A stretch of 64,000 bases of DNA from Globodera rostochiensis (Eukaryota > Nematoda > Chromadorea > Rhabditida > Heteroderidae), in the NCBI GenBank assembly GCA_018350325.1, contig JAEVLN010000031.1:293472-357471 (forward strand). The letters are read 5' to 3'. Both the position numbers and the translations under genes were made by a program. The notes under the pieces were generated by a model, which ran no database searches, was not told where the DNA came from, and saw only the letters and a list, made by a program, of their open reading frames with translations. Shown piece after piece: positions 1 to 64,000 of the stretch; the stretch's first letter is position 1, and each line of letters opens with the position of its first letter.

Positions 1-2829
1 GCAATTCGGACCAGATTGAAGGAAGTTGTTCGCCGCCAAAGCGTTTACCATTTCACTGGCCATATTCAAAATACATTGGCAGTGTTTTCTATTTTGTATT
101 CATTAGCCGTTATTGTAGACCCTTATAGAATCTAGTCGCTAAAAGATATACTGTTGAAAATTCAATGCAATAATCTCTCGAACTCTCTGGCCTTTCCTAA
201 AAATATTTCAGCATTCTAAGCGTTATTTCTTTATTATACCATATATTTGATCTCTGCAAAGTGCATTCATTCAAGTCTAGTCAGTTACACTATCCAAATA
301 GCTGGACCTACTATGTACCGATACATTCTGATGGTTATTTGTTATGTTGAATATTTGCCAATAAGGTTCAATTTAACGAATTCAATCAGCGACTCACCTG
401 AGTAATGCCTGAGTAAATTGTCAACATTTTTGGCCAATGGCCAAAGCCCATAACTTTTTTGTTCTTTGTCCAATCGCAACGCTGAAACGTATCGACAGCA
501 TCTCCACATCGAGTGCTTCCGTTTGGCATAAAAAACCAGCAATTCGGACCAGATTGAAGGAAGTTGTTCGCCGCCAAAGCGTTTACCATTTCACTGGCCA
601 TATTCAAAATACATTGGCAGTGTTTTCTATTTTGTATTCATTAGCCGTTATTGTAGACCCTTATAGAATCTAGTCGCTAAAAGATATACTGTTGAAAATT
701 CAATGCAATAATCTCTCGAACTCTCTGGCCTTTCCTAAAAATATTTCAGCATTCTAAGCGTTATTTCTTTATTATACCATATATTTGATCTCTGCAAAGT
801 GCATTCATTCAAGTCTAGTCAGTTACACTATCCAAATAGCTGGACCTACTATGTACCGATACATTCTGATGGTTATTTGTTATGTTGAATATTTGCCAAT
901 AAGGTTCAATTTAACGAATTCAATCAGCGACTCACCTGAGTAATGCCTGAGTAAATTGTCAACATTTTTGGCCAATGGCCAAAGCCCATAACTTTTTTGT
1001 TCTTTGTCCAATCGCAACGCTGAAACGTATCGACAGCATCTCCACATCGAGTGCTTCCGTTTGGCATAAAAAACCAGCAATTCGGACCAGATTGAAGGAA
1101 GTTGTTCGCCGCCAAAGCGTTTACCATTTCACTGGCCATATTCAAAATACATTGGCAGTGTTTTCTATTTTGTATTCATTAGCCGTTATTGTAGACCCTT
1201 ATAGAATCTAGTCGCTAAAAGATATACTGTTGAAAATTCAATGCAATAATCTCTCGAACTCTCTGGCCTTTCCTAAAAATATTTCAGCATTCTAAGCGTT
1301 ATTTCTTTATTATACCATATATTTGATCTCTGCAAAGTGCATTCATTCAAGTCTAGTCAGTTACACTATCCAAATAGCTGGACCTACTATGTACCGATAC
1401 ATTCTGATGGTTATTTGTTATGTTGAATATTTGCCAATAAGGTTCAATTTAACGAATTCAATCAGCGACTCACCTGAGTAATGCCTGAGTAAATTGTCAA
1501 CATTTTTGGCCAATGGCCAAAGCCCATAACTTTTTTGTTCTTTGTCCAATCGCAACGCTGAAACGTATCGACAGCATCTCCACATCGAGTGCTTCCGTTT
1601 GGCATAAAAAACCAGCAATTCGGACCAGATTGAAGGAAGTTGTTCGCCGCCAAAGCGTTTACCATTTCACTGGCCATATTCAAAATACATTGGCAGTGTT
1701 TTCTATTTTGTATTCATTAGCCGTTATTGTAGACCCTTATAGAATCTAGTCGCTAAAAGATATAATGTAAAAAATTCAATGCAATAATCTCTTGAATTCT
1801 CTGGCCTTTTCTAAAAATAGTTCAGCATTCTAAACATTATTAATTTATTTTACCATATATTTGATCTCTGCAATGTGCATTCATTCTAGTCTACTCAGTT
1901 ACACTATCCAAATAGCTGGACCTACTATGTACCAAGACATTCTGATGATTCTTTGTTATGTTGAATATTTGCCAATAATGTTCAATTTAACGAATTCAAT
2001 CAGCGACTCACTCGATTATTGCCTGAGTAAAAATGTTGACATTTTTGGCCAAAGGCTAAAGGCGATAACTTTTTTTGCTCTTGGACCAGAACGCAACGCT
2101 GTAACGTATGACAGCATCTACACATTGAGAGCTTCCATTTGGCGGCATAAAAAAGGAGCAAATCGGACAAGATTGAAGGAAGTTATTGGCCGCTAAATTG
2201 TTTACCATTTCACTGGCCATGTTCAAAATACATCGGCAGTGTTTTCTATTTTTTATTCATTGGGCGTTATTTTAGACCCTTATAGAATCTAGTAGCTAAA
2301 AGATATAATGTAAAAAATTCAATGCAATAATCTCTTGAATTCTCGGGCCTTTTCTAAAAATAGTTCAGCATTCTAAACATTATTAATTTATGTTACCATA
2401 TATTTGATCTCTGCAATGTGCATTCATTCTAGTCTACTCAGTTACACTATCCAAATAGCTGGACCTACTATGTACCAAGACATTCTGATGATTCTTTGTT
2501 ATGTTGAATATTTGCCAATAATGTTCAATTTAACGAATTCAATCAGCGACTCACTCGATTAATGCCTGAGTAAAAATGTTGACATTTTTGGCCAAAGGCT
2601 AAAGGCCCCATAACTTTTTTTGCTCTTGGACCAGAACGCAACGCTGTAACGTATGACAGCATCTACACATTGAGAGCTTCCATTTGGCATAAAAAAGAGC
2701 AAATCGGACAAGATTGAAGGAAGTTATTGGCCGCTAAATTGTTTACCATTTCACTGGCCATGTTCAAAATACATCGGCAGTGTTTTCTATTTTTTATTCA
2801 TTGGGCGTTATTTTAGACCCTTATAGAAT
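1..2829. repeat. 538-bp tandem repeat array
   Basis: The same landmark (GCAATTCGGACCAGATTG) stands at 1, 539, 1077 and 1615, an exact period of 538 bp. These first units look identical by eye. From about 1753 two further units follow (landmarks near 2158 and 2698, spacing about 540) that differ by many substitutions and small indels. The array continues beyond the left edge of the window. Open frames of 66-78 codons recur once per unit on both strands with no gene-like features, so I read them as chance frames. Each unit has a small palindrome (TTTGGCCAATGGCCAAA). Confidence 0.95.
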
Positions 2830-3130
2830 TCCGTTTACGTAGAGCGTGAAGTTGCGCACACGCTCGTGGCACTCCCGCCCCCCTCCCACCCCTGTGGCAC
2901 CCGTGCCGCAAATCGCCCCAACCCTCCCACAATGGCACTTTTTCACTTTTCCCCCTATAGCGCCAGCTGCGTCCACCGTAGCTTCGCAAGAGCGCTTAAA
3001 GGAATGCACAGCTTGTCGAGCTGCATCTTTTGAGCCTTAAGCATGCGCAGTGCAATGGCACGAGCCGAGTTGGCCCCAGCCAAAGTGCCAAAAACGGCTT
3101 TGCCCCTCCCCTGGGCCGAAATCGCTTCAT
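2830..3130. repeat. GC-richer segment, first copy of a direct duplication
   Basis: The stretch starting TTTACGTAGAGCGTGAAG and ending near CCCCTCCCCTGGG is repeated with few differences at about 4018-4310. Both copies have an open frame on the minus strand, but with differing residues (Asp/Glu, Trp/Cys). I cannot assign it to a known protein. It may be an exon fragment carried by a repeat. Confidence 0.7.
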
Positions 3131-3234
3131 TTTATGCGCAGCCATATGAAACAAAGTGCGCTGAATAGAGCGCAAAATTTGCTTCAACTCTTCTTCCCAC
3201 ACCTCAACTGCTTGAACAAGTTGGAGTAGTGATT

Positions 3235-3345
3235 TGGTGCATGGAATGGTTTATCGCTGAAATGACACTGGCGGTGACTTGGATGTGCGTTACGCCCCCT
3301 GGGGCCCCCTGAGGTTCAAATCCGCCCGACTGAAAATGTTTTTTT
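3235..3345 (+). mobile_element. tRNA-derived SINE-like element (degenerate)
   Basis: An A-box-like TGGCGGTGACTTGG is followed about 30 bases later by a B-box-like GAGGTTCAAATCC. The T stem does not pair well, so this is not a functional tRNA. The following CGACTG plus a T-rich tail resembles the sequence after the tRNA-like heads near 15.85, 43.95 and 45.26 kb, which suggests one SINE family. Confidence 0.45.
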
Positions 3346-4017
3346 CCACTTTTTTACGCAACAATATGGCTGGGGAAATATTTTTAATAAATATAACAAA
3401 TTTTTCTGCATTTTTTAATATTAAATTCGTCTATGTTGAGGTAACATTTGAATTTCTAAAAAAAATAAAATATCAGAAAAATACATTTAAATTCATTTTT
3501 ATTTCGTATAACAACGCGAAGCCTTCCGTATAAATCTCTAAATTTCTTAATACACATTTCTACATCCTCTGGACAAATTGCATTGCATTTTACAAAAATG
3601 ATATTTTCTTCAAAATTTGGCTTATTTGCAAAAAAGATGAAGCCAATTTTTGGGATTTTTTGAAAATTTCATTAAAAAATCAATAACTTTTTTTAGGGGA
3701 GACATTTTCGAAATCTAATTGTTTATTAAAATAGCTAATTTTACGCGCTACAAATGTTTACTTGGCTTCGAAATGCTATCTTTGCTCCCTCTTGCGTTAT
3801 AGTGAAAAGCTTATCCTTTAGATAGAGCTTAGCTTTTTTTTTTAAAGAAAGAGGGCTCTTTTAGAAACTTTTGAACCTGGCCGAATTAAATTGCACTCCC
3901 ACTTTATTTTTTGTAAAATGCCGTTGAAAATTTTTACCCTCTTTTTTTTACTCCTTTTTGACCTTTGACCACGCCCAACTTTTTTGCGTGCATCACCAGC
4001 CACTTGACGTTTGTTAG
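3346..4017. other. AT-rich spacer, no feature recognised
   Basis: The stretch is rich in A and T runs. The open frames are short and biased to Lys, Phe and Asn, with no domain. I see no gene, tRNA or clear repeat here. Confidence 0.5.
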
Positions 4018-4345
4018 GTTTACGTAGAGCGTGAAGTTGCGCACACGCTCGTGCCACTCCCGCCCCCCTCCCACTCCTGTGGCACCCGTGCCACAAATCG
4101 CCCCAACCCTCCCACAATGCCACTTTTTCACTTTTCCCCCTATAGCGCCAGCCGCTTCCACCGTAGCTTCGCAAGAACGCTTAAAGGAATGCACAGCTTG
4201 ACGAGCTGCATCTTTTGAGCCGTTAAGCATGCGCAGCGCGATGGCGCGTGCCGAGTTATGCCCAGCCAAAGTGCCAAAAACGACTTTGCCCCTCCCCTGG
4301 GATAGGTTAGGGTGGGGTAGTTTGATATGCTGATTCCAGAAAAAA
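4018..4345. repeat. Second copy of the GC-richer duplicated segment
   Basis: Direct repeat of 2830-3130, extending to about 4310. The minus strand is open for 152 codons across this copy and its flanks, including a Gly-rich stretch. The frame differs between copies by non-conservative changes, which argues against a conserved protein. Confidence 0.65.
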
Positions 4346-4806
4346 GTACCAAGACATTCTGATGATTCTTTGTTATGTTGAATATTTGCCAATAATGTTC
4401 AATTTAACGAATTCAATCAGCGACTCACTCGATTAATGCCTGAGTAAAAATGTTGACATTTTTGGCCAAAGGCTAAAGGCCATAACTTTTTTGCTCTTGG
4501 ACCTGTCGCAACGCTGTAACGTATGACAGCATCTACACATTGAGAGCTTCCATTTGGCATAAAAAAAGGCGCAAATCGGACAAGATTGAAGGAAGTTATT
4601 GGCCGCTAAATTGTTTACCATTTCACTGGCCATGTTCAAAATACATCGGCAGTGTTTTCTATTTTTTATTCATTGGGCGTTATTTTAGACCCTTATAGAA
4701 TCTAGTCGCTAAAAGATATAATGTAAAAAATTCAATGCAATAATCTCTTGAATTCTCTGGCCTTTTCTAAAAATAGTTCAGCTCTAAACATTATTAATTT
4801 ATTTTA
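4346..4806. repeat. Displaced diverged copy of the 538-bp unit
   Basis: Sequence from CCAAGACATTCTGATG to about 4806 matches the diverged units at 1753-2829. The array was therefore interrupted by the 2830-4345 insertion or rearrangement. Confidence 0.85.
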
Positions 4807-4837
4807 GTATCAAGAAGCCTTTAGCAATTAATCTAAA

Positions 4838-4985
4838 GTAAAGCCCGGTGGGAACGGGATTCCCGCGGGAAAAGTACGGGAATCCCAGTCCCGTTCCCGT
4901 CTTTTTTGCCCAGCGGGATTTTTTACGGGAACGGGAAAAACACGGGAATCCCGTTCGGGATTCCCGTTTCGTACTTTTTGAAAAC
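4838..4985. repeat. CGGGAA-rich imperfect palindrome
   Basis: The motif CGGGAA and its complement TTCCCG alternate many times, so the stretch can fold on itself. Similar GGGA/TCCC-rich blocks recur at about 16.81, 18.07, 22.37, 36.3, 44.94, 51.5 and 52.7 kb. Some of the later ones are bounded MITE-like elements; here I see no clear target duplication. Confidence 0.6.
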
Positions 4986-4989
4986 CCCC

Positions 4990-5485
4990 TTCCCGTTCCC
5001 GGAAAAATTGCTTTTCTATGAACAACCTAAAAAATGTAAAAAAATAAAATCAATTTAGGGGACATTTAATAAATGCTTGCCAAATCCCGAGTGAAATAAT
5101 CTTTTTTTTTTTGTGTTATGTCGGAGTATTATTGGATATTAGGATTATTCGAATACTTAATCCTAGTTTTAATTGAAAATAGGGTTGAATTGCGGGGTCG
5201 GGAGTGGGACTCTTGGGGTTACTCAAATCGGTCGGGGTTTTTAGCAAATTAAAATGTTGGAAAATAATTATATTTAGCGATTTAAGTTTAAACAGGCATC
5301 AAGTTCCGTTTACATCCAAAAAACTGAATTATTTGTATGCTCGATGAGAAAATTAAAAACACCAATTTGAATATACCATTTATTTAAGCGGGAAATTTGT
5401 TTTTGAGTTAGAACAGATTCCGATATTGGCCATAGAAGATTATTTTCAGCATCACTTTTGTCTTTCGCCCATTGGCCCACGCTCT
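4990..5485. other. Spacer downstream of the 229-aa gene
   Basis: AT-rich sequence with no supported gene. It lies 3' of the minus-strand gene that stops at 5486 and probably includes its 3' UTR. No other feature recognised. Confidence 0.4.
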
Positions 5486-6380
5486 TCACTCGTGGAAACG
5501 ATCCTGCAAACGTCCGGGACGAGGGAATTGGGCCGGTGGCTGATCGGGAGAAGGCGGCTTAAATGCGCAGTAGATAATGATCAACCACTGCCTGAAATTT
5601 AGAATGGTGAAAATAATTTTTAAAAAACTGTACTCACACAGAAAAAAGGAACAGTTTAGCGAAGGCGATGGCCCAAGTCCAGTTGCGTCCATTGGTTTCG
5701 TATTTGTCCAGCAGCAGCCTACCACCGTCCTGTGCAAATCAAAAAATGAATGAGTGAACGAAAAAAGAAACAGAATGAACCACACTCACAATGTACGCTC
5801 GCCATGTGCACTTTTGGTATGCCTCGCGGAAGGCAAACAGGTCCACCTCGAAGACGAGAGCATCAGGTAGAGATGAAACCCGTTGCGTTGGAAACGTACA
5901 GGTGAAACTGAACTCTTTGCAACCGCTCGGATCAGTACATTCTTTGGGCAAATGTTCCCGACACTGAAATAAAGATTTTTTGTGCTTTAAGTGCCCTCAG
6001 AACACTTACCACATCATTTTCTTTTCCCAGGTCGCAATGTCTGGCTTGCATAAAGACGCTTCGGCACGACGGACCACCCACCACCGTCATTTTAAGATTC
6101 CCATCCACGGCATTCAGCACAAGTATACGGATTTTCGTATCATACCTAATTTCGGATGGCTCAATACGACTAAAAAAGGGAAACAAGTTCTCTAATCATT
6201 GATATGAATGAGGTAAACTTACATCTGATCGTCCAACGGAATTGTGAGACCACCATGCAACTTGGCTCCCGTCTTTGCATATTCGTAGTTGTTCAAATTC
6301 AACTCCTGAGCACGAACTGGACGGAGAAGAACCAAAATAATGAGCAATAAACACGGAAATTTTCGGACGGCGGAAGACAT
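5486..6380 (-). CDS. Secreted/single-pass membrane protein, 229 aa, five exons
   Basis: Exons by eye on the minus strand: 6380-6223, 6169-6010, 5963-5790, 5729-5638 and 5591-5486. They join in phase to 690 bases ending in TGA, with GT donors and AG acceptors; introns are 46-60 bases. Residues 1-24 are a signal peptide (Lys-Phe-Pro-Cys then a Leu/Ile core, ending Val-Arg-Ala before Gln25). The ectodomain has seven cysteines, suggesting disulfides, and an Asn-Trp-Thr sequon at 180. A hydrophobic segment lies at about 181-205, interrupted by Lys189. The tail of 24 residues is Pro-rich. I do not recognise the family. The start follows a TATA box by about 70 bases. A type I membrane protein is the best reading; a secreted protein with a hydrophobic end is the alternative. 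Confidence 0.75.
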
Positions 6381-6450
6381 ATCAGACGGAAGAAATTTTG
6401 GGATAAAATGAATAAAGAATGAAAGTGATTAACAGTGCGTTGGAAATGGC

Positions 6451-6457
6451 TTTTATA
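6451..6457 (-). promoter_or_regulatory. TATA box of the 229-aa gene
   Basis: The minus strand reads GCCTATAAAAGCC here, about 71-77 bases before the ATG at 6380. Spacing suits a core promoter with a short 5' UTR. Confidence 0.5.
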
Positions 6458-6527
6458 GGCATAGTATAAATCTTTTCGATTTTTTTCTTCTCTCAAATTC
6501 CAGAACAATTTTGAACGCACCACGGTT

Positions 6528-6905
6528 CAGCGCCGGACGGTTCAGTGCCAGCATTTGAAAAGCTATAACTGGTTTTTAACCTCAACCAAATCAAACAAAC
6601 AGGATGCCATTCGGCAGCTTTTAATGAGAAGTATCATTTAAAAAAAGGCTAAGCGGTTCAATTCGTTTTTAAAAAGTTTAAGGTGAAAAAACTCCCCAAA
6701 CTCCGAGTTTTTCATAATTTTATTGAAATAACTAGTCTACGAATTTCCTAATTGTTTTGCTTTTGCTTACCAATAGCTTTTAAAAGCTTCGAGCTTTCAA
6801 ATGCCATCTTGTTTGTTTGATTTGGTTGAGTGGGTTTGAAAAAAGTTACAGACTTTTAATTGCTGTCACGGAACCCTGGGCACTGAACCGATGTGTACGG
6901 TCGTA
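6528..6905. mobile_element. Fold-back element with long inverted ends
   Basis: The left end (CGGTTCAGTGCC, then about 60 bases including CAACCAAATCAAACAAACA) is repeated inverted at about 6790-6895. A related element lies at about 21780-22005. No coding capacity is seen, so this is a non-autonomous element; I could not define a target duplication. Confidence 0.6.
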
Positions 6906-7507
6906 TGGTCCGAATCCAGACCGGAGCAATAGCTGACTTCAAACTTAACCGATTCAGACTTTCCAAAAACCATTCGTCATTTCCGTCTTTCCCGCCAATA
7001 AACATAATTTTTGGGTTTCCCCCTTATAGTTAATATGATTTTGAAAGCTTTAAATGTGGCGAATATGTACATATATAAGTAATAACTTTAATTTAAATCG
7101 ATATGTTAAATTTGAGAAAATTTACTATGATCAAAAGTTTGTCACATTTAATTTTTTTGGGCTTTTCAGGTCATAACTTTTCTCAAACTTAACATATCAG
7201 GTTAAATTAAAGTTTATTTTATTCTGCGCATTAGACTTTCTTAGCAATTATACCGTATTTCCTCTATTAGTAGCCCCCCCTCTATTTGAAGCCCCCCCTC
7301 TAATTGTAGCCCCCCCTAGAGGGTGATTGAAAAATAGAAGCCCCCCCTCCATTTGAAGCCCCCCCTCCAATTGTAGCCCCCCTCCATTTGTTGGCCTCCC
7401 CAAGCCGTGAGCTTTTAAAATTATCAAGTAGGTACTCCTACCTACCAATTTTCTATTTTTCGACATTACCATTTAGGTACTAAAAATTAAGCGCTTATTA
7501 ATCAAAA

Positions 7508-7702
7508 ATGAGTAACGAAGACGTGAGATTTAAGGCAAGCCGTGGCTGGCTTGAAAAGTTTATATTTCGGCATAACTTGCGGTTTCGAATTCCTACGACT
7601 GTTTATCAAAAGCCGCCGATCGAATATGAGAAGAAACTTTGTAGACTTACCCCCCCCCCTTTTGAAAAAAGAAATTTAGTGTTCAATGTCGAGATAAACT
7701 AG
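7508..7702 (+). pseudogene. CENP-B-type HTH fragment of a pogo-like transposase
   Basis: The first 30 residues contain F-K-A-S-R-G-W-L-E-K-F followed by R-H-N-L-R-F-R. This matches the pattern of the CENP-B/Tc5-type DNA-binding helix-turn-helix of pogo and Tigger transposases. The frame starts at ATG and stops after 64 codons in a poly-C run where a nested element begins. There is no catalytic DDE domain, so it cannot be an active transposase. Known for the family: this domain binds the transposon ends. Inferred: it is a relic of the element that encloses it. Confidence 0.65.
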
Positions 7703-8195
7703 TTTCTATAGGTTTTTTTGGTCATAGAATCCGAATCCGACCTCCGTTTCGACCAATTCCGAAGCGCGGACCGGAATTCAAACTTTTTTTTTTTGAAAAT
7801 GCCATTTTTTCTTAAATTCAACATTTTTGACTCAAAGTTGCTCGTTTGCTTTCTAAGGACGTTTCCCACCCAATTGATCACGAATCTACTATCTAATCTA
7901 TGATTTAGCATCTAGATTTTAATAATTAGCGCTTTAGTGTGTGTTTCTTTTCAAATGGGAAAAATGTCTTTTGAGGTAAAAAGAATATAAAATGAAAGGC
8001 CGCTGGCGGCCCGCCAATAGCGAGCATGCGGTGATCGGGCTTTTGTTAATAAGGTAGAAATTCCAAAATGGCATTTTCAAAAAAAAGTTTGAATTCCGGT
8101 CCGCTTCGGAATTGGTCGAAACGGAGGTCGAATTCGGATTCTACGACCAGAAATATCTCGACATTGAACACTAAATTTCTTTTTTAAAAAGGGGG
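7670..8195. mobile_element. Fold-back element nested in the pogo-like remnant
   Basis: About 140 bases at the left (from AAATTTAGTGTTCAATGTCG through GACCTCCGTTTCGACCAATT to AAAATGCCATTTT) are repeated inverted at 8065-8190. A diverged relative with the same motif lies at about 50390-50860. It interrupts the transposase frame, so it inserted later. Confidence 0.65.
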
Positions 8196-8460
8196 AGGGG
8201 AACCATCTAAATAATACCAGTAAATTTTATCAAATTATTATTGTTATGATGTTTTTTTGTTATTACAAAAATTTAATTGGTTCAAAAAATAATATCAAAA
8301 TTTAAATATGAGTAGGTAGGCGCGTTAATAATTTTCTAAAAAATACGTTGAGAAATAGAAGCCCCCCCTCCATTTGAAGCCCCCCCTCTAATTGTAGCCC
8401 CCCCTCGAGGGGGGGTTGAAAAATAGAAGCCCCGGGGCTACTAATAGAGGAAATACGGTA

Positions 8461-9145
8461 TTTGGTCTCGTTCATTTTAAAAAGAGTTATAAAGGTTCAA
8501 AGTTGGAGGTGACGAGTTGGATTGGTAATGTGATGGGTTGAAACCACAATTTTTCATTTGACAAAAAATATTGTTTGCCAACTGATGACTTTATTCATCC
8601 AATCATCGACGAGGGAATCTCCCAAACAACAATGCCCACGACTTTTTTCATCCAATCATCAATGACGGAAAGCACCGTAACTTGAATATCTTTAAAGAGG
8701 AACAGCAATAAGCCTAGCGGGCCTCTGAGTATCTAACTTTGCCCCACTTATTGTATCCGGCTTTGGTGTTACTAAAAAAGTCGGTTTATCCGTAATTTTC
8801 AAAAATTCAACCGATTCAAAAATTTTCTTTCAAATTAGTGTCCCAGTGTCGCAATTTTCTGTCGGTGTCGCATTTTTCTCCGGGTTCGCATTTTCCGGTG
8901 TCGCATTTTCCACGCGCCTCCACGTCTATCCCCGACGCGTGGATTACCGATTTAGGGGAGAAGAGGGCTGTTCGAGACTTAAAATTTACCAAACCGAGAC
9001 CCAAAAAACCCGAGAAATTTCTCCTTTGAGAACCAAGACCGAGAAATTTCAAATTTTTTTTTTTTTGCAATTCACTAAAATTTTTTTGGTCTTAAGCTCC
9101 AAATTTAAATAAATTTACACTAAAAACATTATACATGAAAATACA
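8461..9145. other. Spacer with GTGTCGCATTTT mini-repeats
   Basis: No supported gene. At about 8840-8910 the phrase GTGTCGCATTTT (or variants) occurs four times. At about 8970-9045 there is GAGACC/CCGAGA-rich sequence like that at 43.7, 54.96 and 59.8 kb, apparently a dispersed repeat. Confidence 0.4.
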
Positions 9146-9176
9146 GAGTGCGATTCCTTCGCGTAATAACAGTCTT

Positions 9177-9411
9177 AAATTTTTTGCCATATTTCCACAC
9201 TTGCCATAATTTTGCCATATTTTTGAACTTTGTGTAAATTCTCATTTTTAAGGGAAAAATGAGAATTCCCGAAAAAGTGCCTTTGATTCGTAAAATTTCA
9301 TGTTTTTGGTTGCAAATCTCTTAACAAATTGAATAAAAAATTCAAATTTTCTCGGCGGCTCCTATCAGCACCGCCGACCTCCCCTCCCCCCAACAGTGAA
9401 GCAGAATTCTG
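9177..9411 (+). repeat. Dispersed palindromic module (CGGCGG...CCGCCGA)
   Basis: The order is GCCATATTTCCACACTTGCC, then TTGCAAATCTCTTAACAAAT, a T-rich part, the quasi-palindrome TCGGCGG-N12-CCGCCGA, a C run, and AACAGTGAAG. The same order occurs at about 63838-64000. The core with the palindrome also occurs at 15.5, 17.85, 47.8 and 62.9 kb. It can form a GC-rich hairpin. Confidence 0.75.
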
Positions 9412-9882
9412 AAAAGTTCAAAATTTTTCCCACGCCTATCGGCGCCGCCGGACATCCTCCACTCTTACGTAATTTTTTTTTGAAAAATTTTCTAAATTCT
9501 AAAGCAAAATGCTTAATAAATTCAATGCATTAAATAATTAATTTGTTTTTATTTAAGGAATTGGTTCTATCCAAAAATGGACAATTTTTAATTGTCAGAC
9601 CATTGCCGGATTTGCTTCTCTCAGAGAAAAAAAGCAGCCACGCGGCATAACGTCGGTTGTTGTCCCTAAATATTTTTAAAAATTAACTTTTAACCCCGAC
9701 TTCTATTTAAATTTCGTTTTTAGTTAAACAATATAAAATGTTTTAAATTATTAATTTAATTTATCCCAAAATTGCGACATGATTCAAAGAAAACAAATTT
9801 AAAGATTAGAGAGAATTGCAAGCAAACCTTGTGAGTTTCGAGCACACACCGGTGCGGAAGTAAAAAACAAAAATTTGGTTCT

Positions 9883-12800
9883 GGCTCCCATTAAACTTTC
9901 TGGTCTCAGAAAATGCCGTTGGCTTTCATTAAACTTGGCATTCTGGTCTCAGAAAATGCCATTGGCTCCCATTAAACTTGGCATTCTGGTCTCAGAAAAT
10001 GCCATTGGCTCCCATTAAACTTGGCATTCTGGTCTCAGAAAATGCCATTGGCTCCAATTAAACTTGGCATTCTGGTCTCAGAAAATGCCATTGGCTCCCA
10101 TTAAACTTGGCATTCTGGTCTCAGAAAATGCCATTGGCTCCCATTAAACTTGGCATTCTGGTCTCAGAAAATGCCATTGGCTCCCATTAAACTTGGCATT
10201 CTGGTCTCAGAAAATGCCATTGGCTCCCATTAAACTTGGCATTCTGGTCTCAGAAAATGCCATTGGCTCCCATTAAACTTGGCATTCTGGTCTCAGAAAA
10301 TGCCATTGGCTCCCATTAAACTTGGCATTCTGGTCTCAGAAAATGCCATTGGCTCCCATTAAACTTGGCATTCTGGTCTCAGAAAATGCCATTGGCTCCC
10401 ATTAAACTTGGCATTCTGGTCTCAGAAAATGCCATTGGCTCCCATTAAACTTGGCATTCTGGTCTCAGAAAATGCCATTGGCTCCCATTAAACTTGGCAT
10501 TCTGGTCTCAGAAAATGCCATTGGCTCCCATTAAACTTGGCATTCTGGTCTCAGAAAATGCCATTGGCTCCCATTAAACTTGGCATTCTGGTCTCAGAAA
10601 ATGCCATTGGCTCCCATTAAACTTGGCATTCTGGTCTCAGAAAATGCCATTGGCTCCCATTAAACTTGGCATTCTGGTCTCAGAAAATGCCATTGGCTCC
10701 CATTAAACTTGGCATTCTGGTCTCAGAAAATGCCATTGGCTCCCATTAAACTTGGCATTCTGGTCTCAGAAAATGCCATTGGCTCCCATTAAACTTGGCA
10801 TTCTGGTCTCAGAAAATGCCATTGGCTCCCATTAAACTTGGCATTCTGGTCTCAGAAAATGCCATTGGCTCCCATTAAACTTGGCATTCTGGTCTCAGAA
10901 AATGCCATTGGCTCCCATTAAACTTGGCATTCTGGTCTCAGAAAATGCCATTGGCTCCCATTAAACTTGGCATTCTGGTCTCAGAAAATGCCATTGGCTC
11001 CCATTAAACTTGGCATTCTGGTCTCAGAAAATGCCATTGGCTCCCATTAAACTTGGCATTCTGGTCTCAGAAAATGCCATTGGCTCCCATTAAACTTGGC
11101 ATTCTGGTCTCAGAAAATGCCATTGGCTCCCATTAAACTTGGCATTCTGGTCTCAGAAAATGCCATTGGCTCCCATTAAACTTGGCATTCTGGTCTCAGA
11201 AAATGCCATTGGCTCCCATTAAACTTGGCATTCTGGTCTCAGAAAATGCCATTGGCTCCCATTAAACTTGGCATTCTGGTCTCAGAAAATGCCATTGGCT
11301 CCCATTAAACTTGGCATTCTGGTCTCAGAAAATGCCATTGGCTCCCATTAAACTTGGCATTCTGGTCTCAGAAAATGCCATTGGCTCCCATTAAACTTGG
11401 CATTCTGGTCTCAGAAAATGCCATTGGCTCCCATTAAACTTGGCATTCTGGTCTCAGAAAATGCCATTGGCTCCCATTAAACTTGGCATTCTGGTCTCAG
11501 AAAATGCCATTGGCTCCCATTAAACTTGGCATTCTGGTCTCAGAAAATGCCATTGGCTCCCATTAAACTTGGCATTCTGGTCTCAGAAAATGCCATTGGC
11601 TCCCATTAAACTTGGCATTCTGGTCTCAGAAAATGCCATTGGCTCCCATTAAACTTGGCATTCTGGTCTCAGAAAATGCCATTGGCTCCCATTAAACTTG
11701 GCATTCTGGTCTCAGAAAATGCCATTGGCTCCCATTAAACTTGGCATTCTGGTCTCAGAAAATGCCATTGGCTCCCATTAAACTTGGCATTCTGGTCTCA
11801 GAAAATGCCATTGGCTCCCATTAAACTTGGCATTCTGGTCTCAGAAAATGCCATTGGCTCCCATTAAACTTGGCATTCTGGTCTCAGAAAATGCCATTGG
11901 CTCCCATTAAACTTGGCATTCTGGTCTCAGAAAATGCCATTGGCTCCCATTAAACTTGGCATTCTGGTCTCAGAAAATGCCATTGGCTCCCATTAAACTT
12001 GGCATTCTGGTCTCAGAAAATGCCATTGGCTCCCATTAAACTTGGCATTCTGGTCTCAGAAAATGCCATTGGCTCCCATTAAACTTGGCATTCTGGTCTC
12101 AGAAAATGCCATTGGCTCCCATTAAACTTGGCATTCTGGTCTCAGAAAATGCCATTGGCTCCCATTAAACTTGGCATTCTGGTCTCAGAAAATGCCATTG
12201 GCTCCCATTAAACTTGGCATTCTGGTCTCAGAAAATGCCATTGGCTCCCATTAAACTTGGCATTCTGGTCTCAGAAAATGCCATTGGCTCCCATTAAACT
12301 TGGCATTCTGGTCTCAGAAAATGCCATTGGCTCCCATTAAACTTGGCATTCTGGTCTCAGAAAATGCCATTGGCTCCCATTAAACTTGGCATTCTGGTCT
12401 CAGAAAATGCCATTGGCTCCCATTAAACTTGGCATTCTGGTCTCAGAAAATGCCATTGGCTCCCATTAAACTTGGCATTCTGGTCTCAGAAAATGCCATT
12501 GGCTCCCATTAAACTTGGCATTCTGGTCTCAGAAAATGCCATTGGCTCCCATTAAACTTGGCATTCTGGTCTCAGAAAATGCCATTGGCTCCCATTAAAC
12601 TTGGCATTCTGGTCTCAGAAAATGCCATTGGCTCCCATTAAACTTGGCATTCTGGTCTCAGAAAATGCCATTGGCTCCCATTAAACTTGGCATTCTGGTC
12701 TCAGAAAATGCCATTGGCTCCCATTAAACTTGGCATTCTGGTCTCAGAAAATGCCATTGGCTCCCATTAAACTTGGCATTCTGGTCTCAGAAAATGCCAT

Positions 12801-13833
12801 TGGCTCCCATTAAACTTGGCATTCTGGTCTCAGAAAATGCCATTGGCTCCCATTAAACTTGGCATTCTGGTCTCAGAAAATGCCATTGGCTCCCATTAAA
12901 CTTGGCATTCTGGTCTCAGAAAATGCCATTGGCTCCCATTAAACTTGGCATTCTGGTCTCAGAAAATGCCATTGGCTCCCATTAAACTTGGCATTCTGGT
13001 CTCAGAAAATGCCATTGGCTCCCATTAAACTTGGCATTCTGGTCTCAGAAAATGCCATTGGCTCCCATTAAACTTGGCATTCTGGTCTCAGAAAATGCCA
13101 TTGGCTCCCATTAAACTTGGCATTCTGGTCTCAGAAAATGCCATTGGCTCCCATTAAACTTGGCATTCTGGTCTCAGAAAATGCCATTGGCTCCCATTAA
13201 ACTTGGCATTCTGGTCTCAGAAAATGCCATTGGCTCCCATTAAACTTGGCATTCTGGTCTCAGAAAATGCCATTGGCTCCCATTAAACTTGGCATTCTGG
13301 TCTCAGAAAATGCCATTGGCTCCCATTAAACTTGGCATTCTGGTCTCAGAAAATGCCATTGGCTCCCATTAAACTTGGCATTCTGGTCTCAGAAAATGCC
13401 ATTGGCTCCCATTAAACTTGGCATTCTGGTCTCAGAAAATGCCATTGGCTCCCATTAAACTTGGCATTCTGGTCTCAGAAAATGCCATTGGCTCCCATTA
13501 AACTTGGCATTCTGGTCTCAGAAAATGCCATTGGCTCCCATTAAACTTGGCATTCTGGTCTCAGAAAATGCCATTGGCTCCCATTAAACTTGGCATTCTG
13601 GTCTCAGAAAATGCCATTGGCTCCCATTAAACTTGGCATTCTGGTCTCAGAAAATGCCATTGGCTCCCATTAAACTTGGCATTCTGGTCTCAGAAAATGC
13701 CATTGGCTCCCATTAAACTTGGCATTCTGGTCTCAGAAAATGCCATTGGCTCCCATTAAACTTGGCATTCTGGTTTCAGAAAATGCCATTGGCTCCCATT
13801 AAACTTGGCATTCTGGTTTCAGAAAATGCCATT
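9883..13833. repeat. 43-bp satellite, about 92 units
   Basis: The unit starts GGCTCCCATTAAACTTGGCA and ends AAAATGCCATT. After a first shortened unit of 38 bp, the remaining length equals exactly 91 x 43 bp, so there is no net indel. Variants are confined to the edges: GCTTTCATT and CCAATTA in early units and GGTTTCAG in the last two. Since 43 is not a multiple of three, no frame stays open. There are no unique spacers, so this is not CRISPR. Confidence 0.97.
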
Positions 13834-14117
13834 TCTGTGCTTTATAATGTAAGGGTTTCCGGTCGGCATTTTTCATTCTATAGACCTAAAGAAAGCAAAG
13901 AAAAGCTCACCCCTCAAAGAACTGCTGGACTTTCCCCTTTTATTGATCACATTTATCCATTATAATATTGCCCCCGCCCACATTGCTTCATCCTATCCGC
14001 TCCTTTCCCCCAGCGATCAGGCTTCATCCCTCTGTTCCCTTTTCCATCGGTCGTTGTGCAGAGGCTTACGGAATAAACGCTATCCGCAATGTTGGACCGG
14101 AGAGTTGGGGAGTCCAT
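13834..14117. other. Pyrimidine-rich sequence before a hAT MITE, coding status unclear
   Basis: On the plus strand a frame reads from about 13968 to 14117 and, with the 134-bp element and one target copy removed, continues through 14260-14420. It might be an upstream exon of the fragment at 14425-15155. The composition is C-rich and I recognise no domain, so I leave it unassigned. Confidence 0.25.
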
Positions 14118-14251
14118 CAGGGATTGGCGGAAATTTATTTTCAAAAAACGGAAAACGGAAAATGGAAAAACAGAAATATTTTTTTTAACGGAAAACGTAA
14201 AACGGAAAAAAATGCCAAAAACAACGGAAAACGGAATTCCGCCCATCCCTG
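14118..14251. mobile_element. hAT-type MITE with perfect 8-bp target duplication
   Basis: Ends are CAGGGATTGGCGGAA and TTCCGCCCATCCCTG. The flanking octamer GAGTCCAT is present at 14110-14117 and 14252-14259. Inside are repeats of ACGGAAA. An 8-bp duplication plus CAGGG ends is the hallmark of hAT elements. The longer element at 15198-16055 has the same ends. Confidence 0.85.
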
Positions 14252-14424
14252 GAGTCCATCACCCATGCCTGGGCCCGGGCATTCTCCCCATCTTTTCCCT
14301 TACCCCAATTCCATCCGGGGAGTCAACGGTGCTTAATCTGGGGGGCACAGTGCGCTTCTCTCACTATAATGTAATTCACTCTACTTTAAGTATAAAAAAC
14401 ATTTATGAATTTCTTTCTGAAAAG

Positions 14425-15155
14425 GTGACGAATTGCATTTGGAAAAGGGTCAGGCCGAACTTGTCTTCGAGTTCAACTGGGACAACGGTCGAGAGGAGAC
14501 AGTTGAGTTACATCTGACGCCAACCCAAACAAATGGCAAGCAAATGGAGTTCCGGATTGACAACAACGGCATCAAGCTAAAGAGGACCTGGTCAGTTTTC
14601 CGGCACAATTTTACAAAAAATCCGTGTCCTGGTCCGGGATGATGGATTTTCTTCAAAATTCCGATCACTCATACCTCTGCAATAGGGGGGGGGGGGGTCG
14701 ACCACCCCGCTTAGCAGCTGATAACTTTTTTCAAGACTGATCAATCTTCATAAACTTTATATCATCTGAAAGGCCGTAATAAGAAGAAACTATTTGTAAG
14801 CATTTGAAAAAGCATTGAAGCATTGGATAAAATTGAACAAAGTTATGACCAGAAAACAGTGAAAAAGTCCGATTTTTACACGTTTTCATTTATATCTTTT
14901 TATAGTGCACCAAACCGGCTTGATGTTCCTGAAATATATCTTCTAATCATTTAGATCTTTCGAAGAGTACGTACATCGGCTGACTTCCCCCCCCCCCTCA
15001 ACCCCCTACTATTTCACGTATGCGATCATTAGTATTAATTAACCTTAACCCCTGTTGACGTGTTCAGGTTGACAAACAACAAACGCCTGGTGGTCTACAA
15101 TGCCATGCCGACAAAAATGCACATTTTTATCGATTTGGACACTATTGAATATTGA
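14425..15155 (+). CDS. 3' end of an unrecognised gene (two exons)
   Basis: Exon 14425-14590 ends at a GTCAGT donor and joins in phase (completing a Trp codon) to exon 15068-15155, which follows TGTTCAG and ends TGA. The combined frame gives about 83 residues of ordinary protein composition: an acidic beta-like part with repeated hydrophobic-polar alternation, then a basic part ending Leu-Asp-Thr-Ile-Glu-Tyr. The acceptor of the first exon (CTGAAAAG) is weak and no start codon is visible upstream in frame, so the 5' end is missing or lies upstream of the hAT MITE. I recognise no family. The stop is 42 bases before a large hAT element, so the 3' UTR is disrupted. It could be a decayed gene. Confidence 0.4.
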
Positions 15156-15197
15156 TGAAGGCCTGCCTAACGCAAGCCAAGAAAAACGAATTGGAAC

Positions 15198-16055
15198 CAG
15201 GGATGGGCGGAAATTTATTTTCAAAAAACGGAAAACGGAAAAACGGAAATATTTTTTTTAACGGAAAACGTAAAACGGAAAAAAGGGCCAAAAACAACGG
15301 AAAAACGGAAAACGGAAAACGGAAAAATTTTCAAATAAAATAAAAAATTATTTTTTTTTTTTAAATAATTTATTTTAATAAATATTTTTTGAAATATTAA
15401 CAGTAATTATTTTTAAAAATTTTGAAGGGTGTCTTTTTTTCAGCGGCCTTCTAAATCTATTTTAGGCTTTTGGGTGGAGGGGGGGGGGGGTCGGTGGTGC
15501 CGATAGGCGCCGCCGGAGAAAATTTGGAAATTTTCGACTCAATTTGTTAAGGATTTGCAACCAAAATTTTAAAAAATTCGGCTATTTTTGAAGCTTATTA
15601 GGAGTGGTAAGGGTCCGGGAAGAATTTTTTTAAAAAACTTAACAAGATTTGTTAAGAAAATCGCTCCAAAAATGAAAATGGAAAACAAAATCCCCCAAAT
15701 GTTTTTTGATTTCGTCCAACAAAAAATGAATGAAAAGCTTGTGAATTGTCATTTAAAATATTTGTTTGTAATTGGAAAAACTTAAAAAGAATTTTTTAAA
15801 TTGTTTAACCACCGTAACTGTACAGAAAAATAAGAAATAATCACTGACACAGTCGGGGATCTGAACCCCCACCCACACTTATCTCCCCACACCAACCACT
15901 CACCATTACACCACAACCACAAAAATCCCATTCTTAGGGATGTATATTTTTTCCGTTTTTTTCCGTTAAAAAGGGCATTTTAACGGAAAACGGAAAACGG
16001 AAAAAAAGGCCAAAAAACAACGGAAAAACGGAAAACGGAATTCCGCCCATCCCTG
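15198..16055. mobile_element. hAT-type element, 858 bp, with 8-bp target duplication
   Basis: Starts CAGGGATGGGCGGAA and ends TTCCGCCCATCCCTG. The octamer ATTGGAAC occurs at 15190-15197 and 16056-16063. It has ACGGAAA-rich arms. Inside are the CGGCGG palindrome module in reverse orientation (about 15478-15570) and a SINE in reverse orientation (15714-15925). There is no transposase frame. Removing element and duplicate restores a continuous host sequence. Confidence 0.88.
15714..15925 (-). mobile_element. tRNA-derived SINE nested in a hAT element
   Basis: The minus strand reads an A-box-like TGGTGTAATGGTGAGTGG and a B-box GGTTCAGATCCCC, then CGACTGTGTCAGTGATT. The 3' part has AAGCTTTTCATTCATTTTTT then GTTGGAC. 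The plus-strand copy at 45201-45388 shares both head and this tail motif. The acceptor stem does not pair, so it is not a working tRNA. Confidence 0.65.
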
Positions 16056-16207
16056 ATTGGAACCATAGAAGTAAGTTAGTTAAATCCAAGTTCTGATTAG
16101 CAGCTTGGTTTTCAACCGGAATTTAATTATTCAAAAAAATCCAGATCCAGGGGTGCCCTACAATGCAAATTTCCCCTAAATTTAAATCAAAAAATTTTTT
16201 TTTTCAG

Positions 16208-16329
16208 ATGCGGCCAATTTATTAGTCGCCGATTCTGCCGATGATTTGTTTCCGTGGCTGTCACACGCGGGCAACAAAATTGAAACAAACTTTGGGTCTC
16301 GAACTTCAAATTCAACATTTCAGAAGTGA
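16208..16329 (+). CDS. Candidate orphan exon
   Basis: A strong acceptor (poly-T then CAG) precedes a frame open for 40 codons with balanced composition (Ala-Asn-Leu-Leu-Val-Ala-Asp near its start), ending TGA at 16327-16329. A donor GTGATC at 16326 would instead join it in phase to 18198 and a frame open to 18393. Which is correct cannot be told by eye. Its phase does not fit the exon at 15068-15155. No family recognised. Confidence 0.3.
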
Positions 16330-16487
16330 TCAAACGATTTATGGCATTTTTAATGATATTTGGTGTTAAATTTTTCGTTTAAACGCAGATTTTGGAGGTT
16401 GCGGATTCATTCACATTAGTGTATCTCGAAAAATCTCGACCGAGATTTTGATCGACGATGGATCCTTTCTTTAATTTCATTCAAATT

Positions 16488-16612
16488 ATTAACATTTTAT
16501 ATTTGATGAAATAGTGTGCTTAAGGAGAGAGAGAGAGATTCAGGCGGCGAGAGTAATTTGGACATGAACGCACCCTATTTAAAATTGTTTTGCGGTTTGC
16601 TTAAGAAATCAG
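16488..16612 (-). repeat. Single inverted monomer of the 107-bp satellite
   Basis: The minus strand carries the satellite landmarks in order: GGGTGCGTTCATGTCC, CAAATTACTCTCGCCGCCTG, a CTCTCTC run and GCACACTATTTC. It is diverged from the array consensus and stands alone, about 6 kb left of the array and in the opposite orientation. Confidence 0.8.
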
Positions 16613-17622
16613 ATATTGTAAGATGCGACAGTTGTGTAGAGCAAAATTAATAAAGTTGTTAGACGAATTTTAGAGGGTTTCACGGAAAAATTGACCGAAT
16701 TAATATATAGTTACATTAGAAAATGAATTGTGAAGATAGGTATAAAATGGCCAAAAAGTTCATTCAAAGCAAAAATTCCAATTCGTGAAAAGGTTATTTC
16801 AATAAAGGAGGCGGGAACGGGAATCTCGTACTTTTCACGCGGAACTTTTTTTCAGAAAATTTTCGCAATCCAAAAAATGTTTGGAATTTATCACCAATTT
16901 TTAAGGAATCTAACACAAAAATGCCGAAAAAATTGAATAAAAACGCGAAAATGATGTAATAGGTTTGTTGTTTTCTATTCTCAAAACGCTTAAGTGCCAG
17001 AATGGTTTTCTTGTAAAATAATATATATACGAGGGTTGTACAAAAAGTTATTTCGATTTCGAATTTAAAAAAGAATTTACATTTCGGAAAAAAATTCATT
17101 AGGCACAACCGATGCGCTACCGTGTTGGTTACACGTAAACCGAACGAATTCCTCTATGAATCATACGGAGGGAAGCAAAACTCGATGCATTATATATAAA
17201 GAAGCAAAAATCCTAAAAAATTGGAGATGGGTTGCAATAAAGGTGAGAGAAAGGCGAATTATAGCACACTCTTTCTCTCTCTTTTTGTCAATGTGTGATA
17301 CTCTCACATTTTTTCTCTGTTATCTTTGCTTTCAATCTCTTTCCTGCTTCGTTTTGTCTGATTGTCTAACATACTGTTCCCTTTTCTCTTTCTCTCATCG
17401 TTTTCACTTGCTTCCTTTTATATTATGTCTGCCTGCTCCCGAGGGAAATTAGAGAAAGGTAATGTGTGAGAATGATGTGGATTTTGCGCCAAAAATTGAG
17501 CAAACATAACATCGGATCAGGGTTCGGCTTCAAGACTCAACTATTTTTTTTGCCCATTAAAAAGTTCATCCAAAAAAATGTTGTAGTTTTTCCTTAAGAA
17601 ATCAAAAATTATGAAGATAAAT
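16613..17622. other. AT-rich intergenic sequence
   Basis: No gene supported. At 16729-16860 the phrase AAAAGGTTATTTCAATAAAG followed by a CGGGAACGGGAATCTCG block is repeated at about 18045-18125, so the two are paralogous. An open frame at 17156-17452 is a pyrimidine-rich chance frame (TTTCTCTC-rich). Confidence 0.4.
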
Positions 17623-18022
17623 CAGGGCTGTGATATCTGCGGATTTTTCCTCATTCTGTGGTTTTTGGGAAGTCCAATGAGGATTTTTTTGAAATGCGGA
17701 TTTGCGGATTTTGTGGTCTTTTTTTCAGTAAAAAATTCAAAAATTTTCCCGGGACCTCTCCATTTTGCTAAAAAAAAAGCTTCAGAAAATTAGCATAATT
17801 TTAGTTGCAAATCTCTTAACAAATTGAGTCAAAATTTCAAAATTTTCTCGGCGGCGCCTATCGGCAGTGCCGACCCCCCCCCCCCCTGTTTTAAAAATTT
17901 GTGAAAAATCGCTCGCAAAGAGATAATGAAGAAATGTGGAATTTGCGGATTTTTTATGGGTACTAAATGAGGATTTTTTAATGCTCCGATGCGGATTTTT
18001 AAAATTTAGAGATCACAGCCCT
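17623..18022. mobile_element. hAT-type MITE, 400 bp, with 8-bp target duplication
   Basis: Ends CAGGGCTGTGAT and ATCACAGCCCTG; the flanking octamer AGATAAAT is at 17615-17622 and 18023-18030. The arms repeat GCGGATTTTT. The centre (about 17800-17892) is the CGGCGG palindrome module, in plus orientation. The inverted ends differ from those of the 14.1 and 15.2 kb elements. Confidence 0.88.
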
Positions 18023-18197
18023 GAGATAAATCAATTAGAAAATTCGTGAAAAGTTATTTCAATAAAAGATACGGGAACGGGACCGGGAATCTCGTTTTCT
18101 CGCAGGAATCCTGTTCCCGCCGGGCTATATGTTGTTCAAAGTGACTGAATGAGTTGAATTTACCTAAACAGTTTTATTGGGTTTAAAATTTTTTCAG

Positions 18198-18331
18198 TCG
18201 ATTTCAAGTTTTGGAGCCTTTTGTCTGTATCGCCCATCACTCAACAACAGCTCGCCGTTCAACGGCAGCCCGAACGTGTCTCCAAGTTGGTGTATTGCAA
18301 CATTCCCATAAAATGCAGTCGCCGAGCTTAG
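18198..18331 (+). CDS. Candidate terminal exon, frame ambiguous
   Basis: TTTTTTCAG precedes a region open in two frames: one of 44 codons ending TAG at 18331, another continuing to TAA at 18393. Both have ordinary composition and codon use. It may be the last exon of the gene that includes 16208-16329. No family recognised. Confidence 0.3.
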
Positions 18332-18420
18332 CTCTAGGCCACTATGATTCGACGAAGTTGGCAAGAGAAATGCAATTTTTATTTTCTGTTTAAATTTTGA
18401 TTGGACGCATAAATTATGAT

Positions 18421-18985
18421 TAGGGTGGGGATTTTTAGGCGCATTGTTTTGACGAGTTATGCACGAAAAACATGTTTTTAGTCGGAAATTTTATCGTTTT
18501 AACGAGCCTATCCGAGCCTAAAAAAGCCTATTTTGGACTTTTCCGAGCCTAAAATAGGTTCAAGCCTATTTCGGGGATTTTAAGAATTTTTGAGCCTATT
18601 TTGGCATTTTGCCCAAAATTCCTTAAGAAAAATGCTTTAAAATTCAATTTTTGAATTCTTCTTGCCAAGATGAATCATTTTTCAAAAATTCTTACGAATG
18701 AATAAATTTGAATTTTGTGTCAGATACTTGATCGAAAATTATTTCTCCTTGCCCAAAAATGCACCCCATAAAATCCAATTTTTTTTTGCACATAATATAC
18801 CCTTAAAGATCAAAATTTTCAAGCATTTTTGATATTTCAAAAAAAAAGATCAAAAAAGTTTTTAAGCGATTATTTTTATTTTTAGACTTATTTTCGAGAC
18901 TATTTTTGCTTGTGAACTCAATTTTTGGAGCCTATTTTGGCTTCTTTTTTTTTTCTCCTCAAGCCTAAAAATCCCCACTAAGCCC
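18421..18985. mobile_element. Non-autonomous element with GTGGGGATTTTTAGGC ends
   Basis: GGTGGGGATTTTTAGGC at 18425 is mirrored by GCCTAAAAATCCCCAC near 18963-18980. The interior repeats GAGCCTATTTT. No coding frame; target duplication not resolved. Confidence 0.55.
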
Positions 18986-18989
18986 AAAA

Positions 18990-20050
18990 AAGTTGGGTAG
19001 CGAACGAGGTAAACAATCCGACGCGGAGGGGATTGGAAACTTTGGTGCATCCCCTCACCAACGCTTTTTCGATCAGCGATGAACACGTTTTATTAATCTG
19101 ATCACTTTTTTGCGATTGATCAAAATGAGAAGCCGAAGCAGAACAGCGCCATGGAAGAATGTTTTACCCGCAGAAATCGATCCTTTTTTATAAAAAAAAA
19201 TATATATAATATATATATATTTTTAGGGTTGTTCAGTACCGGTTAAAAACCGTTACCCCTGGTTTTCGGTTAATTTTGAAAATATTTTTCATTAAAAAAT
19301 AATAAATATATTTTAATATTTTGAGCTGTGGAATCGAGACTTTAATTTTGGGTGAGAGTCGAGATTTGTTTGATGGATGCTAAATGCCGTAGTCGGCGTA
19401 ATCAGCGTCAACGTCACTAATTTTTAATTTTTCAAAAATCCAATTTTTTTTTTAAATTAACATTTTTTATTGATTCTTAAAGAATACCACCAATTAGCAG
19501 GCGTCAATTTGGGCATTGTTTATTTCCACAATTTTGAGCTATAATAGCTCTAGAAACACCTTTTTCTCGACTTTAAATTTTTTTTTTGAAAAATGGGAGG
19601 GCAGCTACAGTATTACCTCTTTTCGATCAGCGAGGTACATGTCTCACTGATCTGATCACATTTTTTGATTAAAATGAGAAGCCGGAGGGGAACAGTGTCA
19701 TAAAAGAAATATTTATTTGACAAAATATATTACAAGATATGCCTATTCTATTGCCATTTGTATACCATGTCCGAGCAATTTTGCATTTTCCATTTCGACA
19801 AATAAAATGCACAAGGCGCTCGGAAGCATAAATGATTCGTTGAAACCGAGGAATTGATACTTTTTTATTAATTAAAAAAAAATATATATATATTTATAAT
19901 TAGATATAAAATGGATGTGAGAAATAGGTATAAAATGGCCTAAAAATATCAATAATTTTTGTATGGAGATTATAATTGTGTCGTCACTGGGATAATAAAA
20001 TGCAAGTTTTTTGTTGTGCTTCTTGATCGAGTGATCAATTCGATCATCAT
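18990..20050. other. Intergenic AT-rich sequence 3' of the paracaspase gene
   Basis: Two related passages on the GATCAGCGA...TCTGATCAC theme lie at about 19070-19160 and 19625-19700. TA dinucleotide runs are at 19200-19220 and 19880-19900. No supported gene. Confidence 0.4.
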
Positions 20051-22279
20051 TCACTCTGCCTGATCGCTTTTGTGCAATTCTAGCCGAGTGATCAGAACGT
20101 GGCCAAGACTTTGCCCTTCCCGTATGGCCACCAATTTGCCTTCGCCTCCATCGGCGGCGTTTGCCTCGCTCAAATTCACAGAGCAAATGACCTCGCCCTA
20201 AAAAAACAATTTACACTAGGGTTGCGATCGGGCAAAGACAATTTCCAAGGACAGACATGTTGATTTTCAAGGGCATAAAAAGAAAAATTTGGCGAAATCC
20301 AAGGACGCTCATCTCCAAAATCAAGTTAAGGGTCAAATTTTGGGGTTTACCCGAGACCGGAACCGTATCCAGCCTTGAATTTCGTTGTTGGAAAGTTCGA
20401 CGGCACCGACATATTATTATATTTTTTCAGAAAAAATTTACACAATGCCAAAACATGAATATTTCCATTAATATTCAAAAATTTTCAACATTTTGGCTGA
20501 ATCGCTATTTTCAAGAACAATCTTAAAAATAAAGGCATTTCCAATTTTTAAAATCGATGGTCCATTTTCAAGGACTGTCCTTGCCATTCAAGAGTTTAAC
20601 GCAACCCTGATTAATACCAAAGTGATGGCTTAATCAAATCTTAAAATTAAAAAAAACGAGGCATTCGATTAATTTGGAGAGTTACCTAAGTTGTTACCAG
20701 AGAAAGGACTTGACGACTGATCGAGATTTCGATCGAGAATTCTCGAAAAAAATTAAACGATCAAGATTCGTTCGAGATCACTGAAAAATCTCGGTAAAAA
20801 TTTGTTCAATCGAGAATCGATCGAATCTCGAAAAAATCTCGAGAATCTTGATCGTCCTTTCTCTAGTTTTTACACTGCACACCTTGGCCCGTTGAAGGTG
20901 CGAAAGCATTACACAAAGAGACACTCCTTCAACGTCATCTTCGCAAAATTTTGGCTTCGACGAATCAAATTCCTAAAAAAAAGAGCAAAAATGGATATTA
21001 AATTTCTTTTTAAAAAATACAGTAATAACGAACTAAAGAAATGTTGCTATTTATTCCCCCCCCCCCTCTATTTAATTTTGCAATATTTTCTGATCAGCAA
21101 ATATCGATCAACAAATTGTTTTGTGATCGAGATCACCTCGGAGAATTTCAGAAATGCCAGATGAGACAATGCCCAGCGGGAGGGCACTTTGGCACCATCG
21201 CTGGACAATCGCTGACCCCCGCTCCTTTGGTGGCCAGTAGCAGAAGAAGCATCAGCAGTAGGTGGAGGACCGTTGTCAGCTATTTGATGGCCATCATTAT
21301 CCGCTTCATCATCACCAATTCGTCCTGATGGCATGTCGCCCACACTGCTGAACACGTACACCTGGACAGAAAGTAATGAGGATTATTTCAAAAACTTGTA
21401 ACTTCGTTTCCCCTCTGACGCCGGCCCCCCCCCCCCCCCCCGAATCTTCTCCCCCCCCCCCCCGATTCGTACGCCCACCCCCGAAACGTCCCCCCCCCCC
21501 CGAATCGTACGCCCCCCCCCGAATCGTCTCCCCCCCCCCACCCGACTTTGTTAGTGAAATGGCCACAGAAGTCGAACCAAATTGTCACTCGGAGTCCGTG
21601 TTCAGCAAAGTCAACATTGACCGGCATCGGCAGTTCTGCAACAGTTATTTTGTATACATTTTTCTATATTATTTTCCGGGAATTTTTAGCACGAATCAGA
21701 TCGGACCAACGCCAGACCAATTAAGTTTAATTGTATAAAAAAATATGGTTTTAATTTCACGTGCTATGCAAGCCGCCGATCACTTCAATGTCAGCAAATT
21801 TTGAAACGCTTTAACTTTTTCAAACTCAACCAAACAAACAAACAATAGAGCCAATCAAAAGTCTCTAATTGAGAAGAAGCATTTGAAAAATTAGTCAATG
21901 TGAAGAGCACCCAAAATCGGGGTTTTTCACTGTTTTATAAAAATAACTTTTTCAAAAATTCTCTAATTTGAATTGCTGGCACTGAAGCAATGTGTGCCGT
22001 GCCATGCATGCATCGATCTCCAATATAATACGGACTTGAGGCAAGCTCTATCGAGATTTCAATCGAGAATGCCGAAAAGATCTCGACGAGATCTTGATCG
22101 GTCCGGGCTCTAGTGCCAAGTTCACGTACCATGCATTGTCCTCCAGTGGTACGTGTGGTGGTCGTACGACGTCGTGTGTCCATCGTACACCAACGGGTCG
22201 CGCAACGAACGCGGATTGGTCAGGTTGGAGCGCAGCTCGGGAATTTGCACGTCGCAAACTTTCGGATCGCGTTCAACAT
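20051..22279 (-). CDS. MALT1: Paracaspase C-terminal exons 12-16
   Basis: Part of the gene 20051-44606. Exon 12 (residues 494-543) has Glu-Leu-Arg-Ser-Asn-Leu-Thr then Arg-Ser-Leu-Arg-Asp-Pro-Leu, matching the end of the MALT1 protease domain. Across the 12-13 junction the frame reads His-Glu-Leu-Pro, as in vertebrate MALT1. Exon 13 continues the third Ig-like region. Exon 14 (574-648) has an Asp/Gly/Ser-rich low-complexity loop before a Leu-rich helix. Exons 15 and 16 supply the last strands, and the protein ends after Ser-Asp-Gln-Ala-Glu. All five junctions keep phase. Exon 15 ends 18 bases from a MITE in intron 15. No AATAAA is obvious just past the stop. Confidence 0.82.
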
Positions 22280-25200
22280 CTATTAAAACAATTAAAAATA
22301 GTCGAGCGAGTGGAGGACTACTAAACGTTTCCCTAACCGGTTCCCACTAAAGGCCGAGTTTCGGGATCCCGGCTAAATCCCGACCCAAACCCGGGAAATT
22401 CCCCCCAAAAAATGGTCGGTCGTGATCCCGATTATAGTAGGCCGGGACCGGAACTGGTACTGAAGTCTCCAATTTTAGGACTAAATTTCCCCCTTATAAA
22501 ATCATGGTTGCCAATATTTCACACTTTTTGGTTATTTAAACTAAAAAAATTTTAGATAGGGTGCGTTGGTATTCTCGCCGCCTGACTCTCTCTTTTTAGC
22601 ACACTATTTCGTCCAAAAATAAAATGTTCAAGAAATTAAACTAAAACAATTTTTAGATGGGGTGCGTTTGTCCAAATTACTCTCGCCGCCTGAGTCTCTC
22701 TTTTTAGCCCACTATTTCTTCAAAAAAAAAAGTTCAAGAAATTAAACTAAAACAATTTTTAGATGGGGTGCGTTGGTCCAAATTACTCTCTCCGCCTGAC
22801 TCTCTCTTTTTAGCACACTATTTCTTCAAAAAATAAAATGTTCAAGAAATTAAACTAAAACAATTTTTAGATGGGGTGCGTTTGTCCAAATTACTATCGC
22901 CGCCTGACTCTCTCTTTTTAGCACACTATTTCGTCCAAAAATAAAATGTTCAAGAAATTAAACTAAAACAATTTTTAGATGGGGTGCGTTTGTCCAAATT
23001 ACTCTCGCCGCCTGAGTCTCTCTTTTTAGCACACTATTTCGTCCAAAAATAAAATGTTCAAGAAATTAAACTAAAACAATTTTTAGATGGGGTGCGTTGG
23101 TCCAAATTACTCTCGTCGCCTGACTCTCTCTTTTTAGCACACTATTTCTTCAAAAAAAAAATGTTCAAGAAATTAAACTAAAACAATTTTTAGATGGGGT
23201 GCGTTTGTCCAAATTACTCTCGCCGCCTGACTCTCTCTTTTTAGCACACTATTTCTTCAAAAAATAAAATGTTCAAGAAATTAAACTAAAACAATTTTTA
23301 GATGGGGTGCGTTTGTCCAAATTACTCTCGCCCACTGACTCTCTCTTTTTAGCACATTATTTCGTCCAAAAAAAAAATGTTCAAGAAATTAAACTAAAAC
23401 AATTTTTAGATGGGGTGCGTTGGTCCAAATTACTCTCGCCGCCTGAGTCTCTCTTTTTAGCACACTATTTCTTCAAAAAATAAAATGTTCAAAAAAGTAA
23501 CTAAAAACAATTTTTAGATGGGGTGCGTTTTGTCCAAATTACTCTCGCCGCCTGAGTCTCTCTTTTTAGCACACTATTTCGTCCAAAAATAAAATGTTCA
23601 AGAAATTAAACTAAAACAATTTTTAGATGGGGTGCGTTTGTCCAAATTACTCTCGCCGCCTGACTCTCTCTTTTTAGCACATTATTTCGTCCAAAAATAA
23701 AATGTTCAAGAAATTAAACTGAAACAATTTTAAGATGGGGTGCGTTTGTCCAAATTACTCTCGCCGCCTGAGTCTCTCTTTTTAGCCCACTATTTCTTCA
23801 AAAACGAAAATGTTCAAGAATAAACTAAAAACAATTTTTAGATGGGGTGCGTTGGTCCAAATTACTCTCGCCGCCTGAGTCTCTCTTTTTAGCCCACTAT
23901 TTCTTCAAAAAAAAAAAGTTCAAGAAATTAAACTAAAACAATTTCTAGATGGGGTGCGTTGGTCCAAATTACTCTCGCCGCCTGACTCTCTCTTTTTAGC
24001 ACATTATTTCGTCCAAAAATAAAATGTTCAAAAAAGTAACTAAAAACAATTTTTAGATGGGGTGCGTTTGTCCAAATTACTCTCGCCGCCTGAGTCTCTC
24101 TTTTTAGCACACTATTTCGTCCAAAAATAAAATGTTCAAGAAATTAAACTAAAACAATTTTTACATGGGGTGCGTTTGTCCAAATTACTCTCGCCGCCTG
24201 CTCTCTCTTTTTAGCACACTATTTCATCAAAAATAAAATGTTCAAGAAATTAAACTAAAACAATTTTTAGATGGGGTGCGTTTGTCCAAATTACTCTCGC
24301 CGCCTGACTCTCTCTTTTTAGCACATTATTTCGTCCAAAAAAAAAATGTTCAAAAAAGTAACTAACACAATTTTTACATGGGGTGCGTTTGTCCAAATTA
24401 CTCTCGCCGCCTGACTCTCTCATTTTTAGCACACTATTTCATCAAAAATAAAATGTTCAAGAAATTAAACTAACACAATTTTTAGATGGGGTGCGTTGGT
24501 CCAAATTACTCTCGCCGCCTGAGTCTCTCTTTTTAGCACACTATTTCGTCCAAAAATAAAATGTTCAAGAAATTAAACTAAAACAATTTTTAGATGGGGT
24601 GCGTTTGTCCAAATTACTCTCGCCGCCTGACTCTCTCTTTTTAGCACATTATTTCGTCCAAAAATAAAATGTTCAAGAAATTAAACTGAAACAATTTTAA
24701 GATGGGGTGCGTTTGTCCAAATTACTCTCGCCGCCTGAGTCTCTCTTTTTAGCCCACTATTTCTTCAAAAAAAGAAAATGTTCAAGAATAAACTAAAACA
24801 ATTTTTAGATGGGGTGCGTTGGTCCAAATTACTCTCTCCGCCTGACTCTCTCTTTTTAGCACACTATTTCGTCCAAAAATAAAATGTTCAAGAAATTAAA
24901 CTGAAACAATTTTAGATGGGGTGCGTTCGTCCAAATTACTATCGCCGCCTGACTCTCTCTTTTTAGCACACTATTTCTTCAAAAAAAGAAAATGTTCAAG
25001 AAATTAAACTAAAACAATTTTTAGATGGGGTGAGTTGGTCCAAATTACTCTCTCCGCCTGACTCTCTCTTTTTAGCCCACTATTTCTTCAAAAAAAGAAA
25101 ATGTTCAAGAAATTAAACTAAAACAATTTTTAGATGGGGTGCGTTGGTCCAAATTACTCTCTCCGCCTGACTCTCTCTTTTTAGCCCACTATTTCTTCAA

Positions 25201-28200
25201 AAAAAGAAAATGTTCAAGAAATTAAACTAAAACAATTTTTAGATGGGGTGCGTTTGTCCAAATTACTCTCGCCGCCTGAGTCTCTCTTTTTAGCCCACTA
25301 TTTCTTCAAAAAAAAAATTTCAAGAAATTAAACTAAAACAATTTTTAGATGGGGTGCGTTTGTCCAAATTACTCTCGCCGCCTGACTCTCTCATTTTTAG
25401 CACACTATTTCATCAAAAATAAAATGTTCAAGAAATTAAACTAACACAATTTTTAGATGGGGTGCGTTGGTCCAAATTACTCTTGCCGCCTGACTCTCTC
25501 TTTTTAGCACACTATTTCTTCAAAAAATAAAATGTTCAAAAAAGTAACTAACACAATTTTTACATGGGGTGCGTTTGTCCAAATTACTCTCGCCGCCTGA
25601 GTCTCTCTTTTTAGCCCACTATTTCTTCAAAAAAAAAGTCAAGAAATTAAACTAAAACAATTTTTAGATGGGGTGCGTTGGTCCAAATTACTCTCGCCGC
25701 CTGACTCTCTCTTTTTAGCACACTATTTCTTCAAAAAATAAAATGTTCAAAAAAGTAACTAACACAATTTTTACATGGGGTGCGTTTGTCCAAATTACTC
25801 TCGCCGCCTGACTCTCTCATTTTTAGCACACTATTTCATCAAAAATAAAATGTTCAAGAAATTAAACTAACACAATTTTTAGATGGGGTGCGTTGGTCCA
25901 AATTACTCTCGCCGCCTGACTCTCTCTTTTTAGCACACTATTTCTTCAAAAAAAGAAAATGTTCAAGAAATTAAACTAAAACAATTTTTAGATGGGGTGC
26001 GTTTGTCCAAATTACTCTCGCCGCCTGACTCTCTCATTTTTAGCACACTATTTCATCAAAAATAAAATGTTCAAGAAATTAAACTAACACAATTTTTAGA
26101 TGGGGTGCGTTGGTCCAAATTACTCTCGCCGCCTGACTCTCTCTTTTTAGCACACTATTTCTTCAAAAAAAGAAAATGTTCAAGAAATTAAACTAAAACA
26201 ATTTTTAGATGGGGTGCGTTTGTCCAAATTACTCTCGCCGCCTGACTCTCTCATTTTTAGCACACTATTTCATCAAAAATAAAATGTTCAAGAAATTAAA
26301 CTAACACAATTTTTAGATGGGGTGCGTTGGTCCAAATTACTCTCGCCGCCTGAGTCTCTCTTTTTAGCCCACTATTTCTTCAAAAACGAAAATGTTCAAG
26401 AATAAACTAAAAACAATTTTAGATGGGGTGCGTTGGTCCAAATTACTCTCGCCGCCTGAGTCTCTCTTTTTAGCCCACTATTTCTTCAAAAAAAAAAAGT
26501 TCAAGAAATTAAACTAAAACAATTTCTAGATGGGGTGCGTTGGTCCAAATTACTCTCGCCGCCTGACTCTCTCTTTTTAGCACATTATTTCGTCCAAAAA
26601 TAAAATGTTCAAAAAAGTAACTAAAAACAATTTTTAGATGGGGTGCGTTTGTCCAAATTACTCTCGCCGCCTGAGTCTCTCTTTTTAGCACACTATTTCG
26701 TCCAAAAATAAAATGTTCAAGAAATTAAACTAAAACAATTTTTACATGGGGTGCGTTTGTCCAAATTACTCTCGCCGCCTGCTCTCTCTTTTTAGCACAC
26801 TATTTTTATCAAAAATAAAATGTTCAAGAAATTAAACTAAAACAATTTTTAGATGGGGTGCGTTTGTCCAAATTACTCTCGCCGCCTGACTCTCTCTTTT
26901 TAGCACATTATTTCGTCCAAAAAAAAAATGTTCAAAAAAGTAACTAACACAATTTTTACATGGGGTGCGTTTGTCCAAATTACTCTCGCCGCCTGACTCT
27001 CTCATTTTTAGCACACTATTTCATCAAAAATAAAATGTTCAAGAAATTAAACTAAAACAATTTTTAGATGGGGTGCGTTGGTCCAAATTACTCTCTCCGC
27101 CTGACTCTCTCTTTTTAGCCCACTATTTCTTCAAAAAAAGAAAATGTTCAAGAAATTAAACTAAAACAATTTTTAGATGGGGTGCGTTTGTCCAAATTAC
27201 TCTCGCCGCCTGAGTCTCTCTTTTTAGCCCACTATTTCTTCAAAAAAAAAATTTCAAGAAATTAAACTAAAACAATTTTTAGATGGGGTGCGTTTGTCCA
27301 AATTACTCTCGCCGCCTGACTCTCTCATTTTTAGCACACTATTTCATCAAAAATAAAATGTTCAAGAAATTAAACTAACACAATTTTTAGATGGGGTGCG
27401 TTGGTCCAAATTACTCTTGCCGCCTGACTCTCTCTTTTTAGCACACTATTTCTTCAAAAAATAAAATGTTCAAAAAAGTAACTAACACAATTTTTACATG
27501 GGGTGCGTTTGTCCAAATTACTCTCGCCGCCTGAGTCTCTCTTTTTAGCCCACTATTTCTTCAAAAAAAAAGTCAAGAAATTAAACTAAAACAATTTTTA
27601 GATGGGGTGCGTTGGTCCAAATTACTCTCGCCGCCTGACTCTCTCTTTTTAGCACACTATTTCTTCAAAAAATAAAATGTTCAAAAAAGTAACTAACACA
27701 ATTTTTACATGGGGTGCGTTTGTCCAAATTACTCTCGCCGCCTGACTCTCTCTTTTTAGCACATTATTTCGTCCAAAAAAAAAATGTTCAAAAAAGTAAC
27801 TAACACAATTTTTACATGGGGTGCGTTTGTCCAAATTACTCTCGCCGCCTGCTCTCTCTTTTTAGCACACTATTTCATCAAAAATAAAATGTTCAAGAAA
27901 TTAAACTAAAACAATTTTTAGATGGGGTGCGTTTGTCCAAATTACTCTCGCCGCCTGACTCTCTCTTTTTAGCACATTATTTCGTCCAAAAAAAAAATGT
28001 TCAAAAAAGTAACTAACACAATTTTTACATGGGGTGCGTTTGTCCAAATTACTCTCGCCGCCTGACTCTCTCATTTTTAGCACACTATTTCATCAAAAAT
28101 AAAATGTTCAAGAAATTAAACTAAAACAATTTTTAGATGGGGTGCGTTGGTCCAAATTACTCTCTCCGCCTGACTCTCTCTTTTTAGCCCACTATTTCTT

Positions 28201-31200
28201 CAAAAAAAGAAAATGTTCAAGAAATTAAACTAAAACAATTTTTAGATGGGGTGCGTTTGTCCAAATTACTCTCGCCGCCTGAGTCTCTCTTTTTAGCCCA
28301 CTATTTCTTCAAAAAAAAAATTTCAAGAAATTAAACTAAAACAATTTTTAGATGGGGTGCGTTTGTCCAAATTACTCTCGCCGCCTGACTCTCTCATTTT
28401 TAGCACACTATTTCATCAAAAATAAAATGTTCAAGAAATTAAACTAACACAATTTTTAGATGGGGTGCGTTGGTCCAAATTACTCTTGCCGCCTGACTCT
28501 CTCTTTTTAGCACACTATTTCTTCAAAAAATAAAATGTTCAAAAAAGTAACTAACACAATTTTTACATGGGGTGCGTTTGTCCAAATTACTCTCGCCGCC
28601 TGAGTCTCTCTTTTTAGCCCACTATTTCTTCAAAAAAAAAGTCAAGAAATTAAACTAAAACAATTTTTAGATGGGGTGCGTTGGTCCAAATTACTCTCGC
28701 CGCCTGACTCTCTCTTTTTAGCACACTATTTCTTCAAAAAATAAAATGTTCAAAAAAGTAACTAACACAATTTTTACATGGGGTGCGTTTGTCCAAATTA
28801 CTCTCGCCGCCTGACTCTCTCATTTTTAGCACACTATTTCATCAAAAATAAAATGTTCAAGAAATTAAACTAACACAATTTTTAGATGGGGTGCGTTGGT
28901 CCAAATTACTCTCGCCGCCTGACTCTCTCTTTTTAGCACACTATTTCTTCAAAAAAAGAAAATGTTCAAGAAATTAAACTAAAACAATTTTTAGATGGGG
29001 TGCGTTTGTCCAAATTACTCTCGCCGCCTGACTCTCTCATTTTTAGCACACTATTTCATCAAAAATAAAATGTTCAAGAAATTAAACTAACACAATTTTT
29101 AGATGGGGTGCGTTGGTCCAAATTACTCTCGCCGCCTGAGTCTCTCTTTTTAGCCCACTATTTCTTCAAAAACGAAAATGTTCAAGAATAAACTAAAAAC
29201 AATTTTTAGATGGGGTGCGTTGGTCCAAATTACTCTCGCCGCCTGAGTCTCTCTTTTTAGCCCACTATTTCTTCAAAAAAAAAAAGTTCAAGAAATTAAA
29301 CTAAAACAATTTCTAGATGGGGTGCGTTGGTCCAAATTACTCTCGCCGCCTGACTCTCTCTTTTTAGCACATTATTTCGTCCAAAAATAAAATGTTCAAA
29401 AAAGTAACTAAAAACAATTTTTAGATGGGGTGCGTTTGTCCAAATTACTCTCGCCGCCTGAGTCTCTCTTTTAGCACACTATTTCGTCCAAAAATAAAAT
29501 GTTCAAGAAATTAAACTAAAACAATTTTTACATGGGGTGCGTTTGTCCAAATTACTCTCGCCGCCTGCTCTCTCTTTTTAGCACACTATTTCATCAAAAA
29601 TAAAATGTTCAAGAAATTAAACTAACACAATTTTTAGATGGGGTGCGTTTGTCCAAATTACTCTCGCCGCCTGACTCTCTCTTTTTAGCACACTATTTCT
29701 TCAAAAAAGAAAATGTTCAAGAAATTAAACTAAAACAATTTTTAGATGGGGTGCGTTTGTCCAAATTACTCTCGCCGCCTGACTCTCTCATTTTAGCACA
29801 CTATTTCATCAAAAATAAAATGTTCAAGAAATTAAACTAACACAATTTTTAGATGGGGTGCGTTGGTCCAAATTACTCTCGCCGCCTGAGTCTCTCTTTT
29901 TAGCACCACTATTTCTTCAAAAACTAAAATGTTCAAGAAAGTAACTAAACACAATTTTAGATGGGGTGCGTTTGTCCAAATTACTCTCGCCGCCTGAGTC
30001 TCTCTTTTTAGCCCACTATTTCTTCAAAAAAAAAAGTTCAAGAAATTAAACTAAAACAATTTTAGATGGGGTGCGTTGGTCCAAATTACTCTCGCCGCCT
30101 GACTCTCTCTTTTTAGCACACTATTTCTTCAAAAATAAAATGTTCAAAAAGTAACTAAAACAATTTTTAGATGGGGTGCGTTTGTCCAAATTACTCTCGC
30201 CGCCTGACTCTCTCTTTTTAGCACACTATTTCGTCCAAAAATAAAATGTTCAAGAAATTAAACTAAAACAATTTTTACATGGGGTGCGTTTGTCCAAATT
30301 ACTCTCGCCGCCTGCTCTCTCTTTTTAGCACACTATTTCATCAAAAATAAAATGTTCAAGAAATTAAACTAAAACAATTTTTAGATGGGGTGCGTTTGTC
30401 CAAATTACTCTCGCCGCCTGACTCTCTCTTTTTAGCACATTATTTCGTCCAAAAAAAAAAATGTTCAAGAAATTAAACTAAAACAATTTTTAGATGGGGT
30501 GCGTTTGTCCAAATTACTCTCGCCGCCTGACTCTCTCATTTTTAGCACACTATTTCATCAAAAATAAAATGTTCAAGAAATTAAACTAACACAATTTTTA
30601 GATGGGGTGCGTTGGTCCAAATTACTCTCGCCGCCTGACTCTCTCTTTTTAGCACACTATTTCTTCAAAAAATAAAATGTTCAAAAAAGTAACTAACACA
30701 ATTTTAAGATGGGGTGCGTTTGTCCAAATTACTCTCGCCGCCTGAGTCTCTCTTTTTAGCCCACTATTTCTTCAAAAAAAGAAAATGTTCAAGAATAAAC
30801 TAAAACAATTTTTAGATGGGGTGCGTTGGTCCAAATTACTCTCGTCGCCTGAGTCTCTCTTTTAGCACACTATTTCTTCAAAAAAATGTTCAAGAAATTA
30901 AACTAAAACAATTTTTAGATGGGGTGCGTTTGTCCAAATTACTCTCGCCGCCTGAGTCTCTCTTTTTAGCCCACTATTTCTTCAAAAAAAAAAAGTTCAA
31001 GAAATTAAACTAAAACAATTTTTAGATGGGGTGCGTTTGTCCAAATTACTCTCGCCGCCTGACTCTCTCATTTTTAGCACACTATTTCATCAAAAATAAA
31101 ATGTTCAAGAAATTAAACTAAAACAATTTTTAGATGGGGTGCGTTTGTCCAAATTACTCTCGCCGCCTGACTCTCTCTTTTTAGCACATTATTTCGTCCA

Positions 31201-34200
31201 AAAAAAAAATGTTCAAAAAAGTAACTAACACAATTTTTACATGGGGTGCGTTTGTCCAAATTACTCTCGCCGCCTGACTCTCTCATTTTTAGCACACTAT
31301 TTCATCAAAAATAAAATGTTCAAGAAATTAAACTAACACAATTTTTAGATGGGGTGCGTTGGTCCAAATTACTCTCGCCGCCTGACTCTCTCTTTTTAGC
31401 ACACTATTTCTTCAAAAAAAGAAAATGTTCAAGAAATTAAACTAAAACAATTTTTAGATGGGGTGCGTTTGTCCAAATTACTCTCGCCGCCTGACTCTCT
31501 CATTTTTAGCACACTATTTCATCAAAAATAAAATGTTCAAGAAATTAAACTAACACAATTTTAGATGGGGTGCGTTGGTCCAAATTAATCTCGCCGCCTG
31601 AGTCTCTCTTTTTAGCCCACTATTTCTTCAAAAACGAAAATGTTCAAGAATAAACTAAAAACAATTTTTAGATGGGGTGCGTTGGTCCAAATTACTCTCG
31701 CCGCCTGACTCTCTCTTTTTAGCACACTATTTTCATCAAAAATAAAATGTTCAAGAAATTAAACTAAAACAATTTTTAGATGGGGTGCGTTTGTCCAAAT
31801 TACTCTCGCCGCCTGACTCTCTCTTTTTAGCACATTATTTCGTCCAAAAAAAAATGTTCAAAAAAGTAACTAACACAATTTTTACATGGGGTGCGTTTGT
31901 CCAAATTACTCTCGCCGCCTGACTCTCTCATTTTTAGCACACTATTTCATCAAAAATAAAATGTTCAAGAAATTAAACTAACACAATTTTTAGATGGGGT
32001 GCGTTGGTCCAAATTACTCTCGCCGCCTGACTCTCTCTTTTTAGCACACTATTTCTTCAAAAAAAGAAAATGTTCAAGAAATTAAACTAAAACAATTTTT
32101 AGATGGGGTGCGTTTGTCCAAATTACTCTCGCCGCCTGACTCTCTCATTTTTAGCACACTATTTCATCAAAAATAAAATGTTCAAGAAATTAAACTAACA
32201 CAATTTTTAGATGGGGTGCGTTGGTCCAAATTAATCTCGCCGCCTGAGTCTCTCTTTTTAGCCCACTATTTCTTCAAAAACGAAAATGTTCAAGAATAAA
32301 CTAAAAACAATTTTTAGATGGGGTGCGTTGGTCCAAATTACTCTCGCCGCCTGAGTCTCTCTTTTTAGCCCACTATTTCTTCAAAAAAAAAAGTTCAAGA
32401 AATTAAACTAAAACAATTTCTAGATGGGGTGCGTTGGTCCAAATTACTCTCGCCGCCTGACTCTCTCTTTTTAGCACATTATTTCGTCCAAAAATAAAAT
32501 GTTCAAAAAAGTAACTAAAAACAATTTTTAGATGGGGTGCGTTTGTCCAAATTACTCTCGCCGCCTGAGTCTCTCTTTTTAGCACACTATTTCGTCCAAA
32601 AATAAAATGTTCAAGAAATTAAACTAAAACAATTTTTACATGGGGTGCGTTTGTCCAAATTACTCTCGCCGCCTGCTCTCTCTTTTTAGCACACTATTTC
32701 ATCAAAAATAAAATGTTCAAGAAATTAAACTAAAACAATTTTTAGATGGGGTGCGTTTGTCCAAATTACTCTCGCCGCCTGACTCTCTCTTTTTAGCACA
32801 TTATTTCGTCCAAAAAAAAAATGTTCAAGAAATTAAACTAAAACAATTTTTAGATGGGGTGCGTTTGTCCAAATTACTCTCGCCGCCTGACTCTCTCATT
32901 TTTAGCACACTATTTCATCAAAAATAAAATGTTCAAGAAATTAAACTAACACAATTTTTAGATGGGGTGCGTTGGTCCAAATTACTCTCGCCGCCTGACT
33001 CTCTCTTTTTAGCACACTATTTCTTCAAAAAATAAAATGTTCAAAAAAGTAACTAACACAATTTTAAGATGGGGTGCGTTTGTCCAAATTACTCTCGCCG
33101 CCTGAGTCTCTCTTTTTAGCCCACTATTTCTTCAAAAAAAGAAAATGTTCAAGAATAAACTAAAACAATTTTTAGATGGGGTGCGTTGGTCCAAATTACT
33201 CTCGTCGCCTGAGTCTCTCTTTTTAGCACACTATTTCTTCAAAAAAATGTTCAAGAAATTAAACTAAAACAATTTTTAGATGGGGTGCGTTTGTCCAAAT
33301 TACTCTCGCCGCCTGAGTCTCTCTTTTTAGCCCACTATTTCTTCAAAAAAAAAAAGTTCAAGAAATTAAACTAAAACAATTTTTAGATGGGGTGCGTTTG
33401 TCCAAATTACTCTCGCCGCCTGACTCTCTCATTTTTAGCACACTATTTCATCAAAAATAAAATGTTCAAGAAATTAAACTAAAACAATTTTTAGATGGGG
33501 TGCGTTTGTCCAAATTACTCTCGCCGCCTGACTCTCTCTTTTTAGCACATTATTTCGTCCAAAAAAAAAATGTTCAAAAAAGTAACTAACACAATTTTTA
33601 CATGGGGTGCGTTTGTCCAAATTACTCTCGCCGCCTGACTCTCTCATTTTTAGCACACTATTTCATCAAAAATAAAATGTTCAAGAAATTAAACTAACAC
33701 AATTTTTAGATGGGGTGCGTTGGTCCAAATTACTCTCGCCGCCTGACTCTCTCTTTTTAGCACACTATTTCTTCAAAAAAAGAAAATGTTCAAGAAATTA
33801 AACTAAAACAATTTTTAGATGGGGTGCGTTTGTCCAAATTACTCTCGCCGCCTGACTCTCTCATTTTTAGCACACTATTTCATCAAAAATAAAATGTTCA
33901 AGAAATTAAACTAACACAATTTTTAGATGGGGTGCGTTGGTCCAAATTAATCTCGCCGCCTGAGTCTCTCTTTTTAGCCCACTATTTCTTCAAAAACGAA
34001 AATGTTCAAGAATAAACTAAAAACAATTTTTAGATGGGGTGCGTTGGTCCAAATTACTCTCGCCGCCTGAGTCTCTCTTTTTAGCCCACTATTTCTTCAA
34101 AAAAAAAAAGTTCAAGAAATTAAACTAAAACAATTTCTAGATGGGGTGCGTTGGTCCAAATTACTCTCGCCGCCTGACTCTCTCTTTTTAGCACATTATT

Positions 34201-37200
34201 TCGTCCAAAAATAAAATGTTCAAAAAAGTAACTAAAAACAATTTTTAGATGGGGTGCGTTTGTCCAAATTACTCTCGCCGCCTGAGTCTCTCTTTTTAGC
34301 ACACTATTTCGTCCAAAAATAAAATGTTCAAGAAATTAAACTAAAACAATTTTTACATGGGGTGCGTTTGTCCAAATTACTCTCGCCGCCTGCTCTCTCT
34401 TTTTAGCACACTATTTCATCAAAAATAAAATGTTCAAGAAATTAAACTAAAACAATTTTTAGATGGGGTGCGTTTGTCCAAATTACTCTCGCCGCCTGAC
34501 TCTCTCTTTTTAGCACATTATTTCGTCCAAAAAAAAAATGTTCAAGAAATTAAACTAAAACAATTTTTAGATGGGGTGCGTTTGTCCAAATTACTCTCGC
34601 CGCCTGACTCTCTCATTTTTAGCACACTATTTCATCAAAAATAAAATGTTCAAGAAATTAAACTAACACAATTTTTAGATGGGGTGCGTTGGTCCAAATT
34701 ACTCTCGCCGCCTGACTCTCTCTTTTTAGCACACTATTTCTTCAAAAAATAAAATGTTCAAAAAAGTAACTAACACAATTTTAAGATGGGGTGCGTTTGT
34801 CCAAATTACTCTCGCCGCCTGAGTCTCTCTTTTTAGCCCACTATTTCTTCAAAAAAAGAAAATGTTCAAGAATAAACTAAAACAATTTTTAGATGGGGTG
34901 CGTTGGTCCAAATTACTCTCGTCGCCTGAGTCTCTCTTTTTAGCACACTATTTCTTCAAAAAAATGTTCAAGAAATTAAACTAAAACAATTTTTAGATGG
35001 GGTGCGTTTGTCCAAATTACTCTCGCCGCCTGAGTCTCTCTTTTTAGCCCACTATTTCTTCAAAAAAAAAAGTTCAAGAAATTAAACTAAAACAATTTTT
35101 AGATGGGGTGCGTTTGTCCAAATTACTCTCGCCGCCTGACTCTCTCATTTTTAGCACACTATTTCATCAAAAATAAAATGTTCAAGAAATTAAACTAACA
35201 CAATTTTTAGATGGGGTGCGTTGGTCCAAATTACTCTCGCCGCCTGACTCTCTCTTTTAGCACACTATTTCTTCAAAAAATAAAATGTTCAAAAAAGTAA
35301 CTAACACAATTTTTACATGGGGTGCGTTTGTCCAAATTACTCTCGCCGCCTGAGTCTCTCTTTTTAGCCCACTATTTCTTCAAAAAAAAAGTCAAGAAAT
35401 TAAATTAAAACAATTTTTAGATGGGGTGCGTTGGTCCAAATTACTCTCGCCGCCTGACTCTCTCTTTTTAGCACACTATTTCTTCAAAAAATAAAATGTT
35501 CAAAAAAGTAACTAACACAATTTTTACATGGGGTGCGTTTGTCCAAATTACTCTCGCCGCCTGAGTCTCTCTTTTTAGCCCACTATTTCTTCAAAAAAAA
35601 AGTCAAGAAATTAAATTAAAACAATTTTTAGATGGGGTGCGTTGGTCCAAATTACTCTCGCCGCCTGACTCTCTCTTTTTAGCACACTATTTCTTCAAAA
35701 AATAAAATGTTCAAAAAAGTAACTAAAACAATTTTTAGATGGGGTGCGTTTGTCCAAATTACTCTCGCCGCCTGACTCTCTCATTTTTAGCACACTATTT
35801 CATCAAAAATAAAATGTTCAAGAAATTAAACTAACACAATTTTTAGATGGGGTGCGTTGGTCCAAATTACTCTCGCCGCCTGACTCTCTCTTTTTAGCAC
35901 ACTATTTCTTCAAAAAAGAAAATGTTCAAGAAATTAAACTAAAACAATTTTTAGATGGGGTGCGTTGGTCCAAATTACTCTCGCCGCCTGACTCTCTCTT
36001 TTTAGCACACTATTTCTTCAAAAAATAAAATGTTCAAGAAATTAAACTAACACAATTTTTACATGGGGTGCGTTTGTCCAAATTACTCTCGCCGCCTGAG
36101 TCTCTCTTTTTAGCCCACTATTTCTTCAAAAAAAAAGTCAAGAAATTAAACTAAAACAATTTTTAGATGGGGTGCGTTGGTCCAAATTACTCTCGCTGCC
36201 TGACTCTCTCTTTTTAGCAAACTATTTCATCCAAAAATAAAATGTTAAGAAATATGGAAAAAAGCCCGCCCGGAAAAGCCCTGCCGGCCCCAACCCGATT
36301 ATCCGAACCCGAGTGTTTAACTTTCTTCAATGTGGTTTCCGGCTTAAAATTTTCGCGGATTCAGACCCAAGAAATCCCGACTCAAGCCCGATCGATCCCG
36401 TCCCCAAAATTTAGTCGTCCCGCGAGATCCCGACGGAAGCCCAATCCCGTCCCGGTCTTTAGCTTACACAACAACCACCGCATTCATTGTCTCTTTGTTT
36501 GTCACCCGTTTTGCCCACCTCTGAACACTTTGTTGAGCATGTCCAACAGAGCAATTGGCTGATGAATTCGCCGTTTCAAATACTTCATGAACACGCCGTT
36601 CTGCTCGCCCTTCACTTCGTACGCTCCGACACCGCCGCTGGTCGCATAGCCTAAAAAATTGTTGTTGAACTTCAAAAAAAAACAAAAAAAATCACTTTTT
36701 TTAAATTTTGACTTTGGTGTCGAATTTAACTTACCCTTGGGGGGGAGGTCCTTTTTTAAATTTGAGAATAAGAGAGAGTGTAGTTTTTCTTAAAACCCTC
36801 AAAATAGGTACAACATTGGGGGTGTATAAATATAAATCTATAAAAATAGTTATTTTTAACAAAAAAAAAATGTATTTTTTTAGAGGTGCATTTTTCAATC
36901 GATTCGGTTTTATCGGTGAAAAATGTTTGTGGTAGCATAAAAAAAGCTTTAAATGCGTGAATTTTCAGAGTTAGTGGTAGGGTTAAACCCCGAACCCCGA
37001 GTCCCAAAATGGGATCATCCCCGACTCCTGCTTTCTTTAGGTTCGGGGACCGGAGGTGAACGAACACCCCTAAAGATCGGACTATTTAAAATTATATATA
37101 CCTATGTATTTATGCTTGCCCATAGAAAACATTGTTGAAATTTTTATTTTCAGCCCCGACCCCGACAATTGGGTCGTCCCCGACCCCCGTCATGACCAAC

Positions 37201-40200
37201 CTCGGCTTCCCTGACTTTCCGGCCCCCGAGGGGTCGGGGCTCAACCCTAATTAGTGGGGGATGAAAGCGTAAATTTTTTTTATAGTTTAAGCTGCCCACC
37301 CACCATAAACGGTGCTGCGGTTTATGCGCACGTCGCCCTGTCGAAATGTTTGTGCATAAGCGGTGAATGCGTCCAAATTGGAGGGCAAAAATTTTCGGCA
37401 AATGTCCAACAAAATCAAATTGAGCGCCGCAGGCTGAACGTCCCGGAATTGGTCCATAACCTACAAGTGTAGGAACAATTTTGTCAACAATATTTTTTGT
37501 TGTTTTAATCTTGCTTTTTTGGACTGGGAGTTTCATCTATCAAAAGCTAGTAGCAGAACGTTCCGACAATTACGGAGTCATTCCCCGAACCCCCGACATT
37601 TTCGCCCTCGACAACTTGTTCAACCCCGAGAAACCAGAACTTTTCAACCCCGAGAAACCCCGACTTTTCAACTCCGAGAAACCCCGATTTTTCAACTCCG
37701 AGAAACCCCGACTTTTCAACCCCGAAAAAAACACCCGACTTTTCAACCCCGAAAAAAACCACGATTTTTCAACCCCGAAAAAAACCCCGACTTTTCAACC
37801 CCGAGAAACCCCGACTTTTCAACCACCCGTCCCCGACTTTTCCGCCCGAACGTCGTCGGGGTGCCAATCCTAATTAAATGATTGAGGGTTTGAGGAGGTG
37901 GGATAGGGCTTTGATTTCATTCATTTATTAACGGTTTGGTTATCAGCGAACCGCTTAATATAGATACGTAAACACTCTTTTAATCCCACATGGGGAATTA
38001 TTTTTCAACCTACTCATAGGGTGGGGGATTAATAGAGTGTTTTAGGTAATTTGTTTGCTTTTTTGTTCACCAACCCAATCCATGCTTAAACAGTGCTCCG
38101 GCCCATAATCATGGCCGGGTGCTCCGATTGGCAGCAAATAGCATTGGCCATGTGCCTCGAAGCCATGGCCAACGAAATAAAACACAGCTTGAAAGGGAGG
38201 GGGGGAAATCAGATTTAGAAGATTAATTTACCCTAAACGTGATAATAAATAAAATATATTTCTCAAAGTTTAAAATAAATTTTTGTACCATAAACACCTT
38301 CGCCCAAAAGTTTGCGGTACTCGCGAATTAAAGCGCGCATTTCAATCAAATTCAGGTCACCAAGTGTAACAGTTTTGAAGCTGAGCTGCTGAAGAGCTTC
38401 AGCCTATAAGAATAATGATTTTTGGAAGAGTTTCTAAAACTAAAAACAACGATTTTTGTTTTAGTCGAATAGCGCCCAAAAATTTCTGATAAATAAGTAC
38501 AGCTACGCGCCCTGGCTTAACTTTATTTGTATACGGCGGATCCTTCTTAAATTTTCACCATCGCTTGAGAAAAAAATAAAGAATCGTTTTTCGGTGTCAT
38601 GGCACAAGAACGCGGTCCAGGATTTTTGAAAAAATAATTTTCCAAACATTTTCAAACTTCAAACCAATTTTTTCAAAAATCTCCAAACTCTTTCAGCAAA
38701 TATCGAAACAATTTCTCTGTATTATGTATTGTCTCTAACTATAGGCATGCCCACCATTTGGCATAGGTGAGTCCCCCCCCCCCCGTTTTTTTTTGTCCTG
38801 GAAATTTTTGGTCCCGAGTTTTTCGAAAAGTCCGGCTCCCGTCGGTCGTACTACCCAAATTTAAACGTCAATTCAAAAACATATAATATGTTACGTACGC
38901 ACCAACGTTTCGGCATCGCAGTGAGGCGTTATCAAATTGCTCATGTTGGGCGCGTACGTGCGATTGGACACAATAAGTGCCAGCTTGTCCGCCGCCACCA
39001 GTGCCTCCGTTTGAGTGGCTGCAAGCGGTTAATCACTGGTCAGATTTATACAAAACAAAAAATGTTTTTTGTTTCACAATACACCTCAAAATGTGATTTG
39101 ATCAAGCATTCGATATCTGATGTCTGCGAGGGAGGGCAAATCGAACTTTTCTGTGAAATTTTTTTTTTGTTTTTTTTTAGAAAATCACAGAATTTGACCA
39201 AAAAAGTTGCGCCAGAAATTGTTAATGCCTTTTCGTCTTTCGCTTTTTCAAATCATAACAAATGGAGCCAACAAAATGTAACCGCAAAAATTTTTTTTGA
39301 AAATTTTAAGAAAATACAATAAATTAGCCAAAAAAACACCCAATTTTTCCTTCTCTTTACACTAAAGCCACCCTCCCCCCCCCCAGCAGAGTTAGCACGT
39401 CTGAAATTTTGTGTAAAATTTGATGAAACCCGTAGACTGAACAAGATGTCGAGTTTAGCGACCCCTCCCCCCCCCCCCCCCTCTCGTTCTGGCTTTCCCC
39501 CCTTTTTTCCTCATCCCAGTTCCCCATCACTTTTTCTAGGATCGGAACACTCTGTCTAATGTATCACAATTCCCAATAAGGCAGTTGGCAACCACCCCCC
39601 CCCCCCCGATCGGCACTGATCCGTGCCCTCGGGCGCACATTCCATTTTCCTCGTCCGACACATATTCACACTTTCCAATCGGGGTTTCATCGAATTATCC
39701 ACCACATTTTTCCCCAACATTATTCGAGAATAAAGAAAGTGAAGTGACAAGGTATTTGCTTGACCCATTCCGATTCGGTCTGAACTCCCAGACGGACCCG
39801 AATCTCGACAAACAAATTGAAACTGTCCGGTATTGTTGACCCATTCCGATTTGGTCTGAACTCCCAGACGGACCCGAATCTCGACAAACAAATTGAAACT
39901 GTCCGGTATTGTTAACCCATTCCGATTCGGTCTGAACTCCCAGACGGACCCGAATCTCGACAAACAAATTGAAACTGTCCGGTATTGTTGACCCATTCCG
40001 ATTTGGTCTGAACTCCCAGACGGACCCGAATCTCGACAAACAAATTGAAACTGTCCGGTATTGTTGACCCATTCCGATTTGGTCTGAACTCCCAGACGGA
40101 CCCGAATCTCGACAAACAAATTGAAACTGTCCGGTATTGTTGACCCATTCCGATTTGGTCTGAACTCCCAGACGGACCCGAATCTCGACAAACAAATTGA

Positions 40201-43200
40201 AACTGTCCGGTATTGTTGACCCATTCCGATTTGGTCTGAACTCCCAGACGGACCCGAATCTCGACAAACAAATTGAAACTGTCCGGTATTGTTAACCCAT
40301 TCCGATTTGGTCTGAACTCCCAGACGGACCCGAATCTCGACAAACAAATTGAAACTGTCCGGTATTGTTGACCCATTCCGATTTGGTCTGAACTCCCAGA
40401 CGGACCCGAATCTCGACAAACAAATTGAAACTGTCCGGTATTGTTGACCCATTCCGATTTGGTCTGAACTCCCAGACGGACCCGAATCTCGACAAACAAA
40501 TTGAAACTGTCCGGTATTGTTAACCCATTCCGATTTGGTCTGAACTCCCAGACGGACCCGAATCTCGACAAACAAATTGAAACTGTCCGGTATTGTTAAC
40601 CCATTCCGATTTGGTCTGAACTCCCAGACGGACCCGAATCTCGACAAACAAATTGAAACTGTCCGGTATTGTTAACCCATTCCGATTTGGTCTGAACTCC
40701 CAGACGGACCCGAATCTCGACAAACAAATTGAAACTGTCCGGTATTGTTAACCCATTCCGATTTGGTCTGAACTCCCAGACGGACCCGAATCTCGACAAA
40801 CAAATTGAAACTGTCCGGTATTGTTGACCCATTCCGATTTGGTCTGAACTCCCAGACGGACCCGAATCTCGACAAACAAATTGAAACTGTCCGGTATTGT
40901 TGACCCATTCCGATTTGGTCTGAACTCCCAGACGGACCCGAATCTCGACAAACAAATTGAAACTGTCCGGTATTGTTGACCCATTCCGATTTGGTCTGAA
41001 CTCCCAGACGGACCCGAATCTCGACAAACAAATTGAAACTGTCCGGTATTGTTAACCCATTCCGATTTGGTCTGAACTCCCAGACGGACCCGAATCTCGA
41101 CAAACAAATTGAAACTGTCCGGTATTGTTAACCCATTCCGATTTGGTCTGAACTCCCAGACGGACCCGAATCTCGACAAACAAATTGAAACTGTCCAATC
41201 ACTCACTCACTCATTGCCTCATCGTCGTCGTCGTCGTTTGCGCGCCGATTTTGTGCTGGCGCTTCTACGTCAATTTGTGCCACGGCCGCCGTCGCCGTTT
41301 TTTTGGGCGCTAACATTAGCCGACAAAAGCCCTCCATTTCGTTCTTATTGCAATGCGCACAATCTCAAAAATAGTGGAATTGAAAAATAGGTAATGGCAC
41401 TAATTGTTTCAAAAAAAAATTACCGTTTAATTTTAAAATTATGAATAGCCCTGCCTGGTCTCGGGTAGAAAACAATGCCAAAATTTGATCCATAAAGATT
41501 GATGCTCATATCCGTTATCCGTCCGTATCCGTGACCTTCCAAAATCCCATATCCGGATATTCGCGGATATACAGCGGATATATCCGGATACGTGGGTTTT
41601 CATATCCGTCACCCGTCCGTATCCGTGACGATCCAAAAACCATATCCGTTATCCGCCCGTATCCGGATATATCCGCGGATATCCGCATATCCGGATATCC
41701 ATGCCCACGCCTGCACACACACATAAAAAGCAAATGTTGCAAATTAAATGCAAAAAAAACAAAAAAAAAAAAATCGCAAAATACAACGCCCTAAAAAGCA
41801 AATTTTTCCCCCAACTGCCCCATCCCCCAACAAATTTTTCTGTGACTAATAGGAGGTCCTCCCCTGTGGTTTTGCAAAATATTGACGTGCTTCAAAGCCC
41901 GTTTAAACGCAAAAAACCAAAAAGATTAAAAATGAAATTTTTAAATATGCAATTTGGGCGGGCCACCCACCCATTTTCATTCGGTGCTTCTTACGTTTGT
42001 TTGGTCCGTCCGGCACAAATTGTTGCAAATCGATCACTTCCGAGATCAATTCGGAACAAAACGTTTTGCCCGGTGCCCGATAGAAGTCCGACCATTCATG
42101 TCCGTCCTCCACAACATTCCAAACTCGGCACCGGAACACGTTGCGGGCAGTGCATTGGCACCTTTTGACACGAAAAGAACGCGAATTGAATTTCGACAAT
42201 TTTAATTGGAAAAATGTGAAAAACAAAAAAAAAAATATTCTGGGAATTGTTTCAAATTTGGGGGTTCGGGCCTCGAAATCAGTCAAAATTGAAGTCATAT
42301 TCAGAGATTCTATGACTCTGAAAGCTCTTAGAAAAATACAATTTTTGGTGATAAAAATTTTTTGTTGTTGCCTCCTCATAACCAAAAAGTACCGCCAAGG
42401 TTCTACCTGATCAGGGCTTGATTGGGCCAAATTTAATCAAAGTTTGGTTGGATAATTACGGCAAAAAAAAACGAAAACAGATCATCGTGAACAGTAGGGT
42501 CCTGATTTAACAATTTAAGCCAAAAACATCTTAAAATCCTCAAATTTTTGTTTTTTATTGCATTTTATTAGGATTTTAGCGTGCCCTAATGATCAAATTT
42601 CAAAGAATGGCCTTTTCACAAATTGTTTGAACCCAAATTCGAGCATACATTAAAAAGATTTGTGCCGCTCTCAAAGAACACATTTTACAACAAAAAATGC
42701 AAATTTTTGCCCCTCCCGAACCCACCAATATTTACTAATTACTATAATTAGGAGTGCCAAAATGCCCAAATGGCACCACCACCTGATTATAGTCAACGAC
42801 GACTGATTCGCACCGTCCATTGGCCTGTCCTGCTCCAACCACTGGTAGCGCGGGGTGGGAAAAGCGCTGGCCTTACACTGCAACCGAAGCCGACCGCCGG
42901 CGGACGCGTCGCTGCCGCCGCCGTCGTCGTCAATGCGGCTGATCAGCACCTGTTCGGCACGTGCCCAAATCACCGAACCTGGCAAAATGGGATGATACTA
43001 CGTTTCGCCAACTTTACATTTTGCCAACCCATCAAAAATGATGTTACGTTTTGATTTAAGTTTTTTGCTGGGTTGGCAAATGTAACATTTTTGCCTGGGT
43101 TGGCAAAATGTAACACTGGCAAAACGTTGGGACAAGGGCTGGGCAAAATTTCGGATTAGTTTCGGATTTTTGGGGTTCGGATTTCGGATTTTATTTTCCG

Positions 43201-44606
43201 ATTTTGCCCAGTGTCGGGGTCGAACTGGGCCGGGCGGAAACGAGCCCTCCGGGCACAAGCCCTTTTTTGCCAAATAGCCAACAAAAAATGTTACAGAATC
43301 GTCGTCGAAGCAGCAACTGCGGCACGTCCATTTTTGGGCCATAAAGCTTGGCCAAACAATGAAGTCGAGCGAGAAAGCCTTCAAATTTGGGCATTTTTTT
43401 GTTCTTAATTGGGCTCAAAATAATTAATGCCAAACCCTTGACAGTTTGTCCCCGGTTGCCAAGAAGCCGCAACAAATGGGCACCGGAATTGCCCATTCGT
43501 CCACAACGAGTCGCCTCATCGGAACTATTCAAATATTAAGGCATTTTGTTGAAAATTAGTGGACAAAATACTTGACACTTTTTTAAAAAATATAGAAAAA
43601 TAGTCAATTTGCCCGCTCCTATAAAAATTCCTTGAGGCTTATCAGTTGTTTCCTGTTCCAAGAATTTTTGGGTCTGTTCTGTTTTACCGAGACTCAAGAC
43701 TTGACTCGAAATCGAGACCCCAAAAAACTCGAGACTTTTCCCGACCCCTGGGGCGGGAAAGTCGGGGGGTCGGGGTTTTTTGAATTTTTGAGCTCATTTT
43801 GTTAATAGATTTGTAACCATTTTTTGCAGCTTTTTAGAAATGTGATGGGTCCGTTTTGATGGGCATGCCAAAAAAATGGTCATGTCCGAAATATCTTTAT
43901 AAATTTTTAGATTTGTTTCATTTACCATCGAAGTTCATAAAAAGTTAGAAAAAATCATTTACACAGACCGGGTTCGAACTCCCGGCCATACCTAGGGCAA
44001 AACCACATCACTCACCAATTACACCACCAGGGCATTTAATTACACGAATAAAAAGGATTCCAATTTGAGGACTCGAACCTCAGACAATAAAGACTTCCGT
44101 AACACAGTTTTACCACTGAGCCACACAAGATTTTGTGGAAAAACTCAAATATATTTCCCAATCAGGGTCGGTTTTTACCCTGTTCTTTTCAAAAAAATAA
44201 CAAGAACAGCCATCAAAATCTGTTCTGTTCCTGTTCCAAGCATTTGAATCTGTTCTGTTCTGAAATCTCAGAACAGGAACAGAACAGGCCAAGCTGGAAC
44301 AGGAAAACCACCTGGAGGTTTATTAGCATTTTATCAACAAAAATTTATAAAACGCTTAAATATTTTAGTACTAATTTAGAACAAATCCCCGGTAACAAAA
44401 AACCGCAAAATTTGTCTAAAGTTGCATAATCCGCTTCTTCTCCAAAACCTCAGATGGAATGCGCTGTTCTGGTCGGCGTCGCTGAACACCAATCGCCAAA
44501 GCTCTTCATTTTCGAGCTGGTTCGCCAATTGAGCAAATAAACCGTACGGAAGTTCGGCCAAATTCGTTGACAGTTCAAAATTGCCGGCGGCGGTTGGGGA
44601 GCGCAT
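20051..44606 (-). CDS. MALT1: Paracaspase (MALT1-like), 16 exons, 726 codons
   Basis: Minus-strand exons, by eye: 44606-44449, 43524-43436, 43378-43295, 42978-42783, 42161-41995, 41363-41211, 39018-38903, 38403-38289, 38187-38075, 37460-37304, 36650-36519, 22279-22130, 21635-21547, 21361-21137, 20972-20883, 20197-20051. All phases agree and the sum is 2181 bases with one terminal TGA. The order is the one known for MALT1: death domain, Ig, caspase-like protease, C-terminal Ig-like region. Known for the family: an Arg-specific cysteine protease and scaffold in NF-kB-type signalling, cytoplasmic. Catalytic His367 (Gly-His-Gly) and Cys418 (Leu-Asp-Ile-Cys-Arg-Lys) are present. The second Ig domain is not recognisable. 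Odd points: the exon 9 donor is GTTGGT, the exon 13 donor GTCGGG; intron 11 is about 14.2 kb of satellite. Start chosen as the ATG opening the death-domain exon. Confidence 0.88.
20216..20613. mobile_element. Element with AGGGTTGCG ends in intron 15
   Basis: AGGGTTGCGATC at the left and ACGCAACCCT at the right form inverted ends. The interior repeats TTTCCAAGGACA/CATTTTCAAGGAC in both orientations. Non-coding; no clear target duplication. Confidence 0.5.
20699..20865. mobile_element. MITE rich in TCGAGAT, in intron 15
   Basis: AGAGAAAGGAC at the left and GTCCTTTCTCT at the right are inverted ends. The interior is built of TCGAGAT and its complement. Smaller blocks with the same theme occur at about 16430 and 22040-22105. 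Confidence 0.6.
21422..21541. repeat. Poly-C / CGAATCGTAC tandem in intron 13
   Basis: Runs of 8-18 C alternate with CGAATCGT(A/C)C-like spacers, filling most of the 185-base intron next to the unusual GTCGGG donor. Run lengths may carry sequencing error. Confidence 0.7.
21780..22005. mobile_element. Relative of the 6.5-kb fold-back element, intron 12
   Basis: Shares CTCAACCAAACAAACAAACA, GAGAAG-CATTTGAAAAA and a trailing TTGCTGGCACTGAAGCAATG with 6528-6905. Non-coding. Confidence 0.5.
22540..36241. repeat. ~107-bp satellite array, ~13.7 kb, inside an intron
   Basis: Head-to-tail monomers with landmarks GATGGGGTGCGTT(T/G)GTCC, AAATTACTCTCGCCGCCTG and (A/C)(C/G)ACTATTTC. Average spacing is about 107 bp, giving roughly 127 copies. 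Variant positions (CTGACTC or CTGAGTC, TTTAGATGG or TTTACATGG, GCACAC or GCCCAC, TTCGTCC or TTCTTC) recur in blocks, so there is higher-order structure. First and last monomers are the most diverged. The whole array lies in intron 11 of the paracaspase gene (36518-22280). The recurrent 60-65 codon frames here are not genes. Confidence 0.97.
36519..39018 (-). CDS. MALT1: Paracaspase protease-domain exons 7-11
   Basis: Part of the gene 20051-44606, residues 283-493. Exon 7 opens the caspase-like fold (Asp-Lys-Leu-Ala-Leu-Ile-Val-Ser-Asn). Exon 8 ends Gly-Val-Tyr, joining exon 9 with Phe-Val-Gly-His-Gly-Phe-Glu, the catalytic His367. Exon 10 has Leu-Leu-Asp-Ile-Cys-Arg-Lys with catalytic Cys418; 51 residues separate His and Cys, against 49 in human MALT1 (His415, Cys464). 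Exon 11 has Gly-Tyr-Ala-Thr-Ser-Gly-Gly and Gly-Val-Phe-Met-Lys-Tyr-Leu-Lys, the substrate-loop side. Both catalytic residues are intact, so activity is expected. The only doubtful junction is exon 9 to 10 (donor GTTGGT, chosen because it keeps phase and alignment). Confidence 0.9.
36978..37250. mobile_element. GGGGTCGG-rich MITE in intron 10
   Basis: TAGGGTTAAACCCCGAACC at the left is mirrored by GGGGCTCAACCCTAA at the right. The 7-mer TTAGTGG flanks both ends. The same theme (GGTTCAGCCCCGACCC ... GGGCTGAACCCTA) occurs at 61047-61140 and 61425-61492. Confidence 0.6.
37610..37835. repeat. 24-bp tandem repeat in intron 9
   Basis: About nine imperfect units of TTTTCAACCCCGAGAAACCC plus four bases. 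The periodic unit keeps several frames open (120-130 codons), which I do not read as coding because the stretch lies between two paracaspase exons. Confidence 0.8.
37965..38048. mobile_element. Short TA-flanked MITE (GTAAACACTC family) in intron 9
   Basis: Begins TACGTAAACACTCTT and ends GAGTGTTTTAGGTA, with ATTATTTTTCAACC and a GGGTGGGG core. It is a diverged relative of the elements at 53183, 58635 and 62057. Confidence 0.6.
39440..39640. other. Poly-C runs in intron 6
   Basis: Runs of 13-19 C at about 39464-39481 and 39595-39607 (with shorter ones at 39373) in otherwise unremarkable intron sequence. Lengths may be unreliable. Confidence 0.5.
39761..41196. repeat. 76-bp minisatellite, 19 units, in intron 6
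   Basis: The unit includes CCCATTCCGATTTGGTCTGA and GACAAACAAATTGAAACTGT. The span of 1436 bp equals 19 x 76 minus 8. Units differ mainly at GTTGACCC or GTTAACCC and TTTGG or TTCGG. The last unit stops 14 bases from the splice donor of exon 6. The 363-codon minus-strand frame here is a repeat artefact. Confidence 0.95.
41211..44606 (-). CDS. MALT1: Paracaspase N-terminal exons 1-6 (death domain, Ig)
   Basis: Part of the gene 20051-44606, residues 1-282. Exons 1-3 (about 1-110) give a helical death-domain-like unit: Leu-Pro-Tyr-Gly-Leu-Phe, Leu-Trp-Arg-Leu-Val, then Leu-Leu-Arg-Leu-Leu-Gly-Asn and Gln-Thr-Val. Exon 4 has Ig strands with Leu-Gln-Cys and Tyr-Gln-Trp-Leu; exon 5 completes the Ig fold with Phe-Arg-Cys-Arg-Val. 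Exon 6 has Gly-Phe-Cys-Arg-Leu and an Asp-rich linker. Only about 90 residues lie between the first Ig domain and the protease, so the second Ig domain of vertebrate MALT1 is absent, shortened, or partly on an exon I missed in intron 5. Exon 3's acceptor (TTTGAAG) is weak. Confidence 0.8.
41505..41711. repeat. GGATATCC palindromic block in intron 5
   Basis: Dense repeats of ATCCGGATAT and CATATCCGT, ending GGATATCCATGCCCACGCCTG. A matching end, CAGGCGTGGGCACGGGCATC, stands at 62484, so the two are one family, possibly hAT-like with CAGGC ends. Confidence 0.6.
42985..43212. repeat. Short internal repeats in intron 3
   Basis: GGGTTGGCAAAATGTAAC-like phrases recur in both orientations at 43000-43125. 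Next comes a small inverted-end block (GGGCTGGGCAAAAT ... ATTTTGCCCAGTG) at about 43138-43210 rich in TTTCGGATT. Confidence 0.5.
43600..43830. repeat. Dispersed GAGACTC/CGAGACC repeat with partial module, intron 1
   Basis: CGAGACCCCAAAAAACTCGAGACTTTT resembles, in pieces, sequence at 8.97, 54.97 and 59.8 kb. It is followed by TTTGTTAATAGATTTGTAACC, an inexact relative of the palindromic module without the palindrome. Confidence 0.4.
43850..44137 (-). mobile_element. SINE with two tandem tRNA-like heads, intron 1
   Basis: On the minus strand the first head (about 44137-44060) has an A box GTGTGGCTCAGTGG and a perfectly paired T arm TGAGG-TTCGAGT-CCTCA. The second (about 44037-43964) has TGGTGTAATTGGTGAGTG and GAGTTCGAACCC. 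Then comes CTGTGTAAATGATTTTTTCT. Acceptor and D stems do not close, so neither is a working tRNA. The second head and tail match the elements at 15.85 and 45.2 kb. Confidence 0.6.
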
Positions 44607-44639
44607 TTTAAAATGCGCAATTTGATTTGCGTTTTGCCA

Positions 44640-45200
44640 AAATTGTCCGTCTAGCCATGACTAGAACAAACTTTCTGTTGAATGCATTTTTTTTGCTTAA
44701 AATGAAATGAATGTACAAAATTCAAAAATTTAATTTGGTTTTGGATGTATAGTAAATGTTTGGTTGAGAATGCGCACTGATGTGAGCAAATTTTTATTCA
44801 AAAAATAAAATTGCAGGAAATTAACGACACTTTAACTTAACGAAGCAAATAGCAATTAAAAATGGCATTGGGCGTTGGCGTTATGTCAAGCAAAAAATAG
44901 AGTTGAGATGAAGTCTGAAGTAGAGTGCGGCGCGGGAGCGGATCCCGCGCGGGATTTTGCGGGATCCCGCTCCGCAATCCCGCATTTTTTGCGTTTTGCG
45001 GGATTTTGCGGGATTAATCCCGCAAATCCGCTCCCGCAAAGATTTCTAAAAAAAATCCCGCAGCGGCCAATTATTAGTTAATAATGCTAATTTTTCAAAA
45101 TTAGCAGAAGACGTTTTGCCAAATCTTTAAATTTAAAAATTCGATGCCCACAAATCACAAGTGAAGTTTCCTAGAATGTGATTTTTTGATCAATTGGTTC
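44640..45200. repeat. Spacer with a GCGGGAT palindromic block
   Basis: AT-rich sequence upstream of the paracaspase start. At 44930-45065 it contains repeated GCGGGATTTTGCGGGATC and complements bounded by GCGCGGGAGCGGATCC and GGATT-GCTCCCGC-like ends. No gene seen. Confidence 0.5.
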
Positions 45201-45388
45201 AGTTGTTGTGAAGTGGTGCGAATTGAAGTCAGTGTGGGGTTGGGGTTCTGATCCCCGACTGCGTTAATTGATTTTTTAGACTTTTTCTGAACATTTCTAA
45301 AAATTCTTTATCTTTTACTAATTTTTAAAAAATATTTCAGATGAGAATAACAAGCTTTTCATTTCATTTTTTGGTTGGACTAAACACA
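45201..45388 (+). mobile_element. tRNA-derived SINE
   Basis: A B box GGGGTTCTGATCCCC is followed by GACTGCGTTAATTGATTTTT and, further on, AACAAGCTTTTCATTTCATT and GGTTGGAC. The A box is degenerate. Pair to the copy at 15714-15925 (minus). Confidence 0.65.
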
Positions 45389-45607
45389 AAAGTTACAATA
45401 ATTCAATTTGAGCAGCAATTAAAGTCTATTTTATACATTTTGTCAATTATGCCGCAGGCAAAATAATGTTTAGTCATTGCGCGAGTGCCATTATTCTTGC
45501 CCCTAAAAATATGAAATCATTTACTGTGTAAAAATGGGTACCGTACCCTAACCAACAATATGAAAAAATTGGTATTTTTTTAATTTTGTACAATTTTCTC
45601 CAAACAA

Positions 45608-45971
45608 GTGTGGGCACTGAAGTGTCCGGCACTGAAGTGTGGGCACTGAAGTGTCCGGCACTGAAGTGTGGGCATTGAAGTGTCCGGCACTGAAGTGTGG
45701 GCACTGAAGTGTCCGGCACTGAAGTGTGGGCACTGAAGTGTCCGGCACTGAAGTGTGGGCACTGAAGTGTCCGGCACTGAAGTGTGGGCACTGAAGTGTC
45801 CGGCACTGAAGTGTGGGCACTGAAGTGTCCGGCACTGAAGTGTGGGCACTGAAGTGTCCGGCACTGAAGTGTGGGCACTGAAGTGTCCGGCACTGAAGTG
45901 TGGGCACTGAAGTGTCCGGCACTGAAGTGTGGGCACTGAAGTGTCCGGCACTGAAGTGTGGGCACTGAAGT
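45608..45971. repeat. 29-bp tandem repeat, about 12.5 units
   Basis: The unit is GTGTGGGCACTGAA followed by GTGTCCGGCACTGAA, itself a diverged duplicate of a 14-15-base half. One unit has CATTGAA. All three minus-strand frames stay open because 29 is not a multiple of three and the unit has no stop; these frames are artefacts. Confidence 0.95.
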
Positions 45972-46070
45972 GATGCGTACCCGGTACCCAAACCCCTAGC
46001 AATAACTTTATTTCAAATAAAAATTTTGTTGTTTGACAGACTTTCAATTAAGACAAAAAATTTAAACATA

Positions 46071-47132
46071 ATGTCATCTTTTCTTGCTAGATTGATCCAC
46101 GAGTGCAAAAACAACATGAACGAGAATGTTCAGGAAAAAAAACAGGCCGGGGAGTTCAAAGTCATTCTACTCGACGTGCCAACTGAACAGATACCACATC
46201 AAAGGCCTTTTCCGAAAATTTCGACGGATTTAATTGTGCCAAAAGCCGCACGAACGAAAGAGAAAATTTGGACCGGCGCAATGCATTTTCTAATGTAAGT
46301 GCATTGCAGCTGTTTGTAGAAACATAATTCGTTGAATTGCAGGTGTTAACTGCATTCGTACTCGCACATTGATGGGGAACAGGCATACCATCTTCATGAA
46401 TTATCCCGTCATCGGTACTGTGTTTCTACGAGTGAATCCGTGGTGATTGAATTGATTGTGCCCAAGTTGCGGGACATTTATGAATCGTTCGGGGAGCAAT
46501 CGTTAAGGGCGTACATGTTGGCAAAAGAAGAAAGACAGAGCCAGGCAGATGAGGAAGAAGCGGTCAAAAAAGCGCGAATCCTCGGCGACGTCATCCTTTT
46601 AGAGGAGGATACGGATGTTGACAGACAACTCACCGCCACCTTCAACTTCTACGGAGACACAACAACGCACGTTTTTGCAACCGCCTTCACCCACACCCGC
46701 CAAACAACGTACACCGCCACTGACTACATGGCTAAACTCACCGCAATCACGAACACGGCAACGCTCACCGTCAACTTCAACTTCTACGGATACACGATAA
46801 CGCACGTTTTCGTAACCGCGTTCATCCACACACCTCCAACAACACACATCAACACCACCAGATGTTCAAGCCATCGAACACATGAAATTAAGCGAGCTTA
46901 AGGGGAGCTCCGGACTAGAGGCCTTAAACAATCAGGCTTAAAAAAAGATCTGATAAAAAGGCTAAGCAGCCATACAAACATCATCATCATCTTCATCGTC
47001 ATCATCGTCGCGTCGTTTTTGCCAAACAGCCAAAGCAGCAACAACAACCAACAGCAGCAGCATCAGCAACAACAGCAAAAGAAAGCAAAAAAAATAGCTA
47101 AACGGCAGGCAAACCACTTCAAAAAAACACAG
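46071..47132 (+). pseudogene. Broken gene with SAP-like motif
   Basis: Exon 46071-46294 starts ATG and ends at a GTAAGT donor; a 48-base intron leads to 46343. The joined frame hits TAA after one codon, yet the same frame then runs open from about 46350 with good coding composition (Glu/Lys/Gln-rich helix to about 46610). A 135-bp imperfect internal duplication follows (46628 and 46763). At 46862-46990 a motif Leu-Ser-Glu-Leu-Lys-x3-Gly-Leu then Leu-Lys-Lys-Asp-Leu-Ile-Lys-Arg-Leu resembles a SAP DNA-binding domain but needs a one-base frame change at CAGGCTTAAA. A Gln-rich and Lys-rich part ends at a GTAAGA donor. Two lesions suggest a pseudogene; sequencing error is the alternative. Confidence 0.4.
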
Positions 47133-47139
47133 GTAAGAA

Positions 47140-47514
47140 AATTTTTTCTTTTTTGTTTACGGCGTCAGTTCTGGTTGCAAAAAAAAACCAGAAACCAGAA
47201 ATCAGAATTCTGGTGCCCAAAATCACCAGAAATCCTGATAAATCAGATTAGAACAGAGCACATCCCTGGTATAAATACAGTATGCCAACATTATTGAAAC
47301 ACCACTGCGCCACGCGCCAAAAGTCGCTCGCTATTTCCATATCTATTGGGAAAAGAAGCTGGTAAAATTTGCACAAAAGCAACCATCAACCACCGTCATT
47401 TAAGCTAAAACTATGTTCGTTTACTCCATGATTAAATAAACCTCAGCTTTATTATTGCCATTTAAAATTTTTTAACAATTCTTTCTTAAAAATTGCTTAC
47501 AAGATAAGGTCTTT
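47140..47514. other. Spacer after the SAP-like fragment
   Basis: Intron or intergenic sequence with TTTCTGGTT/AACCAGAAA-type short inverted repeats at about 47168-47230. AATAAA-like signals near 47434. No further exon recognised. Confidence 0.35.
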
Positions 47515-47522
47515 ATCTAAAC

Positions 47523-47966
47523 CAGGGTGCGTAACTATGTAAAATTTTTCAAAATAAGGACATCAAGGGCAAAAAATAAGATTTTGGGGCCCGAAATAAG
47601 GACATTTACAAAATGTATAAAAATGCAGTAAATCTTTATTTTGTGAGTTTTTTAACCATATTTTTCGTCATCGACAATTTTTTCTCAACAATTCGGGCTT
47701 GGAAATTGCTCCCATGGATTTTCAAAAAAGCAATTTTTGCGAATTCTGCTTTAGTAGGGGGGGGGGGGTCGGCGGTGCCAATAGGCGCCGCCGTGAAATT
47801 TTTTTGGATTTGACTCAATTTTTAATGAAAATTGGTCCAATTCGCTTCAAAATTTTCTAATTTTGAAAATTGGATTATTATGCAAAAATCCTTACAAAAT
47901 TCGAAAATAAAGACGAAGGTCTGAAATAAGGACAAATCTTATAAATAAGGACAGTTACGCACTCTG
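47523..47966. mobile_element. hAT-type MITE, 444 bp, with 8-bp target duplication
   Basis: Ends CAGGGTGCGTAACT and AGTTACGCACTCTG; the octamer ATCTAAAC flanks it at 47515-47522 and 47967-47974. Arms repeat AATAAGGACA. The centre (about 47755-47850) is the CGGCGG palindrome module in reverse orientation. Confidence 0.88.
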
Positions 47967-47974
47967 ATCTAAAC

Positions 47975-48061
47975 CAGGGTTCCAATTAAGGACATTTTTT
48001 GGGAGCCGGAATTCCGATTTCCAGGTTCCGGACATTTTTTTGGCATCCGGTTACAGCCTTA
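47975..48061. mobile_element. Second insertion at the same octamer
   Basis: CAGGGTTCCAATTAAGGACA begins directly after the right-hand ATCTAAAC of the 444-bp element, and a third ATCTAAAC stands at 48062-48069. The right end does not mirror the left well, so this may be a decayed element. Confidence 0.4.
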
Positions 48062-48327
48062 ATCTAAACCCAATAATTTCCCAAATGCCCTTTTAAAGGC
48101 AACAAATAATAATTGAGAAGTTTATTTTCTTTATTTGGCTGAAAAAGCACAAAAAAAAGTCAGTATTATCGGAATTTGAGTAACAATTTTCAGCAACCTG
48201 CTTCTTTTACTATGGTAAAATATTACGTTCCCTCGTTCCCCGCTAAAAAAATAAAAAAATTTGTCAAAAAAAATTTGTTCTAAAAGTTTACAGGGCCGCA
48301 GAAAGCAAATATGCCCTCAGTTTCGAC

Positions 48328-48419
48328 TAGAGTAAGCTAGGACCGGGATTGAGAAATTGGGGAAAATTCAGTCCCAAAATTGGAGACTTCAGTACCAGTT
48401 CCGGTCCCGGACTACTCTA
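48328..48419. mobile_element. Short GGGACC-type MITE with 8-bp duplication
   Basis: TAGAGTAAGCTAGGACCGGG at the left, CCCGGACTACTCTA at the right. GTTTCGAC (48320-48327) and GTTTCGAT (48420-48427) flank it, a 7/8 match. Same family as 51486-51712 and 56914-57128. Confidence 0.7.
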
Positions 48420-48699
48420 GTTTCGATCGAATTTGTAAGGAAATGCATTGCTAAAAATCCGAAATTACAACAAAAAAAATTGACACATTTTTTTAGCGGA
48501 GGAAACACTAAATTAGGTAGCCGACCAAATCCGCAATAATTGCACAATGTTACACAATTCAACAACTATTTTTATGAAATACGCTTTCGATTTATGGGGT
48601 TTTTTGCATTTTTGAATTTCGGCTGGAACTGTTCCATCGTCAAATATGTCGAGAGTTGGACACAATAATCAGGGAAATCAGCGTGGGGACAGTGCCCAA

Positions 48700-48870
48700 T
48701 CACCAAATAGCCGCGCCCAAGCGGAAAACGGTTGGCACAATGCCGCCCTTCGCCATGTTGAAGCCCTACAAATTAATTTTATTTGATTTTAACTAATGCG
48801 AGGAACCGGAACGGCCCGGTAGGATGATTTTTCTTGGCCAGAGCTTTCTCAGCAATTTCTAAGTGCGGAA
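48700..48870 (-). pseudogene. Exon-like block on the minus strand (copy A)
   Basis: The minus strand has a block reading Glu-Ile-Ala-Glu-Lys-Ala-Leu and ending near a GTTAAA donor at about 48796. After AATTTGTAG there follows a frame Gly-Phe-Asn-Met-Ala-Lys-Gly-Gly ending TGA at about 48706. The first part is repeated at 54795-54870 and 59705-59785, where the frame is cleaner. Copy A has small indels. I do not recognise the protein. Confidence 0.3.
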
Positions 48871-49770
48871 CCAAGTACGGCTTTCGGAAAACTGGATAAT
48901 CCAAACGGCAAATTTAAATCTTCCGGGAATTACATTTACCAAGTCATCCCCTTTCCATGAATCGGATTCCGTTGACTGTGATCATTGATTATCGAGTGAA
49001 AAAATTCATTTTTTTTTTGAAAATCGTATTCCCATACCTTGAGAGACGAAAAATCGTCCAGCTCTGCCCGAGACTTTTTTGAATTAATTTGTTCAAAAAT
49101 TAAATAATTTTTTGAGAATTCTGTTCAAAAATGTACCAAATTTTAAAAATTTTCACGTCCCCCCCCCCCCCCCCCCCCTCTGGTGATGGGAAGAGCAGCA
49201 TAATTCATTCATTCATTCATCATTAGGGAGGAAAATTGGACATAAAATCTTGAAATATGCGCATAAAATATGCACCAAAAATTCCAAAATATGCACATAA
49301 AATGAAAAATATGCACATAAATTTTTCCAAATTCAATTATAAAATTTACCAAAAATTCTTCATATTCATTCAACAATGGTTAAAATTGATGACGAGATAC
49401 ATTTCCAAATTTTCAAGTGTTTTGGCGACTTTTTTGAACTTTTGTGACTATTTTAGCACTTTGGCGACTTTTTTTGAACTTTTGTGATTATTTTGGCATT
49501 TTTACGACTTTTGAACTTTTGTGACTATTTTGGCTTTTGTGGCGACTTTTTTGAACTTTTGTGATTATTTTGCGCTTTTTCAAAAAATTGCCAAGATCTT
49601 TTGCTTTTATGTGGTGTTGGAAAAGCAATGGAAAATTTCGAACAAATTCACTCATAAATAAAAATTTTAAACAGAAATTAATTAGGTAATTAAAAGAAAA
49701 AGTTTTGTTTTTCGTTAAGAATTGATCAATTCATAAACAGTATTATGACAATTTTCATTTTTAAATAATT
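48870..49770. other. Left part of duplicated unit A
   Basis: Holds a truncated right end of the hAT MITE found whole at 55001 (CGTCCAGCTCTGCCCGAGAC at 49059-49078). Next come a 20-base C run at about 49158, GAAGAGCAGCA-(TTCA)n-like sequence, and TTTTGTGACTATTTTGGC-type mini-repeats (49420-49580). No gene. Confidence 0.5.
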
Positions 49771-50389
49771 AAAAATGCCAAATTTAATTTTAAGAAAAAC
49801 AATCGAACACCTTCAATCCGACAAATGTATGCGATTCTTCTCCTTGTCATTCTCGTGCGTGCCACGAACGGTGAGAATACAATTGAAAAAAAGAAATTCC
49901 TGTAAATGTTCGAATATGATCATGGCAGATAATGCCAGATATCCGCCGGGGATGAACCCGAAAAGCCTAGCCTTGGGCAGCATTCAAATTTTAAATTGTA
50001 TTGGAAACTCCTCAGCACATTTGGGCTTTCAAATGAGCCCAACCAAGCTAATTTCATTGAATTTTCAGTTGTGTTATTTTGATTAAAGTTACAGTATAGC
50101 GTCCCCAAAAGTTTTGAAACTGTTGAAACTGAATCGTCCTGTGTACATTTTTCTGTGTCAAATTTTTTTTAGAAAAAAACCTGGTCCTCCTGGTGCCGGG
50201 CTAGGTTGTTAGGTTGTTAGAAAAATCAGGACTCCAGGATTTTCAGGACTAACCGGATTTTTTGATCCGGGCCTGCTCTATTTGAGACTAGCAAAATCCG
50301 GGAACGCGGGCCCTTGAAACTGCTGAAATTTAATCGGTTTCTTAGGTCATAATTTACAAAACGGGGTAATAGTTAAGTTTGTTGCTGCC

Positions 50390-50860
50390 CCCCATTTTTG
50401 AAAAAAATATTTTTTTTTCAAGGTCGGTAAAAAGGCCTTTGCTAGGGGTATTCCGGGCGTAGAATTCGAATCTGACCTCCGTTTCGACGCCATCTCGAAT
50501 TCTGAACCCGAATTCGAAAATTCTTCTAAAACTCAAAATTTCCCAAAAATTAATTTTGGCCTCAAAATCATTCCGGGGTGTAGAACACGTATCCTAGCTC
50601 GCTCCGTGAGTACCTGTATGTCGAACCCCTAACCAAACTCGAACAATTGGTCGAAACTCTTTTTTTGTTTGTTTTTAAGGTCGTTTAAAAGGCGTAAAAT
50701 GCATGTAAGGACGAACTGAAGATTGAACGAACATGATTTTGTTATAAAAAATCGGTTTTGAAAAATTATTAGAATTCGGGTCCGGTGTTCGAAATTGGTC
50801 GAAATGAAGGTCACATTCGGATTCGATGGGCCCGTATATCCCTAGAAATACCTCTTTTTA
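50390..50860. mobile_element. Fold-back element in intron 1 of gene A
   Basis: GTAGAATTCGAATCTGACCT and CGTTTCGAC at 50460-50490 are mirrored by GGTCGAAATGAAGGTCACAT and CGGATTCGATGG at 50797-50830. Related to 7670-8195. Confidence 0.55.
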
Positions 50861-51485
50861 TTGACTTGCATTTTTAGGCTTGCCTCGAAAAATACAGTTT
50901 TTTTGAATTGTTCGAATTTTTTAATTTTTCAGGTATTTTATATCATTACGTGGGTCGAAATGCCTAAAAATACGAATTTTAGACTTTTTGAAAAATTACA
51001 AAATTTAAACACGGGTTACGGGCCACGTGGTCCGTAAACCCCCGTACGGACCCCGGCCCGTGTCCGATCTCTAGTAACGAGTTGATATCCGGCTTTACAA
51101 AACACCCCAACAATTGCCTCCTAATGATGATTTTTAGCACTTGAGTGTTGGCAAGGCACGACCATAATAACGACACCTGGTGGCACTAAAGGTGAGATGA
51201 AGCTGGAGAAATGTCCGGCGGGTTTACTCTTCACGCGTTGCAACAAAGTCTCGTGCTCGATGGATGAGGATGCTTTGAAAGAATTTCCTGGCATTCCTGC
51301 GGGAAGTGCGTTTTTTTAAAATAAAAAATATGTATAGGAGCCGAGAATTAATTCAAAAACGAAAATTATGGAGACACTTTCGAAATTCACCCATCACATC
51401 TCGGACCGCCCCCCATCGGGTGAACTGTAGTGAACGCTCCACGTCAAAAAATTTAAGACCTCAAGTCAAAATATGCACAAAAAAC

Positions 51486-51712
51486 TAGAGTAGGCCGGGA
51501 TCGGGATTTTTGGAAAAAGCCGTGATCGGGATTGAGAAAATTAAAAATCCAGAATTTTAAAGGGGGAAAATTAATCAAATCCCGGTCAAAAAAAAAATCG
51601 CGATTAATGGTCAAAAACAAAGATTTGTCAACTTTGAAAAAAACCGGGATTATATAAGTGGGAAATTCACTCAGAAATTTGGAGACTTCAGTACCAGTCC
51701 CGGCCTACTCTA
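51486..51712. mobile_element. GGGACC-type MITE in intron 2 of gene A
   Basis: TAGAGTAGGCCGGGATCGGG and GTCCCGGCCTACTCTA are inverted ends; the octamer CAAAAAAC flanks both. The same insertion is present in B (56914-57128), and its right part in C (about 61145-61183), so it predates the duplications. Confidence 0.8.
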
Positions 51713-51744
51713 CAAAAAACTAGGTCCCAAGCTGCGGCTTTTTA

Positions 51745-52080
51745 GAGAAATAACTAGGGGAGGGGACCGGGGCCAGTACTGAAATGGTCAATTTTTCCCA
51801 TTTTGGTAAAAAAAAATGGTTGGTAAAAAACCGGGACCATTATAAGGGGATTAATTTGCTATTGTGCCGGATTAAACTTTTCTAGTTACCTATATTACCC
51901 CCAGCCAAAAGGAATAGAGTTTGCAGGGTTCGGATTTTTGAGAAACCCCGGGATTGACCGGGACTGTGAAAACCTGGGATGACCAGCATCTCGAACCGGG
52001 GCGGGATTTTAACTTTTCGAAACCCGGGATCGGGATTCTAAAAATCGGGATAATCCCGACCGATCCCGGCCAACTCTAAA
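51745..52080. repeat. Overlapping GGGACC and GGGATC blocks in intron 2 of gene A
   Basis: A partial copy of the 52726-type element (ACTAGGGGAGGGGACCGG to AAAAACCGGGACCATTATAA) is followed by a GGGATT/AATCCC-rich block at 51890-52078 with AGAGTTTGCAGGG and GGCCAACTCTA ends. Confidence 0.5.
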
Positions 52081-52480
52081 AGGAAGTACCAAAGTTAATG
52101 GCTGAGATGGAGTTGGCCCCAAGACGGAGTTGGCCCGCTTCGTTTGGAGTGCGGGGGGGGGGGGCGTTCAGTACAGTTTTTTTTCCCTGATACCAATCAA
52201 TTCGTGTTGAAAACAGCAAAAACATAGAGCCTAACAGTTGAAATGTTTTAAACTGAATAATATTTTGTTGGGTCAAAATTTGCATATGAATAGGCACACG
52301 GATCTCCAAAAGAATGCTAACAATAATCCGTTTTAAATTCAAATTGCTTAAGCAAAAAGTGTAACGACAACGGCCAAGGGGTGTTTGCTGCCGGCGGCCG
52401 AATGTGAGATGCCTGAAGAAGGAGACCTCAATGGAGTCTCTTTCAAGACACTTAAAAAGTATTGCAAAATGTCGTGCTGT

Positions 52481-52648
52481 GAAGGCAACGCATGCAACGG
52501 TGAAAGCGACGCACGCAACGGTGAAGGCAACGCATGCAACGGTGAAGGCAACGCATGCAACGGTGAAGGCAACGCATGCAACGGTGAAAGCGACGCACAC
52601 AACGGTGAAAGCGACGCACGCAGCGGTGAAGGCAACGCATGCAACGGC
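52481..52648 (+). repeat. In-frame 21-bp repeat, eight units, in gene A
   Basis: Units encode Glu-Gly-Asn-Ala-Cys-Asn-Gly or the variant Glu-Ser-Asp-Ala-(Arg/His)-(Asn/Ser)-Gly. Gene B has three units (58247-58309) and C has one (61733-61753). Five of the eight units in A carry the Cys. Confidence 0.9.
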
Positions 52649-52725
52649 ACGCTCGGACTGCGTTCCCTCGGCACGGTCACTGCAATTATGGCATTATTTG
52701 CGGGTAAACAACAATTCGTTTAAAC

Positions 52726-52961
52726 TAGGGTTGGACGGGACCGGGACTTTTGGAAAAGCCGGGACCGGCACTAAATTTGGTCCCGGTCAAAAAAATCGGG
52801 ACTACACGACAAAAACAAAACAAAAAAATGCTTGGTAAAAAACCGGGACCATTATAAGGGGATTTTAAAGGAATTTTGAAAAAAAACCGGGACTAAAATT
52901 TCAGTACCAAAAATGGAAAAAATGACCATTTTGGTACTGGTCCCGGTCCCGTCCAACCCTA
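52726..52961. mobile_element. GGGACC-type MITE at the stop codon of gene A
   Basis: TAGGGTTGGACGGGACCGGG and its complement at the right end are near-perfect inverted ends over about 22 bases. Flanks GTTTAAAC and GTTTAAAG match at 7 of 8. Genes B and C have no element here. The stop codon TAA lies within the left target copy. Confidence 0.85.
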
Positions 52962-53182
52962 GTTTAAAGTTTAAACTCAATTGTTGGCATTGGCATTTAA
53001 ATCGAAAATAAAATAAACACTTTCAACTTTAGTGTTTTTCGTCCGTTGGAACTGATTTGTGAGAAGAGAAGAGAATGAACGAAGCTGCTGAATACAAAAT
53101 CCTTTCAAGAATAAATTATGCATTTAGAACAGATACATATTTATTTATTAATTTGTAAAAAAGTAACAGAGTTTTACCAACA

Positions 53183-54104
53183 TACCGTAAACACTCTTGT
53201 AATCCCACAAGCCGTATTATTTTTCAACCCTCTCCGAGGGGGCGGGATTATTAGAGGGGGTGGGATTATTAGAGGGGGCGGGATTATTAGAGGGGGCGGG
53301 ATTATTAGAGGAGGCGGGATTATTAGAGGGGCGGGATTATTAGAGGGGGCGGGATTATTAGAGGGGGCGGGATTATTAGAGGGGGCGGGATTATTAGAGG
53401 GGGCGGGATTATTAGAGGGGGTGGGATTATTAGAGGGGGCGGGATTATTAGAGGGGGCGGGATTATTAGAGGAGGCGGGATTATTAGAGGGACGGGATTA
53501 TTAGAGGGGGCGGGATTATTAGAGGGGGCGGGATTATTAGAGGGGCGGGATTATTAGAGGGGGCGGGATTATTAGAGAGGGCGGGATTATTTTTCAATTG
53601 TTTGGCGATATGTTCATCTATCACGAAAATTCTTCACTTTTTCCCACACAATTTCCATACTTCTTCAGCTGGCGAAAATTTTTTTTGAAAAAAACCAAAG
53701 GAGGAACCTGTTTGTTTTGCAAAATTTGTAGTTTTTGGACCGGTTTTTCTTTACAAATTCCATCTAAAAACACAAAAATTTGACCACTAAATTGATTTTA
53801 GAAAATTTTCTTCTGGAAAAATTCTTTAAGAAAAATGTAATAAAACCCAAAAATGCACTCCTAAAGATTGACTTTTTCAAAAAACGCACTCCTTAACGAT
53901 TGGCTTTTTTCGAATTAGCCCCCCTGAAAAAAATTCTGTATAGAGAGCGGGATTATTAGAGGGTGCAGGATTATTTTTCAACCCCCTCCGAGAGGGCGGG
54001 ATTATTAGAGGGTGCGGGATTATTTTTCAACCCCCTCCGAGAGGGCGGGATTATTTAGAGATGGTGGGTTATTAAAGGGGGAGGGATTACAAGTGTTTAC
54101 GGTA
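53183..54104. mobile_element. TA-flanked element with expanded internal 19-bp repeat
   Basis: TACCGTAAACACTCTTGTAA at the left and TTACAAGTGTTTACGGTA at the right. Inside, units of GGGCGGGATTATTAGAGGG are repeated about 18 times (53240-53590), then again near 53945-54090. The elements at the same place in B (58635-58737) and C (62057-62236) are short. Confidence 0.8.
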
Positions 54105-54469
54105 TTCGATGTCTTCTCTCCTTTGATAGAGTTGGGTTATCAGTCCCAAACCGCAAAAATATTGGTTGTCAATTCAAATATTTCTATACTGTATTTGCCA
54201 AAGCCAACTTGCACAATTTGGATCAAATTTTATTGCCGACAAACGCAATTCTATTCGGGCCTAAAATACATATTTTGGATGATCCTAATATAGGATCAAA
54301 CGCTATTTTAGGCATCTGAATATTTTTTGGGTATAATACTACCATCAACTCGTTCCACAACATCGACTCGTTCCCTTTAAAATAAAAAACAAATTTTCAA
54401 AAATCGTACAAAATTTGTGCGTAGAACGTGAATCCCGATAAAAAAGTGTCACAAATCAATGCCAGAGTG

Positions 54470-55000
54470 GAGGGTGCCCGGCGGTGCTATTAAAATTATG
54501 GCATTTGCCAAAAAAAAGGGCATTTTGAGAGTATTCTTCATTCTCTGGCGAAAATGTAACCAGAAGCGGAAATGTCACTATTTCCTGCGGGCGAATGTTA
54601 AATTATAATTTTATCGTTTTTTTTATAAATGCGATTTGATTTGTTGTGCTGTCATTTAATTATAGCTAAATAATTTTATTAATATTTGTAAAAATTTGTG
54701 AACATTTATTATTTTAAATTTACTAAATTTTTGAGAGAAATTCTTTAATAAGCTTGACAGATTTCATATTTAAATTTTACGTTTTTGATTTTAACTAATG
54801 CGAGGAACCGGAACGGCTCCGGTAAGATTTTCCTGGCTTGCAGAGCTTTCTCATCAATTTCTAAGTCTCGTCGAGACAGATTTATTCATTTATACTGTTT
54901 TTTTATGCCTTTAGTAATCGTGGTTTCACTTGCTCAGAATAATTGAAGGTTAGTTGGGCTCGATCGAGACTCGATACCGAGACCCCAAGAAACCCGAGAC
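54470..55000. repeat. Start of duplicated unit B
   Basis: From ATTAAAATTATGGCATTTGC through GGCGAAAATGTAACCAGAAG, CTTGACAGATTT and TAATGCGAGGAACCGGAACG the sequence parallels 59395-59790, with the exon-like block (minus, 54795-54870). It extends to about 58750. Confidence 0.75.
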
Positions 55001-55128
55001 CAGAGCTGGACGAACTCAAAATTTTTTTCCGACGAAACGAAACGAAAAAAAAATTAATTTTCATTTTACGAAACGAAACACGAAACGCCCAAAAAGTCAC
55101 GAAAGAAGCGAAATTTCGTCCAGCCCTG
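55001..55128. mobile_element. hAT-type MITE with 8-bp duplication in unit B
   Basis: Ends CAGAGCTGGACGAA and TTTCGTCCAGCCCTG; the octamer CCCGAGAC is at 54993-55000 and 55129-55136. Unit C has an uninterrupted site (CCCCGAGACTTTTTGG near 59806), and unit A keeps only the right end. Confidence 0.85.
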
Positions 55129-55847
55129 CCCGAGACTTTTTTGAATTAATTTGTTCAAAAATTAAATAATTTTTTTGAGAATTCTGCTCAAGCATTCAAA
55201 ATTCCGCTTGTATTGATACCAGCGGCGCCTATTGGCATAATTCATTTGTAGGTAATCCTTCTTTTAACATAATTTAATGGTCCAAAAATTTCTAATTCTG
55301 ATTCCGTAAAACTCACTCAACTTTGGCACCACTTTATGACCGAGTTTGAACCCTAACTTGAAAATCTTAGACTCTAACAACAAAAAAAGGTATAAAAACG
55401 CTTAAAATTTTATAATATTTAGAGAATTTCATGAAATTATCCCTTTTTTCTATTTTTGTTTTATATAAATGTAAATTATTCGCTTTTTGCTTTCGCTGTT
55501 TTTGTTCCACCAGTGTGTGTTAATCATCCAATTTCTGATCAGTTTTTGTGGTGTCAGATGGAATGAATGAATATAGCTGCTGGTGGTGGGAAGAGCAGCA
55601 CAATTCATCATTCCTTCATTCATCATTATTTTGCTTTTATTTGCTGTTGGAAAAGCAATGAAAAATTTCGAACAAATTCACTCATAAAAATAAAAAGTTT
55701 TAAACAAAAATTAATTAATTAAAAGTTTTGTTTTTCGTTAAGAATTGATCAATTCATAAACAGTATTATGACAATTTTCATTTTTAAATAATTAAAAATG
55801 CCAAATTTAATTTTAAGAAAAACAATCGAACACCTTCAATCCGACAA

Positions 55848-58408
55848 ATGTATGCGATTCTTCTCCTTGTCATTCTCGTGCGTGCCACGAACGGTGAGAA
55901 TACAATTGAAAAAAAGAAATTCCTGTAAATGTTCGAATATGATCATGGCAGACAATGCCAGACATCCGCCGGGGATGAACCCGAAAAGCCTAGCCTTGGG
56001 CAGCATTCAAATTTTAAATTGTATTGGAAACTCCTCAGCACATTTGGGCTTTCAAATGAGCCCAACCAAGCTAATTTCATTGAATTTTCAGTTGTGTTAT
56101 TTTGATTAAAGTTACAGTATAGTGTCTCCAAAAGTTTTGAAACTGTTGAAACTGAATTGTCCTGTGTACATTTTTTTATGTCCAAAAATTTTTTTAGAAA
56201 AAAACGTGGTCCTCCTGGTGCCGGGCTAGGTTGTTAGGTTGTTAGAAAAATCAGGACTCCAGGATTTTCAGGACTAACCGGATTTTTTGGCCCGGGCCTG
56301 CTCTGTTTGAGACTAGAAAATCCGGGCACGCGGGCCCTTGAAACTGTTGAAATTTTAATCGTTTTCTTAGGGCATAATTTTTATTTGCTTACAAAACATC
56401 ATCAACAATTGTGCCTTATGATGATGATTTTTAGCGCTTGAGTGTTGGCAAGGCGAGCACGAAATATTGACACCCGGTGGCACTAGAGATTTAATGGTCC
56501 TGGCAAAATGTCCGGTGAATTTCACGCGTTGCGGCACACTAACTTGCTCAATGGATGAGAAGGCTTTGAAAGGATTACTTGGCGTTCCTCCGGGAAGTGC
56601 GTTTTTTATAAAAATATAGGAGCCAAGAATTTAATTCAAAAACATAAAAAACCAACAAAATAAAAAAAAAGATAAACCTGAATTAAAATTACCAAAAAAT
56701 CCAAAATTAAAACAACCAAAAAAAACCCACTACCCCTTGAAATGCTTAAGATCAGGACTGAGATCTTAAAAAAATGTCCGGCAGACACTTTTAAAATACA
56801 CCCATAACATCTCGGACCGCCCCCATCGGGGGAACTGTAGTGAACGCCCCACGACAAAATGGCGCCGAAATGATATACCAATCGCTTCGTCTCGAGTAGT
56901 TATGGACGAAAAATAGAGTAGGCCGGGCCGGGATTTTTGGGAAAAGCCGTGATCGGGATTGAAAAAATTAAAAAATCCCGAATTTTAAAGGGGGAAAATT
57001 AATCAAATCCCGGTCAAAAAACCCGCGACTAATGAAGATTTGTCAACTTTGACAAAAAAACCGGGATTATATAAAGGGAAATTCAGTCAGAAATTTGGAG
57101 ACTTCAGTACCAGTCCCGGCCTACTCTACGAAAAACTAGGTCTCAAGGTGCGGAAATGGCTTTTTACAAAAATAGCTAGAGCCCGGATTTATATGGACTA
57201 AAAGGTCAAATGTGGATTTAAAATAATGACCAAAAAACTTCCAAAATATGGACCAAAAACCACAAAAAGTGCCAAAATATGGGCTAAAAATGTGCAAAAA
57301 CTGATCAATCCAGTCAATTTTTGCATGAAAACCTTCAAAATTCGTCATTAATTTTTATCTCAGAACTGAAAATGTACTATTTTCGCATGCTTTTGAAAAT
57401 TTTATAAAAAATAATAATTTTTTGGGGAATCTCGATCTATCGATTTATTATGAAAAAATGGCAGAAATATGGATTTATATGGACTAAAAAGTCGCTTTAA
57501 TTCTAAAATTTTAAAATGAATGCTAGGTGGCAGTTTTTACAAACAACCTAGCTAACTGAGGTCCCGCCCCAGTTTTTCGTGACGAAGCGATTGGTATATC
57601 ATTTGCGCAATTTTGGAGTGGGGCGTTCAGACATTCCCTGATGCCAATTAATTTGTGTTGAAAACAGCAAACATTGAACTAATAGTTAAAATCTTTTAAA
57701 CTGAATACCGTATTTCCTCTATTAGTAGCCTCCCCTTTATTTGAAGCCCCCCCCCCCCTCTCCTCGAGGGGTGGTTGCTACAATTAGAGGGGGCGAGGCT
57801 TCAAATGTAGGGGGTTACTAATAGAGGAAATACGGTAATTCGTGTTAAAAAAACACCAAAAAATAAAACTAATACCGTTTATTCCTATTAGTAGCCCACT
57901 CTCCATTTGAAGCCCCCTCTGTAATTGTAGCCCCTCATCGAGGGGGTGTTGAAAAATAGAAGCCCCGGGGCTACTAATAGGAAAAATACGGTAGTTGAAA
58001 TCTTTAAAACTGAATATATTGTTTAGTCGGAATTGCATATGAATAGGCGTACCGGATCTCCAAAAGAATGCTAACAATATTTTGTTTTGTTTTTTAAATT
58101 CAAATTGCTCAGCAAAAAGCGCGACGACAATGACCAAGGCGTGTTTGCCAGCGATAGGCGAATGTGAGCTGCAGCCTAAAGAAGGAATCTCCTCCACTGG
58201 AGCCGCTTTCATGGCACTTAAAAAGCACTGCAAAGCATCGTGCTGCGAAGGTAATGCATGCAACGGTGAAAGCATCGTACGCAAGAGTGAAAGCAACACA
58301 CGCAGTGGCACGCTCGGACTGCGTTCCCTCGGCACGGTCACTGCAATTATGGCATTCTTTGCGGGTAAACAACATTCTTTAAACTCAATTGTTAGCATTG
58401 GCATTTAA
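55848..58408 (+). CDS. Ly-6-like GPI-anchored protein, gene B, 152 aa
   Basis: Exons 55848-55893, 56435-56596 and 58158-58408 join in phase to 459 bases ending TAA. Residues 1-15 form a leader of Leu/Ile/Val. The mature part starts Ala-Leu-Glu-Cys-Trp-Gln-Gly, has cysteines at Lys-Cys, Arg-Cys and Thr-Cys, then Cys-Cys-Glu-Gly-Asn-Ala-Cys-Asn followed by three heptad repeats and a hydrophobic C-terminus (Val-Thr-Ala-Ile-Met-Ala-Phe-Phe-Ala). The CC-x4-CN ending and hydrophobic tail are typical of Ly-6/uPAR three-finger proteins held by GPI. AATAAA follows 12 bases after the stop. No ligand can be inferred. Intron 2 holds a GGGACC MITE and two pogo-type MITEs. Confidence 0.72.
56914..57128. 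mobile_element. GGGACC-type MITE in intron 2 of gene B
   Basis: TAGAGTAGGCCGGGCCGGG and GTCCCGGCCTACTCTA; CGAAAAA flanks both sides. Same position and family as 51486-51712 in unit A. Confidence 0.8.
57150..57700. other. Intron 2 of gene B, AT-rich
   Basis: ATATGGACTAAAAGGTCAAA at about 57190 and ATATGGACTAAAAAGTCGC at 57477 bracket a section rich in AAAATATGGACCAAAAA. This may be another small element. No coding sequence. Confidence 0.4.
57706..57837. mobile_element. Pogo-derived MITE, 132 bp
   Basis: TACCGTATTTCCTCTATTAG and its complement at the right end are the same ends as 7251-8460. C-rich subterminal blocks and a CTCGAGG centre remain. Confidence 0.85.
57873..57993. mobile_element. 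Pogo-derived MITE, 121 bp
   Basis: TACCGTTTATTCCTATTAGT at the left and ACTAATAGGAAAAATACGGT at the right, with ATTTGAAG and TTGAAAAATAGAAGCCCC as in 7251-8460. It lies 35 bases from a sister element in the same orientation. Confidence 0.82.
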
Positions 58409-58634
58409 ATCGAAAGTAAAATAAACGCTTGCAACTTTTAGTGTTTTTCGTCCGTTGGAACTGAGTTGTGAGAAGAGAATAGAATAAATGAAGCTGAATA
58501 CAAAATCCAAACATCGAAAATTACCCAAAGATAATTCGAATGTTATGGACGATTTTTGCATGAATAAATTATGCATTTGGAACAGATACATATTTATTTA
58601 TTAATGTGTAAAAAGTAACAGAGTTTGACCAACA

Positions 58635-58737
58635 TACCGCAAACACTCTTGTAATCCCACCAGCGGCATTATTTTTCAACCCCCTCCGAGGGGGCGGGAT
58701 TATTAGAAGGGGCGGGATTATAAGAGTGTTTACGGTA
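58635..58737. mobile_element. TA-flanked MITE (GTAAACACTC family), 103 bp
   Basis: TACCGCAAACACTCTTGTAA to TTATAAGAGTGTTTACGGTA. It lies in unit B, 3' of gene B, at the place matching 53183-54104 of unit A (both followed by TTCGATGT and CTCTCCTTTGATAG). Confidence 0.85.
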
Positions 58738-58739
58738 TT

Positions 58740-59390
58740 CGATGTATTCTCTCCTTTGATAGAGTTGGGTTATCAGTCCCAAACCGCAAAATATTCGTTG
58801 TCAATTCAATATTATATACTTTATATGCCAAAGTCAACTTGCGCAATTTGGATCAAATTTTATTGCCGACAAACGCAATTCTATTCGGGCCTAAAATACC
58901 TATTTTGGAGTTTTTGATCCTAATATAGGATCAAACCTATTTTAGGCATCTGAATATTTTTTGGGTAAAATATAAGTATTACCATCAACTCGTTCCACAA
59001 CATCGACTCGTTCCCTTTAATAAAAAACAAACTTTCAAAAATCGTACAAAATTTGTGAATCTATCTTAAGAAAATTGAAGCAAAAATTCAGAAATACTAT
59101 GTGATGAATTTTTCAAAATTTTTTTTTGCGCGCATTTTAATTAAATAATATTAGTGAAAATTTAAAAAAAAATATTATTAATGGGGAAAGGGTATAGCGC
59201 TTCCGACCCGAATCCCCCCCCCCCGTCCGAATCCCCATATTTGCATAATTTTAGACCAAAATTAATTTTTGGGAGAATTTTAATTTTTGAAAAAAGTTTA
59301 TTCCGAGTTTAGGGTTCAAAACCGGTTGAAATCGAGGCAAATTTGGTCTAATGCTACTAATAATGATACAGCCCTGACAAAAATTGTGCG
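58740..59390. other. Junction between units B and C
   Basis: TTCTCTCCTTTGATAGAGTT onward to ACATCGACTCGTTCCCTTTA parallels 54115-54375 of unit A. Then comes private sequence with a C run at 59213-59225. No gene. Confidence 0.45.
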
Positions 59391-59394
59391 ACTT

Positions 59395-60460
59395 ATATTA
59401 AAATTATGGCATTTGCCAAAAAAAAAGGCATTTTGAGAGTATTCTTCATTCACTGGCGAAAATGTAACCAGAAGCGGAAATGTTACTATTTCCTGCTTGG
59501 CGAATGTTAAATTATAATTTTATCGTCATTTTTATAAATGCGGCTGTCATTTAATTAAAGCTAAATAATTTTATTAATATTTGTAAAAATTTGTGGACAT
59601 TTATTATTCTTTAAATTTACTAAAATTTTTGCAGAGAAATTCTTTAACACAAGCTTGACAGATTTATAGATCAAATTTTACGTAAATTATAATTATTTGA
59701 TTTTAACTAATGCGAGGAACCGGAACGGCTCCGGTAAGATTTTTCCTGGCCTGCAGAGCTTTCTCAGCAATTTCTAAGTCTCATCGAGACAGATACCCCA
59801 AGAACCCCGAGACTTTTTGGAATTAATTTAGGTTCAAAAATTAAATAATTTTTTGAGAATTCTGCTCAAGCATTTAAAATTCCGCATATCACTGTGACAA
59901 TGTGGCTGTGTTGCCAACTCACCTAGGCTAAGGCAAACCGGCTTTCAAAAATTTTAAATTGTATTGATACCAGCGGCGACAACAAAAAAAGGTATAAAAA
60001 CGCTTTTATGTCTTAAAAATATGCCCAAAATTTTATAATATTTAAAGAATTTTATTAAATTATCTCTTTTTTCTAATTATTTTATGTAAATGTAAAATAT
60101 TCGCTTTTTGCTTTCGCTGTTTTTGTCCCACCAGTGTGTTAATCATCAAATTTCTGATCAGTTTTTGTGGTGTCAGATGGAATGAATGAATGGCTGCTGG
60201 TGGTGGGAAGAGCAGCACAATTCATCATTCATTCATTCTTCATTATTTTGCTTTTATTTGGTGTTGGAAAAGCAATGAAAAATTTTGAACAAATACGCTC
60301 ATAAAATAAAAAGTTTTAAACAAAAATTAATTAATTAAAAGGAAAAGTTTTGTTTTTGTTAAGAGGATCAATTCATAAACAGTATTATAATCATTTTTAA
60401 TTTTTTAAAATGCCAAATTTAATTTTAAGAAAAACAATCGAACACCTTCAATCCGACAAA
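59395..60460. repeat. 5' part of duplicated unit C
   Basis: Parallels 54470-55845. It includes the minus-strand exon-like block (59705-59785, Glu-Ile-Ala-Glu-Lys-Ala-Leu-Gln) and the empty hAT site, then the GGAAGAGCAGCACAATTCAT stretch and the AATTCATAAACAGTATTAT leader region before exon 1. Confidence 0.75.
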
Positions 60461-60463
60461 ACA

Positions 60464-61891
60464 ATGGGTGTGCTCCTTCTTCTCCTTGTCATTCTCGTGC
60501 GTGCCACGAACGGTGAGAATACAATTTTTGAAAAAAATTTTTTGTAAATGATCGAATATGATCATGGCAGACAATGCCAGACATTCGCCGGGGATGAACC
60601 CGAATTCGCTTTTGAATGTCGTAAGCCGACACATTTTTTGAAGCGAAGTGAAGGTTTTCTGGCCATAACTTTTTTCATTGCTTATTATTGCTTCTCCTCA
60701 TCGAGAGCTTTCATTTGGTATAGTGTTCACCCCTAATGGGCTTAGAGGTTGTAGAAGAGTTATAAAGCATTCGACACTCAAAACCCTTTCGACCTTCGGA
60801 CCTCCCCGGATGATCATTTTTAGCGCTTGAGTGTTGGCAAGGCGAGACCGAAATAACGTCACCGGGTGGCACTAAAGGTGAGATGAAGCTGGAGAAATGT
60901 TCGGCGGGGGGTCTACTCGTCACGCATTGCACCAAACTCTCTTGCTCGTTGGATGAGGAGGCTTTGAAAAAATTTCCTGCCATTTCGCCGGGAGGTGCGT
61001 TATAGTTGAAAACAGCAAAAACATAGAGCCTAATAGTTGAAATTACGGTTCAGCCCCGACCCCTCGAGGGCGGAAAAAGGGGGTCTGAGTTTTCGTCCCC
61101 GACCAAAAAAGTCGAGGTTCAGGGATAGGGCTGAACCCTAGTTGAAATTTGGATACTTCAGTACCAGTCCCGGCCTACTCTACAAAAACTAGGTCCCAAG
61201 CTGCGGCTTTTTAGAGAAATAACAGGGTAGGACGGGACCGAGGCCAGTAACCAATTTTTCCCATTTTGGTACTGAAATTTTGATCCCGGTTTTTCAAAAT
61301 TCCTTTAAAATCCCCTTATAACGGTCCCGGTTTTTTTGAGCGGAACCAAATTTAGTCCCGGTCCCGGTTTTTCCAAAAGAGTCCCGGTCCCGTCCTACCC
61401 TAGTCAGAACTTAACTACTGAACAAAAAGTCGGGGTCGGGGTTTCTGTCCCCGACCAAAAAAGTCGAGGTTCAGGGACGGGGCTGAACCCTAGTTGAAAT
61501 GTTTTAAACTGAATATTTTTGTTTGGTCGAAATTGCATATGAATAGACACCGGAATCTCCAAAAGAATGCTAACAATAATCCGTTTTAAACTCAAATTGC
61601 TCAGCAAAAAGCCTAACGACAACGGCCAAGTCGTGTTTGTCGGTGATAGGCGAATGTAAGATGCCTGAAGAAGGAGACCTCAATGGAGTCTCTCTCAAGA
61701 AACTTAAAAAGTACTGCAAAATATCGTGCTGTAAAGGCAACGCATGCAACGGCACGCTCGGACTGCGTTCCCTCGGCACGGTCACTGCAATTATGGCATT
61801 ATTTGCGGGTAACAACAATTCGTCTAAACTCAATTGTTGGCATTGGCATTTAAAGTTGCAACTTTCAGTGTTTTTCGTCCGTTGGAACTGA
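60464..61891 (+). CDS. Ly-6-like GPI-anchored protein, gene C, 153 aa
   Basis: Exons 60464-60512, 60824-60994 and 61650-61891 join in phase to 462 bases. The leader is Met-Gly-Val then a run of Leu/Val/Ile to Ala-Thr-Asn; the mature part begins Ala-Leu-Glu-Cys-Trp-Gln-Gly. Nine cysteines are spaced as in Ly-6-like domains, ending Cys-Cys-Lys-Gly-Asn-Ala-Cys-Asn-Gly with a single heptad unit. The hydrophobic stretch Val-Thr-Ala-Ile-Met-Ala-Leu-Phe-Ala would direct GPI attachment, but the reading frame runs about 27 residues further (through Lys-Leu-Asn-Cys-Trp) than expected for a GPI signal. Exon 3 acceptor TGATAG is intact. It is the shortest-intron member of the family. Confidence 0.72.
60655..60725. 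repeat. Fragment resembling the 538-bp unit in intron 1 of gene C
   Basis: GGCCATAACTTTTTTC ... GAGAGCTTTCATTTGGTATA resembles GGCCATAACTTTTTTGC ... GAGAGCTTCCATTTGGCATA of 4480-4562. The match is short and imperfect. Confidence 0.4.
61047..61140. mobile_element. GGTTCAGCCCCG-type MITE in intron 2 of gene C
   Basis: GGTTCAGCCCCGACCC at the left, GGGCTGAACCCTA at the right. A second partial copy lies at about 61425-61492. Related to 36978-37250. Confidence 0.55.
61225..61402. mobile_element. GGGACC-type MITE, reverse orientation, intron 2 of gene C
   Basis: AGGGTAGGACGGGACCG at the left and GGTCCCGTCCTACCCTA at the right; the interior matches 52726-52961 inverted (CCCATTTTGGTACTGAAATT). No target duplication visible. 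Confidence 0.65.
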
Positions 61892-62056
61892 TTTGTGAGA
61901 AGAGAATGAACGAAGCTGCTGAATACAAAATCCAAACATCGAAAATTACCCAAAGATAATTCGAATGTAATTGACTATGCAAGAATAAATTATGCTTTTG
62001 GAACAGATAAATATTTATTTATTAATGTGTAAAAAAGTAACAGAGTTTTACCAACA

Positions 62057-62236
62057 TACCGTAAACACTCTTGTAATCCCACCGGTGGGATTATTTTTCA
62101 ACCCCCTCCAAGGAGGCGGGATTATTAGAGGGGCGGGCTTATTAGAGGGGGCGGGATTATTAGAGGGGGCGGGATTATTAGAGGGGGCGGGATTATTTTT
62201 CAACCCCCGAGGGAGCGGGATTATTAGAGGTGGTGT
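62057..62236. mobile_element. TA-flanked element (GTAAACACTC family), right end lost
   Basis: TACCGTAAACACTCTTGTAA opens it; GGGCGGGATTATTAGAG repeats follow; the right inverted end is missing after GGATTATTAGAGGTGGTG. It lies 3' of gene C, as in units A and B. Confidence 0.75.
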
Positions 62237-62483
62237 ACAGAAAAAGTACAGTCTGTATATATGCAAGGTGGTCCTAACCCTAATTTTAATCCTAAAATAA
62301 AAATAGCATGTTCATTAGGGTCTTGGTTCTGGTGCCACCTACCCCCTAAGGTCTAAATCTGGATTGACTATGACCAGAATTTAGCAGAATAAAAATGCTT
62401 GGTCTTCAACAGGATTAAATTCTTTAATTAAATAAGGCACTTCGCTGGGCGGACAAAAAATGCAGTCACAGTGGGAAAAAGCA

Positions 62484-62580
62484 GGCGTGGGCACGGGCAT
62501 CCGGATATCCGCGGATATATCCGGATACGGACGGATAACGGATATGACCCTAATATCCGCGGATATCCGTCGTAGCCGTT
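62484..62580. repeat. GGATATCC palindromic block
   Basis: CAGGCGTGGGCACGGGCATC is followed by dense ATCCGGATATCCGCGG-type palindromes. It is inverted relative to 41505-41711. A smaller piece is at 63088-63112. Confidence 0.6.
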
Positions 62581-62644
62581 GTTTTTTGACTGCTGAAGGA
62601 AAATTTGTTGATGATTTTCTTAAAGTGATTTTAAAGAGAAATTC

Positions 62645-62720
62645 AATGGTGTGCATATGGTCGAGTGGTTAAACTTTTAGGGGTATCCATTTTGGGTTTA
62701 ATGTTCTAGCCCCTCTCGCG
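62645..62720 (+). mobile_element. tRNA(Ser/Leu)-like SINE head
   Basis: TGGTCGAGTGGTTAAAC is a good A box of the Ser/Leu type, and GTTCTAGCCCC a B box about 45 bases on. The stems do not close. The head differs from the other SINEs in the window. Confidence 0.45.
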
Positions 62721-62849
62721 ACGTCGTTTTCTTTAATTAACCAAAACCCCAAAATTTTGAAAAAGAATTTTTTCTTAGCGTAAGGAAAAAAGAGAAAAAT
62801 AACATCGCAGAAAAAATTTAAGAAGAAAAATTCGTAATTTTTGACCAAT

Positions 62850-62925
62850 TCTCTTAACAGATTTAGTCAAAAATCCCAAAAATTTTCTCGGCGGCGCCTA
62901 TCGGCACCGCCGAACCCCCACCAAG
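62850..62925 (+). repeat. Palindromic module copy
   Basis: TCTTAACAGATTTAGTCAAA, then TCTCGGCGGCGCC-TATCGGCACCGCCGA and a C run; same order as at 9308-9400. Confidence 0.75.
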
Positions 62926-63119
62926 TTTAATCATTGATTTGAGAGATAAAATTTATTCATTGAAAAATCTGATAATATTTTCTTGTTAACTCAATACATT
63001 TCACAATTCCGGTTTAATTTTATAGTCGCAAAAAAATTGCAATTATTTTTTCAAATTTTGGAGCAATTTTAGTGGGTTAAAATAATGCGGATATCCGCGG
63101 ACGGATATCCCGATAAACG

Positions 63120-63270
63120 CGTCAAATGCGTCTAATTAAAGCAAACTAATTTTATTAATATTTGTAAACTTTGTGAACATTTATTATTCTTTAAATTTAA
63201 TAAAATTTTTGAGAGAAAATCTTTAACAAGCTTGACAGATTTCATATTTAAATTTTTCGTTTAAATTATA
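63120..63270. repeat. Fragment of a fourth duplicated unit
   Basis: AATTTTATTAATATTTGTAA to AAGCTTGACAGATTTCATAT parallels 54660-54785 and 59560-59690. The following sequence departs from the other units. Confidence 0.65.
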
Positions 63271-63279
63271 ATTAGTATT

Positions 63280-63837
63280 TCTAAAAATGCCCATAAATTC
63301 AGAGATTATTTTGCAAAAATAAAATGAATTAGTTTTAATTTTTGTCATTTTTCGCAACAATTAATTCACTGGACAAAGCAGAATCCGTGAAAGTAAAATT
63401 GGAAGAAACGTCACTCAAAACGTTTTACAACAATTTATGTTTGGAAACCTGAACTTGGCACATCCATGAGTCAATTTTTATTATTTAAATTAATTTAAAA
63501 TTCTTTTACAAGCATCAAAAAGGAATTGATGCAACGTTTTTATGAAATTAAGTGCAAAAATCGTAAAATTAGTGATGAGGACATTGGCTAAAAGGTTGAA
63601 AATTTGAAGTGCCACTTTGATTAAATAATTTAAACGACAGCAATTACATCCAAATTTTGTTTTTAATGTTTCTGCTTCATCTTGCTTTTCTTTCAAACGT
63701 CGATATTTGTCGACATATTCCAAAAAATGTTCCGACAAAACAAATGCATTTATTTCAAAGATATCGACCCAAAAGCTTTCCAATAGCAGAAAAAATTGTG
63801 CATTTTTTATAAATCTGGGGTTGGAACAGTGAGCTCA
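63280..63837. other. AT-rich sequence, no gene supported
   Basis: A minus-strand frame of 97 codons (63490-63783) has Lys/Phe/Leu-rich composition and no splice or domain support. I leave it unassigned. Confidence 0.35.
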
Positions 63838-64000
63838 AAATGCATTATTTTTATGGCAAATGCCATAATTTTGGATATTTGCCATATTTCCACACTTGCC
63901 ATAATTTGGCTGCAAATCTCTTAACAAATTGAGTCAAAAATTCAAAATTTTCTCGGCGGCGCCTATCGGCACCCCCCTCCCAACAGTGAAGAAGAATTCT
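63838..64000 (+). repeat. Palindromic module copy at the window edge
   Basis: GCCATATTTCCACACTTGCC, TGCAAATCTCTTAACAAAT, TCTCGGCGGCGCCTATCGGC and AACAGTGAAGAAGAATTCT, as at 9177-9411. It runs to the end of the window. Confidence 0.75.

Follow-up and report, generated by a model that had tools for sequence, protein, structure and literature searches.

Satellite-filled introns are already known. The gigantic Y-linked genes kl-3 and kl-5 of Drosophila contain megabases of simple satellites, making up over 99% of the loci, and require RNA-binding proteins for their expression (PMC6508621). In Tribolium, copies of the TCAST1 satellite, tabulated at 0.6-2.8 monomers, have a reported effect after heat stress (PMC4537270), while the satellite-like arrays of oyster Cg_HINE are carried by non-autonomous Helentrons (PMC7492417). 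Intron 11 of the paracaspase (MALT1-type) gene of the potato cyst nematode Globodera rostochiensis is a further, rather extreme case. As described for kl-3 and kl-5, a protein-coding gene has a satellite-filled intron that transcription must cross and splicing remove; in contrast to the megabase introns of the Drosophila Y type, however, this intron measures 14,239 bp and holds 13.7 kb of a 108-bp satellite. As described for TCAST1, copies of a dispersed satellite family lie in the intron of an ordinary gene, but the paracaspase array numbers about 127 monomers rather than the few tabulated in Tribolium. We put at roughly two in three the probability that the intron took up a fragment of a dispersed satellite, which expanded in situ, and that the array is a neutral passenger, transcribed and spliced out.

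The window analysed here is the whole stretch of 64 kb in which the gene lies. Spliced alignment of protein P0001, whose UniRef name assigns it to Globodera rostochiensis, gave a single solution, in which the protein is the letter-for-letter product of 16 exons on the minus strand, all joined at GT-AG introns (Table 1). The TRF array falls inside intron 11 of this exact model, bearing out the claim of the first-pass annotation that a satellite array of this length lies within a paracaspase intron; its coordinates, numbering and phase for exons 11 and 12, and its exon total, were likewise right. One gene indeed holds the array, and exons 12-16 can be reached only by transcription across it. The intron had also been described as filled by some 127 monomers; TRF counts 127.6 copies, but two stretches of the intron lie outside the array, 22280-22572 (293 bp) at its low end and 36254-36518 (265 bp) at its high end. 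The remaining 14 introns are 57-2,192 bp long, and between the start and stop codons the array accounts for about 56% of the sequence. Searched against the 92.6-Mb assembly, a 215-aa segment of the paracaspase matched its own locus only and, judged by sequence, the gene is single-copy in this nematode.

Table 1. Features of the paracaspase locus (window coordinates)
Feature	Position	Strand	Details
Paracaspase (MALT1-type) gene, start to stop codon	20051..44606	-	16 exons, 726 aa; exact translation to P0001
Intron 11	22280..36518	-	14,239 bp, GT-AG; spliced alignment to P0001
Exon 11	36519..36650	-	132 bp; donor GAG/gtgggcaa
Exon 12	22130..22279	-	150 bp; acceptor gttttaatag/ATG
108-bp satellite array	22573..36253		TRF; about 127 monomers; GATGGGGTGCGTT gives the + strand, antisense to the gene
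Left flank piece	22508..22572	+	common to the block adjoining monomers in C14 composite repeats; blastn
Right flank piece	36313..36369	+	57 bp, 94.7% match to the opposite end of that composite block (C14, C56)
Fragment of a different dispersed repeat, on the outer side of the left flank piece	22431..22509	+	genome matches
Second tandem array, intron 6	39751..41196		76 bp x 19; TRF
Tandem array, intron 9	37614..37824		24 bp x 8.5; TRF
Tandem array, intron 13	21430..21539		19 bp x 5.6; TRF

The coding sequence is conserved on both sides of the array. The protein has a Peptidase_C14 domain (3.8e-20; 73 bits, cut-off 21.4), and a 365-aa part of it matches MALT1 chains in the PDB over residues 7-286 (phmmer, 1.1e-35). 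Its FVGHGFE and LLDICRK segments align with YAGHGYE and LLDMCRK of MALT1, and we take GHG and LLD.CRK to be the catalytic His and Cys motifs. The precomputed domains of P0001 include Ig_3 and caspase; in a 91-aa segment from the exon 4 region, Ig_3 scored 5.1e-6 (27.3 bits, below the cut-off of 30). The nematode MALT1 orthologues, among them C. elegans F22D3.6, G. pallida GPALN_010624 and that of Heterodera schachtii, belong to the same family and match at the junction residues. In an alignment of 12 of the 85 database matches, the sequence continued without a break through the exon 11-12 junction in 10 of 11 further nematode proteins; ten of the residues there are skipped in the H. schachtii model. 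Identity to G. pallida was 0.909 over the 232 aligned residues after the array vs. 0.932 over the 486 before it. Since the protein is conserved to much the same degree beyond the array as ahead of it, the full-length paracaspase is presumably still made.

The array itself measures 13,681 bp (92% matches), with a second TRF row of 215 bp over it. Division at 127 anchors yielded 126 full monomers, comprising 58 distinct sequences, with a mean pairwise identity of 0.92. A long head-to-tail arrangement, a repeat unit of at least some 100 bp and related arrays elsewhere in the genome identify it as a satellite; searches for Rfam families and tRNAs found none. Monomer identity is almost flat with distance (0.914-0.933 at lags 1-59) and a regular higher-order repeat can therefore be ruled out as a strong feature, leaving only irregular multi-monomer duplications. 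Exact duplications within the array reach 1,039 bp (spacing 3,003 bp), 972 bp (1,717 bp) and 945 bp (1,069 bp), and are the mark of multi-monomer exchange. Successive rounds of unequal exchange, or of a similar duplication process, would have expanded the array in situ to its present size.

Arrays related to this satellite occur on at least 13 other contigs, in a census that included a search with 20 of 475 candidates scored, in whose list the window's own array does not figure. TRF rows are present in 5 of the 15 paracaspase introns, one of them of two copies only. With this satellite dispersed over many contigs and so many introns carrying repeats, the rarity implied by the first-pass annotation was too strong. 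A 27-mer of the monomer, allowing up to 2 mismatches, was found at 144 sites in forward and 28 in reverse orientation across the genome, most of those listed being on contig C25, and the intron-11 subfamily appears largely private. Its nearest relatives among those sampled are on C14 (mean identity 0.934 over 25 monomers), against at most 0.892 for the other 11 groups in a comparison that leaves aside the arrays of C49, C8 (1.42 Mb) and C23 (5.08 and 5.46 Mb). The C14 monomers sit within composite repeats, each a block plus a few monomers. A scan of the flanks of other arrays for coding segments showed no second intronic array, and on the far side of the C19 array the upstream exon of the neighbouring gene was not found within 5 kb, about half of it array. 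Titles and opening lines of abstracts on Globodera satellite DNA, tandem repeats and intron length contained no description of this 108-bp satellite, and no word beginning with "satellite" occurs in the accessible text of PMC4901422. Tandem arrays occupy about 20 of the window's 64 kb (main TRF rows). The repeat content of two G. rostochiensis lines is given as 2.6% and 1.6% in PMC8359618; the tandem share of the window suggests that these figures miss much tandem DNA.

The borders of the array point to a possible source. The left flank, running into the first monomers, matches a C14 composite at 87.2% over 203 columns (blastn), and the right flank piece matches the other end of the same block. 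The dispersed repeat next to the left piece has a single match of 93-94% on each of C23, C6 and C67, and a single match of 91% on each of C56, C11 and C6. Intron 11 most likely received its piece of satellite from a C14-type composite. A carrier element with recognisable ends was considered and rejected: with 40 candidates scored for each flank (22280-22600 and 36230-36518), the only full-length match in the genome was the locus itself, and because only pieces match elsewhere, no whole carrier element is indicated. Neither flank contains an internal repeat of at least 14 bp. A target-site duplication is likewise not in evidence: outside the two shared pieces, the two sides have no direct match longer than 5 bp, which is at chance level (412 of 500 random pairs matched over at least that length). 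The dispersed tandem arrays and the short flank block shared with the C14 and C56 composites recall oyster Cg_HINE. However, the block ends, present here and on C14 and C56, are unmatched at the array loci of C7, C53, C18, C16, C19 and C27, and no element ends were recognised. The sequence at 14 array edges was unrelated (two of them delimit an insertion within a C18 array), and the conserved flanking modules expected at most copies of a Helentron-type (HINE) element are thus lacking.

The full-length match of each flank to the paracaspase locus only also speaks against the possibility that the array, although present, has a length or internal order that is an assembly artefact, the true array being shorter, longer or polymorphic. 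In favour of an artefact, exact duplications of up to 1 kb are of the kind that assemblers misplace, and the published long reads of G. rostochiensis, with averages given as 5,641 and 7,469 bp in PMC8359618, are shorter than the array. We nevertheless find this quite unlikely. The 58 distinct monomers provide the assembler with many anchors, and the subfamily differs from the other sampled arrays, making a join of two foreign arrays unlikely.

If the array is a passenger, as we favour, RNA polymerase would read through it and intron 11 would be spliced out to give the normal 726-aa protein. The sense strand contains no AATAAA and no ATTAAA (shuffle means 12.6 and 14.7, respectively, n=20), whereas the antisense strand has 80 and 92 (172 in all). 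With no canonical poly(A) signal on its sense strand, the array is not expected to terminate transcription; AAGAAA, a weak variant, is present 64 times on the same strand. A special purging of these signals at the paracaspase locus was rejected, as the same strand has 0 and 0 on C7, C53, C16 and C27 and 1 and 1 on C19; the C18 arrays have 2, 24 and 14 signals. To judge from these counts, the signal-free strand characterises most of the satellite family, not this locus in particular. The native orientation may accordingly be luck, with a chance of one half. Alternatively, satellites might settle and expand in G. rostochiensis genes only in the orientation that yields RNA lacking poly(A) signals, reversed arrays being purged from introns because the transcript would end in them. 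With no second intronic array to set beside it, this idea rests on one case, and we consider it unlikely.

The evidence from splice sites for a strand asymmetry is mixed. Scored with rough matrices typed from general knowledge, none of the 731 sense GT sites reaches the score of the exon-11 donor, vs. 28 of 609 on the antisense strand and 17 sites in the other introns of the gene (8.1 kb). The notion of a sense strand devoid of usable donors is weakened, however, by a best sense GT (5.4) above 9 of the 15 real donors of the gene, and by frequent GC sites, of which 119 of 506 reach the exon-11 score when scored like GT without penalty (GC-AG introns account for 3.46% in G. rostochiensis, according to PMC4901422). 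These sites could make the monomers decoys, with TTTTAG serving as acceptors and GTAATT or GC as donors, so that poison exons or splicing in steps would set how much full-length paracaspase is made. The 146 sense GT sites scoring at least 4.6, the 124 GTAATT on the transcribed strand and the 85 acceptor-like sites that score no lower than the exon-12 acceptor, like the GC donors, would fit such a role. However, the density of these acceptors (6.2 per kb) is about that of the other introns (5.7 per kb), and no GT in the array equals the exon-11 donor. We regard decoy splicing as very unlikely.

A role for the array in expression could also be exerted through chromatin or RNA: satellite chromatin, or small RNA from the array, might lower or condition paracaspase expression, by analogy with TCAST1. 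The intronic copies tabulated in that precedent have 0.9-2.8 monomers (PMC4537270), compared to about 127 here, and the related arrays on other contigs could supply small RNA in trans. On the other hand, the coding sequence is intact and the 3' exons conserved, and a dimer of the sense-strand RNA folds no better than shuffled sequences (z 0.64), a lack of unusual structure that suits a passenger. An effect on the gene seems unlikely; the analysis lent no support to the silencing, repeat RNA or changed splicing suggested in the first-pass annotation, and the array is probably inert for its gene.

Should the orientation idea nonetheless be true, the 108-bp family would be a natural strand-asymmetric, transcription-transparent satellite, with the paracaspase intron as its clearest case. 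In a compact genome, a conserved single-copy protease gene has a start-to-stop span that is more than half satellite, with its exons intact on both sides. As a clean natural experiment, the locus can therefore show whether a long intronic satellite silences, slows or spares its gene, and whether the satellites that genes tolerate are determined by a lack of poly(A) signals on one strand.

A search with the joined translation of the candidate exons returned 85 proteins, those with an organism name all coming from nematodes. The best match was P0001, a 726-aa paracaspase entry named Globodera rostochiensis in UniRef, followed by proteins of G. pallida and Heterodera schachtii. P0001 is identical, letter for letter, to the protein encoded in the window, on which basis the window is assigned to G. 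rostochiensis. It served as the model for spliced alignment; it may itself be a computed gene model and does not count as RNA evidence. When an exact match to P0001 was required and splice sites close to the approximate exons were restricted to GT or GC donors and AG acceptors, the alignment script gave a single solution of 16 exons on the minus strand (44606 to 20051), all GT-AG. The structure proposed in the first-pass annotation for exons 11 and 12 and the intron between them is exactly that of this solution (see table). The protein is matched by MALT1 chains in the PDB (best 1.1e-35) and by Peptidase_C14 (3.8e-20), and contains the catalytic motifs GHG and LLDICRK. Intron 11 lies downstream of both motifs, after residue 207 of a 365-aa part and within the Peptidase_C14 match (11-228).

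Paracaspase features and members of a multi-copy gene family near 108-bp arrays (L-numbers, sequences taken from contigs of the same assembly)
Feature	Position or length	Strand	Evidence
Exon 11	36650-36519	minus	spliced alignment to P0001
Exon 12	22279-22130	minus	spliced alignment to P0001
Intron 11	14,239 bp, holds the array	minus	spliced alignment to P0001
Multi-copy family member	L027:694-1340		tblastn
Multi-copy family member	L029:1900-2630		tblastn
Multi-copy family member	L031:2810-3529		tblastn
Multi-copy family member	L033:3757-4472		tblastn
Multi-copy family member	L034:3775-4575		tblastn
Multi-copy family member	L035:3824-4569		tblastn
Multi-copy family member	L036:3746-4546		tblastn
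Multi-copy family member	L047:8908-9651		tblastn
Multi-copy family member	L048:9050-9793		tblastn
Multi-copy family member	L049:9136-9879		tblastn

Tandem Repeats Finder (TRF) placed one array, 22573-36253, inside intron 11 (108-bp unit, 127.6 copies, 92% matches), fully confirming the earlier observation of a satellite within a paracaspase intron. The 14 other introns measure 57-2,192 bp. Further tandem arrays occur in introns 6 (39751-41196; a 76-bp array starting 14 bp past exon 6), 9 (37614-37824) and 13 (21430-21539), and a two-copy repeat in intron 3 (43062-43115). Elsewhere in the window are a large, very uniform array at 9898-13833 (43 bp x 91.5 copies, 99%, TRF) and 18-bp-unit arrays akin to GAGGGGGCGGGATTATTA (53236-53591, 53942-54060, 62111-62197 and 58691-58725, TRF). 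Two minus-strand ORFs of a repeated family (57787-58404 and 61573-61974) both contain AIIAVTVPRERSPSVPL; Pfam gave no match for the one tested.

A 215-aa part of the paracaspase had five matches in the assembly, all of them exons of the window locus. The exon 11-12 junction was aligned in 12 of the 85 matched proteins, P0001 among them, and the alignment was gap-free in 10 of the 11 others; the H. schachtii model skips ten residues there. The G. pallida protein shows an identity of 0.932 before the array (486 aligned residues) vs. 0.909 after it (232 aligned residues), and thus no sign of distal-exon decay. The single locus, the continuous junction and the conserved distal exons together place exons 1-11 and exons 12-16 in one gene.

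Cutting the array at a conserved 13-mer (127 anchors) yields 126 full monomers with 58 distinct sequences, a mean pairwise identity of 0.92 and a spacing of 106-109 bp in 115 of 126 intervals. Identity varies between 0.914 and 0.933 over lags 1-59, without regular dependence on distance. The array also holds 156 pairs of identical stretches 150 bp or longer, the longest measuring 1,039 bp with its copies spaced 3,003 bp apart; repeated exchange of multi-monomer blocks leaves traces of this kind. In an array of such length, chance origin is no concern. Judged from sequence, a false join is unlikely, because both flanks match the genome at full length only at the paracaspase locus and the monomer subfamily is largely private, while the exact copy number is uncertain. 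A study of two G. rostochiensis lines gives mean long-read lengths of 5,641 and 7,469 bp, on average too short to span the array, and one line of 92 Mb in 173 scaffolds (PMC8359618); the assembly used for the present searches comprises 80 contigs totalling 92.6 Mb.

With 1 kb of the array as query, 106 matches (78-92% identical) came from nine further contigs (C7, C8, C16, C18, C19, C23, C27, C49 and C53; 20 of 475 candidates scored), the window's own array being absent among the matches listed. Additional tandem monomers of the family lie on C14, C56, C12 and C3, and one lone piece on C29. Ten arrays compared had nine distinct consensus sequences, 85-100% alike; that of the C16 array was identical to that of one C53 array. 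A 27-mer typical of the intron-11 array occurs at 172 genome places with at most 2 mismatches, mostly inside this array among the matches listed. Among the monomer groups compared, which covered part of the known arrays, the closest were 25 monomers from the C14 composite repeats, with a mean of 0.934 against the array consensus, the 11 other groups reaching at most 0.892.

The repeating unit of these composites joins a block of ~435 bp to a few 108-bp monomers (TRF periods 634-962 bp), and both ends of the block border the intron-11 array (22508-22572 and 36313-36369). The simplest reading is that a piece of a C14-like composite, block end, monomers and block end, would have entered intron 11, where the monomers would then have multiplied. 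The flanks of the array showed no recognisable terminal repeat or target-site duplication. None of the array loci examined on C7, C53, C18, C16, C19 and C27 carries the block ends, and the array edges inspected there continue into unrelated sequence.

One C18 array is apparently split by ~24.6 kb (~664.2-688.8 kb; right end of L025, left end of L026) whose two ends match each other in inverted orientation (82% over 334 columns), a pattern like that of a large inverted-repeat element that has jumped into the satellite. On C12, an integrase-like ORF (L053:3405-4043; rve 0.009, below cut-off, tested on the L040 piece) and a long ORF (L053:4252-5055) beside a short monomer run suggest a large mobile element. 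On C16, C19, C23 and C8, members of one multi-copy gene family occur no more than a few kb from 108-bp arrays or from segments with monomers. It was found by tblastn in 10 of 41 sequences (the window, which has no member, and L011-L050); three members tested had no Pfam match. Its members are not independent, because some copy one duplicated segment (L034/L036, L047-L049). The L047-L049 segments (two C23 sites and one C8 site), ~95-98% identical over ~7-10 kb, contain some of the composite block together with monomer pieces in direct orientation and a single inverted monomer, and two share a 2.1-kb array; they may be recent duplications of large size or a large mobile element.

The paracaspase is transcribed from the strand bearing AACGCACCCCATC. 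Over the 13.7-kb array this sense strand has neither AATAAA nor ATTAAA (20-shuffle means 12.6 and 14.7), so that the array lies in the harmless orientation for poly(A) signals; the antisense strand has 80 and 92, respectively. There are 64 copies of the weak variant AAGAAA in the sense direction. The equivalent strand has 0 of both hexamers in the C7, C53, C16 and C27 arrays, 1 and 1 on C19 and more on C18, making the asymmetry largely a trait of the satellite family. Orientation at a single locus is a coin toss, informative only with many intronic arrays; no second intronic 108-bp array was proven in the limited flanking sequence examined around the others.

Splice-site asymmetry, scored with rough matrices set from general knowledge, looks mixed. 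No sense GT in the array (0/731) scores as high as the real exon-11 donor, vs. 28/609 antisense and 17 sites in the other introns (8,136 bp). This donor is among the stronger ones of the gene, and the top sense GT (5.4) beats 9 of 15 real donors. If GC sites are treated as GT without penalty, 119 of the 506 on the sense strand score at least as high as the exon-11 donor; GC-AG introns make up 3.46% in G. rostochiensis (PMC4901422). The sense strand shows no shortage of acceptor-like sites (85, vs. 46 in the other introns), and the antisense strand is rich in them (236).

We propose that the polymerase would read across the array, that the 14.2-kb intron would be spliced out and that the array would have little effect on the paracaspase. 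By analogy, the array may act through chromatin: in Tribolium, TCAST1 copies within introns, each roughly one to three monomers long, go with lower expression after heat stress and with H3K9 methylation (PMC4537270). A strong effect is disfavoured because the distal exons are intact and conserved, canonical poly(A) signals are missing from the sense strand and a folded dimer of the sense RNA has no special structure (z 0.64). Transcription through the array has a precedent in the satellite introns of Drosophila kl-3 and kl-5, which are far larger than intron 11 and are transcribed with dedicated RNA-binding proteins (PMC6508621). Satellite-bearing introns are already known; the paracaspase case is unusual for the length of the array within the gene and for the intact gene around it. 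Were transcription to stop within the array, the protein would lack its C-terminal 233 of 726 residues and, with them, the end of the Peptidase_C14 domain.
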